Assembly: GCA_030730365.1 (NCBI GenBank)
Contig: JANQVJ010000012.1
Location: 11,416 to 75,415, forward strand
Direction of reading: 5' to 3'
DNA length: 64,000 nt
Source: Verrucomicrobiales bacterium
GTDB lineage: Bacteria > Verrucomicrobiota > Verrucomicrobiia > Verrucomicrobiales > DEV007
Within the stretch, counting starts at the first letter, position 1, and every line of letters starts with the position of its first letter. Of the stretch, positions 1-64,000 are shown piece after piece. Position numbers and translations under genes: made by a program. The notes below the pieces were generated by a model. The model had not been told where the DNA came from, did no database searches, and saw only the letters and a program-made list of their open reading frames with translations.

Positions 1-279
1 CCGCGTCAGTATCATGGCAGTGCCTACGGGATGGCCGCGGCCCATCGCGGTTACCTGCGTCCCGTCGGCGAGTGGAACTACCAGGAGGTGACCGTGAAGG
101 GTTCGACGATCAAGGTGGAGGTGAACGGCACCGTCATCTTAGAAACTGATCTCGCCAAGGTGACCGATTACCACGGTGGAAAAGAACACCCGGGCAAGGA
201 TCTCAAAAAAGGCTACTTCGGTTTCGCCGGTCACAATGATCCCGTTTCTTTCCGCAATATCGCGATCCGGAAAGACTAA
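1..279 (+). CDS. DUF1080 (3-keto-disaccharide hydrolase-like) protein, C-terminal part
   Basis: The reading frame is open from the first base, so the gene begins left of the window; only about 92 C-terminal residues are visible. The segment with GEWNYQEVTVKG followed by a beta-rich stretch (IKVEVNGTVILETDL) and the ending GYFGFAGHNDPVSFRNIAI is typical of the concanavalin-like sandwich of DUF1080 proteins, which are usually secreted and common in Verrucomicrobiota and Planctomycetota. Members have been linked to 3-keto-glycoside hydrolysis. An ATG at 31 is internal, not a start. The stop lies 9 bases from the stop of the convergent DUF2071 gene. Signal peptide and substrate cannot be judged from this fragment. 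Confidence 0.75.
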   Translation, partial: PRQYHGSAYGMAAAHRGYLRPVGEWNYQEVTVKGSTIKVEVNGTVILETDLAKVTDYHGGKEHPGKDLKKGYFGFAGHNDPVSFRNIAIRKD

Positions 280-288
280 TTTTTTTCC

Positions 289-1056
289 TCACGCGACGGT
301 TTTCAGGGCGAAGACCGAGACATCGACCGGATCCGCCACGCAGACATGCGCGGGCGGGCCGGAAAGGTCGGGCAGTCCGTCCCAGATCGCGGGGGCGGTG
401 TCCCATTGCGGAACCTCGGCAGGGCGGTAGCGATAGGGAGGGTGGTTGACGACGCCCGAATAGATCCGCTTCAAAACCGGGTCGTGGCTGAAGAGGGCGT
501 AGCGCTCCAGGAGGAAAAACTCGAGCGTTCCCGGTGTCGCCTCCTGCGCTTTGCCCGCATCCGCCCGGTAGCGATAGCGGGCGGTCTCGCTTGCCGCGCC
601 GGAGCGGTGGCAATGGTAGTCCACGAAGCCCTCATTATCCCGATGCGCGCTCATCGCGGCGGGGAAATACGGCAGCTTAAAGACGGTCCTCGCGATCTTG
701 TAGGCGAGCCAGCGATTCGTGTCGAGGGAGTAAAACCATACCCCGGGATTGCCGTGGCGGTCGTGGACGTAGGTCCGCACATTCAGCTCAAGGAAGTAGG
801 AGATCCACGGGACCGCAGTAAGCCCCGCCGGGCGGACACGGCGCATCTGAAAGGGCACGATCCCGATCCAGGCCGTCTCGTCAAAAGTGTCGATGAAGAG
901 TCCGTTGGGCAATGTCTCCTGCAAGGCCGCTGCCTCGACCCGCCAGTGGAGGAAGAGGAGATCCGACCAGGTTTGATACATCGCGGCACGTCCATCGGGG
1001 CGGAGCCGTATTGCTTCTCGCTGCGCGGCGGTGGGGATTATCTTGCTCGGACTCAA
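289..1056 (-). CDS. DUF2071 (YqjF-like) protein
   Basis: The 255-residue protein begins with the family's hallmark: an aromatic-rich segment (MYQTWSDLLFLHW) followed by LPNGLFIDTFDETAWIGIVPF and a motif of the form RTYVHDRHGNPGVWFYSLD. These are characteristic of DUF2071, a soluble family of unknown function that may bind a small hydrophobic ligand. The first codon here is TTG; an ATG at codon 26 (position 981) is an alternative, but it would remove conserved residues just before the MYQTW motif, so I kept the longer form. The gene converges on the DUF1080 gene and lies downstream of addA on the same strand with a 247-base gap, so co-transcription is uncertain. Confidence 0.7.
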   Translation of the reverse strand: MSPSKIIPTAAQREAIRLRPDGRAAMYQTWSDLLFLHWRVEAAALQETLPNGLFIDTFDETAWIGIVPFQMRRVRPAGLTAVPWISYFLELNVRTYVHDRHGNPGVWFYSLDTNRWLAYKIARTVFKLPYFPAAMSAHRDNEGFVDYHCHRSGAASETARYRYRADAGKAQEATPGTLEFFLLERYALFSHDPVLKRIYSGVVNHPPYRYRPAEVPQWDTAPAIWDGLPDLSGPPAHVCVADPVDVSVFALKTVA

Positions 1057-1303
1057 TACGGTTAGATTACGGACTCAAGGGGATTACGGGTAGCGGATAC
1101 GTCATCTCTTTCCGGCTTAATTAGTCTAAACTCTTCTTCCATCGCGCATGAGCCGTTTGAAGTCGATCAGGCTGAGATCGGCGCGGTAGGTAAAGTAATG
1201 ACGTAGCGGGATCAGGCACGAGAGTTTTGCCTGATGTCCCCGCTTCGGGCTTGACTGTGAAATGCGGGTTAAAGTCGCTTAGCAAAAGCGGCAATTTTTC
1301 GCT

Positions 1304-4300
1304 TTAGAATGTCTTCAGGACCTGGGATCGCGTAAAGATGAGGCTACACCCGATCGCGGAGGTCGGGAGGCCGGTCATGCGTTGGAGGACTTCGCGGTAG
1401 GTCTCGAGCTGGGGGCGATACTTTTCGGCGGAGGCGGCAATTTCGTCCGCGGTGGAGACCCGGTTGGTCTTGAAATCGAGGATTGTCGCCGCGGTAGGAA
1501 CCCCTGCGGAGTTCCGCTCGATCTGGACGCGGTCAAAGGTGCCCGAGAGCCATTCGCCTTTCAGGAGAATTTCAAAACTCTTTTCCCGCCAGACAGTGGC
1601 GTGCTCCCCGGGACGGGAGAGAGCCGTGCGGATCTCGACGCTTTCCAGGCTGCCGGTGACTTGCTCAAGGGCGTCGCGGAGGACGGCCGGATTACCGGTG
1701 CTGCGGTCTTCCCATTTCACCCGCAAGTCGAGCAGGCTGGTCTCGTCGGCCCACTCGATGTCTTCGAAGATGGCATGGACGAGATTACCGAATTCGCGAG
1801 CTTCGCCGCCATGCGGGCTGAAGATCCGAGCGGCATTGGCGGTCACGATCTCGGATTCGCTCGGGGTGCGTCGCCTCGGTCGCAGGCGGGTCCGGGCGGG
1901 ATCGACGGCATCGGGTGCGGCGGTCTGGGTGGAGTTAGCAGGGACGGCCGGGTCGGGCTTTTCATACCACCGTCGGTTTGAACGCGGGGTTCGGCTCTGG
2001 TAGCGGACGAGGGCGGAGACACCATGAAAGTCGGTCTCCTGCGGTTCTTCCTCAAGACTGAGCTCGAGGAGTTTGACGAAATTTTTCGCGGTCGAGGATT
2101 TCCCGAGCGGATCGGCGATGAGGTAATTCGCGTGGCTCGCCCGGGTCATCGCGACGTAGAATTTGCAGAGAGACTCGTAGGCGGCGGCGGCCTCGCATTC
2201 TTCGGCGTAGGCGCCAAGGACGGGATCGGCTTTGACGATTTCCTTCGCCGGCAGGTCGAGGACCCAGCAGGCCTCTCGGTTTTCGTCTTCCTTCGCGCCG
2301 ATCTCGCGGCGGGCCGTCGTGAGCGAGTTCCCTCCGAGTTCGGGCAGGATGACGGCGTCGAAGGTGAGCCCCTTCGACTTGTGCACGGTCATGACCTGCA
2401 CCGCGCTGCCGGCGATGGGCTCGCGGGTCTTGTGGCGGCTGATGTAGGCAAGGAAATCGTCGATGTCGCGGCTGCCTTTTTCGTCAAAGAGGCGGGCGGC
2501 GAGGGCGAACTCTTCGGCGCGGCTGCGGGTGAACGGGTCGAGAGGCGAGCCGAGCTCGGTCTCAAAAAGGGCGATGTAGTGCCGCGTTACCGTTTCAAAA
2601 TCACCTTCAAAAAGCGCGCTCAGTACATGGCGGGCAAAGGGTTCGACGCGTAGCCCGTCCCGATCAATGACAGCGCCGTAGGGTGTCATGCGGAGATGCT
2701 CCCAGGCGAAGGTGTCACCGGGATGCGCGGCGCACTGGAAGACGCTCATGAGAGCGCGGTTGAGCGGATTGTCGGAGGCGATGAGGATGTCGGACTCGCT
2801 CACGACGGGGATGCGGCAGTGGGCGCGGATGTAGTCGATCAGGGTCGTACCCTGCTTGTTCGACTGCACGAGGATGGCGCACTTGATACCGCGCTCGACG
2901 GGATTGATCTCTTCGAGGATGCCGACGACGAGGGCGTAGGTGTCTTCCTTGGCGGGCTTTTCTCCTGCGGGCGGGACGGGGTTCAGCAGCAGGGTGCAAC
3001 CCTCGACTTCTTCCCGGGTCGGGGCGACTTCGTGGTCGTGCCATTGCCACTGGGCGATCGTGGCCTGGGGCAGACCGAGTTCGGCGAGGGTGGCGGGGCA
3101 GCCGAAGACACGATTGACCGGATCGATCACATCGATGCCGGATCGCCACGAGACGTCGAGGTTGCGCGGATGGACGCGGGTTTCGCGGGCGTTGTATCGC
3201 TTCGCGATGTCGGTGAAGAGCCTCGTGTCGCCGCCTCGCCAGGCGTAGATGGCCTGCTTGATATCACCGACCTGGAAGAGAGAGCGGGTCCCGGAATTGT
3301 CCTGCACGACTTCGTCGATGAGATTCTCAATGACGCGCCACTGCAGGATGTTCGTGTCCTGGAACTCATCGAGGAGCCAGTGGTCGTAGCGGGCGTCGAG
3401 ACGGTAGTCGATTTGCAGTCTGTCATCGTCGCCGGAGCTCTGCGTCAGGATGGGCGAGCTGGCCCGGTCACCGTAGTCATGGCCCGAAAGCAGCAACTGG
3501 AGATCCTGAAAAGTGAGCTGCCCCTGGCGGCGCACCTGATCGGCGTAGGTCGATTCGTACTGGCTGAGCAGTTCCCAGATCCCGCGGGTGCGATGGAGTT
3601 TGATCGAGAGTTCGGCACCGACGAAACGCTGGAGGATACGCCTGAGAGGATCACAACAGGCCCGATCGAGATCGTGGACGGTGCGATTGAGCTTTACCGA
3701 AAAAGAACCGTTGCAGATCTCCGTCCAGCCGGGGAGCAGTCGCTCGATCATGTATTCAACGCGGGCCTTGATCGGGGAGCCGGGGCGATGCAGCGGGAGT
3801 TGCTCGCGGAACTCTTCCCAGTATTTCCAATCGACTTTTTCTAGTCCCTCGAGGGCGCGGAAGAGACGGGCGAATTCCTCTTTGAAATCCACCTCGGTGA
3901 CGAACCAGTCTTTGCCGCCGTCTTCCCAGATCGCGTTCTCATTGCCCCAGAGAGTTTCCCCGGGGGCGCTCAGGTAGAGATCGTGAAGGGCCTCGATGAA
4001 CTCGTTGAGCCGGACAATAATTTTAACCTCGTTTTTGCCGAAAGTGGCGAGACGGAAGGCTTCGAGAAAGGCTCTTTGCGCGGGATCTTCCTTGTGTCCG
4101 GCACCGAGCTGGCGTTCGAAAACGGATTGATAGACCCTGGCCTGGGCCACGGCGGTCTGATACTCATCCATCACCTCGAAGTCGCTCGTAAGCCCGAATT
4201 CGGCGGGGAAGGCGCGAAGAATGTTCGAGAAAAAGCTGTCGAGCGTGCCGAGAAAGAGCCGCGGCATGTGTGAGATAAAGACGCGTAGAAGCGCCTCGAA

Positions 4301-4600
4301 ATCCTGCGGCGTCAGAGTCGCCAGAACCGCCGAAAGGGGATCGCGCGGGTCCGAAGCGAGGGCGGCGGCGTCTTTCGGATTGGCCGCGGCTTTGGCCAGC
4401 TTTATGAGGATGGAGTCAAAGAACTCTCCCGCCGCCTTGCGCGTGAAGGTCACGGCGATGATGCGCTCGGGCGCGACGGGCAGCCCGCTCTTGCGCTGCA
4501 GGCCCATCAGGGCGATGTAGCGATTCGTCAGTTGCCACGTCTTCCCCGATCCGGCCGAGGCGAGGATCATTTCGTTGGGGATGTTTCCGGTGAGGGGCAT
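1304..4600 (-). CDS. addA: AddA-type UvrD/Rep helicase-nuclease
   Basis: This 1098-residue protein has the order of an AddA/RecB helicase-nuclease. The Walker A motif ASAGSGKT is at residues 14-21, followed by the QLTNRYI segment of UvrD-family enzymes. Later come motif II with LLDEFQDTN, motif III-like FQVGDIKQAIYAWRGGD, motif V VMTVHKSKGLTFD and motif VI YVAMTRA. A C-terminal PD-(D/E)XK nuclease domain shows GTFDRVQIE and the catalytic ILDFKTN. With AddB it would process double-strand ends for RecA-dependent repair. The addB gene is upstream on the same strand but is separated from addA by a toxin-antitoxin pair, which is unusual because addA and addB normally abut. The ATG start places Walker A at the expected distance from the N-terminus. 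Confidence 0.88.
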   Translation of the reverse strand: MPLTGNIPNEMILASAGSGKTWQLTNRYIALMGLQRKSGLPVAPERIIAVTFTRKAAGEFFDSILIKLAKAAANPKDAAALASDPRDPLSAVLATLTPQDFEALLRVFISHMPRLFLGTLDSFFSNILRAFPAEFGLTSDFEVMDEYQTAVAQARVYQSVFERQLGAGHKEDPAQRAFLEAFRLATFGKNEVKIIVRLNEFIEALHDLYLSAPGETLWGNENAIWEDGGKDWFVTEVDFKEEFARLFRALEGLEKVDWKYWEEFREQLPLHRPGSPIKARVEYMIERLLPGWTEICNGSFSVKLNRTVHDLDRACCDPLRRILQRFVGAELSIKLHRTRGIWELLSQYESTYADQVRRQGQLTFQDLQLLLSGHDYGDRASSPILTQSSGDDDRLQIDYRLDARYDHWLLDEFQDTNILQWRVIENLIDEVVQDNSGTRSLFQVGDIKQAIYAWRGGDTRLFTDIAKRYNARETRVHPRNLDVSWRSGIDVIDPVNRVFGCPATLAELGLPQATIAQWQWHDHEVAPTREEVEGCTLLLNPVPPAGEKPAKEDTYALVVGILEEINPVERGIKCAILVQSNKQGTTLIDYIRAHCRIPVVSESDILIASDNPLNRALMSVFQCAAHPGDTFAWEHLRMTPYGAVIDRDGLRVEPFARHVLSALFEGDFETVTRHYIALFETELGSPLDPFTRSRAEEFALAARLFDEKGSRDIDDFLAYISRHKTREPIAGSAVQVMTVHKSKGLTFDAVILPELGGNSLTTARREIGAKEDENREACWVLDLPAKEIVKADPVLGAYAEECEAAAAYESLCKFYVAMTRASHANYLIADPLGKSSTAKNFVKLLELSLEEEPQETDFHGVSALVRYQSRTPRSNRRWYEKPDPAVPANSTQTAAPDAVDPARTRLRPRRRTPSESEIVTANAARIFSPHGGEAREFGNLVHAIFEDIEWADETSLLDLRVKWEDRSTGNPAVLRDALEQVTGSLESVEIRTALSRPGEHATVWREKSFEILLKGEWLSGTFDRVQIERNSAGVPTAATILDFKTNRVSTADEIAASAEKYRPQLETYREVLQRMTGLPTSAIGCSLIFTRSQVLKTF

Positions 4601-4608
4601 GGCGCGGT

Positions 4609-5049
4609 CTATTTCGGGTGGAGAGGGTTGATCACTTCGAGAAAGTCAAACTTCCGGAAATCTGTGTCCGCCGTATAAATTCGCAGCACTCCGTGTTGTC
4701 GCAGGATCGTCGCGAGATGGGCGTCGGGGACGAGGTTTCCCCTGACTATCATCCCGGAGGTCATGCTCAGATAATCGTCGGCAAATTCAGGCTCCTCGGT
4801 GATAACTCTCACTCTGGGAAGGGAAAGCAGATTCTGAATGTTTCCCCATGCTTTGGTTGGACTGAGTGGTTCGGAAAAAATCGAGGGATGAGTAGCAATC
4901 CGCTGATAGGCCATCAAGGTCGGCCAGGTAAGGCAAAGCAAATCGGGATCCGAGGGACGGGTTTCAAGGAATTCAAAAGCAGCGGGGTGGAACGGTGACG
5001 AGGTGTCACTGGCGTAGAGGAGGAGGTTCGCGTCGATGGAATAGCTCAT
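4609..5049 (-). CDS. PIN-domain toxin, VapC family
   Basis: The 146-residue protein starts with SIDANLLLYA, where Asp6 is the first PIN acidic residue. It has NLVPDAHLATIL (Asp109) and YTADTDF (Asp128/Asp130) for the later ones. VapC toxins are Mg-dependent ribonucleases that cut tRNA or rRNA. The stretch WPTLMAYQRIATHP around residues 42-54 matches the PIN subgroup in which the usual second acidic residue is not conserved, so activity cannot be assumed. The start codon overlaps the antitoxin stop by four bases (ATGA), showing translational coupling. The pair sits between addB and addA. Confidence 0.85.
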   Translation of the reverse strand: MSYSIDANLLLYASDTSSPFHPAAFEFLETRPSDPDLLCLTWPTLMAYQRIATHPSIFSEPLSPTKAWGNIQNLLSLPRVRVITEEPEFADDYLSMTSGMIVRGNLVPDAHLATILRQHGVLRIYTADTDFRKFDFLEVINPLHPK

Positions 5050-5279
5050 CTCTCGTCGAGGATTTTGTAGAGAGAGTCTTTATCGGCGATATCTATTTTT
5101 GCATGCATCGGTGCGGTGGCCCACTTGAGCAAAGCTGGAGCCGATTCTCCGGCTCTTTCCCGTGAGAGCGCGTCGGCCAGCAATCTTGAGGCGATTTTAC
5201 CAAGGGGAACATTTTCCTTCTTTTGCAGAGATTTGAGACCCTCCAAAACCGGTTTTTCGAGATCTAGCGTCGTCCTCAT
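5046..5279 (-). CDS. VapB-like ribbon-helix-helix antitoxin
   Basis: The 77-residue protein begins MRTTLDLEKPVLEGLKSL, a ribbon-helix-helix DNA-binding fold of the VapB type, with a helix that includes KIASRLLADALSRE. A C-terminal tail without clear domains is expected to block the PIN toxin encoded immediately downstream. Such antitoxins usually bind their own promoter, alone and as a complex with the toxin. Immediately upstream are two copies of CATCAGATG 22 bases apart with an AT-rich stretch between them, which I list as the likely operator. The ATG at 5279 is the only sensible start. Confidence 0.8.
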   Translation of the reverse strand: MRTTLDLEKPVLEGLKSLQKKENVPLGKIASRLLADALSRERAGESAPALLKWATAPMHAKIDIADKDSLYKILDER

Positions 5280-5280
5280 G

Positions 5281-5311
5281 CATCAGATGATATATTGAAA
5301 CGCATCAGATG
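5281..5311 (-). promoter_or_regulatory. Putative VapB operator/promoter: paired CATCAGATG palindromes
   Basis: Two identical 9-base odd palindromes (CATC-A-GATG) occupy 5281-5289 and 5303-5311. Their 22-base spacing is about two helical turns, as expected for two RHH dimers on one DNA face. The spacer contains a TATATT-like -10 candidate. The element abuts the vapB start and ends one base before the addB stop codon. Binding by the antitoxin is inference. Confidence 0.6.
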
Positions 5312-8245
5312 TCAATGTTTGAACCCCGACACATCAACCGCTTCATCCGCCGTGGGGGAGAGTAGTTCGCGGAAGTCGTCCCAGTCGGGCATTTTCTCGT
5401 TGGGCGGCCAGAAGACGGAGTTGCGGATTGCGGCGATGACGCCCTGCGCGCAGGTGCGGGCCGAGGTGATCGTGGCCTCGTCGAGGCTGCTCCAGAGATC
5501 GATGCGGACCTCGGCCTCCGTTTTGCCGAGGGTGACGTATCCGGCGGAAATGGCTTCTCCGGGGAAACGTTCGGCCATGGCGAGACAGTAAAGCGGGATC
5601 TGGAGATCGACCCAGTGGAGAGCCTTTCCATTATCATCCTGACAAAGCGCCCAATCGGGAAATGAGGCGGGATCTTCGGTGCGCTTCACATTGACGCGGT
5701 GATAGCGATCGACCGTCTTGAGACGTCCGTCCTCCATCGGTGAAATGGTTTTGAAGTCGAAGACGCGGAGCCCTTGCTGACGGTGGCGCTCGATGCGGTC
5801 GATGCGTCCGGTCACGGGCATGCCGTCGATCTTGAAAACCCACTCGTCTTTGCCGAAAGGCGTTTCCACTTCGATGATCTCCCAGCCGAGGGCCCGTTCC
5901 GATGCCTCGATCTGCGCCCAGTGGGCGAGGCGCTGGCGGGCCGCCTCGCGCTGAATGACGAGGGGCGTGGTGAGACGCGATCCGAAGCGGGTCCCGAGCC
6001 AGCGATCAATCCCCGCGTAAAAGAATTCGGTGATTTCTCCCGCGTCGGTCGAGCGGCGCATTGTCTCGTCGCGGCCGAGCGCCTCGAGGGTGTCGTGGAC
6101 GAGGTTGCCGAAATCGCGGGAATCGAGTTCGCCTTTGCCCGCCTCGACCTTTTCCATGCCGAGCCCGAACTTGAGGTAATAACGGAACGGACAGGTGAGG
6201 TAGGCTTTGAACCCCGTGACGCTGATGCGCTGGTAGACTTTGTTTTCGGGCGGGAGCGGAGAGGGCTTGAGCCGCCAGGCGATCGAGCGCGGCAACGGCG
6301 GACGCTCGAGCTCGTTTTCTCTGAAGAGATGGAGGGTGCGAGCGGCCAGTTCGGAATCCTGACATTGGAACAAGAGGCGCGAGGGGCGCAGCGGATCGCC
6401 GCTCGTGCCCTGACGTCCGAAGAGCAGGTCGAGGCGTCCGCCGGACTCGCGCCTTGTCTCGATAAGGGTCGTGAAAAGGTAGGCGTCGCGGGCGAAGCGG
6501 TCGTCGTTGTTCTGGATCCCGAGAGGGTGCCGGGCCGAGTCGGGGAGGAAGGCGTGGCCGATGATGGCCTCGGGCACGGCGTGGTCGTTCATCCCCGTGA
6601 CGATGAGGTGCGGGGCGTCCTCCCAGAGCAGTTCGAGCCAGCCCTGGAGATCGATGTCCCGGGGAGCCCCATCGGGATAGACACGGCTATCCGAAAGGGT
6701 GCTGAGGAGAAGCTCGAAGTGGTCGCCGACGGCGGGAGTGTGGCTGAAGGCGGCTGCAGCGGAGCTGATGTCGGCGGCGAGGGAGTGAATCGCGTCGGCA
6801 ACTTCGCTGAAGACCGCCTCGGCCGGATCGTGCGGAGCGAAGCGCTTTTCCTCGAAGATCGCGGAGAGGTAATCGGAGAGCACGGCGGTGAATTCCTCTT
6901 TGCGAAAGCGGGCCGTCCAGTCCTGCGTCCAACTGATGATGCCGGCGAGAGCGGGGACCTTGTGGGAGCGCTTGCGGGCACTCGCGAGGGCGTCGGAGAG
7001 CCGGTCGGGCAGGGTCTCGGACTGAAGCTTGTCGAAGTGTTTGAGGAGGCGTCCGACGGAGAGTGGGGGATCTGACGGCACCGATTTGAGCGCAGCGGAG
7101 AGGTAGCCGGGGCATCGCAGGAGAAGGGCAAAGGAGTCGTAGCGATCCGTCGCGATGAGCTGATGAGTGAGTTTCAGCAGGTAGTAGATGCCCTCTTTGG
7201 AAACGGGTCTTCCCGCCGGGTCGTAGCTGCCGAGTCCCGCATCGGCGAGACCTTGCTCGAGCGTGGGCGCGACCTCCGGATCGGGAATGCCGATCGCGAC
7301 GAGGGCGGCGGGATTGGCAAAGGGCGCGACAAGTTCGCGACAGAGAGCGGCCTGGGCCGCCGGATTGGCGCACTGGTGAATGGATTGATCGGGGCGGGGA
7401 ATGGGGATCTCCCGCGTGAGCCAGGCGTCGGAGAGCGGCCGCCCGAAGCGGTCGAAGAGTGCAGACGCTGACTCCGGTGCAGCGACCAGAATGGTCACGG
7501 AGCGGGCCTCGGCGTGGTGGGTCAGGGCGCGGATCGCGAGCGGCTTCATGTCGGCCACGGCGGCGATGACGAGACGGCGTATCCCTGGGGGAAGCGCTCC
7601 CTCGCCCGCGGCACGGCGGGAGGCGGAACCGGCGTCAAGAAGTCCGCATTTTTCCGTCAGAGCGATGGCGCGGGCCTCGATCGCGGCGAGTTCGCTCCAT
7701 CGTCCCGGCTCGATGTCCTTCTCGGCGAGAATCGCGGCCGCTTCGCTGAAGTCGAGATCGCTTTCGAGGAGCGTTTGGCGCACTCGCAGCAGTTCACGGG
7801 CATTGTCGTTGGCCCACTTGAGGTGGCGCTCGACCGGATCGACTGGAAAAACGCGGCGGAAGGAGCCGAGCGGGAGATCGAGGAGCAATCCAGTCCAGAT
7901 GAGTTGGGTCGTCCAGGGCGAGGCGACGGTCTCAACTGACGTCTCGAGCCGGGCGGGAGCGTAGAGAAAGTCGGGAGTGACGACGAGAGGCGGGAGCACC
8001 GCCGAGTCGAACTTCGCCGCGTGCACGGCGAGTGCTTCGCGCAGTCGGCGACCGGCGTGACGGGTCGGGACGAGGACGAGGTGGTCGGAAAGATCAAGCG
8101 AGCCGCTCCCGTCCCAGTCGCGGGCGAGAGAGGCGACCGTCGAAGCTAGGACGGGCACGTCCCACCCGGTGAAGTGGCGGGTGAGGGGAGGCGGGGTGGA
8201 GTGATGGCGTGGCGCAGTGATAGAAGACTTATAACCCAATCTCAC
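5312..8245 (-). CDS. addB: AddB-type nuclease subunit (PD-(D/E)XK family)
   Basis: This 977-residue protein matches AddB in size and order. It has an inactivated helicase-like N-terminal half with no Walker A motif, and a C-terminal nuclease domain with TCPFRYYLKFGLGMEKVE, DFGNLVHDTLEALG, VTGRIDRIE and the catalytic VFDFKT. Only one cysteine of the iron-sulfur cluster seen in firmicute AddB is evident (in TCPFRYY) and the C-terminal cysteines are missing, so this version probably lacks the cluster. The predicted start is GTG at 8245, chosen because the family N-terminus (LTRHFTGWDVPVL) lies about 20 residues in and no nearer ATG exists. It partners with the product of addA beyond the toxin-antitoxin insert. 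Confidence 0.82.
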   Translation of the reverse strand: MRLGYKSSITAPRHHSTPPPLTRHFTGWDVPVLASTVASLARDWDGSGSLDLSDHLVLVPTRHAGRRLREALAVHAAKFDSAVLPPLVVTPDFLYAPARLETSVETVASPWTTQLIWTGLLLDLPLGSFRRVFPVDPVERHLKWANDNARELLRVRQTLLESDLDFSEAAAILAEKDIEPGRWSELAAIEARAIALTEKCGLLDAGSASRRAAGEGALPPGIRRLVIAAVADMKPLAIRALTHHAEARSVTILVAAPESASALFDRFGRPLSDAWLTREIPIPRPDQSIHQCANPAAQAALCRELVAPFANPAALVAIGIPDPEVAPTLEQGLADAGLGSYDPAGRPVSKEGIYYLLKLTHQLIATDRYDSFALLLRCPGYLSAALKSVPSDPPLSVGRLLKHFDKLQSETLPDRLSDALASARKRSHKVPALAGIISWTQDWTARFRKEEFTAVLSDYLSAIFEEKRFAPHDPAEAVFSEVADAIHSLAADISSAAAAFSHTPAVGDHFELLLSTLSDSRVYPDGAPRDIDLQGWLELLWEDAPHLIVTGMNDHAVPEAIIGHAFLPDSARHPLGIQNNDDRFARDAYLFTTLIETRRESGGRLDLLFGRQGTSGDPLRPSRLLFQCQDSELAARTLHLFRENELERPPLPRSIAWRLKPSPLPPENKVYQRISVTGFKAYLTCPFRYYLKFGLGMEKVEAGKGELDSRDFGNLVHDTLEALGRDETMRRSTDAGEITEFFYAGIDRWLGTRFGSRLTTPLVIQREAARQRLAHWAQIEASERALGWEIIEVETPFGKDEWVFKIDGMPVTGRIDRIERHRQQGLRVFDFKTISPMEDGRLKTVDRYHRVNVKRTEDPASFPDWALCQDDNGKALHWVDLQIPLYCLAMAERFPGEAISAGYVTLGKTEAEVRIDLWSSLDEATITSARTCAQGVIAAIRNSVFWPPNEKMPDWDDFRELLSPTADEAVDVSGFKH

Positions 8246-8351
8246 GATTCTCCAATTTACATCCCTTCTAGCTTGTCCAAAATAGTGAAGGTTCGCCTCC
8301 TCGTTGACGGTCTCCTCAGCGCCGTTGATAAAAAGCTAAAATCTCCCGCAC

Positions 8352-9026
8352 CTACCTCCCCCCTTCTCCCCGTCTCTCCCAGAACTTTTCCTCGAGCAGG
8401 TCATGGCGGGTCACGATGCGGCGGTAAAAGCGCAGAGTCAGTTCCTTTTTTTCCTCATCACTCAGCTGCCACGCGAGCCCGCTCTCGCGGAGTCGTTCGA
8501 CAAGACGCGAGATCGCTAGGGCGAGGGTCACGGAGATGTTGAAGCTCTCGGTGAAGCCATACATGGGGATGCGGAGATAGCCCTCGGCCGCAGCCATGGC
8601 GGAGGCGGAGAGGCCTTTGTGCTCGGATCCGAAAAGGAGCGCGACAGGCTTGTCGATGGGGAGGGTGGAGAGATCGTAGCCGTCCTCGTTCGGCGAGGTC
8701 GCGATGAGCCTGAAGCCGCGCGCCTTGAGCGTCTCGATGGCGGATTCGGCGCGGTGGTAGCGGTGCAGGGTGAGCCACTTCGAGCTGCCCATGGAGACGT
8801 TGTTGTTGGGCCGGTAGTCGTTGCGACTCTCGACGATGTGGACATCCTGCAGGCCCAGGCAGTCGCAACTGCGGAGGCAGGCGCTGGCGTTGTGGGGCTG
8901 ATAGATATCCTCGAGGAGGACAGTGAAGTGCCGTGTCCGATCATTAAGAACAGAGACGATTTTTTCCCGCTTGTTTTCGGTGATATGACTTCCCAGAAAG
9001 TCGGTGAGCTCCTCGTCGGCGGTCAT
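8352..9026 (-). CDS. trmH: tRNA 2'-O-methyltransferase, TrmH/SpoU family
   Basis: The 224-residue SPOUT enzyme shows the three SpoU motifs in order: motif 1 around YQPHNASACLRSCDCLGLQD, motif 2 LLFGSEHKGLS, and motif 3 IPMYGFTESFNISVTLAL. TrmH methylates the ribose 2'-OH of G18 in the D-loop of tRNAs using S-adenosylmethionine bound in the deep trefoil knot. The residues beginning TENKREKIVSVLNDRTRHFTV and the helical C-terminal tail (FYRRIVTRHDLLEEKFW) are also seen in TrmH rather than in RlmB. It follows the ABC transporter gene on the same strand with a 24-base gap and precedes addB; an operon is possible but not shown. Confidence 0.85.
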   Translation of the reverse strand: MTADEELTDFLGSHITENKREKIVSVLNDRTRHFTVLLEDIYQPHNASACLRSCDCLGLQDVHIVESRNDYRPNNNVSMGSSKWLTLHRYHRAESAIETLKARGFRLIATSPNEDGYDLSTLPIDKPVALLFGSEHKGLSASAMAAAEGYLRIPMYGFTESFNISVTLALAISRLVERLRESGLAWQLSDEEKKELTLRFYRRIVTRHDLLEEKFWERRGEGGR

Positions 9027-9050
9027 CTAAACACGGAAGAGGAGGACGTA

Positions 9051-10742
9051 TCAAGCATCCCAGCGAGGTTTTTTCACCCCGATGTAGGCGACGAAAAGTC
9101 CCACCGTGACGTGCACTATCAAAACAGTAAATGAGAGCCGCATGGGAGAGAGCCACGTGTCGGTCACTTCCGAGATGTAGCGGAAGTAGTCGCGGTCCAT
9201 TCCGTCCATGATCCCGGCCCAGCTCCAGTAGGCGGAGATGAAAGGTCGGGAGAGCCAGCCGGCCCACTCGGGCAGGGCGAGAACGGCGCCGGAGAGGGGG
9301 AGTTGGAATCCGACAAGGTAAATGCTCAGCAAAGAGGCCTGATCGGCGGTCTTCGCGAGGGAAGAAATGCCGAGACAGATCGCGGTCATGGCTCCGTTGA
9401 CGAGGAGGAGGAGGAGGAGGTGCGGGACGAAACTCTGTGAGGGGATCTCGCAGACGGTCTGCACGAAAACGGCCATCCAAACCGACTGCATGAGCACGAG
9501 AAGGGAGAGAAAGGCGAGTTTGCTCCCGATGTAAACCGCAGGGCGCACGCCCCCGAGTTTTTCCTTTTCAAAAATCTGCCGCTCTCCCGCAATCTCACGG
9601 GCGGAGTTGTTCGAGCCCATCAGGGTGAGGAGGATGACCTGGAACATGACGAGCCCGGAGACGATTCCGCCGAGATTGAGGTTGAAGGTCATATCATTGG
9701 TCTCCGCCTCGAAGGCCTCTTTGGAGGAAGGCACGGATTCGGAGAGGCGCCGCGTCTGCTCGACCCCGTCGAGTTCGAAGACAATGACGAGAAAAGGGAA
9801 GCCAATGAGAATGGCGAGCTGCAAAAAGATCTGTCCTTTGTCGCGGAAAAAGATTTTCCAACGCCGGAAGAAGAGCGCCCAAAACTGTGCGGCGGCACCG
9901 GGTGTCACGGCCGAGACAGAGACAGCGGACGCGTTTACCGGTTTGACAGGGTAGGATTCGTAATAGGCGAGACGGTGTTTGTCCCAACTCTGCGCCCATT
10001 CGCCCGGCTGGCGTTTGGCGAGCTGCGGATAGACGTCCTCGGCTTTTTCGACGCTGAAGTAGTGTTCCAGTGCGCGGGGCGGGCCATGGTAGACGACCCG
10101 CCCGGCATCGAGGACGAGGACAGAATCGTAAAGTTCGAGGCTCGCGAGGCTGTGCGTCACGTTCACGACGAGGCGATGTTCGTTGCGGCTGAGCTGATGC
10201 ATGAGATGGACAATCTCCTGCTCGCTTTTCGGATCGAGGCCGCTCGTGACTTCGTCGCAGAGGAGAAGGACGGGATCGGTGACGAGCTCGAGGGCGAGAG
10301 AAAGGCGGCGCCGCTGTCCGCCGGAGAGAACTTTGACGGAGCGGTCGCGCAGAGAGTCCAGACCGGTCGAGGCGAGAACGGTGTCGACGAGCTGGTGAAA
10401 GGCCTCGCGATTTTCCGTCTCGGCGCGCAGGCCGATCGCGCTCTCGATGTTCTCCTCCACGGTGAGGGCCTCGTAGGCGATGCTGAACTGCGGGACGTAG
10501 CCGATCTCGGCATGCTCGAGGTCGCCTTCTTCGGAGAGGTTTCGTCCGTTCCAGAAGATGCTGCCCGATGATTCCTGATTGATGCCGGCAATCAGCTTCA
10601 GCAGGGTGGACTTGCCGCAGCCTGACGGACCGACGATGGCCATGAAGTGACCGGTGGGGACCCGTAGATTAATTTCCTCAAGGAGCGGGACTTCGTCTCG
10701 CCCTTTCCGGATCTTGAAGTGAATGTTTTTGAGCTCCAGCAC
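9051..10742 (-). CDS. ABCG-like half transporter (ATPase fused to permease)
   Basis: The 563-residue protein starts with an ATP-binding domain: Walker A GPSGCGKS at residues 38-45, signature LSGGQRRR near 139-146, and Walker B LLLCDE followed by the VTSGLDP D-loop. Then comes an ABC2-type membrane domain with about six hydrophobic segments between residues 300 and 555 (for example GIVSGLVMFQVILLTLMGS). The NBD-then-TMD order on one chain is that of ABCG/White half transporters, which act as dimers. Substrate is unknown; lipid or hydrophobic export would fit the family. The start codon is GTG at 10742. It is divergent from the AsmA-like gene. Confidence 0.82.
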   Translation of the reverse strand: MLELKNIHFKIRKGRDEVPLLEEINLRVPTGHFMAIVGPSGCGKSTLLKLIAGINQESSGSIFWNGRNLSEEGDLEHAEIGYVPQFSIAYEALTVEENIESAIGLRAETENREAFHQLVDTVLASTGLDSLRDRSVKVLSGGQRRRLSLALELVTDPVLLLCDEVTSGLDPKSEQEIVHLMHQLSRNEHRLVVNVTHSLASLELYDSVLVLDAGRVVYHGPPRALEHYFSVEKAEDVYPQLAKRQPGEWAQSWDKHRLAYYESYPVKPVNASAVSVSAVTPGAAAQFWALFFRRWKIFFRDKGQIFLQLAILIGFPFLVIVFELDGVEQTRRLSESVPSSKEAFEAETNDMTFNLNLGGIVSGLVMFQVILLTLMGSNNSAREIAGERQIFEKEKLGGVRPAVYIGSKLAFLSLLVLMQSVWMAVFVQTVCEIPSQSFVPHLLLLLLVNGAMTAICLGISSLAKTADQASLLSIYLVGFQLPLSGAVLALPEWAGWLSRPFISAYWSWAGIMDGMDRDYFRYISEVTDTWLSPMRLSFTVLIVHVTVGLFVAYIGVKKPRWDA

Positions 10743-10864
10743 AGGTATAGTTTTACAAGGTTACTGCCTCCCCCGCAATCCCTGAAAAGAAGAAACCTGA
10801 AAAGAAAAAAACGCATCAGGCAATTTTTCTTTACCGCGGCGGGGATAGTGTCGTTTGTTTAGGG

Positions 10865-12334
10865 ATGGCAGCGAATCCCCGGAAAAAGTCGAAGTGGTCT
10901 ATCAATCCTCTCACTGTCGTCCTCGTGAGTGGTGGAATGATCCTTGTCCTAATGGTCGGCGGCCTGTTGGTGGTGAAGTCGAGCTTGAACGGCTGGCTCC
11001 GCGGCGACGGGTTTCGTCAATGGCTTGCGAGCCGGGCTGAGACGGTATTGAAGTCCGAGGTGACGCTGGGGGAGATGAAGTGGACAGGTTCCGAGGTCTA
11101 TGCAGCCAAGTTCACCGCGACAGGGGGCGCCGAGGCGGCCTTTTCCGAACTGGTCCTCGACGGGGTAAGGGCAAAGACCGGCGGTGTCAGCGACAGGGCT
11201 TTCCGTGTCCCGGATGTCACGGTTAACCGGCTCAACTTGAATTTTTCTTCCAATCGCAAGCCTGCCCCGCCCGCTGAGATTACGGCGGGAACTGAACCGG
11301 CGGGACCGGGCTCCGCCCCTAGGCTCCCCGAGTGGCTTTCCGGTCTCGCCCCGAACCGCGTCGAGATAGAACGCATCCACATTGCCACGACCAATGTCGC
11401 AGTGGAAAAGCCCGAGGGTATTGTTTTTACCCTTGCCGGCGTCCAGACGACGATGGAGCCGGATTTTCAGACCGGGGTATGGGAGGTCACGGGAAAAGGG
11501 GGGACGATGCAAGTCCCTGATCAGCCCGAGATCAGGTTGAAGGAGCTCGGGATGCGCTGGCGCGGCGGTGATCTGTTCCTCGATCGTTGCGCGCTCGGAA
11601 TCTACAAAGACGGCCATGTCGAGGGCAGGGGCGAGATCGGTTTTGGAAACGGCGGGGTCTTCGACGTCGATCTTGATATCTCCTCGATCAAGGTCGATGA
11701 ACTCGTCGCTGGAGACTGGCAGGACCGTCTCGACGGCGTCATCCATGGTCCCGTCCGCATCAATGGATCGCCGGGCGGACTCGTCTACGAAGGTACTCTG
11801 AATGTGACCGAAGGGGTTATAGAGTCCATCCCAGTCCTGAAGCGGATCGCGCAATACACCCGGTCCGAGCGCTTTAACCGCATCGTCCTGAATCAGGCTA
11901 AAACGGATTTCAAGAGTGATGGGTGGCGCATCGAGCTGCGGAATCTTGTGCTCCAGTCCGACGGTCTTGTGCGGATCGAGGGGTCGGTCGATATCGTCGG
12001 TGATCAGCTTGAGGGTGACCTGAGAGTGGGAGTCACGCCCGGGACGATGCGCTGGATCCCGGGTGCCGAGCGTCTCGTGTTCGTTGAGGATCGCGATGGA
12101 TTCCGCTGGGCGCCCCTCAAGCTTACCGGTAGCACGGCCGATCCGAAGGAAGACCTCAGCGCCCGGCTCATCGCCGCTGCGGGCGAAGCTCTCATCGGTG
12201 ACCTGCCCGACGGCTTACTCGAAGGCGCCCGGGAACTTCTGAATCCGGGTGGAGACCCTGCAAAGTCCGATGAGATTATCGAACAGGGCAAAAAGGTGCT
12301 CGACCTCCTCTCCCCATTTCTGAAGGGGCAGTGA
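10865..12334 (+). CDS. AsmA-like envelope protein
   Basis: The 489-residue protein has a basic N-terminus (MAANPRKKSKW) and one membrane helix at about residues 17-37, then a long beta-rich region with no enzymatic motif. The repeated pattern (GVIHGPVRINGSPGGLVYEGTLNV, then DGLVRIEGSVDIVGDQLEGDLRVGV) resembles the AsmA C-terminal fold, whose members bridge the envelope and are linked to phospholipid or outer-membrane homeostasis. It would be anchored in the inner membrane with the bulk in the periplasm. It is the first of a run of plus-strand genes leading to the ATP synthase operon, separated from atpB by 157 bases holding a palindrome. Confidence 0.6.
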   Translation: MAANPRKKSKWSINPLTVVLVSGGMILVLMVGGLLVVKSSLNGWLRGDGFRQWLASRAETVLKSEVTLGEMKWTGSEVYAAKFTATGGAEAAFSELVLDGVRAKTGGVSDRAFRVPDVTVNRLNLNFSSNRKPAPPAEITAGTEPAGPGSAPRLPEWLSGLAPNRVEIERIHIATTNVAVEKPEGIVFTLAGVQTTMEPDFQTGVWEVTGKGGTMQVPDQPEIRLKELGMRWRGGDLFLDRCALGIYKDGHVEGRGEIGFGNGGVFDVDLDISSIKVDELVAGDWQDRLDGVIHGPVRINGSPGGLVYEGTLNVTEGVIESIPVLKRIAQYTRSERFNRIVLNQAKTDFKSDGWRIELRNLVLQSDGLVRIEGSVDIVGDQLEGDLRVGVTPGTMRWIPGAERLVFVEDRDGFRWAPLKLTGSTADPKEDLSARLIAAAGEALIGDLPDGLLEGARELLNPGGDPAKSDEIIEQGKKVLDLLSPFLKGQ

Positions 12335-12371
12335 TCGACTCCAGCTCTTGCAGGGCGGGGGTTGGAGGAGC

Positions 12372-12389
12372 TTGTGAAATTTTTCACAA
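12372..12389. promoter_or_regulatory. Perfect 18-base palindrome upstream of the ATP synthase operon (Crp/Fnr-like)
   Basis: The site TTGTGAAATTTTTCACAA is perfectly symmetrical and contains TGTGA-N6-TCACA, the consensus layout for Crp/Fnr-family regulators. It lies between the AsmA-like gene and atpB, 102 bases before the atpB start. A weak promoter-like pair follows: TTGCGA at 12397-12402 and TAGGGT at 12419-12424. It could also be a small terminator hairpin for the upstream gene, but no uridine run follows. Regulator identity is not known. Confidence 0.5.
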
Positions 12390-12491
12390 AATCGTCTTGC
12401 GAGACGTGCGGCATTGCTTAGGGTGCGCGTAGACGGACCGTATTTTCCACGCGATTAATAAACCCCATCGTGTGAAGCTGAATCCGCTACA

Positions 12492-13361
12492 ATGGAATTG
12501 CATCTGCCAATGTTCGCCTTTGATAACATCAATCCCCTGATCGCTGCCGGTGGCATCAACGCTCCGGAAATACCGGCGTTGGGCTGGATAAGTAATTCAA
12601 TCGTCGTCGCCGTGATTGTGACGGTGGGGGTGCTTCTCTTCACGCGGATGGCGACCAAGCGGATGGAGTTGATTCCCGGTTCGAAACAGAACCTCGTCGA
12701 GTACCTCGTCGAATTTTTATACGGTCAGGTTGAAGGAATTGTCGGCAAGCATGTCGCTCCGAAGGCGTTCCCGCTTCTTGCAACGGTTTTTATCTTTATT
12801 CTGGCATCGAACTGGTTCGGTCTGCTTCCCGGAGTGGGGACGATAGGCTTTGGAGTGACAAAAGCGCCGCTTGTCCTCGAGGTCATGGAAACGCCGCTGC
12901 TTCGTCCAGCTACCGCCGATCTCAATATGACTCTCGCTCTTGCGGTGGTGTTCATGGCGGTTTGGGCGTGGCTTTCAATCTCTGAACTAGGGTTCTGGGG
13001 GACGATAGTTCACATTTTCGGTCCCAAGGGCGGCTTGCAGGGGGCGTTGAAGTATCTCCTCACCCCGATTTTCATCTTCGTCGGAATTATCGAGGTTGTG
13101 TCGATTGTTTTTCGGCCCATGTCGCTCTCATTGCGGCTTCTCGGAAATATCTTTGCCGGGGAGACGCTGCTTCACACCATGGGGGAGCTTGGTGAAAAGA
13201 TAGGGTTGCCGAGCTGGATGGCGGTGATCACTTCGGTCGTTTTCCCCCTACCCTTTTATTTCATGGAGATTCTCGTGGGGGCGCTCCAGGCTACCGTCTT
13301 TTCCCTGCTTTGTGCGGTATACATCAAATTGGCGACGACTCACGACGAAGCGGCTCACTGA
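12492..13361 (+). CDS. atpB: ATP synthase Fo subunit a
   Basis: The 289-residue polytopic membrane protein carries the signature of subunit a near its C-terminus: MSLSLRLLGNIFAGETLL, in which the arginine is the essential residue facing the c-ring carboxylate. About six hydrophobic helices are visible. It forms the half-channels for ion entry and exit. It is the first structural gene of an operon in the usual order a, c, b, delta, alpha, gamma, beta, epsilon; no atpI precedes it. An internal ATG at 12510 is an alternative start. Confidence 0.93.
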   Translation: MELHLPMFAFDNINPLIAAGGINAPEIPALGWISNSIVVAVIVTVGVLLFTRMATKRMELIPGSKQNLVEYLVEFLYGQVEGIVGKHVAPKAFPLLATVFIFILASNWFGLLPGVGTIGFGVTKAPLVLEVMETPLLRPATADLNMTLALAVVFMAVWAWLSISELGFWGTIVHIFGPKGGLQGALKYLLTPIFIFVGIIEVVSIVFRPMSLSLRLLGNIFAGETLLHTMGELGEKIGLPSWMAVITSVVFPLPFYFMEILVGALQATVFSLLCAVYIKLATTHDEAAH

Positions 13362-13443
13362 TCCTGACTCATCACTTTTGCCATCGGGACCATGCATGGA
13401 AGTGTGGGCGGTGGCGAGCAAACAGTAATATAAAGAAACTAAC

Positions 13444-13698
13444 ATGATCGATACAATCACCACACTTGTTGCTGCCGCTGAAGCCGGTGCTTCCACGGGC
13501 GCGTTCAACGGAAACTTCGCGCTCGGTGTTGCTGGTGCCGGAGCCGGTATTGGCCTTGGTCTCATTGGTATGGCCTCCGCTCAGGCGGTCGGTCGCAACC
13601 CCAGTGCCTTCGGTAACATCCTGACTATCGGGATTATCGGCATGGCGCTTGCCGAGGCTATCGCCATTTACGCATTCATTATGGCCCTTCAGGGTTGA
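13444..13698 (+). CDS. atpE: ATP synthase Fo subunit c
   Basis: The 84-residue hairpin of two helices is joined by the polar loop GRNPSA. The ion-binding glutamate lies in the second helix (GMALAEAIAIYAF). Sodium-type rings carry a glutamine in helix 1 and a serine or threonine right after the glutamate. Here those positions are leucine (in GIGLGLIG) and alanine, so proton coupling is predicted. A short N-terminal extension rich in alanine and glycine precedes helix 1. Translation would follow atpB after 82 bases, and the high copy number of subunit c usually needs strong translation; no strong Shine-Dalgarno is apparent. Confidence 0.94.
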   Translation: MIDTITTLVAAAEAGASTGAFNGNFALGVAGAGAGIGLGLIGMASAQAVGRNPSAFGNILTIGIIGMALAEAIAIYAFIMALQG

Positions 13699-13801
13699 TT
13701 TGAATTGGAAGCGGTCCGCAGTCATGCTATGGCTGCGGGCCACTTTTCCCCCTTATTTTTCAGGCTCCGACTTTCTTTAATCCACCAGCTTAACTCCGAC
13801 G

Positions 13802-14302
13802 ATGGAAGGCATCCTACAAACCTTTGGGCTCGACTGGCCGAAGTTCATCTCACAGGTGATCATCGTCCTGCTCGTTTATTTCATCCTGTCGAAATATGCC
13901 TTCGGTCCGGTTCTGGCGATGCTTGAGGCGCGTCGCCGCCGTATCGCCGAGGGGGAGTCCAATCTTAAGGTGATCGAAGCCGAGCTTGGCAAGGCCGAAG
14001 ATAAAGTCCAGAGCATGCTCAATCAGGCGAACCTCGACGCCGAGCGTCTCATCACCGAAGCCCGCGAGAGCGCTGAGGCCGTCCGCGGTCAGAAGACGCA
14101 GGAGGCGATCAAGGAGGCGCAGTCCATCATCGAGAAGGCTCGCGAGGCATCCCGTCTCGAGCACGAGACTGCCATGAGCGAACTTCGCCGCGACTTCGGG
14201 CGTCTCGTTATCGACGCGACGTCTAAGGTGACCGGTAAGGTCCTTGATGACGGAGACCAGAAGCGCATCAACGAGGAAACCGCCGGACAAGTCGCGCTCT
14301 AA
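13802..14302 (+). CDS. atpF: ATP synthase Fo subunit b
   Basis: The 166-residue protein has an N-terminal membrane helix (FISQVIIVLLVYFILSKYAF, about residues 14-33) and a long charged alpha-helical stalk rich in alanine, glutamate and arginine (AEGESNLKVIEAELGKAEDKV onward). This is the peripheral stator subunit, which dimerises and clamps F1 through the delta subunit. Length is normal for the family. There is only one b-type gene and no b-prime paralogue, so a homodimer is expected. The 21-base gap to atpH supports coupled expression. Confidence 0.92.
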   Translation: MEGILQTFGLDWPKFISQVIIVLLVYFILSKYAFGPVLAMLEARRRRIAEGESNLKVIEAELGKAEDKVQSMLNQANLDAERLITEARESAEAVRGQKTQEAIKEAQSIIEKAREASRLEHETAMSELRRDFGRLVIDATSKVTGKVLDDGDQKRINEETAGQVAL

Positions 14303-14323
14303 GCTTTATCGTAATTTTAACGC

Positions 14324-14719
14324 ATGAAATCACGGAAAGAGGCCCTTCGCACCGCCAAGAAGATCTTTGCAGCTTCTCTGGTCGAGGGACAGCTTGATCT
14401 CCCCACCGTCAAAAAGGTGATCGCCAAGCTGAAGGAGACTCGTCCCCGCGGTTATATCCAAGTGGCTGATGCCTACTGGAGACTGGTGAAGCTCGAAGTC
14501 GAGCGCAACCGGGCTATCATTCAAAGTGCCATAGCGCTCGATGAGAAAACAAAAAATCAAGTCGTCGCGGACTTGAAGAAAAAATACGGGTCCCAGATCG
14601 CGCCTGAGTTCGCGGTCGTCCCCGGGTTGCTCGGAGGGATGAAGATCCGTGTCGGCAGTGATGTCTGGGACGGTAGTGTGAAGAATCGCATTGAGCGTCT
14701 CTCTGAAAATTTTAATTGA
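14324..14719 (+). CDS. atpH: ATP synthase F1 subunit delta, short form
   Basis: The C-terminal part matches the OSCP/delta family: VVADLKKKYGSQIAPEFAVVPGLLGGMKIRVGSDVWDGSVKNRI, ending in a short helix. The protein has 131 residues, whereas typical bacterial delta has about 175-180. Only 21 bases separate the start from the atpF stop, so no room exists for a longer N-terminus. The missing part is in the N-terminal helical domain, which normally binds the alpha-subunit N-termini. The gene order and the preserved C-terminal motif make the assignment secure. Confidence 0.88.
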   Translation: MKSRKEALRTAKKIFAASLVEGQLDLPTVKKVIAKLKETRPRGYIQVADAYWRLVKLEVERNRAIIQSAIALDEKTKNQVVADLKKKYGSQIAPEFAVVPGLLGGMKIRVGSDVWDGSVKNRIERLSENFN

Positions 14720-14757
14720 TAAACAACTGATCGTAACGATTCACCTGACGCAACGTC

Positions 14758-16293
14758 ATGAGTAACATTCTCCAGGAACTGGAATCCGAAATCGCCGCCC
14801 TTAAGACCTCCGTGTCAAAATCGAACGTGGGTATCGTTCGTGAGATCGGAGACGGTGTCGCAAAAGTCGAAGGACTGAGCGACGTCATGCTTAATGAAAT
14901 GATCGAGTTTCCGGGCGGACTTTACGGTCTCGCGCTGAACCTCGAGGAAACGGAGGTCGGGTGCATTCTTCTCGGGGATGGCCTCAATATCAAAGAGGGT
15001 GACGAAGTCAAGTCCACCGGCAAGCTTCTTTCCGTGCCCGTCGGTCGCGAGATGCTTGGTCGTGTCGTGGATGCGCTCGGACAGCCCGTGGATGGCAAAG
15101 GTGAGATCAAGACCACCGTGACCTATCCGGTCGAGAAGATCGCTCCCGGCATTATTCCCCGTCAGTCGGTTAGTGTTCCGGTGCAGACTGGTATCCTTGC
15201 GATCGATGCGATGATTCCGATTGGCCGCGGTCAGCGCGAGCTTATCATTGGTGACCGCTCCACCGGTAAAACGACCGTTGCGGTCGACACGATCATTTCC
15301 CAGGCCCGTCAGAACCGCGCCGCGGAAGAGGGCACTCTTAAGAATCACAAGCCTCTTTACTGTATCTACGTCGTCATCGGGCAGAAGCTCGCCAACGTCG
15401 CCCGGACCATCGCCACGCTCGAGGCCGAGGGCGCGATGGACTACACTGTCGTCGTCGTGGCGTCCGCTTCGGACTCCGCCACCAACCAGTATCTCGCCCC
15501 GTATGCCGGTGCCGCGATCGGTGAGTGGTTCATGGATAATGGCATGGACGCCCTCATCGTGTATGATGATCTTTCCAAGCACGCCGTCGCTTACCGCCAG
15601 GTCTCTCTCGTTCTTCGTCGCCCCTCGGGTCGTGAAGCTTACCCCGGTGACGTGTTCTACCTCCATAGCCGTCTCCTCGAGCGTGCCGCCCGTCTCAGCG
15701 AAGCAAACGGTGGCGGATCGTTGACGGCGCTGCCGATCATCGAAACCCAGGCCGGGGACGTCTCGGCCTACATTCCGACTAACGTGATTTCGATCACCGA
15801 TGGTCAGATCTATCTCGAAACAGATCTTTTCTACCAGGGTATCCGCCCTGCAATTTCCGTTGGTCTCTCTGTGAGCCGGGTCGGTTCGGCCGCTCAGACC
15901 AAAGCGATCAAGAAGGTCTCGGGTACAACCAAGCTCGACCTTGCCCAGTTCCGCGAAATGCAGGCCTTCGCGCAGTTCGGTTCCGATCTCGACGCGAAGA
16001 CGAAAGGCCTCATTGAGCGCGGTCAGCGCATCGTTGAGCTCTTCAAGCAGGGCCAGTATGGTCCGCTCTCGCTCGAGGTGGAAGTGTGTCTCCTCTGGGC
16101 GATGCAGAACGGTCACTTCGACAGCGTTCCGGTTAATAAGGTCAAAGACTGCCAGGCAAAAATGCAGGAATTCCTCGAGACCCGCAAAGACTCGCTCCTC
16201 GGCAAGATCCGTGATGAGAAGGCCCTTACCGATCCTATCGTTGAGGAGTTGAAGCAGGCGATCACCGATTTCAAGGCCGGCTACAAGGCCTGA
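14758..16293 (+). CDS. atpA: ATP synthase F1 subunit alpha
   Basis: The 511-residue protein shows the beta-barrel, nucleotide-binding and C-terminal helical domains in order. The P-loop reads GDRSTGKT, where most alpha subunits have GDRQTGKT. A small insertion follows ([13 protein letters not shown]). Later landmarks are [28 protein letters not shown] and the signature [17 protein letters not shown]. Alpha carries non-catalytic nucleotide sites and the arginine finger (in SVSRVGS) for the beta catalytic sites. Thirty-two bases separate it from atpG. Confidence 0.95.
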
Positions 16294-16325
16294 TCCGAAC
16301 GACTTTTTTGAAGCTGGCTTAACCC

Positions 16326-17216
16326 ATGGCAAATCTTCGAGACATCCGCCGACGAATCAAGTCGGTCAAAAACACGGCCCAGATCACGAAGGCCATGCAG
16401 CTGGTGGCGGCTTCGAAGATGAAGAAGGCGCAGGACCAGGCCGTAGCCGGTCGCTCTTATGCTGATTTGCTGAACAAGGTCCTCGTCAATCTCAAGGAAT
16501 ACACCGGTGAGGAAGACCATCCCCTCCTCAAGGAGCAGTCAGGTGAACGTGAACTTGTCATTCTCGTGACGACGGACAAGGGACTCTGCGGCCCCCTCAA
16601 CACGAACCTGCTTCGTCTTGCCATGGATCAGGTTGGGAAAGAGGCCGACTTTATCACGATTGGCAACAAGGGGCGTCAGGCGCTTGTTCGCGTAAAGCGC
16701 AATATCGTCGCTGACTTCTCCGTGAAAGATCCCGTGGCCTTTCTCGAGGTCAAGCCCGTTGCCGAGTTTGTGATGGAAAAGTTCCTTGCAGGGGATTACG
16801 ACAAGGTCACCGTCGCGTTCACCAATTTCAAAAACACGATCAGCCAGGAGCCGCTCCTTGAGACCTTGCTTCCGATTTCACCCATCGAGCTCGGAAAGGC
16901 CAAGGGATACGAGGGCGTGGGGAAGGACGAAGTCGTTCACGAAGGCGGCGCCAACTACGGTGGATACATTTTCGAGCCCGACGCCCGTGGCGTTCTCGAC
17001 ATGATTGTGCCGCAATATGTGGGCTATCAGCTCTACCAGATGGTCCTCGAATCCCGCGCCTCCGAGCATAGCGCCCGTATGGTCGCGATGAAAGCGGCGA
17101 CGGACAATGCCAAGCAGATGATCAAAGATCTCACTCTCGACTACAACAAGCAGCGCCAGGCGGCGATCACTTCCGAGTTGCTCGAGATCACCACCGCGAT
17201 GCGCGCTCTCGAATGA
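16326..17216 (+). CDS. atpG: ATP synthase F1 subunit gamma
   Basis: The 296-residue central shaft subunit starts with the conserved LRDIRRRIKSVKNTAQITKAM, which forms the coiled coil inside the alpha3beta3 ring. A Rossmann-like middle domain follows (VTTDKGLCGPLNTNL), and the C-terminal coiled-coil strand ends with KQRQAAITSELLEITTAMRALE. Length and both coiled-coil termini are normal, and no chloroplast-type regulatory cysteine loop is seen. It lies between alpha and beta as usual. Confidence 0.95.
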   Translation: MANLRDIRRRIKSVKNTAQITKAMQLVAASKMKKAQDQAVAGRSYADLLNKVLVNLKEYTGEEDHPLLKEQSGERELVILVTTDKGLCGPLNTNLLRLAMDQVGKEADFITIGNKGRQALVRVKRNIVADFSVKDPVAFLEVKPVAEFVMEKFLAGDYDKVTVAFTNFKNTISQEPLLETLLPISPIELGKAKGYEGVGKDEVVHEGGANYGGYIFEPDARGVLDMIVPQYVGYQLYQMVLESRASEHSARMVAMKAATDNAKQMIKDLTLDYNKQRQAAITSELLEITTAMRALE

Positions 17217-17241
17217 TCGAAGCGCGAATCACCGATTTTAA

Positions 17242-18693
<1,452 letters not shown>

Positions 18694-18722
18694 TCTTTAG
18701 TGACCCTGCATCGCCCCCACCC

Positions 18723-19127
18723 ATGCGACTGGACATTGTGACCCCCGAGAAAAAGGCGTTCTCTGACGAGATCGATAGTGTCGTCGTGCCAGGTGCAGAG
18801 GGGGAGATGGGGATTCTTAAGTCTCACGCCCCGATCGTGACGACTCTCCAGCCGGGGGAGCTTCGCTACATGAAGAATGGTGAAGAGACATCTCTCGCCA
18901 TTGGCACCGGAATCGTCGAAGTCTCAAACGACCGTGTCTCTGTTCTCACTGACATGGCTCTGGGCGTCTCGGAGATTGACGAAGATGCCGTTGAGAAAGC
19001 TATCGAGCGGGCTCAGAAGGCGATGACCGAGAAGGACCTGCTTCCTGAAGACCACGCGGCAGCGATGGTAATAATGCAGAAGTCTCTCGCACAGCTCCAC
19101 ATCAAGCGCCGGCGTCGCGGGATTTAA
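18723..19127 (+). CDS. atpC: ATP synthase F1 subunit epsilon
   Basis: The 134-residue protein has the N-terminal beta-sandwich of epsilon (MRLDIVTPEKKAFSDEIDSVVVPGAEGEMGILKSHAPIVT) and a C-terminal helical part with many charged residues. The domain binds gamma and can inhibit ATP hydrolysis through its C-terminal helices. It ends the ATP synthase operon, and a terminator-like hairpin starts four bases after its stop codon. Confidence 0.93.
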   Translation: MRLDIVTPEKKAFSDEIDSVVVPGAEGEMGILKSHAPIVTTLQPGELRYMKNGEETSLAIGTGIVEVSNDRVSVLTDMALGVSEIDEDAVEKAIERAQKAMTEKDLLPEDHAAAMVIMQKSLAQLHIKRRRRGI

Positions 19128-19130
19128 GCC

Positions 19131-19154
19131 CCGTCGGGATGAGGCGACGTTTTT
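19131..19154 (+). terminator. Terminator at the end of the ATP synthase operon
   Basis: A short stem CGTCG (19132-19136) pairs with CGACG (19145-19149) around an 8-base loop and is followed by five T residues (19150-19154). It lies directly after atpC and faces the plus strand, as expected for an intrinsic terminator. Confidence 0.65.
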
Positions 19155-19891
19155 CGTTGGTGATCTCATGTGCTTTGCTGAGCCCCTTGATTGAGCGCGG
19201 ACGAAGTAAAAGAGTGGTAGCGGGCCCACCCACCTCGTGTAGGTGATTCTTTCTTTCGGGGCGGCCTCTGTGAGGCTGCGCTGGATTCCCGGCGTCATTG
19301 ATCTTCCTTTGATATACCTTTTATCCTGGCGGGGCCGGCGGCTCTCACAGAAGCTCGCCGCAAAGGAGGCGTCGAAAATGGTTGGTGAGAGAGGTAGTTG
19401 CAAAGGCGGCCTTAAGGGATTCTCCTGCCCCGTCGTTGCCCGAGAGAGAGGTAGCGCAATTCCTCCCGCTGAGCCGACTGGGCGAATCGTCACATAGGTC
19501 CCGGGAAACCAGTTTCGCAACCGTCTTGTGGATCATTTAGGGGCCGACTCCGGGTTGTGGTGTTTTCTTATCTTCTTCTCATCGCAGTTGCGGGACTGAT
19601 GCGGAAGACCGATCCCGTGGAGAGCGAAATCGATCACGTAAAGCTGGAGCGGTTTTCTCGAATTCTCGTGGTCGTGTGAGGGGTGGTCCTAGCCGGCTTT
19701 ACTTTTCGTTCTCTTTGCCGTCATGGAGGAGATCAGGGTCAGCGTCCGGCCCTTCTCCCTCGAGGGGACGAACAGACACGGTGGGCTCGCTTCCCGGGAT
19801 TTTTGTTATCGCTCTTCCTGAAAAGGGGCGCGGAAATATCAAAGGCCTCCTCGGCAGTACGGCTATCTCTTTTGTTTTTTGTTTTGTCAGG

Positions 19892-19919
19892 AACGCTGTC
19901 CTGGTTCGCAACGCTGTCC
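19892..19919. repeat. Direct repeat AACGCTGTCC x2, period 18
   Basis: Two identical decamers at 19892-19901 and 19910-19919 follow a T-rich tract (19868-19890). An 18-base period with an adjacent AT-rich region is iteron-like. Whether DnaA or another factor binds is unknown. Confidence 0.5.
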
Positions 19920-20293
19920 GGTTTTTTATCATGAATGACTCTCCCGCGGGGGTGGCTTACCCGTCTGTCGACTTACAGGCTCGGCGATGGCAGCACGAAA
20001 TCGGTGCAGACTACCATTGCCTTCAGACTGGATCTGATCGCGACTCTACTAAAGTTGAATGGAGGCCAGATTTTCAGCGAAAAAAACTAAGGGAATATAA
20101 GATTCCAAGTTATTTCTGAAGGTTTTTTATTAAAATTTCAGTCAGTGGAGTTGGGCATAAACTCTTTCGAAAATCGCTTAGTATCATTCGCAAAAAAATC
20201 AAACATTCATCACTTTGGGGTTGTCTCTCAAGAGGGGGGATGTAACGATGCTCCTCCGAGCATTTTGCCGGAGGGAGAAAGGGGAAAGACAGC

Positions 20294-20326
20294 AGCGCGG
20301 GTTCGCACTCCCGCAGCGCTATTTTT
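20294..20326 (+). terminator. Terminator-like hairpin in the dnaA leader region
   Basis: AGCGC (20294-20298) pairs with GCGCT (20316-20320), with an inner GGG/CCC (20299-20301 with 20310-20312), followed by ATTTTT. There is no gene just upstream, so it might end a small transcript, attenuate a leader of dnaA, or be chance. A second weaker stem, CTCCG with CGGAG, lies at about 20250-20275. Confidence 0.4.
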
Positions 20327-20522
20327 CTCCGGAACCCTCTCCGGGAGACTGAGAGGATCCCGAAGAAGACCACGCTTGCCGAGGCCTTTTATGTCCGTTC
20401 AATTGAGATTATAACACATTATAAAACAATGAGTTACGCAATTTACGGCATGGTCCTATCCTCTCTCGAAGTGCTTTACCGTTCCACACACAGATCCCGA
20501 TCCTGATACCGTTTCCCCGAGA

Positions 20523-22067
20523 ATGCACGACCGACAACTTTTTGAACCGCACCCCGACTTTTCCACCACTCAACTCAACACCCTCTGGATAAATATTTCG
20601 AACGACCTCCGGGTCGAACTTGGCGCTTCTACTTTCGACCTTTGGTTTGGCAAATTTCAACTGATGAGGGTCTCCACCGAGGAGGTGGTTCTCGTCGCTC
20701 CCGGAACGATGTATGCGATCTGGGTGGAGGAAAATTTTAAAACTTCCTTAATATCTGTTTTTCAGAAATATCTTGGATCCTGTGGTCGGATTCGCTTTGA
20801 AGTGTCTGAGGCCGACGAGGAGGATGTGGCGGACGATGAAGACGATGCCATGTCCCCTTCCGCACGTGCTTCGGACGAGCGGATGAAGGTCGCGCCGAGG
20901 GTTCTGACTGAAAAGGTGAGCGAGAAAAAATTGATCGAACGTGGTCGTGCCTCCGGCCTTGTTGAGATCTTTCGCTTCGATAATTTTGTTCCCGGTGAAA
21001 ACAGCGAACTGGCCTGGGCCGCATCCCGAGCTGTGGCGGATCTCCCCGGCAAGACGTATCAACCCCTCTTCTTCCACTCGGCCTGCGGTCTCGGGAAAAC
21101 TCACCTGCTCCACGCGATCGGCTGGGAGTCGCTGCGCCTGCGTCCCAAGTCGAAGATCATTTTCGTGACTGCCGAGCAGTTTGCTAATGATTACATCGAC
21201 GCGATCCAGAAGAACGCCCTTGTCCCTTTCCGCAAGCGCTACCGCGAGGCGGACTTGCTCCTCATCGACGATGTGCAGTTCCTCGGCCGCAAAGAGGGGC
21301 TCCAGCGCGAGTTCTTCCATACCTTCAACCGTCTCGCCGACAACCAGAAGCAGATCGTCCTCGCGAGTGACTGCCCTGCTTCGGAGATCGTCGAACTCGA
21401 GGACAGGCTCGTCTCGCGCTTTCAGTGGGGACTTGGCGTCGAGATACACCGTCCCGGCCTTGAAACACGGGCGGCCATCCTTCGCCGCAAGCGCGATGAC
21501 TGGAAGATGCAGGTCAGCGACGATCTCATCAACATCATCGTTGAGCGAGTCCGCGGGAACGTCAGAGCGCTCGAGGGCGCTCTCATCCGGGTGGCCATGG
21601 TGACGACGATGAGCGAGTCTCCCATCTCGCCCGCCCAGGTTGCCGAAGTCATCGCGGACATCAGCGGTGGTCAGGAGACCCGCCAGGTCGGGGTAGAGGA
21701 GATCAAGCGCGCCGTCGCCGAGCACTACGACATCGACGTGCAGATCATCAACGGGAAAAAGCGCACCGCCCGTGTCGCTGAAGCCCGCCAGACCGCGATG
21801 TATTTGGTTCGCACTCTTACCGATCTCTCTCTCGTCGAGGTTGCCTCGGCCTTCGCCAAGGACCACGGCACTGTTATCTATGCGGTGCGGAAGGTGAAGA
21901 AGCGGTGCGATGACTCCGCCTCCTTCAAGAGCACGGTGGAGTTGATCAAGCGCCGCCTCGTCCGCGGCGGCTCGGGAATGGATTCCCCCCGCGTCTCGCG
22001 GAGCCAGTATCCCCAAAGTGCGCGACTTGGGTCAAAACCGGCTGAAGCAGGCTGGAATGAAGTTTGA
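20523..22067 (+). CDS. dnaA: Chromosomal replication initiator DnaA
   Basis: The 514-residue protein has the four DnaA domains. Domain I (about 15-95, STFDLWFGKFQLM) is followed by an acidic linker (about 97-125). The AAA+ domain III has Walker A SACGLGKT at 186-193, Walker B LLLIDD at 245-250 and sensor/finger segments (ELEDRLVSRFQWGL). Domain IV is a helix-turn-helix. The canonical DHTT box-recognition tetrad of domain IV is DHGT here (residues 447-450), and Walker A departs from the usual GGVGLGKT. DnaA binds DnaA boxes and melts oriC. The gene precedes dnaN and follows a 1.4-kb gene-free region. Confidence 0.93.
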   Translation: MHDRQLFEPHPDFSTTQLNTLWINISNDLRVELGASTFDLWFGKFQLMRVSTEEVVLVAPGTMYAIWVEENFKTSLISVFQKYLGSCGRIRFEVSEADEEDVADDEDDAMSPSARASDERMKVAPRVLTEKVSEKKLIERGRASGLVEIFRFDNFVPGENSELAWAASRAVADLPGKTYQPLFFHSACGLGKTHLLHAIGWESLRLRPKSKIIFVTAEQFANDYIDAIQKNALVPFRKRYREADLLLIDDVQFLGRKEGLQREFFHTFNRLADNQKQIVLASDCPASEIVELEDRLVSRFQWGLGVEIHRPGLETRAAILRRKRDDWKMQVSDDLINIIVERVRGNVRALEGALIRVAMVTTMSESPISPAQVAEVIADISGGQETRQVGVEEIKRAVAEHYDIDVQIINGKKRTARVAEARQTAMYLVRTLTDLSLVEVASAFAKDHGTVIYAVRKVKKRCDDSASFKSTVELIKRRLVRGGSGMDSPRVSRSQYPQSARLGSKPAEAGWNEV

Positions 22068-22084
22068 CGTAGACAGGCACTAAG

Positions 22085-22102
22085 TCCAAGTTGACACTTG
22101 GA
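22085..22102 (+). promoter_or_regulatory. Hairpin overlapping the dnaN ribosome-binding site
   Basis: TCCAAGT (22085-22091) and ACTTGGA (22096-22102) form a perfect 7-base stem with a 4-base loop. The right arm covers part of the GGAGG Shine-Dalgarno at 22100-22104, ten bases before the dnaN ATG at 22115. Such pairing could modulate dnaN translation, or the palindrome could be a DNA operator. This is inference from symmetry only. Confidence 0.5.
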
Positions 22103-22114
22103 GGATTGTAAATA

Positions 22115-23212
22115 ATGAGATTTCAGATCGATAAAGACGTTTTTCAGGATGCCCTCAACCAGGTCCAGCATGTCGTTAGCACGAGGACGACGCTCCCTAT
22201 CCTCTCAAACGTCCTCATTGAGGCGGATGAACTGGGTTTGCAGCTCTCCACGACCGACCTCGACGTCACGATCACGAAGCGGGTCGCCGCGAAGGTCTCG
22301 GTGACAGGCTCGACGACCCTCCCGGCCCGCCGCCTCGCGGGCATCGTCCGCGAACTGCCGACTTCCGAGATTGATTTCGAAGTGAAAGCCGACAACGCCG
22401 CGGCCGTAAAAAGCGGTCCGAGCTTTTTCAAAATCCTCGGTCTCCCCAGTTCCGAATTCCCCGTCATCGGTGAGTTCGGTGAAGCGAAGGAGTTCACAAT
22501 CGATCAGAAACTCCTGCGCGACGCCTTGCGCAAGACCTCCTACGCGATCTCGACCGATGAGACCCGCTATGTCCTCAACGGGGTTAACTGCATCATTGGA
22601 GAGGGTATGCTCACCCTCGTCGCGACAGACGGACGCCGTCTCGCCATGGTCGAGCAGGATCTCGAGTTCCCTGCCGGGAACGAGTCCAGCGTCATTATCC
22701 CTACTAAAGCGGTTAACGAGCTGCAGCGGCTCCTCGAAAACGCGGGTGAACTCAAGGTCGCGATTTCCGAAAGCCAGGCGAGCTTCGAGCTCAATGGCAG
22801 CCTCCTCATCACCAAGCTGATCGAGGGGAATTACCCGAATTTCCGCCAGGTCATCCCAGGCCAGGCTAACTACCGTGTCACCGTCGAACGTGAAGTGCTC
22901 CAGAGTGCGGTGAAACGGGTCAGCTTGCTCGTGAACGAAAAGACGAATTCTATCAAGTTCGCCTTTGAAGACAATCGCCTCGCGATCTCCGCGAACTCAC
23001 CCGAAATCGGTGAGGCTGAAGAGGTCATCGACGTCCGCTACGACGGTCCCCGCATCGTCGTCGCCTTCAATCCCGAGTTCGTCATGGCGCCGCTGCGCAA
23101 TCTCGATCAGGATGAGATCTTCATCGACCTCATCGACGAGAGCAGCCCCGGCGTTATTAAGATCGACGAGCCTTTCCTCTACGTCATCATGCCGATGCGC
23201 GTGGCGAACTGA
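22115..23212 (+). CDS. dnaN: DNA polymerase III sliding clamp beta subunit
   Basis: The 365-residue protein shows the clamp signature: MRFQIDKDVFQDALNQVQHVVSTRTTLPILSNV in domain 1, TDETRYVLNGVNC and VATDGRRLA in domain 2, and the C-terminal VIMPMRVAN, the MPMR clamp-loader/partner pocket end. The protein forms a dimeric ring on DNA. It follows dnaA by 47 bases, the classic bacterial dnaA-dnaN pair. A GGAGG site ten bases before the ATG fits. Confidence 0.95.
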   Translation: MRFQIDKDVFQDALNQVQHVVSTRTTLPILSNVLIEADELGLQLSTTDLDVTITKRVAAKVSVTGSTTLPARRLAGIVRELPTSEIDFEVKADNAAAVKSGPSFFKILGLPSSEFPVIGEFGEAKEFTIDQKLLRDALRKTSYAISTDETRYVLNGVNCIIGEGMLTLVATDGRRLAMVEQDLEFPAGNESSVIIPTKAVNELQRLLENAGELKVAISESQASFELNGSLLITKLIEGNYPNFRQVIPGQANYRVTVEREVLQSAVKRVSLLVNEKTNSIKFAFEDNRLAISANSPEIGEAEEVIDVRYDGPRIVVAFNPEFVMAPLRNLDQDEIFIDLIDESSPGVIKIDEPFLYVIMPMRVAN

Positions 23213-23316
23213 GGTTCGGCCTGTAAGAGGCACGAGTAAAATCGGAGGCTTTGGCAAATCGTAGCTGCCCGGGCACACTTAAGTAACGCGAACGGCCGAA
23301 GACCGTCCGGATGAAA

Positions 23317-23363
23317 ATGGTGCGGAACATGCCAATGTTCCCCATTCACCGGCCACGCACCAT
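23317..23363. terminator. Nested hairpin between dnaN and hisH (convergent)
   Basis: An outer arm ATGGTGCG (23317-23324) is perfectly complementary to CGCACCAT (23356-23363). Within it, GGAACAT (23324-23330) pairs with ATGTTCC (23335-23341) around GCCA. The two arms share one base, so not all pairs form at once. It lies between convergent genes, where a two-way terminator is expected, but neither side has a T run. Function is unknown. Confidence 0.5.
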
Positions 23364-23422
23364 CCGCCTTTCGAAGATCCTGACGCGACTTTGCCGGGTT
23401 GCCTTCACAGGAGAACGGAAAC

Positions 23423-24046
23423 TCAGAGGGGCGACTCGAGGAAGTTCGCGATCAGCTTCAGTCCGGCCTCCTGGCTGCGCTCGGGGTGGAACTGTCCGGC
23501 GAAGGTATTCCCGCGCGAGATGCTCGAGGCAAAGTCGTCGCCGTAGCTGGTCGTCGAGGCGATGAGCCCGGGGTCGGCGGGTTGCGGGAAGTAGGAGTGC
23601 ACGAAATAGAGGTAGAGCGGATCGGGCGTATCCTGCCACACGTAGAAAGCCGGGTCGACCGGGCGGACTTCGTTCCACCCTATGTGGGGCACTTTCATCC
23701 CGGGGCGGGCGGGGAAATGGACCACCTCGCCGTCGAAGACACTGAGACCTTTTACGTCGGGCGTCTCGCGGGATTTTTCAAAAAGGACCTGATAGCCGAG
23801 GCAGATCCCGAAGTAAGGGCGGTCGGCCGCGATCCATTCGACGATAGGATCGCGCAGATTTTTTCGGTCGAGTTCCGCGACGCAATCGCCGAAGGAGCCG
23901 ACGCCGGGGAAGAGGAGCCGGTCCACGGCGTCGAGATCAGCAGGAGACGACACGAGCGAGCCTTCGTGCCCGAGGAATTTCAGGACATTGAGGACGTTAC
24001 GGAGATTGCCCCCTCCGTAATCGATGACTCCGACGCGATTGGACAT
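23423..24046 (-). CDS. hisH: Imidazole glycerol phosphate synthase, glutamine amidotransferase subunit
   Basis: The 207-residue class I amidotransferase starts VGVIDYGGGNLRNVLNVL, has PGVGSFGDC, the nucleophile cysteine in GICLGYQ and the His-Glu pair in FAGQFHPERSQ. HisH supplies ammonia from glutamine to HisF in the fifth step of histidine synthesis. It lies 29 bases downstream of hisB on the same strand, so the two are likely co-transcribed. No hisA or hisF is in the window. Confidence 0.93.
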   Translation of the reverse strand: MSNRVGVIDYGGGNLRNVLNVLKFLGHEGSLVSSPADLDAVDRLLFPGVGSFGDCVAELDRKNLRDPIVEWIAADRPYFGICLGYQVLFEKSRETPDVKGLSVFDGEVVHFPARPGMKVPHIGWNEVRPVDPAFYVWQDTPDPLYLYFVHSYFPQPADPGLIASTTSYGDDFASSISRGNTFAGQFHPERSQEAGLKLIANFLESPL

Positions 24047-24075
24047 GCTGAGCAGTAGGCCCGAGAGGGCGGGTT

Positions 24076-24675
24076 TTAAAGCACGTCTTTTGTGCTGGGG
24101 ATGTCTTCGGCGATGCGCGGATCGATCTGCGTGGCCGCGTCGAGAGCTCGGGCCAGCCCTTTAAAGATCGCCTCGGCCATGTGGTGGGGGTCGCGACCGT
24201 AGACGATCTCGACGTGAAGATTGAGGAGCGAATTAAAGGCAAAGGCACGCAGGAATTCCTCCACGAGAGTGAAGTTAAACTTCTCGCCGACGTGCGGCAC
24301 ACCATCCGGACCTCGGTAGTCAAGAAAGGGGCGACCGCTCACGTCGAGGGCGACACGCACGAGCGTCTCGTCCATGGAAAAATGCCCCGACCCGTAGCGG
24401 AAGATGCCTCGCTTTTCCCCGAGCGCCGCGAGAAAGGCCTGGCCGAGGACGATGCCGGTGTCTTCCACGGTGTGGTGAAAATCGATCTCTATATCGCCGA
24501 CCGTTTTCACCGCGAGGTCAAAACGCCCGTGCTTCGCGAAGAGCGTCAGCATGTGGTCAAAAAACGGCACCCCAGTCGAGATCGTGGAACGGCCGGTGCC
24601 GTCGATGCCGAGCTCCAACTGGATATCGGTTTCGCCGGTTCGACGTGATATGGTGCTGCGCCTTTCTTGCGACAT
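24076..24675 (-). CDS. hisB: Imidazoleglycerol-phosphate dehydratase
   Basis: The core of 199 residues has the IGPD hallmarks: the first metal-binding segment GVPFFDHMLTLFAKHGRFDL, DFHHTVEDTGI and the second copy of the metal motif, with NLHVEIVYGRDPHHMAEAIFKGLARAL. HisB removes water from imidazole glycerol phosphate to give imidazole acetol phosphate. It is the monofunctional form, lacking the N-terminal phosphatase. I chose the ATG at 24675 because the family begins near MSQERRSTISRRTGETDI; the longer frame to 24732 adds 19 unrelated residues. Confidence 0.9.
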   Translation of the reverse strand: MSQERRSTISRRTGETDIQLELGIDGTGRSTISTGVPFFDHMLTLFAKHGRFDLAVKTVGDIEIDFHHTVEDTGIVLGQAFLAALGEKRGIFRYGSGHFSMDETLVRVALDVSGRPFLDYRGPDGVPHVGEKFNFTLVEEFLRAFAFNSLLNLHVEIVYGRDPHHMAEAIFKGLARALDAATQIDPRIAEDIPSTKDVL

Positions 24676-24942
24676 AATTGGATTCGGGTTGGAAATGACT
24701 TCCGCTCGGTAAACATCTACCTTCCGGGACACGTCCTCAACCGCTTATTGTAAATATTGTAAACTGGGCTGAGTGCGACGGTCACGTCGATGAAGCGGAG
24801 CGATCCGCCATCCCCGGGGAGAATGGGCGGGTTTCCGCCCCCCCCGTCTCCTGCGGCATGGACCCGGTCGCGACGGGCCGTTGCTAAGACCATTCACGAA
24901 CGTCTTGGACAGCCGAAGACTTTTGCCTGATGGTGTCCCCCC

Positions 24943-25539
24943 ATGTCCCGATCACGTCGTCCCAAAACTCCCGGTAACCGTCCCCGCGAAGCTCGTGCCA
25001 ATGTGCACTCGAGCACCTCGACGGGGATCGCCCGTCTCACCGAAGATGACCTCTTCGACCGCATCGCGGAGGTGGAGGACGTGCTGCTGCTCGTTCTTGA
25101 CGGGGTCCAGGACCCCCATAATCTCGGGGCCTGCCTGCGCTCGGCCGAGGGCGCGGGAGTCCTCGCGGTAATCGTGCCGCGGCACAAGGCCTCGCCCGTG
25201 ACGGAGACGGCGGTGCGGGTCTCGTGCGGTGGGGCGATGTATGTGCCCGTCGTCTCCGTCGGGAACATGGCCCGCTTCCTCGAGCGGATTCGAGAAGAAT
25301 GCGGCATCCGTGTCGTGGGGACGGCCGATGAATCGGACTGCGACCTCTTCGAATGCGATCTCACCGGGCCTCTCGCCATCGTCCTCGGCGCAGAGGGGGA
25401 AGGGATGCGCCGTCTCACGAAAGAAAATTGCGACACGCTCATTCGCATTCCCATGCTGGGGCAGGTGGAATGTTTGAACGTATCCAATGCCGCGGCGGTC
25501 TGTCTCTACGAATCCATCCGGCAGCGGGAGTTCAGCTGA
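24943..25539 (+). CDS. SpoU/RlmB-like 2'-O-methyltransferase (short form)
   Basis: The 198-residue protein has the SPOUT motifs: LDGVQDPHNLGACLRSAEGAGVLAVIV, then LGAEGEGMRRLTKENCD and IPMLGQVECLNVSNAAAV. RlmB methylates G2251 of 23S rRNA, and relatives act on other rRNA or tRNA ribose positions. The N-terminal substrate-binding domain (about 75-80 residues) of RlmB is absent, replaced by about 35 mostly basic residues (SRSRRPKTPGNRPREARAN), so substrate specificity is uncertain. It is divergent from hisB. Identity as an SPOUT enzyme is secure. Confidence 0.8.
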   Translation: MSRSRRPKTPGNRPREARANVHSSTSTGIARLTEDDLFDRIAEVEDVLLLVLDGVQDPHNLGACLRSAEGAGVLAVIVPRHKASPVTETAVRVSCGGAMYVPVVSVGNMARFLERIREECGIRVVGTADESDCDLFECDLTGPLAIVLGAEGEGMRRLTKENCDTLIRIPMLGQVECLNVSNAAAVCLYESIRQREFS

Positions 25540-25611
25540 ACTTCGCGTCTTTCGTGATTGCTTCGCTCCGCTTCCTCCGATTATCCTACTGAGATACTGT
25601 TTCCCACAAAA

Positions 25612-26313
25612 ATGAACACTGGTTACGCCAATCCCTTCACTGTAGCGGCCGCTGCCCCGGCTGAACGCGCCGCTTTCATCCGACAGACATACCTTCACCT
25701 CGGTTTTGCCATCCTCGGTTTCATCGCGGTGGAGTGGTTCCTTCTCAGCCAGAGCTGGGCTCCCTCGCTGATTCAGAAAATGACGGGCGGCATGGGCTGG
25801 CTCGTCGTTCTCGGTGCCTTCATGGGGGTGTCCTTCCTCGCCGAGCGACTCGCGGCATCGGAGGCTTCAAAGGCCACCCAGTATGCGGGACTTGGCATTT
25901 TCATCATCGCCGAAGCCATCATTTTCATGCCTCTGCTCTACATGGCGGCCTTTTACGCCGGTGACGGGCAGGTCATCCTCAAAGCCGGGGTCACAACGGG
26001 CTTTGTTTTCGGCGGGCTCACCTTTGCCGCCTTTGCGACGGGGAAAGACTTCTCCTTCCTCCGAGGATTCCTGATGGTGGGCGGTTTTGTCGCGATCGGC
26101 ATTATCATCGTCTCGATCATCTTCGGGTTCAATCTGGGTACGATCTTCGCCGGGGCGATGGCGATTTTTGCTTCGGTAGCGATCCTCTATAACACCTCGA
26201 ATATCATTCACCACTACCGCACCGACCAGTATGTCTCGGCCTCGCTCTCGCTCTTCGCGAGTGTGGCGCTGCTCTTCTGGTACATCCTCAGGATCTTCAT
26301 GAACCGCGACTGA
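25612..26313 (+). CDS. BAX-inhibitor-1/YccA family membrane protein
   Basis: The 233-residue protein has about seven hydrophobic helices and the ending IIHHYRTDQYVSASLSLFASVALLFWYILRIFM, which is typical of the BI-1/YccA family. A start at 25612 (ATG) is preferred over 25558 because the family N-terminus begins near NPFTVAAAAPAERAAFIRQTY and the upstream residues are unrelated. Proteins of this family act in calcium or proton leak and in membrane-protease regulation. A strong terminator follows. Confidence 0.85.
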   Translation: MNTGYANPFTVAAAAPAERAAFIRQTYLHLGFAILGFIAVEWFLLSQSWAPSLIQKMTGGMGWLVVLGAFMGVSFLAERLAASEASKATQYAGLGIFIIAEAIIFMPLLYMAAFYAGDGQVILKAGVTTGFVFGGLTFAAFATGKDFSFLRGFLMVGGFVAIGIIIVSIIFGFNLGTIFAGAMAIFASVAILYNTSNIIHHYRTDQYVSASLSLFASVALLFWYILRIFMNRD

Positions 26314-26352
26314 CTTGGTATCGGTTGATTTCCTGCCCTACCTGACTTTTTT

Positions 26353-26385
26353 AAAAAGCCGTCCCTCACCCGGGCGGCTTTTTTT
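26353..26385 (+). terminator. Intrinsic terminator after the BI-1 family gene
   Basis: AAAAAGCCG-TCC (26353-26364) pairs with GGG-CGGCTTTTT (26372-26385), with a CTCACCC-type loop and a run of seven T residues. It is a convincing Rho-independent terminator. Confidence 0.85.
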
Positions 26386-26787
26386 GCGTTCCGAAACATG
26401 CGAAGGGACTCACTAATTTACTATTTTCATACTAGACCGCTTCTCAAAAGTCTTTGCGTGAATCGAACGAGTCAAAAGGTCGCCATCCAAGCCGTGAGGA
26501 AGGAGTGGAGCGGGCTCCACGACAGCCGACCGTAGGGAAACAGCCTGCCGCAGGCGGCCCGCGCGGGGCTGCGATGCCGGCTCCCGCTTCGTCCCCCACC
26601 GCCGCGACGGAGAGCAGAACTTCGCCTCTTTCACCCAACGCCTCCGCACAGGCGGCCTTAAATAAACTCTCCGGCGAGATGGAGAAGCGGGCGGAGTAGG
26701 GTAAAGAGGCTGCGATCGTCGAAGAGCACTCCGGATTGACATCCCCTTGCCAAGCGGCGTGGCCGTGCGTATGGCTACTTCCGGCTC
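26386..26787. other. Gene-free stretch with a GC-rich insertion-like segment
   Basis: About 400 bases between a terminator and a LysR-type gene. A GC-rich core (26450-26700) can be read on both strands as a protein-like but low-complexity sequence and may be a dispersed intergenic repeat; no start, domain or family is recognised. An inverted GAGCGGGCTC lies near 26510. The LysR-type gene would be transcribed from its right end. Confidence 0.35.
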
Positions 26788-27678
26788 ATGCATATGGAAA
26801 CGTTTCAGGTCTTCTGCGATCTGGTGGAGACCACCAGCTTCTCCGAGGCAGCGGTGCGCAACGGCATCAGCCAGAGCGCGGTGAGCCAGCAGATCCGGGC
26901 ATTGGAGGAACGATTCCAGGTCACCCTCCTTGAGCGGGGAAGGCGGAATTTCTCCGTCACACCCGAGGGCGAAGTGTTCCTCAAGGCTGCCCAAAATATT
27001 CTTCAGGCCTATTACTCGATCGAGCAGGATCTCGGGACGATGCGTGACGTCGTGGCTGGACCGCTTACGATCTCAACGGTTTACAGCATCGGTTTTCACG
27101 AGCTGCCGCCTTACCTCGAGACCTTCCGAGAGCAATTTCCCGAGGTCGACCTGCAGGTCCATTACCGGCGCTCGAATCAGGTCTACGCCGACGTTTCGGA
27201 AAATCTCGCTGATCTCGGCCTCGTCGCCTACCCGCAGGAGCGAAAAGGCGTCGAGATCGAGCCGGCCTGGAAGGACAAGCTCGTCGTGATCTGTCCGCCG
27301 AATCACCCACTCGCCAAACGCCAATCGCTCGATCTCAAGGCCATCGACGGGCAGCGTTTCATCTCCTTCGAGCCCGACCTGCCGACGCGGAAGGCGATCG
27401 ACGGCATGTTCACCCAGGCCGGCATCAGCGTGAAAGAGGTCGTGGAGTTCGACAATATCGAGACCGTGAAGCGCGGAGTCCTTATCGAAAACGCTATTTC
27501 TATCGTGCCGAGTGAGAGTGTGCGGTCCGAGGTAAAGTCGGGGTCCCTTGCCCAGATCGCGATCAACGGGAAGTTTGTCTGGCGCCCTCTCGGCATCGTC
27601 CGACGCCGGACGAAAGCGATTACTCCCGCGATGCGCGAAATGATCCGGATTTTGAAGCAGAAGGAAACGGAAGGGTGA
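26788..27678 (+). CDS. LysR-family transcriptional regulator
   Basis: The 296-residue protein begins with a LysR winged helix-turn-helix: METFQVFCDLVETTSFSEAAVRNGISQSAVSQQIRALEERF, then the linker helix and a periplasmic-binding-like effector domain (GPLTISTVYSIGFHELPPYLETFREQFPEVDLQVHY). LysR regulators usually act as tetramers and respond to small molecules. Two adjacent ATG codons (26788 and 26794) are possible starts. It is alone between two gene-free gaps, and its target is unknown. Confidence 0.85.
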   Translation: MHMETFQVFCDLVETTSFSEAAVRNGISQSAVSQQIRALEERFQVTLLERGRRNFSVTPEGEVFLKAAQNILQAYYSIEQDLGTMRDVVAGPLTISTVYSIGFHELPPYLETFREQFPEVDLQVHYRRSNQVYADVSENLADLGLVAYPQERKGVEIEPAWKDKLVVICPPNHPLAKRQSLDLKAIDGQRFISFEPDLPTRKAIDGMFTQAGISVKEVVEFDNIETVKRGVLIENAISIVPSESVRSEVKSGSLAQIAINGKFVWRPLGIVRRRTKAITPAMREMIRILKQKETEG

Positions 27679-27697
27679 TGACGGTGGTGGCTACCGG

Positions 27698-27726
27698 TAG
27701 CATGGGCAGGAAGCCCATGCTGCTTT
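27698..27726. repeat. 9-base-stem palindrome GCATGGGC repeat family, copy 1
   Basis: AGCATGGGC (27699-27707) and GCCCATGCT (27713-27721) form a perfect stem with a 5-base loop, followed by TTTT at 27724-27727. It separates convergent genes and may be a terminator. A close relative occurs at 36764-36786, so this is also a dispersed repeat. Confidence 0.6.
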
Positions 27727-27731
27727 TCAGT

Positions 27732-28274
27732 TCACTCGGCGAAGGGGCTCGCGGTGAACTTCATGAAGGCGTCACCCATGGCTTCGACAGACTTGGTCGG
27801 GCCGGTGAGCTTGAGGAAGACGTCTCCCTGCTCGCTCGGAAGGATCGCGGCGAGCATGGTGTAGTCAGGCTTGGGCGTTTTGTTGCCCGAGAAGGGGCCC
27901 CCCATGGACTCGAGGTAGGTGCCTTTTGCGTTAAGGAGGGTGATTTTCTTGCCGCCCATCTCTTTTTCCTCGGTCTTGGATTCGGGAGTGCCTTCGAACT
28001 GGCCGATCCAACGATCAATATTCGCCTGGGTTCCTCCGCCCTGACCGGCCCCGAAGAAGAAAATGACAAGCTCCACGTCGGCGAGGCTTTCATCTTCGTG
28101 ATCGTAAATGAACTGGCCCGCCCGCATCGCGCTGGCGACCTGCTGGCGCACCCAGGGCTTGCTGAAGGTGAAGATGAATTCGCTCACCTTGAGGTTGTCG
28201 GCGTCTTCCGCGCGGAGCGGTGTCGATGGAGTCAGGAGCAAAGCGGCGGCGAGGATGGCAGTAAGGTATTTCAT
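27732..28274 (-). CDS. Secreted hypothetical protein
   Basis: The 180-residue protein has a signal peptide (MKYLTAILAAALLLTPSTPLRAED) and a mature part without a motif I recognise. The start at 28274 is preferred over 28328 because the signal peptide begins there. It contains VRQQVASAMRAGQFIYDHEDE and ELVIFFFGAGQGGGTQANIDRWIGQFEG, which look like a compact alpha/beta domain. Similar small secreted proteins are frequent in Verrucomicrobiota and Planctomycetota, but I cannot assign a function. It is downstream of lnt on the same strand, which begins 50 bases away. Confidence 0.6.
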   Translation of the reverse strand: MKYLTAILAAALLLTPSTPLRAEDADNLKVSEFIFTFSKPWVRQQVASAMRAGQFIYDHEDESLADVELVIFFFGAGQGGGTQANIDRWIGQFEGTPESKTEEKEMGGKKITLLNAKGTYLESMGGPFSGNKTPKPDYTMLAAILPSEQGDVFLKLTGPTKSVEAMGDAFMKFTASPFAE

Positions 28275-28324
28275 GGACGGGATTAGTTTCGGTCGTGCAT
28301 ACGACTTTTTTAGAAATAACCCGA

Positions 28325-30130
28325 TCACTCTACCCTGTCTACTCCGTGATGAGGCGTGTCCTCACTTTCCGCAGGGGCGCGTAAACGCTGCCGCCACCCG
28401 CAAATCGAGGCCGCGACGAGGGCGAACAGGCCCATTGTGACCGAAAAGGCATCGCCGTGGCGGGCATAGAAGCTCATCGGCGGGTCGAGGTCAACGGCGA
28501 TGGTAGCGGGGAGACTGCCGCGGATGTAGGTCGAGCCGCTCTCCATATCGCGCAGGATGCGGGGCTCGAGCGAGCGTCCTTCGCGATCGTAGAGGCTGCC
28601 CCACTCGTCGATGAACCCGCTGACGCCGGTATTTGCGGCACGGATCATGGGACGGCGCAGCTCGATGCAGCGAAAGAGGGCGTTGTAAAAGTGATGGGTC
28701 GGCTCGGCACTGTCGTAGAACCAGCCGTCGTTCGTGACGTTGACCATGATCTGCGGACCGCACCGGATGAACTTCCTGGCATGGCGCGGCACCGTGTCCT
28801 CAAAACAGATCAGCGGGATGATCCCGATGGAGTGTTCGTCTTTTTCAATTGCGAGCGGTTCGTGTGAAGTCCCCGGGGTGAAGTCGTTCTCAATGATCCC
28901 GCCGGCGATCCATTTGAAGACGGGGAAGCTGTCGCGAAAGGGGATAAACTCACCGAGCGGGACGAGATGGACTTTTTTATACATCTGATAGGACTCGGTC
29001 TCGCCCTTCATGATCGTGATCGTGTTGTAGACCTCGCTGTGGTCGAGATTGTTGTCCTCGAGTCCGGTGATGAGGTAGAAGTCGTCGCCCTTGAGGACAT
29101 GATCGTTAAAATATTCCTGCACCCAGGGGGAGCTGAACTGGCCGGGGATCGCGGTCTCGGGCCAGATCACAAGATCGAGCGGTGCAGCCTCGGTGAAGGC
29201 GCGGGTGAGGTCGCGGTATTCGAAGATGATTTTCTGGCGCAGGGTAAGATCGTCGGACCATTTATCCTCGAGTGAGACATTGAGTTGCAGGATGCGGGCG
29301 CGAAGGTCAACGGTGACGGCCGGCTTCCGGTGGAGCGCGGCATTGCCGTAGAGGAAGAGACCCATCAGCAGGATCACCCCTAGGGCAAAGTCGAGGTGGG
29401 GGCGGAGGCGGCGTCGGCCGCGCACTTCCCCGACGAGACGCACGGCGGTGCCGTAGACAACGATCCCGCAAAACATAAGGACGAAGCTATAGCCTGTGAT
29501 CCCGATGACGTCGGCGAACTGCACGAGGACGAGTTGATCCTTCAGTGCCACGCCGAGGCCGTTCCATCCGTAGCCGGTGAAGAAGAAGCCGCGCCCCCAC
29601 TCGAGCCCGCACCAGGCCGCGCCATTAAGAAAGGCGACGCGGATGACGGCGAGGGACTGGCTGAAAAAATCCGCTCTTTCCTCTGAGGGTTTGACAGGTA
29701 TCCAGCGGCCGACCGTCGCGGCGAAGGCACCGAAGACTCCAAAATAGAGCGCGAGATAGGTCGCGAAGGCGACGAGCGCGGCGAGCCCGGCGAAGATCGT
29801 CCCCGCGACGCGCGAGATCTCGGTGATAAAACTGACATTGATGAAAAAGAAGGCGAGACCGGCGAGGTAGCCGAGATAAAGTCCATGCCTCCACTTGGAG
29901 CGGCCGGGTTTTCGGGAGGTGGAAAACCAGAGCGCGGTGAGGAGCGGGGCCGACCAGACCCAAATGAGTCCGTCGAGCTCCCACCGCGGGTAGCAGAGGG
30001 CAAGGAGCACGCCGCTGAGAAGGGCTGCCGCCTCGGGCCAGTAGGGGGCGGGGGAGAAAGGAGTTTTGCGCGGGGGATTCGGGGCCGGGAACTTCTTTTT
30101 CCCTGCCTTGCGCGAGGGTTTCACGGGCAT
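28325..30130 (-). CDS. lnt: Apolipoprotein N-acyltransferase
   Basis: The 601-residue protein has several N-terminal membrane helices and a C-terminal carbon-nitrogen hydrolase domain. The catalytic triad is visible as Glu325 (VIWPETAIPG), Lys386 (KKVHLVPLGEFIPF) and Cys442 (LICFEDTV). Downstream are IMVNVTNDGWF and TGVSGFIDEWG. Lnt adds the third acyl chain to the N-terminal cysteine of lipoproteins, using phospholipid donors, in the inner membrane. A proline- and lysine-rich N-terminal tail precedes the first helix. Presence of Lnt fits a Gram-negative lipoprotein pathway. Confidence 0.9.
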   Translation of the reverse strand: MPVKPSRKAGKKKFPAPNPPRKTPFSPAPYWPEAAALLSGVLLALCYPRWELDGLIWVWSAPLLTALWFSTSRKPGRSKWRHGLYLGYLAGLAFFFINVSFITEISRVAGTIFAGLAALVAFATYLALYFGVFGAFAATVGRWIPVKPSEERADFFSQSLAVIRVAFLNGAAWCGLEWGRGFFFTGYGWNGLGVALKDQLVLVQFADVIGITGYSFVLMFCGIVVYGTAVRLVGEVRGRRRLRPHLDFALGVILLMGLFLYGNAALHRKPAVTVDLRARILQLNVSLEDKWSDDLTLRQKIIFEYRDLTRAFTEAAPLDLVIWPETAIPGQFSSPWVQEYFNDHVLKGDDFYLITGLEDNNLDHSEVYNTITIMKGETESYQMYKKVHLVPLGEFIPFRDSFPVFKWIAGGIIENDFTPGTSHEPLAIEKDEHSIGIIPLICFEDTVPRHARKFIRCGPQIMVNVTNDGWFYDSAEPTHHFYNALFRCIELRRPMIRAANTGVSGFIDEWGSLYDREGRSLEPRILRDMESGSTYIRGSLPATIAVDLDPPMSFYARHGDAFSVTMGLFALVAASICGWRQRLRAPAESEDTPHHGVDRVE

Positions 30131-30205
30131 GTCTTACTCAAGCGATTTTTACGGCTCCGTCGATTGATCTTTTTGTGACGGGCCGGGAATCGTTTTCGTG
30201 AGGCG

Positions 30206-31582
30206 TCAGAGCAGCTCGCGTATCGGCATGGGCGAAGTCATCGCGGTGAGGATCTCGTTCGAAAGTCCCTCCATGACTCGCACTTCGTTGAGATCGAGGA
30301 GCGAGTGAAGGATTGTCGCGGTGAGGTTCTCCATGAGGACGGGGGAAGCGTCGGGCTCACCGCCGCGGCGGTCGCTGCGTCCGATGACCTGGCCGGTTTT
30401 CAATCCGCCGCCGTAGAGCAGCAGGGGGGCGAGATTGCCCCAGTGGTCACGTCCCCCTTTTGCATTGATGACGGGATTGCGCCCCATTTCACCGCAGCAG
30501 ACGAGGAGGATTTTTTCACTCAGGCCTCGGTCCTCGACGTCTTCGATAAAGGCGCTGACGGCATGGTCGAAGGGTGCGCCGACGTACTCCATGCCTTCGG
30601 TCATGGTCGCATTGTTCACGTCGGCGTGCATGTCCCAGACGAAGTTCGTCGTCACCGTGACAAAGCCTGCGCCGCGCTCGCAGAGGCGGCGGGCGAGGAG
30701 CATGAGCTTGCCAATGGTCTGGCCGTGGTCACGGTAGCGCTCGTGATTCTTCCAGACCTGCCGGATCGAGCCGGGATGAACGAGCGAGGCGGTGTCGTAG
30801 CGGGCGAGGGTGCGGGGGTCTTCTTTGGAGACGTCGAAGGCTTCGGCGATACCGCCAAGGATCATGTCAAAGGCCTGGCCTTGGAATCCGCTCATGCCGG
30901 CTGCCCCGGTCTCGTCGAGGCGACGTCGCGCGCTGTCGAGATCGTGAAGGAGGAGCCGTCTCTCGTCGAAGCGGTTGCGCGCCATTTTCAGCGTCATGTC
31001 TGCCTGCATCGTCGCGCCCTCTCCCGGTTCGTAGGGTGCGTAGGCCGAACCAAGGGGGCCCGGTGAGGCAAAGTCACCGAATGTCTTGATCATGTTCATC
31101 GCTCCCGCATCGACGGCTTTCGGGTAGAGGGCGATGTTGCGGGGGATGCCGCTGAGCGGATCGTTTGTCCCCGCGACTCGGGCGTAGAGAGAGCCGAGGT
31201 TCGCCCCGAGGGAGTTTGTCCCGACAATGGGTTTTATGTCGTGCGCCCCCGTGCCGGTGGTGAAGGAGCGCACGATCGCGAGCTTGTGCGCGAGAGCGGC
31301 GAGACGGGGAAAGCTCGCGCCGAAGGTAACACCGGGCAGGGAGGTTCGCACTTCGCCGGTGGCGGATCTTATCCCCGAGGGCTGATCCATCTTCGGATCG
31401 AAGGTCTCCGTCTGCGATGGCCCTCCGTGCATGAAGAGGAACACGACCGAGCGGTCTTTGACGAGTGCCGGGTGGAGAGCCTTCGCCGCGAGAAATTGCG
31501 GCAACGAGAGCGCCGCTCCGCCCATCCCGAGGGTTCCCACCCGCAGAAAAGAACGCCGCGATTTGTCTCCGAAGTCGATCAT
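30206..31582 (-). CDS. DUF1501 Tat-secreted protein
   Basis: The 458-residue protein starts with a twin-arginine signal (SRRSFLRVGTLGMGGAALSLPQF) and continues with MHGGPSQTETFDPKMDQPSG and an alkaline-phosphatase-like layout, ending with GSDRRGGEPDASPV and ENLTATILHSLLDL. This is the DUF1501 family, abundant in Planctomycetota and Verrucomicrobiota, usually next to DUF1549/DUF1553 cytochrome-like genes. No such partner is adjacent here. The function is unknown; a sulfatase-like or phosphatase-like fold is expected. Confidence 0.85.
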   Translation of the reverse strand: MIDFGDKSRRSFLRVGTLGMGGAALSLPQFLAAKALHPALVKDRSVVFLFMHGGPSQTETFDPKMDQPSGIRSATGEVRTSLPGVTFGASFPRLAALAHKLAIVRSFTTGTGAHDIKPIVGTNSLGANLGSLYARVAGTNDPLSGIPRNIALYPKAVDAGAMNMIKTFGDFASPGPLGSAYAPYEPGEGATMQADMTLKMARNRFDERRLLLHDLDSARRRLDETGAAGMSGFQGQAFDMILGGIAEAFDVSKEDPRTLARYDTASLVHPGSIRQVWKNHERYRDHGQTIGKLMLLARRLCERGAGFVTVTTNFVWDMHADVNNATMTEGMEYVGAPFDHAVSAFIEDVEDRGLSEKILLVCCGEMGRNPVINAKGGRDHWGNLAPLLLYGGGLKTGQVIGRSDRRGGEPDASPVLMENLTATILHSLLDLNEVRVMEGLSNEILTAMTSPMPIRELL

Positions 31583-31942
31583 GCTTCGCTGTGGAGTATT
31601 TCGATTTTTCAGGGCGGCGACAATGACATGATCGCGGGATTCTGGAAGGTGGGGAGTAAAAGCGTGGAAATTATTACAGTTATTACTTCAAGTCCGGCTG
31701 GCTCCCGGGTTGCGCTCTCGTTGGATAAACTCTTTTCGAGGAGTGCGTTACACCCGGTAAATCAATGCAGCTTACCTGACTGGTTATATTTCTTGAGGTG
31801 TTGGTTCGGACGGCGTTCACGATCTGATCGCCGATCATTTTCAAAACATCCTCCGAAAACCGGGGCGATCTTTTTGTTTCCCCGTCGATGCTCTTCTATC
31901 TTTAACCGGTTGAAATTCGACAAGGTCTTTCGATACTGCGGC
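31583..31942. other. Intergenic region between the DUF1501 gene and asnS
   Basis: This 360-base stretch is richer in A and T than its neighbours and divides two divergent genes, so it must hold both promoters. A GATCGCCGATC palindrome and a CGGGG/CCCCG weak hairpin lie near 31840-31890. I saw no recognisable riboswitch or T-box core. Confidence 0.35.
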
Positions 31943-33310
<1,368 letters not shown>

Positions 33311-33332
33311 TCGACCGCGCGAGGGATTTGCT

Positions 33333-33361
33333 GATCTCGGTCCCCCGATGACCCTGAGATC
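33333..33361 (+). terminator. Hairpin after asnS
   Basis: GATCTCGGT (33333-33341) pairs with ACC-CT-GAGATC (33351-33361) with a two-base bulge and 9-base loop. No strong T run follows, so termination would be weak. It may instead be a structural element. Confidence 0.4.
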
Positions 33362-33552
33362 GGTCTCGTCTTTGCCATTGCCCCCGTCTCGGTGACGCGT
33401 CGGTGGATCCGACGGAGGTGAAATGAAAAGAGCGGAACATGCTCGCAAGGGATCGGTTGAAATGGTCACGAGGAATGCCCGCATCGTGAAAACGGAGGCT
33501 GCAGCGGTGAACTTTCCGCAGGAGAATGAGACCGTCCGTGCTACCTTCCGCG

Positions 33553-36003
33553 ATGCCGAAATCTTCCACCGAACTACTCGCCCCCGCAGGCAACTGGGAG
33601 TGCGCCCGAGCCGCCGTGGCGAACGGGGCCGATGCGATTTACTTCGGCATGCCCAGGTTTAACGCGCGGATTCGCGCCGATAATTTCACTCCCGAAGACC
33701 TCCCTGAGCTCATGCAGTTCCTCCACCGTCACGGAGTGAGGGGTTTTGTTGCGTTTAACACGCTCATTTTCCCATCCGAGCTCGAGGACGCGGCGGAGCA
33801 GTTGCGCCTTCTCAGCGCCTGCGGCGTGGACGCGATCATCGTGCAGGATCTCGGTCTCGCGGCGATGGCGCGTTCTCTGGTCCCGGATCTGCATCTCCAC
33901 GCCTCGACGCAGATGACGATTACCTCGCCCGAGGCGCTCGCTTTCGCCCACGGGCTGCTCAACCTCGACCGGGCCGTCATCGCGAGGGAGAACTCGATGC
34001 GCGAGATACGGCTTTTCCATGCGAACGAGCCCGACGCGGTCGAGATCGAGACCTTTGTCCACGGAGCGCTCTGCGTCGCTTACTCGGGGCAGTGTCTCAC
34101 CAGTGAATCACTTGGTCAGCGCAGTGCCAATCGAGGCGAGTGCGCTCAGGCCTGCCGCATGCCCTACGAACTCGTCGTCGACGGCGTCACCCGCGAGATG
34201 GGGGATCAGCGTTACCTGCTCTCGCCGCAGGACCTCGCCGGCATCGACCAAATCCCCGAGCTGATTCGTCTCGGGGTGACGAGTTTTAAAATTGAGGGGC
34301 GCCTCAAGACTCCCGAGTATGTCGCTGCCGTGACCCGCGTCTATCGTAAAGCCATCGACGCGGCCGAGGCCGGTGCCGGGACCGTCGCCTCCGAAGAGGA
34401 TCGCTACGCCCTCGAGATGGTCTTTTCCCGCGGCCTCTCCACCGGCTGGCTCAATGGAGTCAATAATCAGGAACTCGTCCACGCCCGCTTTGGCAAAAAG
34501 CGAGGCGCCTATGTTGGCCGAATCAGCACGATCGGGACCGACTGGATCGAGTTCGAGGCCGATGGCGGGGACGCCGCTTTAAAAAACGGGGACGGCGTCG
34601 TCTTTGATACCGGTGGCAACACCGACCGCGAGCAGGGAGGACGGATTTACGAAGTGCAGGGACGACGCTTTTTCCTCAAGCACGGCAAGATTGACTTCTC
34701 AAAGCTCAGGGAGGGTCACCGCATCTGGAAGACCGATGATCCGGCACTCAATGCTGTAATCCAAAGCAGTTACAAGCGAGAGCATCTCCCCGCCCGGTCG
34801 AGGCGGGTGGACTGGATCGTAACTGGAAAAGCGGGCGCTCCTTTGAAGGTGCGGGATCGCGAGAGCGGCATCGAGGTCAGCTCGGCAATCCCGCTCGAGG
34901 TCGCGGCGAACCGGCCTCTCACGTCCGAATTTCTCGAGCAGCAGTTCGCCCGTCTCGGCGGCACCGTCTACGCCCTCGTCTCGCTCGAGGTGCATCTGTC
35001 AGGGGAAGTCATGGTCCCCGTCAGTGAGCTCAACCGACTCCGCCGCGCTCTTGTCGAGCAACTCGATGAAGCGGGTGAGAGGACCTATGAAAAACGGCGC
35101 TCCACCGGGGTGAGTGTTTCAGAACTGCTACCCGCGCCGACCGCCGCTGTTGAAGGCGCGATGGAACTCCGCGTCCTCTGCCGCTCAGAAGATCAGGTCG
35201 ACGCCGCGATCGAGTGCGGTCTTCCCTCGGTCTATATCGATCTCGAGGATGTGCGTCGCTACCGCGATCTCGTCGCCCGCGTGCGCGCGGCCGCTCCGGC
35301 AATGCGGATTTATCTCGCCACTCCCCGCATTCAGAAAGCAGGAGAGAGCGGTCTCTTCCGCGTCGTCGAAAACGCCAAGCCCGACGGTGTCCTCGTCCGC
35401 AATCTGGGAGGCATCGCGCATTTCCGGAATCATGAGGACCTCGCCATGATCGGAGACTTTTCCCTTAACGTCGCCAACCCCATCAGCGCGCGACTGCTCA
35501 TGGATGAGGGCTTCAAAAATCTCACGATCTCCTACGATCTCAACATTTCACAGGTTCTCGATCTCCTCGCGGGCGCGCCGCCCTCGTGGTTTGAGATCAC
35601 CCTGCATCAGCATATGCCCATGTTTCACATGGAGCACTGTGTCTTCTGCGCTTTCCTCTCTGAGGGGACCGACTCGACGAACTGCGGTCGCCCCTGCGAC
35701 AAACACGAGGTGCATCTGCGCGACCGCGTCGGTCAGTTGCACCGGCTCACCGCCGATGTCGGCTGCCGCAACACGCTCTTCAACGGCCGCGCGCAGAGCG
35801 GAGCCCGCTTTTTCAGCGCTCTCCGCGATGCCGGGTTGCGGCGCTACCGGATCGAGTTTCTCGACGAAGGGACAAACGACGCCATCGAGACGATCCGCAC
35901 CTATGAGGCGCTCTTGTGCGGGGAGAACGAAGGCAGCGCACTGTTCTCAAAGCTCCGGGCCGAATCAAAGCTCGGTGTGGTCGAGGGGACGCTGGAGGGG
36001 TGA
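33553..36003 (+). CDS. U32 family peptidase / RlhA-like protein
   Basis: The 816-residue protein carries the U32 domain starting STELLAPAGNWECARAAVANGADAIYFG, with the diagnostic CLTSESLGQRSANRGECAQACRMPYEL. A central DUF3656-like region follows, then a second U32-like half, with a cysteine-rich C-terminus (MEHCVFCAFLSEGTDSTNCGRPCDKHEV). E. coli RlhA, of this family, hydroxylates C2501 of 23S rRNA; others act as proteases. Which role applies here is unknown. The start at 33553 is used because the ten residues before it are not conserved. Confidence 0.8.
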   Translation: MPKSSTELLAPAGNWECARAAVANGADAIYFGMPRFNARIRADNFTPEDLPELMQFLHRHGVRGFVAFNTLIFPSELEDAAEQLRLLSACGVDAIIVQDLGLAAMARSLVPDLHLHASTQMTITSPEALAFAHGLLNLDRAVIARENSMREIRLFHANEPDAVEIETFVHGALCVAYSGQCLTSESLGQRSANRGECAQACRMPYELVVDGVTREMGDQRYLLSPQDLAGIDQIPELIRLGVTSFKIEGRLKTPEYVAAVTRVYRKAIDAAEAGAGTVASEEDRYALEMVFSRGLSTGWLNGVNNQELVHARFGKKRGAYVGRISTIGTDWIEFEADGGDAALKNGDGVVFDTGGNTDREQGGRIYEVQGRRFFLKHGKIDFSKLREGHRIWKTDDPALNAVIQSSYKREHLPARSRRVDWIVTGKAGAPLKVRDRESGIEVSSAIPLEVAANRPLTSEFLEQQFARLGGTVYALVSLEVHLSGEVMVPVSELNRLRRALVEQLDEAGERTYEKRRSTGVSVSELLPAPTAAVEGAMELRVLCRSEDQVDAAIECGLPSVYIDLEDVRRYRDLVARVRAAAPAMRIYLATPRIQKAGESGLFRVVENAKPDGVLVRNLGGIAHFRNHEDLAMIGDFSLNVANPISARLLMDEGFKNLTISYDLNISQVLDLLAGAPPSWFEITLHQHMPMFHMEHCVFCAFLSEGTDSTNCGRPCDKHEVHLRDRVGQLHRLTADVGCRNTLFNGRAQSGARFFSALRDAGLRRYRIEFLDEGTNDAIETIRTYEALLCGENEGSALFSKLRAESKLGVVEGTLEG

Positions 36004-36014
36004 GAAACTGAAAA

Positions 36015-36037
36015 ACCAAAAGCAGCCTCGGAGAGGC
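36015..36037 (-). terminator. Terminator after trpF
   Basis: On the minus strand a GCCTC-TCC-GAGGC stem is followed by a T-rich stretch (TGCTTTTGGTTTTTC). It lies between the convergent U32 gene and trpF and faces trpF transcription. Confidence 0.55.
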
Positions 36038-36040
36038 CGC

Positions 36041-36715
36041 CTACAGGCTTCTTGCCGCTTCGATAAAGGCGCGGACCAATTCGAGACTTTTTCGCCCTGG
36101 GCTGATCTCGACGCCGCTCGCCACATCAACGGCGGCGGGCCGCACCTGGCGGATTGCCTCGGCCACGTTTTCCGGCGTGAGACCGCCGGCGAGGACGATT
36201 TGTCGATCGGGCCATTCCTGCACAGCTGCCGCCCCGAGCGCCCAGTCCATCGTCGCGCCGCTGCCGCCGTATTCGTTCGGCGCATAGGCGTCGAGGAGGA
36301 GGGTGGGGGAGTCGTGGGCCGCCGCTGCCTTGAGGCTGGATCTGTCCCGCACCCCGAGGGCTTTGAAGACGGGCAACCCCTGTTGAGTCAGTGACCTGAC
36401 CCTGTCCGGTGTCTCGTCGCCGTGGAGCTGAATCCAGTCGATCACAGCGCTCTCGTGAAGGCGGCGCAGTTCGTCGTCATCGGCGTTCACGGTGACGGCG
36501 ACGCGGGGAACGGTCCCGGCGAGTTCGTGCAGCCAGGGCAGGGCCTCTTCGAGGGCGATGAAGCGTTTCGACTTCGGCCAGAAGTTGATCCCGAGCGCAT
36601 CGGCGCCCGCCTCGACGATGGCGCGGGCCTCGTCGGCGCGGGTGATGCCGCAGATTTTCACGGCGACGCGTCCGGGAGCCTGAGGAAAGAGGAAACGGTG
36701 TCGAGTGATTTCCAT
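36041..36715 (-). CDS. trpF: Phosphoribosylanthranilate isomerase
   Basis: The 224-residue TIM barrel has the family's start VAVKICGITRADEARAIVEAGADALGINFWPKSKR, the active-site cysteine in KICG, IQLHGDETPD, and DWALGAAAVQEWPDRQIVLAGGLTPENVAEAI with DVASGVE near the end. TrpF converts phosphoribosylanthranilate to CdRP in tryptophan synthesis. No other trp gene is adjacent. The frame extends to 36748 with a GTG start; I use the ATG at 36715. The spacing to the aminotransferase upstream is about 70 bases and contains a palindromic repeat. Confidence 0.9.
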   Translation of the reverse strand: MEITRHRFLFPQAPGRVAVKICGITRADEARAIVEAGADALGINFWPKSKRFIALEEALPWLHELAGTVPRVAVTVNADDDELRRLHESAVIDWIQLHGDETPDRVRSLTQQGLPVFKALGVRDRSSLKAAAAHDSPTLLLDAYAPNEYGGSGATMDWALGAAAVQEWPDRQIVLAGGLTPENVAEAIRQVRPAAVDVASGVEISPGRKSLELVRAFIEAARSL

Positions 36716-36763
36716 CGGTGGGGACACGGACGTCAAATGCCCTTTCACATTCTCCCCGTCGAG

Positions 36764-36786
36764 GGCATGGGAAGGATGCCCATGCT
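36764..36786. repeat. GCATGGG palindromic repeat family, copy 2
   Basis: The segment GCATGGG-AAGGATG-CCCATGC forms a seven-base stem. Its arms match those of the element at 27698-27726, so these are two copies of a dispersed palindrome, both in intergenic positions. It overlaps the end of the aminotransferase gene by a few bases. Confidence 0.6.
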
Positions 36787-37864
36787 ACAGCCTTGCCAGG
36801 GAATCGTCGAGGGCTTCGAGCAGATTCTGAATCGTCGACTCGGTCTCGTCACCCATGTTGGAAAGGCGGAAAGTCTTGCCTTTGATCTTGCCGTAACCGC
36901 CATCGATGGCGAGGGCGTGATCCTTGCGCATGATCGAGCCGAGTTTGGCGACGTCGATCTCCCGGTTGTTTCTGATGCAGGTGAGGGACTTTGAGCGGTA
37001 GCCTTCGGGTGCGAGAAACTCGAAGCCATTCGCGCGGATCCAGGCGTGGACCATGTCGTTGAGCTTTTCGTGACGGGCGAAGCGGTTCTCCACTCCTTCG
37101 GCAAAGATGACGTCGAGCTGATGATTGAGCCCGTAAATTGTTGCGATGCAGGGCGTGCTGGGAGTCATCGAGTTCTCGTGATTGGCCTTGAACTCGAGGA
37201 AGTCGAAGTAATACCCGCGATCATTGATCTTCGCGGCGCGCTCAAAGGCACGTTCCGATGCGGAGAAGACGGCGAGACCGGGAGGGAGGGCGAGGGCTTT
37301 CTGGCTACCGGTGAGGAGCACGTCGATGCCCATTTTGTCGACTTCGATCGGCACGACGGTGAAGCTCGAGACGGTGTCTGTGACGAGGAGGATGTCTTCG
37401 TATTTATTCACCACGGCGGCGACTTCGGCGAGTGGATTCATCACGCCGGTGGAGGTCTCGTTGTGGATGAAAGTGACGACGTCGAACTCGCCGGTGGCAA
37501 GTTTCGCATCAATCGCGGCGGGATCGACGGGGACGCCCCACTCGAACTGGAGCGCTTCGGCCTCTTTCCCGCAACGGCGGGCGACATCGACCCACTTGTC
37601 GGAAAAGGCTCCCGAGCAGCAGCAGAGCACCTTTTTGATGACGAGGTTGCGGATCGCGCCCTCCATCACACCCCAGGCGGAGGAGGTGGAGAGAAAAACG
37701 GGCTGTTTGGTGCCCATCAGCTCCTGGAGACGGGGCTGGATGGAGTCGTAAAGGGCGACGAAGTCTTTGGTGCGATGCCCGATCATCGGGGCCGCCATGG
37801 CCTCGTAGGTCGCGGGAGATACCTCGACCGGTCCGGGAATGTGGAGTCTGATGTGTTCGCTCAT
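36785..37864 (-). CDS. Class V aminotransferase (serine/alanine-glyoxylate type)
   Basis: The 359-residue PLP enzyme starts IRLHIPGPVEVSPATYEAM, a hallmark of the alanine-glyoxylate and serine-glyoxylate aminotransferases. The PLP lysine sits in the GSQKALALPPGLAVF segment, and VTDTVSSF marks the cofactor aspartate. It would move an amino group between an amino acid and glyoxylate or a related keto acid. The ATG at 37864 is chosen over the longer frame to 37990 because the family N-terminus matches there. Gene context (trpF downstream) gives no specific pathway. Confidence 0.85.
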   Translation of the reverse strand: MSEHIRLHIPGPVEVSPATYEAMAAPMIGHRTKDFVALYDSIQPRLQELMGTKQPVFLSTSSAWGVMEGAIRNLVIKKVLCCCSGAFSDKWVDVARRCGKEAEALQFEWGVPVDPAAIDAKLATGEFDVVTFIHNETSTGVMNPLAEVAAVVNKYEDILLVTDTVSSFTVVPIEVDKMGIDVLLTGSQKALALPPGLAVFSASERAFERAAKINDRGYYFDFLEFKANHENSMTPSTPCIATIYGLNHQLDVIFAEGVENRFARHEKLNDMVHAWIRANGFEFLAPEGYRSKSLTCIRNNREIDVAKLGSIMRKDHALAIDGGYGKIKGKTFRLSNMGDETESTIQNLLEALDDSLARL

Positions 37865-38002
37865 GAGTGGGCGCAATAAGGACTCCGATGGCAAAATCAC
37901 AAACCGATTTTCGTACCCGGAGCGGTAAATGCGATACGACGCGGAGCGGGAAAAAGTCACGACTTTCCCGATTTGAGCGCGTTTTCCCAAGGCGTCTGAG
38001 AT

Positions 38003-39397
38003 TCAGCGCACCTGCATGTCGTAGTCACTCGCGTCCATTTCGGCTTCCCAGGCTTTTAGTTTCGCTTTGAGGTCAGCGCTGATCCCGGAGTGGTGGTAAT
38101 GGAGATTGACTCGTTCGCCGGGATCGTTAGCGAGGTCAAAGAGAAGGTCCATGGTTCCTCCATCGTCGACGTATTTGTATCGACCGTGGCGGATCGCCTT
38201 CATCTTGCGGTTGGTGCGATCCATGCGCCAGTAGAAGGTGCGGTCGACGACTGGCACTGTCTCCGTGAGATGGGGGATCAGGTCGATGCCGTCGAAGGGC
38301 CTGTCTTCGGGCAGGGTGCCGCCGGCTGCTTTGAGAAAGGTCGCGGTGAGGTCCATGGTGATGCCCGCCTGGGCGGATTTTTTTCCCTTTGGCAGGATGG
38401 TGGGCCAACTCATGAGGCAGGGCACGCGGATGCCGCCTTCCCAGAGGGTGGCTTTGTGGTGAAAAAAGGGCCGGTTGCTCGCCCAGCGTTCCCCGCCGTT
38501 GTCGCTTGAAAAGACGATGAGGGTATTCTCGACGAGCCCGGCTTTTTCGAGCTCGGCGTAGATCATGCCGACACCGTCGTCGACACGCTCAAGCATCGCC
38601 TTGTAGATCTCGCGGCTGCCGGTGAGCATGGACTCTTTGGTGACAACAGGCGTTCCGGGAGCGTCGGGGGCCTGGAAGGGGGCGTGCACGGCGAGGTGCG
38701 GCACATAGAGGAAAAAGGGTTTGCCGGCCGATTTGGCGATGAACTGCGCGGCACGTTCGTTGACGAGATCGGTGAAGTAGCGCCCCTCCATTCTGACCGG
38801 CTCGAGGCCGTCGCGGAGGGCGTAGGTGCCGTCGAAGTAGGTGTGTTTGTAAAAGTCGGCATGGCCGAGGAGCTCGCCGAAATACTCGTCGAAGCCGCGG
38901 TTCACGGGGTTGTAGACGTCTTTGTAGCCGAGGTGCCATTTGCCGAAGGCGCCGGTGGCGTAGTCGAGCTCCTTGAGATAATTCGCGAGGGTCTTCGCCT
39001 TGAGCGGCAGTCCGAGGGCGTGGAAGCCGGGTTCGGGTACCCATTTCCCATCGACGAGGACTTTTTGCTCCACCATGTAGCCGAAGGCAAATTCGATCCC
39101 GAGTCGCTGCTGCCAGCGTCCTGTCATGAATCCGGCCCGGGTCGGGGTGCAGACGGGGGCGTTTGCGTAGAAGTCGGTCAACTGCACGCCTTCGGCGGCG
39201 ATGCGGTCGATGTGGGGGGTGCTGATGTCTTCGGCCCCGGTGCAGCCGAGGTCGCCGTAGCCCATGTCGTCGACGAGAATGAAGATGATATTCGGTGGGC
39301 TGGCGGCGAGGCTGACAGCAGGTCGGGCCAGGGAGAAGAGGCAGGCGAGCACAAGGAGTGCCGACGCCGCAGCGGGGATGGGGACATGGGATTTCAT
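38003..39397 (-). CDS. Secreted sulfatase (arylsulfatase A-type)
   Basis: The 464-residue protein has a signal peptide (to about residue 32) and the sulfatase core: NIIFILVDDMGYGDLGCTG with the metal aspartates, then CTPTRAGFMTGR where Cys83 would be converted to formylglycine. Later are GKWHLGY and FSSDNGGERW. It hydrolyses sulfate esters, probably of sulfated polysaccharides. The start at 39397 is used over TTG at 39433. It is divergent from a second sulfatase at 39652. No formylglycine-generating enzyme is in view. Confidence 0.9.
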   Translation of the reverse strand: MKSHVPIPAAASALLVLACLFSLARPAVSLAASPPNIIFILVDDMGYGDLGCTGAEDISTPHIDRIAAEGVQLTDFYANAPVCTPTRAGFMTGRWQQRLGIEFAFGYMVEQKVLVDGKWVPEPGFHALGLPLKAKTLANYLKELDYATGAFGKWHLGYKDVYNPVNRGFDEYFGELLGHADFYKHTYFDGTYALRDGLEPVRMEGRYFTDLVNERAAQFIAKSAGKPFFLYVPHLAVHAPFQAPDAPGTPVVTKESMLTGSREIYKAMLERVDDGVGMIYAELEKAGLVENTLIVFSSDNGGERWASNRPFFHHKATLWEGGIRVPCLMSWPTILPKGKKSAQAGITMDLTATFLKAAGGTLPEDRPFDGIDLIPHLTETVPVVDRTFYWRMDRTNRKMKAIRHGRYKYVDDGGTMDLLFDLANDPGERVNLHYHHSGISADLKAKLKAWEAEMDASDYDMQVR

Positions 39398-39651
39398 CTC
39401 CGCCAGACTAAGAAGAGAGATGCCGGGGGCCAAGGAAAAAGAACATCAAGCCCGGAAAACGGGGTGGAACTATCCCGGGACGATTCGGCGCTACCGCGGA
39501 TGGATACGGATGGAGATGAGGGAGCCCGCCCCGAATACTCACGATATGGCCGCCCGCGGCAAGGGGCGCCGACAGCCGTATCTGGGTAGCGAAGCTGAAG
39601 CGGAAACACGATCCTTGACCCCTTCCGCTGAGCATGATTCGATGAGGCGCC

Positions 39652-41148
39652 ATGAAGTTCCTCCTTTCCGCCCTCGCTCTCTTCGGCGTTCCCTTCGCCT
39701 TTTCCGCAGAACCGGCCCCGAACATCATCCTCATGATGGGGGACGACCACGGCTGGGAGGAGACGGGTTACAACGGGCATCCCTATTTAAAAACGCCGGT
39801 GCTCGACGAGATGGCGGCGACGGGTCTGCGACTCGATCGATTTTATGCGGCGCATCCGAGTTGTTCGCCGACACGGGCGAGCTTTCTGACTGGGCGGCAC
39901 CCGAACCGCATGGGGACTTTCACCCCCGGGTGGTCCTTTCGCCCTCAAGAGATCACAACGGCGGCGATCCTGGGGACGGCGGGCTATTTCTGCGGACATT
40001 TCGGAAAATGGCATGTCGGCGCGGTCAAGTCCGAGTCACCGGTGAGTCCGGGTGCGATGGGCTTTCACGAGTGGCTCTCGCACGACAACTTTTTCGAAAT
40101 GAACCCGTCCTTTTCCCGCAACGGAGGACCGCCCGAGATTTTCCCGGGGGAGAGCTCGGAGGTGCTCATCGCCGAAACGGTGAAGTTCATCGAGCGCTCG
40201 CGCGAGCTGGGCAAGCCCTTCTTCGGAGTAGTCTGGTTCGGTTCGCCACACGAGCCTTACAGCGGACTGCCCGCCGATCTTGCGCTCTACGACGAACTCC
40301 CCGCGAAGTATCCGGACAAAATGGTAAAGCTCACCTCGAACGAGACCGGAGGCCAGGTTCAGCGTCCCCAGGGCGAAGTCCTGCGCGAGCGCTATGCCGA
40401 GATCACGGCGATGGATCGATCCATCGGGACGCTGCGCCAGTATCTGGCGGACAATGGCCTGCGGGACAATACGCTCGTCTTTTATTGCGGTGATAATGGG
40501 ACTTCGGCCGACGGATCGCTGAGGTCTCCGCATCGTGGCGTGAAAAGCGAAATCTACGAGGGCGGCCTCCTTGTGCCCGGGTTAATCGAGTGGCCCGCCC
40601 GGATCCCGAAGCCGCTCGTGAGCCGACTCCGCGCCTCGACGAGTGACCTGCTCCCGACAGTTTGTGCGATCACGAGGCAGCCGCTCCCCGATCGTCCCCT
40701 CGACGGGCTCGACGTGATGTCGCTGATTGACGGAGGCGTCGAGGAGCGACCGGCTCCGCTCTTTTTCTGGGAATATCCGGTGCATCGCCTGAAATCAATG
40801 AACCTCGAGCCCTACCTCGATCCGGAACTGCAAAAGGGCACGACCCCGCTGGTGAAGATCTCCAACGGTGTCGCGACGCGAAACTTCACCAATTTTCACC
40901 ATCCGCTTCTCACGCCCGAAGACTACAAGGGAGCCCGCGCCATCGTGGAAGGGCGCTATAAACTTGTCGTCCACGACAAAAAAGAGGGCGAGGCGAAAAA
41001 GGAGCTTTTTGACCTGCTCGAAGATCCCGGCGAGACGAGGAATCTGATCAAAGAAAATCGCGAAGTAGCCGAGTCGCTCCAGAAAACAATGCACGAATGG
41101 CAGGGCTCAGTTTTGAAAAGTCTGGGTGGATCTGATTACGTAGACTGA
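39652..41148 (+). CDS. Secreted sulfatase
   Basis: The 498-residue protein has a signal peptide (MKFLLSALALFGVPFAFSAEP) and the sulfatase core NIILMMGDDHGWEETGY, with CSPTRASFLTGR (Cys71 for formylglycine) and GKWHVGAV. The C-terminal region has YCGDNGTSADGS and ARAIVEGRYKLVVHDK, typical for sulfatases acting on glycans. It is a different subfamily from the divergent neighbour (38003-39397), so two substrates are likely. The 254-base gap between them must carry both promoters. Confidence 0.9.
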   Translation: MKFLLSALALFGVPFAFSAEPAPNIILMMGDDHGWEETGYNGHPYLKTPVLDEMAATGLRLDRFYAAHPSCSPTRASFLTGRHPNRMGTFTPGWSFRPQEITTAAILGTAGYFCGHFGKWHVGAVKSESPVSPGAMGFHEWLSHDNFFEMNPSFSRNGGPPEIFPGESSEVLIAETVKFIERSRELGKPFFGVVWFGSPHEPYSGLPADLALYDELPAKYPDKMVKLTSNETGGQVQRPQGEVLRERYAEITAMDRSIGTLRQYLADNGLRDNTLVFYCGDNGTSADGSLRSPHRGVKSEIYEGGLLVPGLIEWPARIPKPLVSRLRASTSDLLPTVCAITRQPLPDRPLDGLDVMSLIDGGVEERPAPLFFWEYPVHRLKSMNLEPYLDPELQKGTTPLVKISNGVATRNFTNFHHPLLTPEDYKGARAIVEGRYKLVVHDKKEGEAKKELFDLLEDPGETRNLIKENREVAESLQKTMHEWQGSVLKSLGGSDYVD

Positions 41149-41387
41149 GACTCCGAAAGGCAAAAAGCCTGAGCGCCTCATTCGCAGGAATCCTGGAGCT
41201 GGCTTTTGCGAAGAGGTGAAGGGCGCCCATGGAGACCTCAACCGAACCAATCCGGCCTTGCCGAGCTCTGTGTCCTGGTGGGACAAGCGGGAGAAAACAG
41301 CGGTTCGCCCTGCTTGACGGGTTGCTTCGAGTCGCTATAGGTTAGCCCTTCTGCGGCCTCATGGCCGCTTTTTGCCCATTTTTCGAT
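41149..41387. other. Intergenic region upstream of the lipid operon
   Basis: About 240 bases between the sulfatase stop and the FabL-like start. It contains AGGC-AAAAA-GCCT near 41158-41170 and a TTCGCA/TGCGAA long-spaced inverted repeat. It must contain the promoter of the operon; I see no clear -35/-10 pair. Confidence 0.35.
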
Positions 41388-42143
41388 ATGTCTGAACCGC
41401 TTTCAGGAAAAGTTGCCTTTATCTCCGGCGGGTCCCGGGGGATCGGTCGTGCCACCGCGCTGAAGCTCGCTGCAGCGGGCTGCGATGTCGCGATTCTCTA
41501 TTATAATAGCCACGAGGAGTCCGAAGCGGTCTGCGAACTCATCCGCCGGATGGGGCGAAAAGCCCTCGCGGTGCAGGCCGATGTGGCCAATCCCGGGAGC
41601 GTCGAAGAGGCCTTCGGGGAATTCAAAAAGGAATTCGACCGCGTCGATTTTGTGATCAGCAACGCCGCTCTCGGAGTCCTGAAACCCGCGCTGGAGATGG
41701 GGCTGAAGCATTTCCGCCGCTGCATGGAGACCAATGCGCTGGCCCTCAATACGCTCGCCCAGAACGCGGTCCCGATGATGAGCGCCGGCGGATCCATCAT
41801 TGGCCTGACGAGTCTCGGCTCCGAGCGGGCCATCCCGAACTACACCTTCATCGGTGCCTCCAAGGCCGCCCTCGAGGCGCTCGCCCGCGGTCTCGCCCAG
41901 GAACTCGGACCGCAGGGGATCCGGGTCAATTGTGTCAGTGCCGGAGTCGTCGACACGGACGCCCTGAAGCATTTCCCCAATCGCGAGCATCTCCTCGCGG
42001 AATACGAAACCCGCACCCCGCTGGGGCCGACGCTCTCGCCCGAGCAGGTCGCCGACGCGATCTACCTGCTCTGCCTCCCCGAGGCGGCGATGATCACAGG
42101 ACACACCCTTTTTGTGGACGGAGGCTACGCCATTTCAGGATGA
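41388..42143 (+). CDS. SDR enoyl-ACP reductase, FabL-like
   Basis: The 251-residue short-chain dehydrogenase has GGSRGIGRA for NADP(H) binding. The segments TSLGSERAIPNYTFIGASKAA and DTDALKHFPNREHLL closely match the FabL (enoyl-ACP reductase III) pattern rather than FabG. It would reduce the trans-2-enoyl chain on the carrier protein in the last step of a chain-extension cycle. It is the first gene of an operon and overlaps the next gene by four bases (ATGA at 42140-42143). The ATG at 41388 is used, as residues before it are not conserved. Confidence 0.8.
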   Translation: MSEPLSGKVAFISGGSRGIGRATALKLAAAGCDVAILYYNSHEESEAVCELIRRMGRKALAVQADVANPGSVEEAFGEFKKEFDRVDFVISNAALGVLKPALEMGLKHFRRCMETNALALNTLAQNAVPMMSAGGSIIGLTSLGSERAIPNYTFIGASKAALEALARGLAQELGPQGIRVNCVSAGVVDTDALKHFPNREHLLAEYETRTPLGPTLSPEQVADAIYLLCLPEAAMITGHTLFVDGGYAISG

Positions 42144-42904
42144 GTGAGCCCCTGACCAACCCCGACGCCGGTCTCGCCGGACGCAATGCCCTCGTCACCG
42201 GCGGCAGCCGCGGGATCGGACGCGCCATCGTCGAACGCCTCGCCGGGGCGGGCATGGACGTGACTTTTACCTATCTCGGCAACGAAGCGGCGGCAAACGA
42301 AGTCGTCTCGGCCAATCCCGGCCTGAAGATTACGGCGGTGCGGGTTGATGCCCGCGAGAGCGAGGCGGTCAACCAGTGTCTCGAGGCCCTCATCGGGCGG
42401 GTTGGTACAATCGACGTCCTCGTGAACAACGCCGGCGTCATTCGGGATAATCTCCTGCCCATGCTCGAGGACGACGACCTCCGCGAGGTCTTTTCGACCA
42501 ACATCGAGGGCGTCTTCCACTTTTGCCGGGCGGCGGTCCCTTTTATGATGTCGAAGCGCTACGGCCGCATCATCAATATCAGTTCCGTCTCGGCCGACAA
42601 AGGCGGACGGGGCCAGACGAACTACGCCGCGAGCAAGGGCGCGATCAATTCCTTTACCAAAGCCCTCGCCGTCGAGGTGGGGCGTCGCGGGATCCGCGTC
42701 AACGCTGTCGCGCCGGGCGTGATCGAGACGGAAATGTCCAAAGAGGTGCGTGATTTGGCTGGTGAGGAAATCATTTCCAATATCGTTTTGAAGCGTTATG
42801 GTCTGCCCTCCGAAATTGCGAACGCCGTCTGGTTTCTCAGTTCCGACCTGGCGAACTACATTACCGGGCAGGTCCTGAGCGTGGACGGTGGTTTTAAAAT
42901 GTAA
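42140..42904 (+). CDS. SDR ketoacyl-ACP reductase, FabG-like
   Basis: The 254-residue SDR shows GGSRGIGRAIV, NNAGVIRDNLL, the catalytic segments NISSVSADKGGRGQTNYAASKGA (Ser-Tyr-Lys), and VNAVAPGVIETEM, the FabG signature. It would reduce 3-oxoacyl-ACP to 3-hydroxyacyl-ACP with NADPH. The start overlaps the FabL-like stop (ATGA). Five bases separate it from the ACP gene. With FabL-like, dehydratase and ketosynthases it completes one extension cycle, and the pathway is separate from housekeeping FAS. Confidence 0.85.
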   Translation: MSEPLTNPDAGLAGRNALVTGGSRGIGRAIVERLAGAGMDVTFTYLGNEAAANEVVSANPGLKITAVRVDARESEAVNQCLEALIGRVGTIDVLVNNAGVIRDNLLPMLEDDDLREVFSTNIEGVFHFCRAAVPFMMSKRYGRIINISSVSADKGGRGQTNYAASKGAINSFTKALAVEVGRRGIRVNAVAPGVIETEMSKEVRDLAGEEIISNIVLKRYGLPSEIANAVWFLSSDLANYITGQVLSVDGGFKM

Positions 42905-42909
42905 CAGAC

Positions 42910-43329
42910 ATGAGTATTCAAGACATCAGCAAGGATGACGTCATGGCCATCTACCCGAAGGTGGCCGAAATCATCGCCGACGCCCTCGGCTGCGACGAAG
43001 AAGAAGTGCAGCCCGACTCTTCCCTGATCAACGACCTCGACGCCGAGTCGATCGACTTTCTCGACATCGTTTTCCGTCTCGAAAGGGAGTTCAAAGTGAA
43101 AATCCCCCGCGGCAAAGCCATCGAAGAGGCCCGTGGTGAACTGAGCGAGGAGGAATTCGAGCAAGGCGGTATCGTCACCGACGCCGGGGTTGCGAAACTG
43201 CGCACCTTTCTTAGTGAAGTGCCCGCCGACCGCATCAAGACGCCGCTCAAGGCAGCCGAGATCCCCAAGCTCTTCACGACCGAGACCTTCTGTAAGATGG
43301 TCATTCGTGAGCAGCAGGCCGGTGCCTGA
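42910..43329 (+). CDS. Long acyl carrier protein, AcpXL-like
   Basis: The 139-residue carrier has the phosphopantetheine serine at Ser47 in NDLDAESIDFLDIVFRLE. The FLDIVF run followed by FKVKIP is the hallmark of rhizobial AcpXL, which carries the very long chain for lipid A. Housekeeping AcpP has a DSLDTVE-type motif instead. This protein is longer, with a C-terminal extension of about 40 residues (ADRIKTPLKAAEIPKLF and so on). The role is inferred: it would carry a growing special acyl chain to the acyltransferase in the same operon. The assignment as ACP is firm, the AcpXL role is inference. Confidence 0.82.
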   Translation: MSIQDISKDDVMAIYPKVAEIIADALGCDEEEVQPDSSLINDLDAESIDFLDIVFRLEREFKVKIPRGKAIEEARGELSEEEFEQGGIVTDAGVAKLRTFLSEVPADRIKTPLKAAEIPKLFTTETFCKMVIREQQAGA

Positions 43330-43397
43330 GAGGCCTGCTCTCGCCTAAGGCGGGGCGCTAAAGAGCTCTCCTTGATGTTTGACTATTTCCCACGCTG

Positions 43398-44228
43398 ATG
43401 ACCGATCATTTCCGCGCCTTCTCCTTTGTGGACAGGATCCACGGGGATGAGACGGGGAAGCGTGTCACCGGTTCCTATCATCTCCCGTCGGGGGTGGATT
43501 CCTTCCCGCTCTCCCTCGTGGCCGAGTCCATTGGCCAGCTCGCGGCTTGGTCGTCGATGGCGGTGGTGGACTTTGCGGTGCGACCTGTCGCCGGCATCGC
43601 CGGTCGGGTCGAGTTCCCCGGCACGGTCGCGCCCGGAGATACTCTCGAACTCGAGGCCACCCTCGTGAAGGCCGACGATGAGGCGGTCGGCTACGACGGC
43701 GTCGCCCGCGTCAACGGGAAAGAGGTCGTTCGTCTCCACGACTGTCTCGGACCGATGGTGCCGCTCGTTGATTTCGACGATCCCGAGGCGATGCGGGAAC
43801 GTTACCGCCTCCTCACCACGAACGGGGCGACACCAGATGCCTTTGGCGGAGTGCCCTGTTTTGTGCCGGAAAAAACCGGAGGCACCTCCGGGGAGACTTC
43901 CGAGGGCAGCTTCTCCATTCCCAAGGCTGCCCCGTTTTTCGGAGACCATTTTCCCCGCCGTCCCGTCTTTCCGGGCACGCTCCTGATGAACCTGAACCTC
44001 GGCTTTGCCATTGATCTTGCGGTCGAGCGGGTCGGGGAGGGGACGCAGTGGGCTCCGCAGGAAATGCGGGACGTGAAGATCCGCTCCTTTATGGCGCCCG
44101 GCGAGGTCCTCGACCTCAAAGCGACGATCGAGGAACATGACGGTGACCTCGTTCGTGTTATCGTGGAGACTCGCAAAGGAAAACGTTTAACCAGCAGCGC
44201 CCGTGTCCTGCTCTCCCGCATCCCGTGA
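43398..44228 (+). CDS. Double-hotdog 3-hydroxyacyl-ACP dehydratase, FabZ-like
   Basis: The 276-residue protein has two hotdog units. The C-terminal one has HFPRRPVFPGTLLMNL, with His184 matching the FabZ catalytic histidine, but the usual glutamate 14 residues later is Asn198. The N-terminal unit has HLPSGVDSFPLSLVAESIGQ (His28 and Glu43). In FabZ the active site joins His of one chain and Glu of the other, so this fused dimer may have one composite site of His184 and Glu43. It would dehydrate 3-hydroxyacyl-ACP in the operon's cycle. A 68-base gap from the ACP gene is the longest in the operon. Confidence 0.75.
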   Translation: MTDHFRAFSFVDRIHGDETGKRVTGSYHLPSGVDSFPLSLVAESIGQLAAWSSMAVVDFAVRPVAGIAGRVEFPGTVAPGDTLELEATLVKADDEAVGYDGVARVNGKEVVRLHDCLGPMVPLVDFDDPEAMRERYRLLTTNGATPDAFGGVPCFVPEKTGGTSGETSEGSFSIPKAAPFFGDHFPRRPVFPGTLLMNLNLGFAIDLAVERVGEGTQWAPQEMRDVKIRSFMAPGEVLDLKATIEEHDGDLVRVIVETRKGKRLTSSARVLLSRIP

Positions 44229-45529
44229 TGGCCATGATCGAAAAACGCAGAATCGCCGTGACCGGAATCGGCATGGTCACCCCGGTCGGGAACACCGCCG
44301 CCGACACCTGGGCGGGACTCCTCGAAGGAAAAAGCGGAGCCGCCCCGACGCAGAGTTTTGATGCGAGCGGCTTTTCGACGACTTTCAGCGCCGAGGTAAA
44401 AGGCTTCGACGCCGAGAGCGCGGTGCCCAATCGCAAGCTGCTGAAGTATGCCTCGCGTTCCCATCGTTTCGCTCTCGCCGCCGCCGCCGAGGCGCTTGCC
44501 GACGCGGGGATTGCTCCGACCGAAGCTGATTCCCACCGTTGGGGACTCGCCGTCGGCGCGGGGATGCTCTCGGTCGGTTACGAGGATCTCACCGTCGTCC
44601 ACGACTACGCCGCACCCGATGGCGAGTTCAATGCCGACGGGCTCATCGATCCCGACTTCCCAGGGAATCCGGTTAACTTTTGCCGCTGGCAGTCCAATGC
44701 GGGGCAGGGGCTGCTGACGAAGCAGTTCGGTATCCGCGGGTATGCGACCTCAGTTCACACCGCCTGCGCCTCGGGCGGTCAGGCCATCGGGACCGCGCTG
44801 AAGGTGATGCGTCGCGGCCAGTGCGATTACATGCTCGCGGGCGGCTTTGATTCCATGATCAATCCGACCGGCATCTCGGGATTTTGTCTCCTCGGCGCCC
44901 TCTCGACCGACAATGACAACCCCACCGGAGCAAGCCGTCCCTTTGATGCAACGCGGAACGGATTTGTTCTCGGCGAAGGCGCCGGATTCCTCGTTCTCGA
45001 AGACTGGGACAAAGCCACCGCGCGCGGCGCGATGATCTATGCCGAGCTCGCCGGAGACGGGAATTCGCTCAGTTGCTACCGTATCACGGATTCTCCGCCC
45101 GACGGGAACGGGCCGATCCAGGCGATCGAGCAGGCCCTCGGCGATGCCGGGATCACCGCGGCCGAAATCGATTACGTGAACGCTCACGGCACCTCGACGC
45201 AGATGAACGACCGCAGCGAGTGCGCCGCGCTCAAGGCGGTCTTCGCCGGTCGGATCGACGAGGTCCGGGTGAGCTCGACGAAAAGCTCGATGGGACATCT
45301 CATCGCCGCCGCCGGTGCGGTAGAGGCGGCGGTCTGCTGTCTTGCGATTCGTCACAGTCTCGCGCCCATGAACGCGAACTACGAAAATCCCGATCCCGAC
45401 TGTGACGTGAATCTCATCACCGGTGCGCCGCAGCCGATGCGCATCCGCGCGGCCCTTTCGAACTCGCTCGGATTCGGCGGCTCGAACAGTTCACTCGTTT
45501 TCCGCAATCCCGAGGAGGTCCGGTCATGA
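44228..45529 (+). CDS. Ketosynthase, FabF-like (KS1)
   Basis: The 433-residue thiolase-fold enzyme has the full Cys-His-His triad: Cys180 in HTACASGG, His320 in NAHGTSTQMND, and His357 in SSTKSSMGHLIAAAG, with Lys352. It catalyses decarboxylative condensation of malonyl-ACP with an acyl chain. The start is placed at ATG 44228, overlapping the stop of the dehydratase gene; an in-frame GTG lies one codon earlier. The next gene, a second ketosynthase, overlaps its stop (ATGA). The pair parallels fabF1XL and fabF2XL. Confidence 0.85.
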   Translation: MAMIEKRRIAVTGIGMVTPVGNTAADTWAGLLEGKSGAAPTQSFDASGFSTTFSAEVKGFDAESAVPNRKLLKYASRSHRFALAAAAEALADAGIAPTEADSHRWGLAVGAGMLSVGYEDLTVVHDYAAPDGEFNADGLIDPDFPGNPVNFCRWQSNAGQGLLTKQFGIRGYATSVHTACASGGQAIGTALKVMRRGQCDYMLAGGFDSMINPTGISGFCLLGALSTDNDNPTGASRPFDATRNGFVLGEGAGFLVLEDWDKATARGAMIYAELAGDGNSLSCYRITDSPPDGNGPIQAIEQALGDAGITAAEIDYVNAHGTSTQMNDRSECAALKAVFAGRIDEVRVSSTKSSMGHLIAAAGAVEAAVCCLAIRHSLAPMNANYENPDPDCDVNLITGAPQPMRIRAALSNSLGFGGSNSSLVFRNPEEVRS

Positions 45530-46818
45530 AACACGCAGGCGAAAAAATCGTATTTACCGGCAGCGGCATTGTCTGCGGTGCCGGCACTTCGGTGGCGGAA
45601 GTGTGGGATCGTCTCGAAAAAGGCGTGTCCGCGGTGGCGCCATTCACCCAGTTCGACGGAACCAACTGGCCGGTCAAAGTCGCGGCCGAAGTCCTGCAGG
45701 ACAATCGTTTCCTCGTTTCGGACCGCAAGCTGCACAAGACGATCGCCCGCACCGACATGTTCGGGATCTACGCGACCGAGAGCGCGATCGAAGACTCAGG
45801 CCTGCCCGCCTATCGAGAAGGACTCGGCGAAGCGGAGACCAACACCTTCAACGACCGAACCGGACTGATCATCGGTAGCGGAGGTGGGAACTACCGCAGC
45901 AACTATGATTTTCTCCCGCTCATGACCGCGGCCAAGGCGGCGCCCGAGGGCGGGCTACCCTACTTCGGACGCGAGCTCGGCAATCAGGTCACGCCGATGT
46001 GGCTGCTCAAAAATCTCCCTAACAATGTCCTCTGTCACGTCGGCATTCGCGGGCAGTACAAGGGCACCAACGCCTGCATCACGAACCAGTGCTCGAGCGG
46101 AGTCCTCGCTGTGGCCGAGGCCGCTTCCGCGATCTGGAACAACGAAGCCGACCGCATCGCCGCCGCCGGGCATGATGCTCCCTTCGAGCCCGAGATGGTC
46201 TTTTATTACCACCGGCTCGGACTGATGTCGGGTGAGGCGCCGCGGCCTTTTGATGCGGAGCGTAACGGCACCGTCTTTGGCGAAGGTTCCGCTGCTGTCG
46301 TCCTCGAGCGCGAGGCCGATGCAAAAGCGCGCGGGGCGAAAGTGCTCGGTGAATTCCTCGGCTTCGGTTGCTGCAGCGAGGCGACCGGGATCCTCGATCT
46401 CGAAGACGACGGCGACGGGGTGAAACGCGCCATCGAATCCGCTCTCGCCGACGCGGGCATTACTAAGGAGCAGGTCGGTCTCATCTGCGCGCACGGCAAC
46501 GGGAATGAGGCTTCCGACCGGACCGAGTCCATGGGCATTCGCAGCGTCTTCGGTGAGGACATCCCGCCGGTAACCGCCTTCAAATGGGCCTACGGGCACC
46601 TCATTGCCGCATCGGGCATCGCCGATCTTGTCATGATCCTCGAAGTGCTGAAACGCGGCGTCATCCCCGGCATCGCGACGCTCGGCGAAGTCGATCCGCT
46701 CATCGCGCCCTTTCCCATCTCGCGCGAGGCGGCCGCGCCGCGCAGTGATATCGCCCTGCTCATCTGTCGTGGATTCGGCGGGATGAACGTCGTCCTCCTC
46801 GTCCGCGGAGCCTCTTGA
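45526..46818 (+). CDS. Ketosynthase, divergent FabF-like (KS2)
   Basis: The 430-residue thiolase-fold protein keeps Cys189 (ACITNQCSSGVLAV), His323 (CAHGNGNEASD) and His358 with Lys353 (FKWAYGHLIAASG), so the triad is intact. The surroundings differ from KS1: the usual TACASG is NQCSSG and HGTST is HGNGN. It may form a heterodimer with KS1, as a chain-length-controlling or second elongating ketosynthase, or work alone. Its start overlaps KS1 (ATGA), and the next start lies one base after its stop. Confidence 0.78.
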   Translation: MKHAGEKIVFTGSGIVCGAGTSVAEVWDRLEKGVSAVAPFTQFDGTNWPVKVAAEVLQDNRFLVSDRKLHKTIARTDMFGIYATESAIEDSGLPAYREGLGEAETNTFNDRTGLIIGSGGGNYRSNYDFLPLMTAAKAAPEGGLPYFGRELGNQVTPMWLLKNLPNNVLCHVGIRGQYKGTNACITNQCSSGVLAVAEAASAIWNNEADRIAAAGHDAPFEPEMVFYYHRLGLMSGEAPRPFDAERNGTVFGEGSAAVVLEREADAKARGAKVLGEFLGFGCCSEATGILDLEDDGDGVKRAIESALADAGITKEQVGLICAHGNGNEASDRTESMGIRSVFGEDIPPVTAFKWAYGHLIAASGIADLVMILEVLKRGVIPGIATLGEVDPLIAPFPISREAAAPRSDIALLICRGFGGMNVVLLVRGAS

Positions 46819-46819
46819 A

Positions 46820-48022
46820 ATGCGCAACGGAATCGACACCGTCGAGATTTCCCGCATCGAGAAGCTCCTTGGCGATCTCGACGAAGTCGCCCTGCGTGAA
46901 TTCTTTTCCGAAGAGGAGTTGAATGATGCAGGACGCGGGAGCGGTCCGGCCCGGGCGCAGAAGCTCGCGGCCCGTTTCGCGGCGAAGGAGGCCTGCTGCA
47001 AACTTTTCCCGAAAGAGATTTGCCTGGGGGCGATCGAGCCCTACGATTTCTCCGTCTCACGCGACGGATACGGCCAGCCCGGCATCGTTCCGAGTGAGCG
47101 AGCCAGGGCGGTGATGGATCGTCATCGCGTCAGTCGTATTTCCCTCTCCATGACCCACACCGACACCAGTGCCACCGCGATCGCCTCGACCGAGCTCGGA
47201 GAAGTGATCGTGCCCTGGTACGGGAAATTTATCTACCACCTCCTCCCGCTGAGGCGCCGTGTCGTGCTGGAGAATCTCCGCCGCGTCTTTGGCGAGACCC
47301 TGACAGAGACTCAGATCACGGGCATCGCGCAGGGGTTCTACGCACACCTCGTGAAGTTCCTTGGCGAATTTCTCACGCTGCCTTTTCTGTCGGCGGCGAA
47401 GAAGGAAAAGCTTATCCGGATCGAGGGCGGCGAGCATCTCCTCGCGGCACTCGGGCAGGGCAGAGGCGTCCTGCTGCTGACCGGTCACTTCGGCAACTGG
47501 GAAGTCTCGACTGTCGCCGGCATCGCGCAGTTCCGTGAGTATCACGGGCGCTTCCATTTCATCCGGCGTCCGCTCAAGCCGAAGTGGTTCAACGACTTCG
47601 TGATGCGGCGCTTCCGCCAGGCGGGTTTCGGGACTCTCGACAAGGCCGGCTCACTCGACGAGATTCTCGAACTGCTCGAGCAGAATAACATCGTCGTTTC
47701 GATCTTCGATCAGTTCACGGTGAAGAAGTACGGGATCCCCTCGGAGTTCTTTGGTCATCCCGCCCATACTTTTAAAAGCCTCGCCGTCCTCGCCCAGTTC
47801 ACCGGTGCTCCTGTGATCCCCTCGTCGAGCTGGCGCGAGCCCGACGGCACCCACGTGCTACTCTTCGAAGCTCCTGTCGGGATCGTGACCGAGGGGCGCA
47901 CCCGCGACATTATCTCGGTGAACACGAAGCGTTTCAACGAAGTGCTTGAGCGCATCATCCTGCGCCATCCCGAGCAGTGGATTTGGATGCACAAACGCTG
48001 GAAGAAGGTTCGCGAGGATTGA
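46820..48022 (+). CDS. AcpS phosphopantetheinyl transferase fused to an LpxL-type acyltransferase
   Basis: The 400-residue protein is a fusion. Residues 1 to about 125 match holo-ACP synthase: GIDTVEISRIEKLL (Asp6), RFAAKEACCKLF (Glu57) and ISLSMTHTDTSATAIA (His113). From about residue 130 it matches LpxL/HtrB lysophospholipid or lipid A acyltransferases: LPLRRRVVLENLRRVFGETL, then LLTGHFGNWEVS with the HX4E motif (His223 and Glu228). The first half would load phosphopantetheine on the operon's ACP, and the second would transfer the finished acyl chain to a membrane lipid. I know of no standard protein with this pairing. It ends the operon. Confidence 0.82.
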   Translation: MRNGIDTVEISRIEKLLGDLDEVALREFFSEEELNDAGRGSGPARAQKLAARFAAKEACCKLFPKEICLGAIEPYDFSVSRDGYGQPGIVPSERARAVMDRHRVSRISLSMTHTDTSATAIASTELGEVIVPWYGKFIYHLLPLRRRVVLENLRRVFGETLTETQITGIAQGFYAHLVKFLGEFLTLPFLSAAKKEKLIRIEGGEHLLAALGQGRGVLLLTGHFGNWEVSTVAGIAQFREYHGRFHFIRRPLKPKWFNDFVMRRFRQAGFGTLDKAGSLDEILELLEQNNIVVSIFDQFTVKKYGIPSEFFGHPAHTFKSLAVLAQFTGAPVIPSSSWREPDGTHVLLFEAPVGIVTEGRTRDIISVNTKRFNEVLERIILRHPEQWIWMHKRWKKVRED

Positions 48023-48028
48023 TGGGAC

Positions 48029-48730
48029 TCACTTCCCCTCGTGCCGCTCCACCACTTCGGTGGCCTGGCGGTTTTTCACGATCTGGTGCGACTCGAGCGT
48101 GCCCTGCCACGAAGTCAGCGGGTAGACGATGCAGTCCCGACCCAGAATAGAGCCGGGGCTGAGGACGCTGTTGCAGCCGATCTCGGTGCGGTCGCCGATG
48201 ATCGCACCGAATTTCCGCAGACCGGTCTCGAGCATCGCGCCAGCGCCGTCACGCACTGCAACAGGACGTCGATCAAGCCTGACATTCGAACAAATGACAC
48301 CGGCGCCGAGGTGGGCTTTGTAACCGAGGATGGAGTCCCCCACATAATTGAAATGGGGTACTTCGCAGCGGTTGAAAAGGAGGCAGTTCTTGAACTCGCT
48401 TGAGTTCCCGAGGACGCAGTCACTCCCCGTGATGACATTTTCCCTGACATAAGCTCCGCTGCGCACGACCGTGCCGGGTCCGATCCAGGCGGGGCCTTTG
48501 ATGACGGCATTCGCCTCGACGACGGCTCCGGGTGCGATGTAAACGCGCTCCCCAACGATGGCGCGAGGGTCGATCGAACCTTGTTGGGTCGTGGACTCAA
48601 CCCTGTTGAGTCGGTCCTCCAGGTAGTCGCCGATCCGTGAAAGTGCCGTCCAGACGGGTTCATCCGCCACAAAGAGCGCATCATGCTCCGTCTCGGCCAA
48701 GTCGAACAGGTCTGATGGGAAAAACGTCAT
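48029..48730 (-). CDS. Left-handed beta-helix (hexapeptide repeat) protein, GlmU C-terminal-like
   Basis: The 233-residue protein consists largely of hexapeptide repeats (for example IAPGAVVEANAVIKGPAWIGPGTVVRSGAYVRENVITG) and forms a left-handed beta helix. The pattern resembles the acetyltransferase half of GlmU-type UDP-GlcNAc enzymes. There is no nucleotidyltransferase motif in the N-terminal 45 residues. It converges on the lipid operon, ending 7 bases from the fusion gene. Substrate is not known. Confidence 0.7.
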   Translation of the reverse strand: MTFFPSDLFDLAETEHDALFVADEPVWTALSRIGDYLEDRLNRVESTTQQGSIDPRAIVGERVYIAPGAVVEANAVIKGPAWIGPGTVVRSGAYVRENVITGSDCVLGNSSEFKNCLLFNRCEVPHFNYVGDSILGYKAHLGAGVICSNVRLDRRPVAVRDGAGAMLETGLRKFGAIIGDRTEIGCNSVLSPGSILGRDCIVYPLTSWQGTLESHQIVKNRQATEVVERHEGK

Positions 48731-48814
48731 TTTTTATTCGTGTCCCATGTCCTATGATTGACTTCGTTTCACGCCGTCTATCTCCGCTGCGCTTCGATTC
48801 ATGTCCCGCGCGGA

Positions 48815-49381
48815 CTACACGGTCATGACGTCCTTTTCCTTCGCTTCGAAGTGGGCGTCGATGGATTTGACGCTTTTGTCGGTGAGGGTCTGGACTTCTT
48901 TCTCGAAGTCCCGGAAATCGTCTTCAGTGATGGTGCTGGCTTTGAGGGCGGCCTTGAGTTTATCCATCGCGTCTTTCCTCGCGCCGCGCACGCGCACGCG
49001 GCCCTGCTCGGCCATGTCCTTGATCACTTTGACGAGGTCACGGCGGCGTTCTTCGGAAAGTTCGGGGATGGGGAGGCGGATGATGCGACCGTCGCTCGAG
49101 GGATTGATCCCGAGTTTCGACTCGCGCAGGGCGCGCTCGATATCCTGCATCGTCGAGGGGTCGTGCGGCTGCACCGTGAGGAGACGGGGCTCGGGAGCGG
49201 AGACGAGGGCGATCTGTTTCAACTGCATCGAGCTGCCGTAGGCCTGCACGTGTACGTTGATGTTGTCGAGCAGCGCGGGGCTGGCCTTGCCGGTACGGAT
49301 GGTGGCCATTTCGTGGGAGACAAAGTCGGACGCCTTGTCCATCGCATCTTCAGTTTCCAGGAGAAAAGTGTCAGGATCCAT
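48815..49381 (-). CDS. frr: Ribosome recycling factor
   Basis: The 188-residue protein has the family's core MATIRTGKASPALLDNINVHVQAYGSSMQLKQIALVSAPEPRLLTVQPHD and a long three-helix bundle ending with the KEVQTLTDKSVKSIDAHFEAKEKDVMTV tail. With EF-G it splits post-termination ribosomes. It is downstream of pyrH on the same strand, the standard bacterial neighbourhood (pyrH-frr), though rpsB and tsf are absent from this window. Confidence 0.94.
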   Translation of the reverse strand: MDPDTFLLETEDAMDKASDFVSHEMATIRTGKASPALLDNINVHVQAYGSSMQLKQIALVSAPEPRLLTVQPHDPSTMQDIERALRESKLGINPSSDGRIIRLPIPELSEERRRDLVKVIKDMAEQGRVRVRGARKDAMDKLKAALKASTITEDDFRDFEKEVQTLTDKSVKSIDAHFEAKEKDVMTV

Positions 49382-49446
49382 GAGGTCTTTTGTTCTTGAT
49401 TGATTGAGTCATTCTAGAGTCGCATCGGGCGAAATCAATCAGCGGC

Positions 49447-50196
<750 letters not shown>

Positions 50197-50225
50197 CTAA
50201 TTGAAATGTTTTTCAAAGGGCAATC

Positions 50226-51194
50226 TCACCACGCTCCGAGAATCGTGCCGAGGGGAATGTTCGTCCCGCGGAGGAACTCGCTAGCGCTGAGACGTTTGCG
50301 CCCCTCAAGCTGGAGACCGCCCTCGAGGATGAGGGCGCCACTGCCGCAATTGACGATAAGCCGGGTCCCGCTCTCGAGCACCGTCCCGGGAGCGCTCGAG
50401 TCGCCCTCGATGATGCTGGCAGGAGGTTGAAGCTTCAGCTTCCGTCTTTCTTCGCCGAGGGTGACGAATGTTGTTGTTCCGGGCCAGGGATCGTAGGCGC
50501 GGATGAGCCGCTCGAGGACCGTCGCATCCATCTTCCAGTCGATTTCTCCGTCGTCGCGGAGAAGCTTGCCCGAGTAGATGACGCTGTCCTCATTCTGAGC
50601 TTCCGCGGCGGGGAGACCGTCGCGAAAAAGAGGGAGTCCCCGCTCCAAGAGCCGGGGGCCGAGGATGGCGAGTCTGTCGTGCAGGCTGCCGCCGGTGTCG
50701 TCAGGGTGGATAGGGATAGACTCTTTCAGAATCATGTCTCCGGCGTCGAGTTTCGGGACGATGTGCATTAGCGTGATCCCCGATTCCCCGTCGCCTTCAC
50801 GGATGGCGGCCTGGATGGGTGATGCGCCGCGGTGTCGGGGGAGGAGTGATGCATGCAGATTGATGCAGGCGAGGGTAGGCGTCGAAATGAGCGCCTTCGG
50901 GAGAATCTGCCCGTAGGCCATGACCACGGCGAGGTCAGGTCTAAAAGCGGCGAATTCAGCGAGTGCAGCCTCATTTCCCCGCAGGAATTCCGGCTGCCGC
51001 ACCGGAATTCCATGAGCCGCGGCGAGGAGTTTAATCTCAGGGGCGGTTAGCACTTGTTTGCGCCCGACCGGCTTGTCAGGCTGTGTGTAGACCGCGACGA
51101 TTTCGTGTTCGTCCGGGGCGGTCGACTGGTGCTCGATGAGCCATTGCAGAGTGGGGAGGGCGATCACCCCGGTGCCCATGAATACGATACGCAT
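50226..51194 (-). CDS. fmt: Methionyl-tRNA formyltransferase
   Basis: The 322-residue protein shows MRIVFMGTGVIALPTLQWLI, NLHASLLPRHRGASPIQAAIREGD (active-site Asn, His and Ser region) and ALISTPTLACINLHA. The C-terminal domain starts near AYDPWPGTTTFV. It formylates Met-tRNAi using 10-formyltetrahydrofolate. The gene sits upstream of pyrH on the same strand with a 62-base gap. Start ATG 51194. Confidence 0.92.
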   Translation of the reverse strand: MRIVFMGTGVIALPTLQWLIEHQSTAPDEHEIVAVYTQPDKPVGRKQVLTAPEIKLLAAAHGIPVRQPEFLRGNEAALAEFAAFRPDLAVVMAYGQILPKALISTPTLACINLHASLLPRHRGASPIQAAIREGDGESGITLMHIVPKLDAGDMILKESIPIHPDDTGGSLHDRLAILGPRLLERGLPLFRDGLPAAEAQNEDSVIYSGKLLRDDGEIDWKMDATVLERLIRAYDPWPGTTTFVTLGEERRKLKLQPPASIIEGDSSAPGTVLESGTRLIVNCGSGALILEGGLQLEGRKRLSASEFLRGTNIPLGTILGAW

Positions 51195-51328
51195 ACTTTG
51201 CCTACTCAAGGGCCGGAGAGAGTAAGGTCAAAAGAAATATGCCACCACGGGATGGCTTGCAATCCGCCCGGCTCGGGTTAAAAAAGGGGGATGGATTTCC
51301 CTCTCCCTTCGCCCTCCAGTTTTGAACC

Positions 51329-52312
51329 ATGAAAGGATTTTTCCCCACCCTCCTCATTGTCTGCGGTCTTCTCGCTGCCGTATGGTTCTATTATAAACCG
51401 TATGAAAAACCGACCGTTGATCGATTCAGTGCCGGTAAGTCGATAGCGGATAGCGACCGGGTCATCGCGAAAGACAAGCCTGTCGCCGCGCCGGCGGTGG
51501 CGAGCTCGACTCCGGCATCGGCGCAGCCGGGGTCTCCTGTCGCGTCCAAGCCGGTCGTAGCGGCTCCGGTGGCGGCTCCGGTGGCGGCCGCCCCTTCGCC
51601 GAAGTCCGAGCTCGAACAACTCCTCGAGGATCGCTACCCGATGCCACAGATCCTACCGCTGCTTACGATCGTGGACCAGTGGCGCAATGTCCCGCCGAAC
51701 GCTTTCCCCGCCGAAGTCGCCGCAAAAGAGACGATCGCTTTCGATCTCGTCATCAACGGCCAGGTCGCCGGATCGAGCAAGGTCGCGCCCGGCACGCCGC
51801 TGAAACCGGTGCGGCTTGCCGGAGACCAGATCGTCGTCGCCAGTCTCGCGAACCCGACCATGAGCACGCAGCTACCGATCGAAAAGACGGACTTTCGCGA
51901 GCGCATCGAGGCCCGCTACAATCAGTTCGTGGCCGCGAAGAAGGCGGAGGTTCAGGCGAAGCGGGATCGCGCCCGCAAGCTCGTCGAGGCCGATCCCGCC
52001 CGTCTTGCTCTGCTCACCGGCAAGGCGGCGGCTCCCGCGGCATCGGACTCTAAGGATGATCCCCGTTTTACTCCCGTGAAGGAAAGTCTCCGTCGGGGCG
52101 AAGCCGCCAGTGTTACGATGGAGGAGGCCACCGCCTTTCGCTGGAACGGCTCTGAAAAAGTGGGCGGCGAATACGAGGGGTCTTACGATACCGTCACGGT
52201 GAACTTTGAAGTGGAGACGATCTTCGGGCGTTTCCCTACCGAGTACAAGGCTCTCCTTAAAGGCGGGCGGGTCTTTGCCTGGATTGATCCGATCACGGAG
52301 GACAGGATCTGA
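51329..52312 (+). CDS. Membrane-anchored hypothetical protein
   Basis: The 327-residue protein has one N-terminal membrane helix (GFFPTLLIVCGLLAAVWFYY, about 3-22), then an Ala/Pro/Val-rich linker (residues 45-90) and a soluble region with a charged helix (RYNQFVAAKKAEVQAKRDRARK). No known domain is recognised. It is most likely in the envelope with most of the protein outside the cytoplasm. It overlaps the next gene by four bases, so the two may act together. Confidence 0.6.
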   Translation: MKGFFPTLLIVCGLLAAVWFYYKPYEKPTVDRFSAGKSIADSDRVIAKDKPVAAPAVASSTPASAQPGSPVASKPVVAAPVAAPVAAAPSPKSELEQLLEDRYPMPQILPLLTIVDQWRNVPPNAFPAEVAAKETIAFDLVINGQVAGSSKVAPGTPLKPVRLAGDQIVVASLANPTMSTQLPIEKTDFRERIEARYNQFVAAKKAEVQAKRDRARKLVEADPARLALLTGKAAAPAASDSKDDPRFTPVKESLRRGEAASVTMEEATAFRWNGSEKVGGEYEGSYDTVTVNFEVETIFGRFPTEYKALLKGGRVFAWIDPITEDRI

Positions 52313-54297
52313 AGGCGGGTCTTCTCCGGCTTTGCGCAGTTGCGGGCCTGCTGGCGCTGGCCGGTCCGGTAATGTTGCGAGCCGACGATCCAATCGCCCC
52401 TATCTCACGCCTCCTGCCGCCTCCGGGGACTGTCGAGTTGCCGGTAGCGTTGAGGTCCCAACTCGAAGCCCGTGTAACCGCCTACGCGGACCGGATCTGG
52501 GAGATTGAGCACAAGGATCACGTTGCCGACGTTGCGGCTCTGGTGAAGGCAGTTGATTTCGCGCTACGCCACAATGAATTTTATTCGGAAAAAGAAATCC
52601 CGCTCGCGGCGGAAATGCTTGATCTTGCCGACGGCCGCTACCGTTTTCTCGACGAAGAGGACGAGCGTCCGTGGATCGGAGAGAAAGGTCTCATCATCCG
52701 CGGTTATCGCTCGGGGGTCGATGATTCCTACCAGCCTTACGGTCTTGAGATCCCGGAGAAGCTCGATCTGAGTCGCCCCGTTCCGCTGCTCGTCTGGCTC
52801 CGGGGGCGCGCGGACAAGGCGACGGATCTCCAATTTCTCGACCATTGCCGCAAGAAGAGTCAGGCTTTTGGCGGGTTCTTCAAAGACCAGCAGGAGGCCA
52901 TCGTTCTCCATCCCTTTGGGCGGCACTGCGTTGGGTGGAAACACGCCGGAGAGATTGATGTTTTTGAAGCGATCGAAGCGGTCAAAGCGGATTATCCCGT
53001 CGATTCTGACCGCATCATTCTCGCCGGCTTTTCCATGGGCGGCGCCGGAGCGTGGCACATCGGGGGGCATTACCGCGACCGCTTTTGCGCAATCCATACC
53101 GGCGCCGGATTTGCTGAGACGAAGGAGTATAACAATATCCTCCCGGAAAACTATCCTTCCGATTACGAGCAGACGCTCTGGAAAGTCTACGATGTGCCGA
53201 ACTACGTGCGGAACTTCCTGAACGGTCCTCTGCTGTCCTACTCGGGTGCCGATGACAAACAAAAGGCCTCTGCTGACCTCATGGCGCGGGAATTAGCCAA
53301 AGTGGGTCACTCGCTGCGCCACGTCATTGGCGCCGGGATGGGGCACAAGTACAACGAGGAATCCGTCCGGGAGATCCGTCTCTGGCTCACCGGGTCCTGG
53401 GCCGCAGGTCGACAGCGGCCGGCTCCGCGGATTGAATGGCAGACCCCGACGCTGCGCTACCCCGGCTATGACTGGATCCGATTCACCGGACTCGAAAAGC
53501 ACTGGGAGAACGCCCGCGTCACTGCCGTCAGAGACGATGCCAAAAAGGAAATATCCCTTGAACTCAGCGGGGTAAGCGCCTTCGAAATCACCGCCAGTCC
53601 CACCGAAAATCTCGCGGGAACTTCGCTCCGCATCGGAGACGAAACCATCGTTGTCGAAGACCCGGGCTTTCCCGTGAATTCGCTTTCCTTCGTGCGTCCC
53701 GGCGGGGAGAATGGCAAGTGGACCTGGGGTGAACCCTCATCGTTCGGGAAAAGGCCGGGCGTGCAGGGCCCGATCGACGATGCTTTCATGAGCCGTTTCA
53801 TCGTTATCGCTCCCGAGCTCCTTCCTGCTGACGACAAGGCGGCACGCTGGCTCGACTTCGAGCTGAACCACTTCCGCGAACGATGGCGCACTCTCATGCG
53901 CGGCGAACTGCCCGAGAAATCAGCCGATGAACTCGACTCGGATGACATCGCGGAGGCCAACCTCATCCTCTGGGGAGATCCCGCCACGAATCCGCTCATC
54001 GCCGAGATCGCAGCGAGCCTGCCGGTACAGTGGGGCGTGGGCTCCTTCACGCTGCGGGGCGAGACTTACTCAACCTCGGATCATGTTCCTGTCCTCATTT
54101 TTCCGAATCCTCTCAATCCCGATCGCTACGTCGTCCTCAACAGCGGCCTGACCTTTAGGGAAGGGCACGACAAGACCAACTCCCAGCAAAATCCCAAACT
54201 GCCCGACTGGGCCGTGATAGGACTCGACCGTGACCCCGATGCGCTTGCGCCAGGGCGGATCGTGAAAGCCGGTTTCTTCGACGAGTCATGGAAGTGA
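52309..54297 (+). CDS. Secreted alpha/beta hydrolase (prolyl oligopeptidase-like), CTG start proposed
   Basis: The best start is CTG at 52309: an in-frame stop at 52285 bars anything further left, GGAGGA at 52297-52302 lies 6 bases upstream, the CTGA overlaps the preceding stop, and the encoded KAGLLRLCAVAGLLALAGPV is a signal peptide. The ATG at 52372 would lose the signal. The hydrolase core shows GFSMGGAGAW (nucleophile serine), SGADDKQ with the acid, and GMGHKYNEE with the histidine. A longer C-terminal part is of unknown function. It may cleave peptides or esters in the envelope or outside the cell. It overlaps the following M14 gene by 10 bases. Confidence 0.7.
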   Translation: MKAGLLRLCAVAGLLALAGPVMLRADDPIAPISRLLPPPGTVELPVALRSQLEARVTAYADRIWEIEHKDHVADVAALVKAVDFALRHNEFYSEKEIPLAAEMLDLADGRYRFLDEEDERPWIGEKGLIIRGYRSGVDDSYQPYGLEIPEKLDLSRPVPLLVWLRGRADKATDLQFLDHCRKKSQAFGGFFKDQQEAIVLHPFGRHCVGWKHAGEIDVFEAIEAVKADYPVDSDRIILAGFSMGGAGAWHIGGHYRDRFCAIHTGAGFAETKEYNNILPENYPSDYEQTLWKVYDVPNYVRNFLNGPLLSYSGADDKQKASADLMARELAKVGHSLRHVIGAGMGHKYNEESVREIRLWLTGSWAAGRQRPAPRIEWQTPTLRYPGYDWIRFTGLEKHWENARVTAVRDDAKKEISLELSGVSAFEITASPTENLAGTSLRIGDETIVVEDPGFPVNSLSFVRPGGENGKWTWGEPSSFGKRPGVQGPIDDAFMSRFIVIAPELLPADDKAARWLDFELNHFRERWRTLMRGELPEKSADELDSDDIAEANLILWGDPATNPLIAEIAASLPVQWGVGSFTLRGETYSTSDHVPVLIFPNPLNPDRYVVLNSGLTFREGHDKTNSQQNPKLPDWAVIGLDRDPDALAPGRIVKAGFFDESWK

Positions 54298-55085
54298 TCA
54301 GGGAAACGATGGTGGCCTTTCCCCATTCAGGGCACGACTATGGAGTGCTTCTGACCAGATGGGAGGCGCTCGCGAACCGAGTCGGGTTAACGCTCTCCAT
54401 CCTTTGTGAAGAGGGCGGCTTTCCGGTCATTGTGATCGAGAATAGTCAGGCGCTCGCCGGTGAGCCCGAAGGCATCTACCTCAGTGCCGGCGTGCACGGG
54501 GATGAGTGTGCACCCGTGTGGGGACTACTGCACTGGGCGGAGAGTGATCCGGCTATTCTGAGAACACGGGCCGTCGTGATTTTCCCCTGCCTCAACCCCT
54601 ACGGACTCGTCGAGAACACCCGGCGTGACCATCGCGGCATCGACCTGAACCGCTCTTTCGAAAATCTGGAGTGTCCGCTCATTCGGTCCTGGACCACCTT
54701 CCTCGAAGGACGTCGCTTCGCCCTCTCTCTGAATCTGCACGAGGACTACGATGCCGGCGGTATCTATCTTTATGAACTCGCCCGTGACGAATCCCGGGGA
54801 GACAAACTTCTCACCGCCTGTGAAAACATCATCCCGCGGGAGATGGCCGGCACCGTCGACGGATCGGACTTTCATCGCGGGCTTCTCACTCGCAGCGGCG
54901 ATCTCGAAAAGGTGGTCGAGGAAGATCTCGGCGGTGGGTATCCCGAGGCTATTCTTCTCTTTCTCCGGTGTTGCCGCGACTCTTATACCTTCGAGACGCC
55001 GAGCGAGCACGACCTTGTTACGAGGGTTCAGGCGCATGAGGCCTTCATCGCCGCCGCGCTACAGGAAACAGGTGAGATTGCCTGA
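54288..55085 (+). CDS. M14-family carboxypeptidase-like protein
   Basis: The 265-residue protein has the M14 zinc site: HGDE (His70 and Glu73) and His151 in LNLHEDYDAG. DLNRSF (Asn121, Arg122) matches the substrate carboxylate clamp, and Glu236 in YTFETPSE is the expected catalytic base. Relatives include MpaA-like murein peptide amidases and succinylglutamate desuccinylases. There is no signal peptide, so it is probably cytoplasmic unless exported otherwise. It is translationally coupled to the upstream hydrolase, suggesting a shared peptide-degradation role. Substrate is not known. Confidence 0.78.
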   Translation: MEVIRETMVAFPHSGHDYGVLLTRWEALANRVGLTLSILCEEGGFPVIVIENSQALAGEPEGIYLSAGVHGDECAPVWGLLHWAESDPAILRTRAVVIFPCLNPYGLVENTRRDHRGIDLNRSFENLECPLIRSWTTFLEGRRFALSLNLHEDYDAGGIYLYELARDESRGDKLLTACENIIPREMAGTVDGSDFHRGLLTRSGDLEKVVEEDLGGGYPEAILLFLRCCRDSYTFETPSEHDLVTRVQAHEAFIAAALQETGEIA

Positions 55086-55118
55086 AGACAAATCTTGAGT
55101 CCAACCCCTCGCGGAAGA

Positions 55119-56138
55119 TCAGTTCTTCAGCATCCCGCGAGCCACGAGATTGTTGAGGCGACGCGCCACCGAGACGACACCGTCGATGACCGCCTCGCTG
55201 TAGGTGCGACCGTCTCGGGTGTCGATCCCGTGTCCGGGATCGAGCTGGCGCAGGCCCTCGAGAGCGGGGTCTTCGTGATGGAACAGTTCGACAAAGACAT
55301 ACTCGAGCTTGCCGGTCTTGGCGGCGGCCGCGAGGAGAGCGCCGATCCAGCCGTCGTCGGTGCTGAGGCAGCCGCGGGTCGTTTTTGATGATGCGTGGAA
55401 CATGCCCATCTCGTCAGCGGCGGCGATCTCGGCGATGAGCGCCTCGTTCTCGGGAATGCTCAGGGTCGAGTCTCCGCAATGCGCGGCGTCGACCATGATC
55501 TTGAAAAACTTCGTGCCGAGCTCGACGTTGGCTGCTTTCACGAACTCCCAGCATTTCTGCACGTCGGTAAAAGTCTGGAACTCTCCCCCGCGGAGGAACT
55601 CGATGTGCCAGTTCTTCACGCAGCTGTTCGCGATATCCGCCTCGCGGTAGGCGCGGCAGTGGGCACTAACATTCTGGGCGACGGCCGCTTCGAAGTCGGC
55701 GCCAGTTTTTGGCGTGGCGCCGGGCTTCATCCATTCCTCGATCGAGGTGGAGGCAACCTGGGTGATGCCATACTTTTTCGCGACCTCGATCCCCGCCACG
55801 AGCATGCCCACGACAGCGTCCTCATCGGCCGGGTTCATCGGATCGGCCCCGCCGACCATCATGATGAGGTGGACCTCAAGCCCGAGAGCACGGAGACCGT
55901 TGATGAGGTCATCGGTATCGCCGGCATGGACACCGGGAAAGACCGTGATCTGGGCGCTCTGGATTCTGACTGGAGACGCCTCCGTCAGCTTTGTCATCTC
56001 CGCCACGATGAGGAGGACGCCGTCTTCGCCGCGCGGGAGACGGCCTTCGCCATCGGGGACGAGCCCGCCGACAAACTTGATGTGCGTGGGGACCACGCCG
56101 AGTTCCACGTTCGTCTTCAGGGAGATCGATTCAGCCAT
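55119..56138 (-). CDS. Xylose-isomerase-like TIM-barrel protein
   Basis: The 339-residue protein looks like a TIM barrel of the sugar-isomerase/AP-endonuclease group, with metal-binding candidates in KIMVDAAHCGDS and GMFHASSKTTRGCLSTDDGWIG and VFVELFHHEDPAL. Similar proteins are common in Planctomycetota and Verrucomicrobiota but I cannot name a substrate. There is no signal peptide. Two other nearby genes also act on small-carbon substrates. Confidence 0.55.
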   Translation of the reverse strand: MAESISLKTNVELGVVPTHIKFVGGLVPDGEGRLPRGEDGVLLIVAEMTKLTEASPVRIQSAQITVFPGVHAGDTDDLINGLRALGLEVHLIMMVGGADPMNPADEDAVVGMLVAGIEVAKKYGITQVASTSIEEWMKPGATPKTGADFEAAVAQNVSAHCRAYREADIANSCVKNWHIEFLRGGEFQTFTDVQKCWEFVKAANVELGTKFFKIMVDAAHCGDSTLSIPENEALIAEIAAADEMGMFHASSKTTRGCLSTDDGWIGALLAAAAKTGKLEYVFVELFHHEDPALEGLRQLDPGHGIDTRDGRTYSEAVIDGVVSVARRLNNLVARGMLKN

Positions 56139-56189
56139 GGGGAAAATAGAGGGTGGGGGTGGAAAATCGCGAAAGGCGGCTCAGCGGGA

Positions 56190-57311
56190 TCAGGCCATCG
56201 CGGGCTTGAGGGTGCGCATCCGGGTGAGCTGATCGCCTACTTCGGCGGCAACATGGCGCCAGTCCTGGAGTTTTTCCCTCGAAATCTTGATTTGTTCGCT
56301 GACCGCTTTTTCCAGCTCCACGTAGCTGTCGCTGAGCTGGTCGGAAAGCTCGACGAGCGTCGCATAGGCCTCTTCGCGGGTCGGACAGGGGATCCTCCAG
56401 CTGTTGCCGGTTGCGATTTGGGCCTCGGCGCGCATTTTCATCGCGCGCAGCTCAGCGAGGACAATTTTTTCCTCGGGGACGCGGCGGAGTTCCGTCGCGA
56501 GACCTAGTTTGGAAAGTGTCCAGATGGCCCACTTCGTGGGATCCCACTGCCAGAGCTTGACGCCGTTGCGGTAGTCGTGCTGGAAAGAGTGGTGATAGTT
56601 GTGGTATCCTTCACCGAAGGTCGGGATGGCCATGATCCAGCTGTCGCGGGCACTCGTGCCCGAGTCGTAGGGGCGGTTGCCGATCGTGTGGCAGAGCGAG
56701 TTGATGAAAAAAGTGCAGTGTTGCACGCAGACGAGACGGGTCACTCCGGCGATGAGAAAGGCACCGAGTGCCGAGACCCAGCCACCATAAAGGAAACCAA
56801 GGACTGCGGGGAGAATGAGGCCGACAGCGAAGCCAATGTGCTGGTGGTGCTTGTGCTGCCACATCACGAGGGGATCTTTCTTGAGGTCCGCGACGTTGGC
56901 GAGCGGACGGGGATAGAGCTTGAAGAAGATCCAGCCCATGTGCGCCCAGAAAAAGCCGCGGGAGATGCTGTAGGGATCGTCGTCCTCGTGGTCGACGTGC
57001 TTGTGATGCTCGCGGTGATCCGAAGCCCAGTCGAGGGCCGAATCTTCGAAGGCGCTCGCGCCGAAAAGAAGGGTCGTCAGCTTTACGGTCTTGCCTGCCT
57101 TGAACGCTTTGTGGGCGAAGAGGCGATGGTAGCCGAGGGTGATGCTCATCCCCGTGGCGATGAAGTAAAAGACAAAAAGGGCAATCTGGAAGAAATCGAT
57201 CCCGAAGTGGTAGATGTAAATCGGGGTGCCGATGAGGGCGGTGAAAAAGGTGACGATGAGAAAGATACTGGATACCCAGTTGATGCGGTCTAGCGGTAAT
57301 TTCGGAATCAT
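56190..57311 (-). CDS. Acyl-lipid delta-9-type fatty acid desaturase
   Basis: The 373-residue membrane enzyme has the three histidine boxes: HRLFAHK, HREHHKHVD and HNYHH, with four hydrophobic helices (for example WVSSIFLIVTFFTALIGTPI). It introduces a cis double bond into acyl-CoA or lipid-linked acyl chains using di-iron and oxygen. The C-terminal extension (about 100 residues, helical) is longer than in minimal desaturases. The ATG at 57311 is preferred; the frame upstream is an antisense reading of the RRM gene. Its presence implies aerobic growth. Confidence 0.88.
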   Translation of the reverse strand: MIPKLPLDRINWVSSIFLIVTFFTALIGTPIYIYHFGIDFFQIALFVFYFIATGMSITLGYHRLFAHKAFKAGKTVKLTTLLFGASAFEDSALDWASDHREHHKHVDHEDDDPYSISRGFFWAHMGWIFFKLYPRPLANVADLKKDPLVMWQHKHHQHIGFAVGLILPAVLGFLYGGWVSALGAFLIAGVTRLVCVQHCTFFINSLCHTIGNRPYDSGTSARDSWIMAIPTFGEGYHNYHHSFQHDYRNGVKLWQWDPTKWAIWTLSKLGLATELRRVPEEKIVLAELRAMKMRAEAQIATGNSWRIPCPTREEAYATLVELSDQLSDSYVELEKAVSEQIKISREKLQDWRHVAAEVGDQLTRMRTLKPAMA

Positions 57312-57390
57312 GCGGGGTATTGAAATTGGAAATGGAAATGGATATTCGGGAAGAATTGAAAAAGGAGGGGGGAGTCGTTTTACCCAAAAT

Positions 57391-57417
57391 GCCCCCGTGC
57401 GGAGACCACACGGGGGC
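57391..57417 (-). terminator. Terminator after the RRM gene
   Basis: GCCCCCGTG (57391-57399) pairs with CACGGGGGC (57409-57417), and on the minus strand the stem is followed by ATTTTGGG. It separates the RRM gene from the desaturase. Confidence 0.6.
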
Positions 57418-57447
57418 GAGTGAAATTTCAGGTTCTGAGGGGGTGAA

Positions 57448-57921
57448 TCAGAGGCTGCGGTAGCGTTTTCCGCCGCCCCGGTCGTCACGGTCCCCACGGT
57501 CGCCACGGTCGCCACGGTCGCCACGGTCCCCACGATCACTACGTTCGCCGCGCCTGTCGTAGCCACCGCCGCCGCCGCGCCTGTCGTAGCCACCGCCACC
57601 GCCACCGCCACCGTAGCCGCCGCCACCACCGCTTCGGGGAGGACGACCGCCACCGCCACCGCCACCGCCACCGGTAGCGCGGCGGTCCTCTGCCTCGCGA
57701 ACGCGCAGACTCCGGCCACCGAGGTCGGCCCCGTCGAGTTGTGCGACCGCTGCCTCTCCCATCTCGCGACTGGAGAGGGTTACGAAGGCAAAGCCGCGTT
57801 GACGACCAGTCTCCCGGTCGAGTGGCATGTGTAGATCGACAATGGGCTCGTATGCCGCGAGAAGTTCGCGAAGGTCGGATTCCGTAGAGTCGTAAGACAG
57901 ATTTCCAATATACAGTTTCAT
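57448..57921 (-). CDS. RRM RNA-binding protein with a glycine/RGD-rich tail
   Basis: The 157-residue protein has an RRM (RNP2 LYIGNL near residues 3-8 and RNP1 RGFAFVTL near 42-49) and a C-terminal half dominated by Gly, Arg, Asp and Tyr, with tandem RGD and GGGYDRRG units. Such proteins act as cold-shock-like RNA chaperones in cyanobacteria and many other bacteria. The tail is repetitive at the DNA level (nine-base units at about 57480-57530). I use the ATG at 57921; a TTG one codon earlier is also possible. Low-complexity tails of this type often undergo phase separation. Confidence 0.85.
   Translation of the reverse strand: MKLYIGNLSYDSTESDLRELLAAYEPIVDLHMPLDRETGRQRGFAFVTLSSREMGEAAVAQLDGADLGGRSLRVREAEDRRATGGGGGGGGGRPPRSGGGGGYGGGGGGGGYDRRGGGGGYDRRGERSDRGDRGDRGDRGDRGDRDDRGGGKRYRSL
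57480..57530. repeat. Tandem nine-base repeat in the RRM gene tail
   Basis: The units encode RGD (minus strand, GGCGACCGT-type) and repeat about five times with minor changes. This is an in-frame repeat and likely to expand or contract by multiples of three. It lies within the RRM gene. Confidence 0.75.
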
Positions 57922-57924
57922 CAA

Positions 57925-58140
57925 TTCTAAACCGGTTGCTGGCCCTCAGTTCTCCGGGCAGCTGCATCTCTGTCCGGGGAAAACGGGTGACCGTGGTCAG
58001 AATCGAATTGCCAGGGAGCGATCATAGATGCCCGGGTAGGTCCAGTAGTAGGGTTCCTCATTTTCAAGAAAAACCAACTTCTTTCCAAGAAAATATTGCG
58101 CTAAACAGGCGATTTTTCGAGGCGCAAAAGCGCCTCCAGC
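57925..58140. other. Intergenic region with a palindrome
   Basis: About 215 bases. GAGGCGC-AAAA-GCGCCTC (58119-58136) is a perfect stem just after the stop of the TIM-barrel gene on the minus strand and may be a terminator or a dispersed palindrome. No other motif is clear. Confidence 0.45.
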
Positions 58141-59040
58141 TTAGACAAGACCTAGGACGAGATCCATGCGGCGGGCGATGTCGGCGAGGCGTTCCCGGTT
58201 GCCCCCGGTCACCTCGGCGGCGGCCCAGCCTTCGTAGTCGATCGCGACGAGCGCCTTTCGCACTTCCTCCCAGTCTATCGTGCCATCCCCGAGCTCGGAC
58301 CCGAATCCGGCGCCGAGGCCCTCGCTACGGTGCTTGCGCTCGTCCCATTCCTTCACATCGAGCTTTCCGATGCGGGCACCGAGGACCTCGATCCAATGTT
58401 CCGGCACGCCCCAGCGGACGTTGTTCCCAATGTCGAAATAGGCCCCGAAATTCGGGTGATCGATCTCGTCGACATACCGTTCCATGTCGAAAGCGCTGAT
58501 GAGAAAGCTCGCCCAGACGTTCTCGATGAGGATCTTCACCCCGTAGCCTTCGGCCGCCGCGAGGCCCTTGCGCAGGGTCGCCTGGGTTTCCGTCCAGCTC
58601 TCCATGAGTGGTCGTTTCTGGTCATAGCGCGCCACGAAGAGGACCGAAGAGGCACCGACATCGTGGGCAAACTTCACCGCTGTCTCCAGATCGGGGTTGG
58701 CGGCATTGACGATGCCGTGGACCTCGAGACCGGATTTGTCGATCGCTTCGCTAAAGGATTTCAGCGCGGTGTGATCCTCGGTCCGGAGCTCGGTGCCGTC
58801 AAAGCCGACTTCTTTCAGCATTTTGAATTGATCGACGAGGGAGAGGTCGGGCTCTTTGACCATGTTAAATTTCAGCCCCTTTTTGATCCTGCCGGTCAGT
58901 TTCGTGACGGCGGCGGGAGTTGCGTCGGCAGCAGCCGCACCCGGAGCGGCGGGCGTGGCCGCCTGGGCGAGGAGCGAGGGGGAGAGAGCGGAGACACCGA
59001 GGACCGGTGCGGTGCGGGCGAAGAAATGGCGTCGATTCAT
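58141..59040 (-). CDS. Tat-exported sugar-isomerase-like TIM-barrel protein
   Basis: The 299-residue protein starts with a twin-arginine type signal (NRRHFFARTAPVLGVSALS) and an Ala/Pro-rich linker, followed by the xylose-isomerase-like TIM barrel: KMLKEVGFDGTELRTED, ILIENVWASF, NFGAYFDIGNNVRWG, KLDVKEWDERKHR and DWEEVRKALVAIDYEGWAAAEV. Relatives include hydroxypyruvate isomerases and inosose-type isomerases or epimerases. Exported versions are common in Verrucomicrobiota and Planctomycetota. The substrate is not known. Confidence 0.8.
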   Translation of the reverse strand: MNRRHFFARTAPVLGVSALSPSLLAQAATPAAPGAAAADATPAAVTKLTGRIKKGLKFNMVKEPDLSLVDQFKMLKEVGFDGTELRTEDHTALKSFSEAIDKSGLEVHGIVNAANPDLETAVKFAHDVGASSVLFVARYDQKRPLMESWTETQATLRKGLAAAEGYGVKILIENVWASFLISAFDMERYVDEIDHPNFGAYFDIGNNVRWGVPEHWIEVLGARIGKLDVKEWDERKHRSEGLGAGFGSELGDGTIDWEEVRKALVAIDYEGWAAAEVTGGNRERLADIARRMDLVLGLV

Positions 59041-59124
59041 GTGTCCACTATCAACGCAGAATCATACCCCGCCCGTCAATTCGGAAAGCACCGTGATCGG
59101 GTGAGGGGAAAATGGCAGAATGGC

Positions 59125-59580
59125 CTATTGCTTGCATTCGCCGCTCCTTCGAATGTCATCAAGGTCTGCTAAATCCTGCGGGCGCCCTGCCAACTTTTTG
59201 GCATGGATCAAATCGTCACACGATAGATAATTGATGGAAAATCCTTCGGCTTCGTCGATTACGCGATCGTCCCAACACGAGATAAAGGTAAGTCCGGGTA
59301 AAGACGTGAGAAAATCGAAAAGTACCGGTGCCCGACCGATCATGTCTTGAAGGCTTTCGTTTGCAAAATCAGACGGAGTTACGTCGATCAGAGGCATGCC
59401 GAAGTCCACGAAAGCCTTCATGACAAGGCTTGCATTCGCCGGTGTCGGCTCGAGCCAGAGATCGAGGTCTTTGGAGAATCTCGGTTGGGAGTAATGCATC
59501 GCGGCATATCCCCCAACGACGAGATAGCGGTCCTCATGAACGGCGAAGAGCCGTAGTAAGTCTTTGAAATCGGAGTTCAT
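59125..59580 (-). CDS. Nucleotidyltransferase-fold protein
   Basis: The 151-residue protein shows VVGGYAAMHYSQPRFSKDLDLWLEP, the core of minimal nucleotidyltransferases: a GG(Y/H)A helix-turn and a D-x-D pair. Such proteins are often part of toxin-antitoxin or other two-gene modules, with a small partner in front. Here a 51-residue frame overlaps its start (59534-59689). The start at 59580 is an ATG; a GTG three codons upstream is possible. Substrate is not known. Confidence 0.7.
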   Translation of the reverse strand: MNSDFKDLLRLFAVHEDRYLVVGGYAAMHYSQPRFSKDLDLWLEPTPANASLVMKAFVDFGMPLIDVTPSDFANESLQDMIGRAPVLFDFLTSLPGLTFISCWDDRVIDEAEGFSINYLSCDDLIHAKKLAGRPQDLADLDDIRRSGECKQ

Positions 59581-59689
59581 CCGGGTCACGGTTCTGAGTC
59601 GTCCAAGTCTCGAAGACGAGCTCCCAGGCGGCTTGTCTGATCATCTTGCCGCCGGATTTCTGCCAGAATTTGATATTTTCGGTTCTCAT
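59534..59689 (-). CDS. Small protein preceding the nucleotidyltransferase
   Basis: A 51-residue frame begins MRTENIKFWQKSGGKMIRQ and ends LRFQRLTTALRRS, overlapping the nucleotidyltransferase start by 47 bases. The composition (aromatic and charged, helical) and tight arrangement suggest a real partner gene, of the kind often seen before nucleotidyltransferase genes. A longer frame to 59761 adds 24 residues that look less convincing. Function unknown. Confidence 0.5.
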   Translation of the reverse strand: MRTENIKFWQKSGGKMIRQAAWELVFETWTTQNRDPDELRFQRLTTALRRS

Positions 59690-59818
59690 GTCATCGAGAC
59701 TCGAACATTTGACGCCGTGCCAGTCGGCCCGTGAACCTGGAAGTGAAGAAGTGTTCTCCATAAATCTAAGAGATCTTAGTGGCTCCGGGCCGGTTTGGCA
59801 ATGTGGAGACTGTGATGA

Positions 59819-60403
59819 ATCCTCCGCGACGACGAAATTTCCGATCCGGTGCGGGCGTGCGATGACTTTTCGAAACGATCAGTAAAGCAACGTGGCATTC
59901 TCCTGACTCATGGGCATCTCGATCGTATCCTGAATGCCGCGACCATTGCCCGCCAGCATGGTGCATGGATCGCCGGCCCGCCGGCGGATCTCGATCGTTA
60001 TCCCGGTCGCCCGGCGTGCCACGGACTCAATCGCTTCGCCGGAGGGCTCGAGAGAATGGGGAGGAGTGTGCTTTGCTTTCAGCCTTTTACCCCGGATCAA
60101 TCGGTCGAAGAAGGGGGTGGATTTCCAGTCTTGGGGGGACTCAGGGCCGTTCACCTTCCCGGCCATACGGCAGGGCATACCGGCTACTTTTGCGAATCGC
60201 GCCGTCTGCTTTTCTGCGGCGATCTCTTCGCGAGCTATGGACAGTTGTCCCATCGACCGCCGGTCGTTTTTAACGAGGATTCGGCAGTGGCCCGCCGCTC
60301 GATCACCAAAGCGCTCGCTTTGGACCTTCAGGGCGTCTTGCCTCATCATTGCCTGCCGGCATCTCCGGAGCGGCATCTTGAATGCCTTAGAACTGTCACG
60401 TAA
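59819..60403 (+). pseudogene. Truncated metallo-beta-lactamase-fold hydrolase
   Basis: The frame contains the middle and end of an MBL-fold hydrolase: ILLTHGHLDRI, LPGHTAGHTGYFCE, LLFCGDLFASYG and VLPHHC. The beginning, which should hold the first beta strands and an aspartate loop, is missing: an in-frame stop lies at 59816 and the only nearby start is a GTG at 59849. The metal motif HxHxDH is HGHLDR, so one zinc ligand is lost. These two defects point to a decayed gene. Confidence 0.6.
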
Positions 60404-60410
60404 TTTCAGG

Positions 60411-60896
60411 TTATTCGCTAAGACTTGATCGGCGCTGACCGATTCTTACCACTGCTCCGACGGTCAAAAGTCCTGTTAAAACTACAACTATCCATCCGAG
60501 CGGTAGGTCGGGGCCCGAATGGTGGTGGAGGAGCGAGAGGTAAATTGCCGAGAAGGTGGTCGACACACAAAAGAAAAACATCAGGACGAGAAACAACTCG
60601 GCGGTGAGAAAAGCAAGGTAACGAAGCGCGAACGAGCCCGGCTCCCAATACCTTCGAACGCCGGCATCGGTGAGCAGGGGCAGTCCAACGAGGGCGAACC
60701 AAGGGAGCAGCATGAGGAGTTGTATCAAGCCTCGCCGCCCTGCCAACCATTCAAAAATTTCCGGAAGGCGCTTTCCTCCGATCGCTATCGAGAAGTGGGC
60801 GCCGACGGTGCGAATGAACTCCTCGAATGCATATCCGGCGATGATCACGATGAGGAGTGAGGCTACAAGGAGAAGGATCTGGAGGATTCGCGTCAA
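60411..60896 (-). CDS. Integral membrane protein, unknown
   Basis: The 161-residue protein has about four hydrophobic segments (ILQILLLVASLLIVIIAGYAF, LIQLLMLLPWFALVGLPLL, LAFLTAELFLVLMFFFCVS, LGWIVVVLTGLLTVGAVV). The predicted start is TTG at 60896 because no ATG is in frame nearby. No known family is recognised. It lies alone between the MBL fragment and the aldehyde dehydrogenase. Confidence 0.55.
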   Translation of the reverse strand: MTRILQILLLVASLLIVIIAGYAFEEFIRTVGAHFSIAIGGKRLPEIFEWLAGRRGLIQLLMLLPWFALVGLPLLTDAGVRRYWEPGSFALRYLAFLTAELFLVLMFFFCVSTTFSAIYLSLLHHHSGPDLPLGWIVVVLTGLLTVGAVVRIGQRRSSLSE

Positions 60897-60969
60897 CTAT
60901 GCCATTGCATGAAATCGCAGATCGGATTTCAAGATCTATTCATCACTCTCTCACGCGCCTTCCTCCGCC

Positions 60970-62568
60970 TCACCCGACCACTCCATCCCGCGTCCGCTGT
61001 CCGTTCAGCATGCGCCAGACCCCGCGCGGGTTCGCGTTTTGCAACTCCATCGGCAGCATCGTATCGGGCCAGTCCTGGTAGCAGACGGGACGGATGAAGC
61101 GACTCACCGCGCGGGTGCCGATGCTCGTGAAATGGCTGTGGGTCGTCGCGGGATAGGGGCCGCCGTGGTGCATGCTGTGACAGACCTCGATGCCGACGGG
61201 GTAGCCGTTGAAGATGAGACGTCCGGCCTTGCGCTGGAGCACGGTGACGAGCTCGCGGTAGTCGGCGAGATCGGTCTCGGTGCCGTGGATGGTGGCGCTG
61301 AGGGAGCCCTCGAGCTTTTCCGCGATGGCGATCATGTCATCGGGCGAACCGCAGCTCACGAGAGTGGAGACGGGGCCAAAGAGCTCATTCAAGAGGGTGG
61401 GGTCATCAAGGAGACTCTCTTGAGTGGTGCGGAAGAGGTAGGCGGCGGCCTCGGACTTGGCCGGGTCGGCCGCGGTAGCAGAATGCCCGAGAAGTTCGAC
61501 AGACTTGCGCTCGAGGAGGTCGGCGATGCCGCTTTCGTAGGCGCTGTGGATGCCGGCGTGAAGCATCGTGGCAGGGGCCCAGGCCGCGACTTTTTCCCGC
61601 GCTGTTTCGGAAAAGTCGGCCCATTCTTCGGACTCGAGTCCCAGGACGAGACCGGGATTAGTGCAGAACTGGCCTACTCCGGCAGTGAGGGCGGCGACAA
61701 ATCCCTCGGCGATGCGGGCGCCGCGCGCCTTAAGCGCGCCGGGGAGCATGAAGACGGGATTCACGCTCCCCATCTCGGCATAGAAAGGAATCGGGACAGG
61801 CCGGGCATTCGCGACGTTGTAGAGGGCGCGCCCTCCCCCCAGCGAACCGGTGAACGCGGCGGCGACGATGCCGGGGTGGCTCACGAGGGCGGTGCCGACG
61901 GCGTTGCTTTTTCCATGAAGGAGGGAGAAAACGCCATCTGGCATGCGGGTCGCCTCGGCCGCTCGGAGAATGGCGCGGGCGGCGAGTTCGCAGGTGCCGG
62001 GATGCCCGGGATGGGCCTTGATCACGACAGGGCATCCGGCGGCGAAGGCGGACATGGTGTCGGCTCCGAGCACGGAGATGGCGATGGGGAAATTACTCGC
62101 CCCGAAGATCGCAACGGGTCCGACCGGCTGCATCAGCGAGCGCACGTCGGGCTTGGGGAGAGGCTGGCGCGTCGGATCGGGAAGATCGATGCGGGCATCG
62201 ACCCACGAGCCCTCGCGGACGAGTTCGGCGAACTGGCGAGTGTGGAGGACGGCGCGGTCGCGCTCGGACGCGCAGCGGGGGAGAGGATGTCCGGTCTCGG
62301 CCGAGGCGCGAAGAAGAAGTTCATCTCCGAGGGCGAGAGTCTCGTTGGCGATCGCGTCGAGGAAGTCGGCCCGGGCCTCGGCGAGGCGGCGGCGAAAGGG
62401 ATCAAAGGCTGCCGTCGCGAGCGAGACGGCGTCGTCGATCTCGGCTTCGGTCGCCTCGAAGTAGAGCGGCTCGAGAGCGGTGCCGAGGCTGGGATTGGCG
62501 GGAGAAAAAGAGTCGGTCGACCCGGCCGATTCGCGATTTCCGATAAAGTGTTTTCCGGTGAGAGTCAT
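60970..62568 (-). CDS. Alpha-ketoglutarate semialdehyde dehydrogenase-like aldehyde dehydrogenase
   Basis: The 532-residue aldehyde dehydrogenase shows PVAIFGASNFP for cofactor binding, catalytic Glu in YAEMGSVNP and catalytic Cys in GQFCTNPG. The pattern belongs to the NADP-dependent ketoglutaric-semialdehyde dehydrogenases, which oxidise the product of several sugar-acid and hydroxyproline pathways. A second family member lies just beyond the DapA-family gene. The spacing (about 100 bases) and the common strand suggest a shared transcript. Confidence 0.82.
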   Translation of the reverse strand: MTLTGKHFIGNRESAGSTDSFSPANPSLGTALEPLYFEATEAEIDDAVSLATAAFDPFRRRLAEARADFLDAIANETLALGDELLLRASAETGHPLPRCASERDRAVLHTRQFAELVREGSWVDARIDLPDPTRQPLPKPDVRSLMQPVGPVAIFGASNFPIAISVLGADTMSAFAAGCPVVIKAHPGHPGTCELAARAILRAAEATRMPDGVFSLLHGKSNAVGTALVSHPGIVAAAFTGSLGGGRALYNVANARPVPIPFYAEMGSVNPVFMLPGALKARGARIAEGFVAALTAGVGQFCTNPGLVLGLESEEWADFSETAREKVAAWAPATMLHAGIHSAYESGIADLLERKSVELLGHSATAADPAKSEAAAYLFRTTQESLLDDPTLLNELFGPVSTLVSCGSPDDMIAIAEKLEGSLSATIHGTETDLADYRELVTVLQRKAGRLIFNGYPVGIEVCHSMHHGGPYPATTHSHFTSIGTRAVSRFIRPVCYQDWPDTMLPMELQNANPRGVWRMLNGQRTRDGVVG

Positions 62569-62669
62569 GGGCGTGGGGAGGTGGAGGGCAAAGTTCCATG
62601 GAGGAATGCCCGGAGAGGATTACGCCACCCCCTGCGAGGAAGAGGCAGGGAAGGGGACGCACCCCGATC

Positions 62670-63584
62670 TTATCCGTTGGCGTGCAGCAGAGTCAAGGCG
62701 GCCGCTTTCACCTCTTCCGTCTGAACCTCACTGATGCCGCTCAGCAGAGGCAGGGCCGGTCCGGTCTCGGCGATGCCGGCAAGTCGGACTGCTTCGTGGA
62801 GGACGCGGATGGGGTTGATGCCGTTGCGGAGGTCTTCGAGTGGTTCGAAAATGGCCTGGATCTCGCGGGCGCGGGTGAGGTCTTTCGCCTGGACCGCTTT
62901 AAGGAGCTGATCACTGAGTTCGGGGCGGATGCAGACGCAGCCGGCAGTGAAGCCGTTTACGCCGAAATCGACGAGATGCTCGATGACGGGCTGCTCGCCG
63001 ATACCACTCACGATGAGGGCGGGATCGACGACGTCGACGAGTTGGGCGAGGTAGGGATCGTTGGCCGGATCTTCGCGGACGATGGCGTATTTGATCCACG
63101 AGACGAGGCCCTCATCGACGAGTTCTTTCGCCCCTTCGACGCTGATGTAGTCGCCGTATTTGATGTAGAGAACGATAGGTTTGCCGACCTTTTGCGCAAA
63201 GTTGCGCAACCCCGCGACGACTCCCTGCGAGGTCGTGATACCCTGATGGGGGAGGACCATAACGGTGGGGTAGGCGGTCCCTTTGAGGATCTCCGCCTGA
63301 TCCATCATGACGCCGTAGGACGGGCCGGCCGAGGGGATCACGAGAGTATCGGCCGCGGCGATCTCGGCGAGCTGGCCGAGGACGGACTCATACTCGCTCG
63401 GGGCGATGTGGTAAAAGTTCGCGTTGCCGCCGTAGAGCATCGTGGTGACCTGCCCGGCCTCGATGTGACGCAGGATTTTTTCGTTTTCGGCGCGGTCGAA
63501 TTTGAGGTCTTTGTCGCGTGCCATCGGGGGCACGGCGATGACGGAACGGGCGAGGTCGGCGGTGGTGACGGTGCGTGTCTGCAT
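62670..63584 (-). CDS. DapA/KDG-dehydratase family aldolase or dehydratase
   Basis: The 304-residue TIM barrel has the Schiff-base lysine Lys165 (SWIKYAIVRE) and Tyr140 (VLYIKYGDY) of the DHDPS/NAL superfamily. Between two ketoglutarate-semialdehyde dehydrogenase-like genes, a role as a dehydratase or deaminase that makes ketoglutarate semialdehyde (L-KDA dehydratase, KDG dehydratase, or the pyrroline-4-hydroxy-2-carboxylate deaminase of hydroxyproline breakdown) is more likely than lysine synthesis. I cannot choose among them. Confidence 0.75.
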   Translation of the reverse strand: MQTRTVTTADLARSVIAVPPMARDKDLKFDRAENEKILRHIEAGQVTTMLYGGNANFYHIAPSEYESVLGQLAEIAAADTLVIPSAGPSYGVMMDQAEILKGTAYPTVMVLPHQGITTSQGVVAGLRNFAQKVGKPIVLYIKYGDYISVEGAKELVDEGLVSWIKYAIVREDPANDPYLAQLVDVVDPALIVSGIGEQPVIEHLVDFGVNGFTAGCVCIRPELSDQLLKAVQAKDLTRAREIQAIFEPLEDLRNGINPIRVLHEAVRLAGIAETGPALPLLSGISEVQTEEVKAAALTLLHANG

Positions 63585-63634
63585 TAGAAGAAGGGGTTCA
63601 GGCTTTCAGGGATTCAGGTGTTCCGGGTGGAGGA

Positions 63635-64000
63635 TCAGGTCCAGGTGCCGTCGACGAGGCGCTGGGCGGGCCCGGCGTAGTCGTCGCGGAGGATGTCGGG
63701 GAGACGGTGTGCCCTGACATTGTCATAGGACTGCAGCATCGCGAAGCGAGTCATCGCGGCGGGGATGCCGACTGCCGTGAAGCCGGGATGGCCCGTCGCA
63801 GGGTAGGGTCCGCCGTGGTTCATCGCGGGGGAAACGGCGACGCCGGTGGGCATTTTGTCATTGAGGAGACGTCCCACTTTTTGCCGCAGGATGGGCGCGA
63901 GGAGGTCGTAGGCAGCGTCGTCTTTTCCGGAAATGGCGGAGTAGATGGCACCGGTGAGATTGCCCTCGAGATGTCCGAGGATGGCGGCGGCCTGCTCCAG
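63635..64000 (-). CDS. Aldehyde dehydrogenase, partial (C-terminal end)
   Basis: The frame is open to the window edge and covers the C-terminal 121 residues. The segment AMNHGGPYPATGHPGFTAVG matches the corresponding end of the neighbouring enzyme (60970-62568; HGGPYPATTHSHFTSIG), so this is a paralogue. It is upstream of the DapA-family gene on the same strand. The catalytic residues are outside the window. Confidence 0.8.
   Translation of the reverse strand: MEQAAAILGHLEGNLTGAIYSAISGKDDAAYDLLAPILRQKVGRLLNDKMPTGVAVSPAMNHGGPYPATGHPGFTAVGIPAAMTRFAMLQSYDNVRAHRLPDILRDDYAGPAQRLVDGTWT

Follow-up and report, generated by a model that had tools for sequence, protein, structure and literature searches.

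The AcpXL-LpxXL system equips lipid A with a very long acyl chain that bears an (omega-1)-hydroxy group. We wanted to know whether a seven-gene operon of a Verrucomicrobiales bacterium, which a first-pass annotation had likened to the rhizobial acpXL cluster, is an acyl-chain assembly and delivery line of this kind, and whether it shares the descent of that cluster. The window that was analysed is a stretch of 64,000 nucleotides. An open reading frame check of the window showed the seven genes, all on the + strand between positions 41388 and 48022, where the annotation had placed them (Table 1), and their domain assignments agree with NCBIfam and Pfam profiles. The tight packing described for them is borne out by the coordinates: ER and FabG overlap by 4 bases, as do KS1 and KS2, while 5 bases separate FabG from the ACP and a single base separates KS2 from the AcpS-LpxL fusion. 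The sole sizeable gap, of 68 bases, lies between the ACP and the dehydratase (DH). The operon is not an assembly accident, since the fusion is intact in relatives down to 57% identity among the matches listed and other phyla show the same arrangement of genes. These analyses confirm that the operon is real, and its domain content supports the described combination of a dedicated elongation cycle that has a carrier of its own, an enzyme to activate this carrier and a transferase of the LpxL type. A literature search of open-access PMC articles did not yield any paper on this operon.

Table 1. Genes of the operon, with their positions in the window.
Feature	Position	Strand	Basis
ER, FabL-type enoyl-ACP reductase (SDR, Y-X6-K: Tyr152, Lys159)	41388..42143	+	FabL profile, structure match
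FabG-type 3-oxoacyl-ACP reductase (Y-X3-K)	42140..42904	+	NCBIfam profiles
ACP, dedicated acyl carrier protein, 139 aa, phosphopantetheine Ser47	42910..43329	+	PF00550
DH, double-hotdog 3-hydroxyacyl-ACP dehydratase	43398..44228	+	FabA-like domain in C half
KS1, condensing ketosynthase (Cys181, His321, Lys353, His358)	GTG 44225 or ATG 44228..45529	+	FabF model
KS2, divergent KS	45526..46818	+	FabF model, 238 bits
P0007, fusion of AcpS holo-ACP synthase (about 1-125) and LpxL/HtrB-type acyltransferase (about 133-396)	46820..48022	+	PF01648, PF03279

By its active-site motif and its similarity to FabL, the ER belongs to the FabL type: it scores 321.9 bits against the NCBIfam FabL model, slightly below the cut-off of 328, and its closest solved structure is 3oic, named an enoyl-ACP reductase (E 1.4e-58). 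Of 63 orthologous loci, 59 cover the active site, and every one of these has both the Tyr and the Lys; for all genes, orthologues were called at identity thresholds of 33 to 55% that we chose. FabG scores 264 bits against the NCBIfam model 3oxo_ACP_reduc (cut-off 297.75) and exceeds the cut-off of the subfamily model NF009466, and its Tyr162 and Lys166 are conserved in 77 of 77 orthologous loci. Within the family of the window, ER orthologues at E <= 1e-40 are confined to 19 genomes of the two operon-bearing genera, and a 20th match, in genome G451, is only 37% identical. In the window genus, three genomes have only fragments of the ER and others lack it altogether, and therefore it is dispensable in those genomes.

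The phosphopantetheine serine of the ACP is present in all 78 orthologous loci, and its tail, about 60 residues long, is conserved. With none of the 11 NCBIfam models listed does the protein reach the cut-off. Against NF005079, which we take to be the AcpXL model, it reaches 54.3 bits (cut-off 83), which places it outside the AcpXL family. Its second-best solved structure is 2kw2, a specialised ACP, presumably of Rhodopseudomonas. The FLDIVF motif that had been noticed in both this ACP and AcpXL is indeed common to them in the alignment. The AlphaFold model of the DH (pLDDT 88.6) matches double-hotdog proteins. His184 of its C half is conserved in 89 of 90 loci (one not covered) and Glu43 of its N half in 86 of 90 (three not covered, one X); judging from sequence and model, the active site is probably a composite of these two residues.

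KS1 scores 435 bits against the FabF model (cut-off 493.75), and its Cys181 is present in 95 of the 95 loci covering the site, out of 97 in which both His residues and the Lys are conserved throughout. KS2 has His323, Lys353 and His358 in 99/99 loci; the 99-locus counts given here and below are of loci, not genomes, since loci L061-L080 and L187-L266 overlap in origin. The active-site Cys189 of KS2 is found in 42 of 43 loci titled Verrucomicrobiota, and its position is taken by Ser, Thr or Ala in 36 of the 37 loci with other titles. Against the AmcF model, the two proteins score 221 and 171 bits (cut-off 325). In a KS tree, which contains neither a characterised highly reducing type II PKS member nor an aryl-polyene KS, KS1 joins KSa (92/82) and KS2 joins KSb (96/94) of two Streptomyces type II PKS-like plasmid clusters, NZ_CP108007 (L183) and NZ_CP108465 (L184), and FabF1XL and FabF2XL stand apart; KSb has Ala at the Cys189 position. 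Of the "two ketosynthases" of the first-pass annotation, KS1 stands as a condensing enzyme, but KS2 is probably its non-condensing partner, chain-length-factor-like or decarboxylating, as the replaced cysteine outside Verrucomicrobiota and the tree grouping suggest.

In the fusion protein, PF01648 matches residues 4-90 and PF03279 residues 135-396 (137.6 bits), and its AlphaFold model (pLDDT 85.1) matches structures of PatA, LpxM and AcpS. The first domain is of the AcpS type, having the metal-site Asp and Glu in GID.VE. and F.AKEA, which we take to be the AcpS metal-site motifs; Asp6 and Glu57 are present in 96 of 99 loci (three not covered). It scores 53.8 bits against TIGR00556, over the cut-off of 45.35, and 44.3 bits against TIGR00516 (acpS), under the cut-off of 59.8. 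The second domain combines PF03279 with H223-X4-E228, presumably the LpxL/LpxM acyltransferase motif, and thus falls in the LpxL/LpxM class, although it lies under the cut-offs of all NCBIfam LpxL models listed. His223 is conserved in 98 of 99 loci (one not covered) and Glu228 in 97 (one Arg, one not covered). We dropped the idea that the fusion is the only phosphopantetheinyl transferase of the genome, because an Sfp-sized one (C64) is also encoded.

A contig scan with KS2 as query, from which 80 of 121 loci were retained, revealed operon loci in Verrucomicrobiota, Betaproteobacteria (including Burkholderiales), NC10 and Gammaproteobacteria. All seven genes are present in 53 of the 80 loci, and in 31 of the 37 not titled Verrucomicrobiota, and AcpS and LpxL share a single reading frame in 73 of the 80. 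The relatives found with KS2 thus sit in the same operon in other phyla instead of being confined to housekeeping fatty acid synthesis (FAS) or aryl-polyene loci, a doubt that the first-pass annotation had itself raised. A spare copy of housekeeping FAS would fit with every enzyme class belonging to the FAS II cycle and with the search for a housekeeping ACP, which gave no certain candidate: the second ACP match in the genome is weak (36 bits), and E. coli-like AcpP, FabD, FabG and FabH are lacking in the 16 kb around it. Nevertheless, we judge it very improbable, because the genome has another FabF (50.8% to that of E. coli) and a FabV (370 bits), and because the operon is patchily distributed, the fusion occurring in 2 of the 18 genera of the family among the matches listed. 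Moreover, the ACP is of a distinct 139-aa type, the operon has no FabD or FabH gene, and the LpxL fusion is kept across phyla. The FabI model NF005717 gave a negative result, which carries little meaning because none of 14 control genomes passes it.

The Streptomyces clusters resemble the operon beyond their KS genes. Their ACPs have the same tail and are 39-40% identical to the operon ACP over 115-125 residues, whereas Sinorhizobium AcpXL is without about 39 of the aligned columns of the tail. Two separate dehydratase genes of L183 match the two halves of the DH, and in L184 acpS adjoins the ACP gene. Unlike the operon, these clusters keep their dehydratases as separate genes. FabD and a third KS, together with a gene of the KS III type, occur in them in addition, and the Streptomyces stretches examined have no annotated LpxL or FabL-type reductase. 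An NADP-dependent oxidoreductase is encoded nearby in L183. The closeness of KS1, the ACP and the dehydratase halves to these type II PKS-like genes, to which the tree adds KS2, and the loss of the ER in some members of the genus could indicate a line that makes a polyene or pigment in the manner of aryl-polyene systems or a highly reducing type II PKS, with an unsaturated product anchored in the outer membrane. Of the parts of a highly reducing type II PKS, a KS pair, KR, DH and ACP are present and group with a Streptomyces cluster; an ER is present too, and its orthologue lies within the locus in 53 of 80 loci. Aryl-polyene loci are marked by an ammonia lyase, an AMP ligase, a GT2-acyltransferase and an exporter, and inspection by eye of the open reading frames of the window revealed no ammonia lyase, AMP ligase, GT2-LpxL or exporter beside the operon. 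We regard a polyene or pigment line as improbable.

As to the acceptor of the chain, the family has an LpxL-heptosyltransferase fusion gene (LpxL-GT9, PF03279+PF01075), which among the matches listed is full-length in 14 of the 17 other genera, one of the 14 being truncated at the edge of its contig. Of the 20 operon-bearing genomes of the window genus with a readable gene, 19 retain the GT9 (heptosyltransferase) half alone, and two of the five genomes of the genus without a detected AcpS-LpxL fusion retain the full LpxL-GT9. The GT9-only and full genes have the same neighbours, so the LpxL half was lost in place. The GT9 tree implies at least two such losses, one where G405 (operon) adjoins G412 (no operon) and one in the main clade after G392 (operon and full gene). 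The operon does not force replacement of LpxL, since it coexists with the full LpxL-GT9 gene in G392 and in each of the three g215 genomes. Conversely, G395, G397 and G407 are GT9-only without a detected AcpS-LpxL fusion; the operon-type ER of G395 partly explains this case, but not G397 and G407. The association between operon and loss gives a Fisher p of 0.09 within the window genus and 3e-5 family-wide, the latter value ignoring relatedness and coming from a table biased by outgroup genomes chosen for an already retrieved full-length gene.

These tables comprise the 41 genomes whose gene was retrieved. Eight genomes of the window genus without a usable GT9 gene were excluded. Six of these are operon-bearing (G389, G390, G399, G404, G409 and G413), and in two, G403 and G387, no AcpS-LpxL fusion was detected; G387 does have an operon-type ER. 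G401 was scored as operon-bearing on a partial AcpS-LpxL fusion and G408 on one split over two contigs. The outgroup rows are selected full-length genes, leaving out g202 (shorter gene), g203 (29-32% matches) and g206 (no full-length match among the matches listed).

The loss of the LpxL half in operon-bearing genomes points to lipid A as the acceptor. This part of the first-pass annotation has thereby gained indirect support, against which stand G392 and g215 with both genes. Another LpxL, of about 345 aa, occurs in many genomes of the family among the matches listed, and could serve lipid A. LpxC was found in 44 of 44 operon-bearing genomes tested, a weak indication because LpxC is, to our knowledge, near universal in such bacteria. 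The routine fatty-acid table for two operon-bearing Zwartia strains contains nothing beyond C18 (PMC10535154). Such an analysis might overlook a very long chain or one present in minor amounts.

The LpxL domain might instead load a special chain onto another acceptor, such as a glycolipid, an aminolipid or a small molecule whose release would involve condensation-like and hydrolase-like proteins. Its PF03279 match begins at profile position 42, the AcpS domain occupying the place of the missing N-terminal part, and not all enzymes of this fold are lipid A enzymes: in the structure search, mycobacterial PatA gave the top matches and LpxM appeared at ranks 12 and 14. Among 20 operon-bearing genomes elsewhere, 18 have other PF03279 matches; in the remaining two (G461 and G478) that of the operon is the only one found, in keeping with the lipid A reading. 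In addition, of the 50 loci in L206-L266 that span >= 11 kb, 19 have an upstream cluster of genes for condensation-like and/or hydrolase-like proteins, and two of four such condensation-like proteins tested pass the Pfam cut-off. However, none of these genes was seen at the window or in the Zwartia and Jezberella loci, so they are not part of the operon core, and repeated in-place loss of the LpxL half is hard to account for with an unrelated acceptor. We consider this alternative possible but rather unlikely.

On balance, we favour, if only just, the reading that the operon is a self-contained line for assembling an acyl chain and delivering it to an acceptor in the membrane, of which lipid A is the likeliest, where it replaces the ordinary LpxL chain. 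The AcpS domain would add the phosphopantetheine arm to the ACP of the operon. Malonyl units would be added by KS1, with KS2 as its probable partner in setting chain length or in priming, and FabG, the DH and the ER would finish each cycle. From the same ACP, the LpxL domain would then transfer the finished chain, presumably differing from the housekeeping acyl chains, to that acceptor.

More tentatively, and at somewhat less than even odds, this is a widespread, previously unnamed envelope system, a type II PKS-like line common to Verrucomicrobiota, Betaproteobacteria, NC10 and some Gammaproteobacteria, in which one protein both activates (AcpS) and unloads (LpxL) the carrier, which has replaced the ordinary secondary chain of lipid A in part of its hosts, and which is a second, independent counterpart of AcpXL-LpxXL. 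If so, special lipid A acyl chains have at least two origins, in different enzyme families, and the second of these routes spans several phyla, including cultured freshwater bacteria. It would also make a specific prediction for the outer membrane of operon-bearing Verrucomicrobiota, Zwartia and Jezberella. The AcpS-LpxL fusion is a clear search handle and suggests physical coupling of carrier activation and chain delivery.

With LpxL/HtrB and the LpxL-GT9 fusion of the family (P0008), the operon fusion shares PF03279; unlike in these proteins, its domain is without the N-terminal part, is joined to AcpS and is encoded inside an acyl-building operon. In the parts described in PMC10698177, highly reducing type II PKS and the cispentacin type II PKS-like enzymes also employ a KS and a partner subunit on a dedicated ACP, but, unlike the operon, without a lipid acyltransferase.

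The Sinorhizobium meliloti cluster (L103) has the order acpXL-fabZXL-fabF2XL-fabF1XL-adh2XL-lpxXL. Checked directly, this succession of ACP, dehydratase, two KSs, dehydrogenase and LpxL does resemble that of the operon, as the first-pass annotation had stated. Both bring together a dedicated ACP, a dehydratase, a KS pair, a reductase and an LpxL-type transferase, which comes last in each, and both families include a Cys-less KS (FabF2XL has Glu at the Cys site). The operon ACP, although longer, is 45% identical to Sinorhizobium AcpXL over 74 residues, and the LpxL domain is 26% identical to SmLpxXL. However, the KS order is reversed with respect to the FabF pair, an SDR enoyl reductase stands against a zinc dehydrogenase, FabG lies inside the operon, the dehydratase is a double hotdog, and the transferase is fused to AcpS instead of standing alone. 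Nor is the KS pair orthologous to FabF1XL and FabF2XL by tree and pairwise scores: KS1 scores 307 bits against Streptomyces KSa and 230 against SmFabF1XL, and KS2 scores 42 against SmFabF2XL, being closer by this measure to NodE and other KSs than to KSb. The KS tree and most pairwise scores thus reject descent from the acpXL cluster, and the kinship that had been suspected gives way to a closer relation with the Streptomyces cluster for KS1, for the ACP tail and for both halves of the dehydratase, and in the tree for KS2 as well. The likeness to acpXL holds for logic, not descent, and by analogy the operon may function like acpXL-lpxXL while deriving from another enzyme lineage.

The first-pass annotation had described seven genes packed tightly on one strand, and this was borne out by their coordinates and by profile searches. 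Neighbouring genes overlap by 4 bases or lie 1-5 bases apart, the sole exception being the 68 bases between the ACP and dehydratase (DH) genes. The profile searches identified a FabL-type enoyl reductase (ER), FabG, an ACP, a 276-aa dehydratase with a FabA/FabZ-like domain in its second half, two FabF-like proteins (KS1 and KS2) and, encoded by the last gene, a fusion of AcpS to an LpxL-type lipid A acyltransferase. ER has the spacing Y-X6-K (Tyr152, Lys159), and its nearest solved structure is 3oic, an enoyl-ACP reductase; FabG carries Y-X3-K. By eye, two sulfatase-like genes lie upstream, and frr, pyrH, fmt and a sugar-nucleotide-transferase-like gene downstream. These downstream genes flank the operon in many relatives, not all, so that rearrangement has affected either the operon or its flanks.

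Coordinates of the operon and of the features compared with it (L, locus)
Feature	Location	Strand
Seven-gene operon	window 41388-48022	+
KS1 start	window GTG 44225 or ATG 44228	+
Sulfatase-like gene 1	window 38003-39433	-
Sulfatase-like gene 2	window 39652-41148	+
frr, pyrH, fmt, sugar-nucleotide-transferase-like gene	window 48029-51209	-
ER remnants, pieces differing among three genomes of the genus	L065 7115-7279; L074 6090-6344; L070 6088-6579	
Condensation-like/hydrolase-like genes ahead of ER	L206 1222-3593; L223 1660-4634; L216 789-2177	
Full LpxL-GT9 fusion P0008	L100 7206-9194	-
Heptosyltransferase half gene, window's genome	L143 (G000:C67) 3919-4971	
Streptomyces plasmid type II PKS-like clusters	L183 8974-13756; L184 7968-11500	
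KS domain in 4026-aa reading frame, window's genome	L109 (G000:C5 64952-65701)	

A search of 74 family genomes detected the complete fusion in 24 of the 33 that belong to the window's genus (in two of these the aligned stretch contains a stop codon) and part of it in two further ones; a second genus, g215, had it whole in 3/3 genomes. Of the 26 other fusion places in the family, 20 were inspected. At eight of them all seven genes are of full length and in the same order. A ninth differs in that its contig ends within ER, another six have ER reduced or missing but the remaining six genes present, and five are incomplete (two lie at contig ends; the other three show just the later genes). Only pieces of ER are left in genomes G415, G394 and G413, and none precedes FabG in G388, G393 and G414. 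ER is thus decaying in part of the genus, so that the last reduction there may be performed by another enzyme or left out. ER orthologues at E <= 1e-40 were restricted within the family to the two operon-bearing genera, and the window's genome encodes a separate enoyl reductase, FabV. No second whole fusion appeared among the matches listed, best first, for a phylum-wide sample of 387 genomes, and no sister operon was seen at 20 other LpxL-type places inspected, including one in the genome of the window.

Scanning genome contigs with a KS2 alignment yielded 121 relatives, of which 80 loci were kept. At least 53 of these have all seven genes and at least 73 encode AcpS and LpxL in one ORF, both being lower bounds as several loci end with the contig. 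By their titles, 43 loci belong to Verrucomicrobiota; the other 37, among which 31 hold the complete set, come from Burkholderiales and other Betaproteobacteria, NC10/Methylomirabilota, Gammaproteobacteria and one unplaced proteobacterium. In the named isolates Zwartia panacis, Zwartia vadi and Jezberella montanilacus (L245, L247, L260) the seven genes form a block by themselves, flanked by other genes. The seven-gene unit is thus conserved in the window's family and far outside it. Inspection by eye showed, upstream of ER in 19/50 loci, a condensation-like gene and/or one for a hydrolase-like lipoprotein, accompanied in L223 by a PEMT-type methyltransferase.

Residues were counted over the 20 family loci plus these 80, with orthologue identity thresholds of our own choosing. 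The Cys, His, Lys and His of KS1 are kept at every covered locus. DH retains His184 in 89/90 loci and Glu43 in 86/90 (three not covered, one X), AcpS retains Asp6 and Glu57 in 96/99 (three not covered), and LpxL retains His223 in 98/99 and Glu228 in 97/99, with Arg in L188. In DH, whose AlphaFold model (pLDDT 88.6; 15 sequences) is a double hotdog matching double-hotdog thioesterases and dehydratases, the conserved Glu occurs in the N half only and the conserved His in the C half only. Since FabZ-type active sites are built from two hotdog chains, this suggests one composite site. The two halves match separate genes of a Streptomyces cluster (DH1 to the N half, E 2e-12; DH2 to the C half, E 3e-14).

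The first-pass annotation had also counted two ketosynthases. Both are FabF-like, but KS2 is probably not a second condensing enzyme. Its two His residues and its Lys are present in 99/99 loci; position 189, however, divides by host, being Cys in 42/43 Verrucomicrobiota-titled loci (Ile in the remaining one), while among the 37 others one has Cys and 36 have Ser, Thr or Ala. In Streptomyces KSb proteins this position is occupied by Ala. KS2 would accordingly serve either as a partner subunit of the kind known from KS-CLF pairs or to decarboxylate malonyl groups.

As to the acceptor, a full-length LpxL-heptosyltransferase (GT9) gene of ~660 aa was listed in 14/17 other family genera (one cut by a contig end); PF03279 plus PF01075 were confirmed in both full genes tested, P0008 and that of G412. 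Many operon-bearing genomes retain the GT9 half alone, in place: the same neighbouring gene clusters surround the full gene (G412, G417, G392, G454) and the half gene (G416, G388, G411, G405), and the gene directly upstream is, by eye, secG. A 100-base N run occurs in 3 of the 23 half-gene loci inspected (22 genomes), those of the window's genome, G416 and G400; in the first two the run falls within secG, ahead of the stop codon, and thus does not hide the missing LpxL half. Within the genus, the half gene was found in 19/20 operon-bearing genomes with a readable gene, and the full gene in 2/5 genomes without a detected fusion (Fisher p = 0.09). Among 41 tree genomes, the half gene occurs in 19 operon-bearing genomes and 3 others, and the full gene in 4 and 15, respectively (p = 3e-5; this value takes no account of relatedness, and the outgroups were selected because they have the full gene). 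The contrary genomes, with a half gene and no detected fusion, are G395, G397 and G407; an operon-type ER is present in G395, whose operon may have escaped assembly, and G397, placed beside an operon-bearing genome, contains a separate LpxL-type ORF of 434 aa. In the heptosyltransferase tree, G405 (operon, half gene) stands beside G412 (no operon, full gene; support 99/95). G392 has both operon and full gene and falls immediately outside the main clade of half genes (89/96). By these positions, loss of the LpxL half happened at least twice, in each case where most descendants carry the operon.

On the simplest reading, the lipid A step of the lost half would have passed to the operon's LpxL, but another LpxL-type gene (~345 aa) is present in the window's genome (contig C24) and many relatives, and g215 retains both operon and full gene. 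LpxC was present in 44/44 operon-bearing genomes examined, a weak test that could have refuted this reading and did not. Twenty operon-bearing genomes outside the family have one to five LpxL-type matches each; in G461 and G478, which are possibly incomplete, no LpxL-type match besides that of the operon was found.

In the public record, the genes of the Sinorhizobium acpXL cluster are arranged as ACP, dehydratase, KS, KS, zinc dehydrogenase, LpxL. Published accounts give the same order for Agrobacterium and a Bradyrhizobium cluster without the dehydrogenase (PMC11901934, PMC5613085). The operon shares with the Sinorhizobium cluster a dedicated ACP, a dehydratase, two KSs, a terminal LpxL and a similar order, but has a FabL-type ER in place of the zinc dehydrogenase. 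The ACP matches Sinorhizobium AcpXL with 45% identity over 74 residues (64 bits), Streptomyces ACPs with 39-40% over 115-125 residues, tail included (83-86 bits), and E. coli AcpP with 46 bits. A housekeeping ACP was not located with certainty in the window's genome. KS1 scores 307 bits with Streptomyces KSa, 284 with E. coli FabF and 230 with SmFabF1XL. For KS2 the scores are 164 (NodE), 158 and 155 (two plasmid KSs), 141 (FabF of its own genome), 136 (Streptomyces KSb), 112 (SmFabF1XL) and 42 (SmFabF2XL), which makes it divergent from every compared KS that is not part of this operon family. A maximum-likelihood tree was computed for 36 KS proteins, among them no characterised type II PKS or aryl-polyene KS. 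There KS1 joins KSa with moderate support (92/82) and KS2 joins KSb (96/94, starred), the latter placement being backed by the tree and not by pairwise scores. FabF1XL and FabF2XL form groups of their own. A further KS domain in the window's genome lies in a reading frame that is probably a large PKS or similar megasynthase.

The designation AcpXL-like thus holds for function and gene layout, to which, judging from the ACP and KS scores and the KS tree, the likeness is mainly confined; by the tree and the ACP and KS1 scores its ACP and KS pair are nearer to Streptomyces proteins. The Streptomyces plasmid clusters have the same long ACP and a KS pair with a Cys-less partner, together with two dehydratases in L183 and acpS in L184. 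We found no description of the operon in the open-access literature, the scope of our search, which excluded subscription papers. A dedicated acyl-chain line with an LpxL-type end is already known; this variant differs in its construction from another enzyme lineage and in the AcpS-LpxL fusion.
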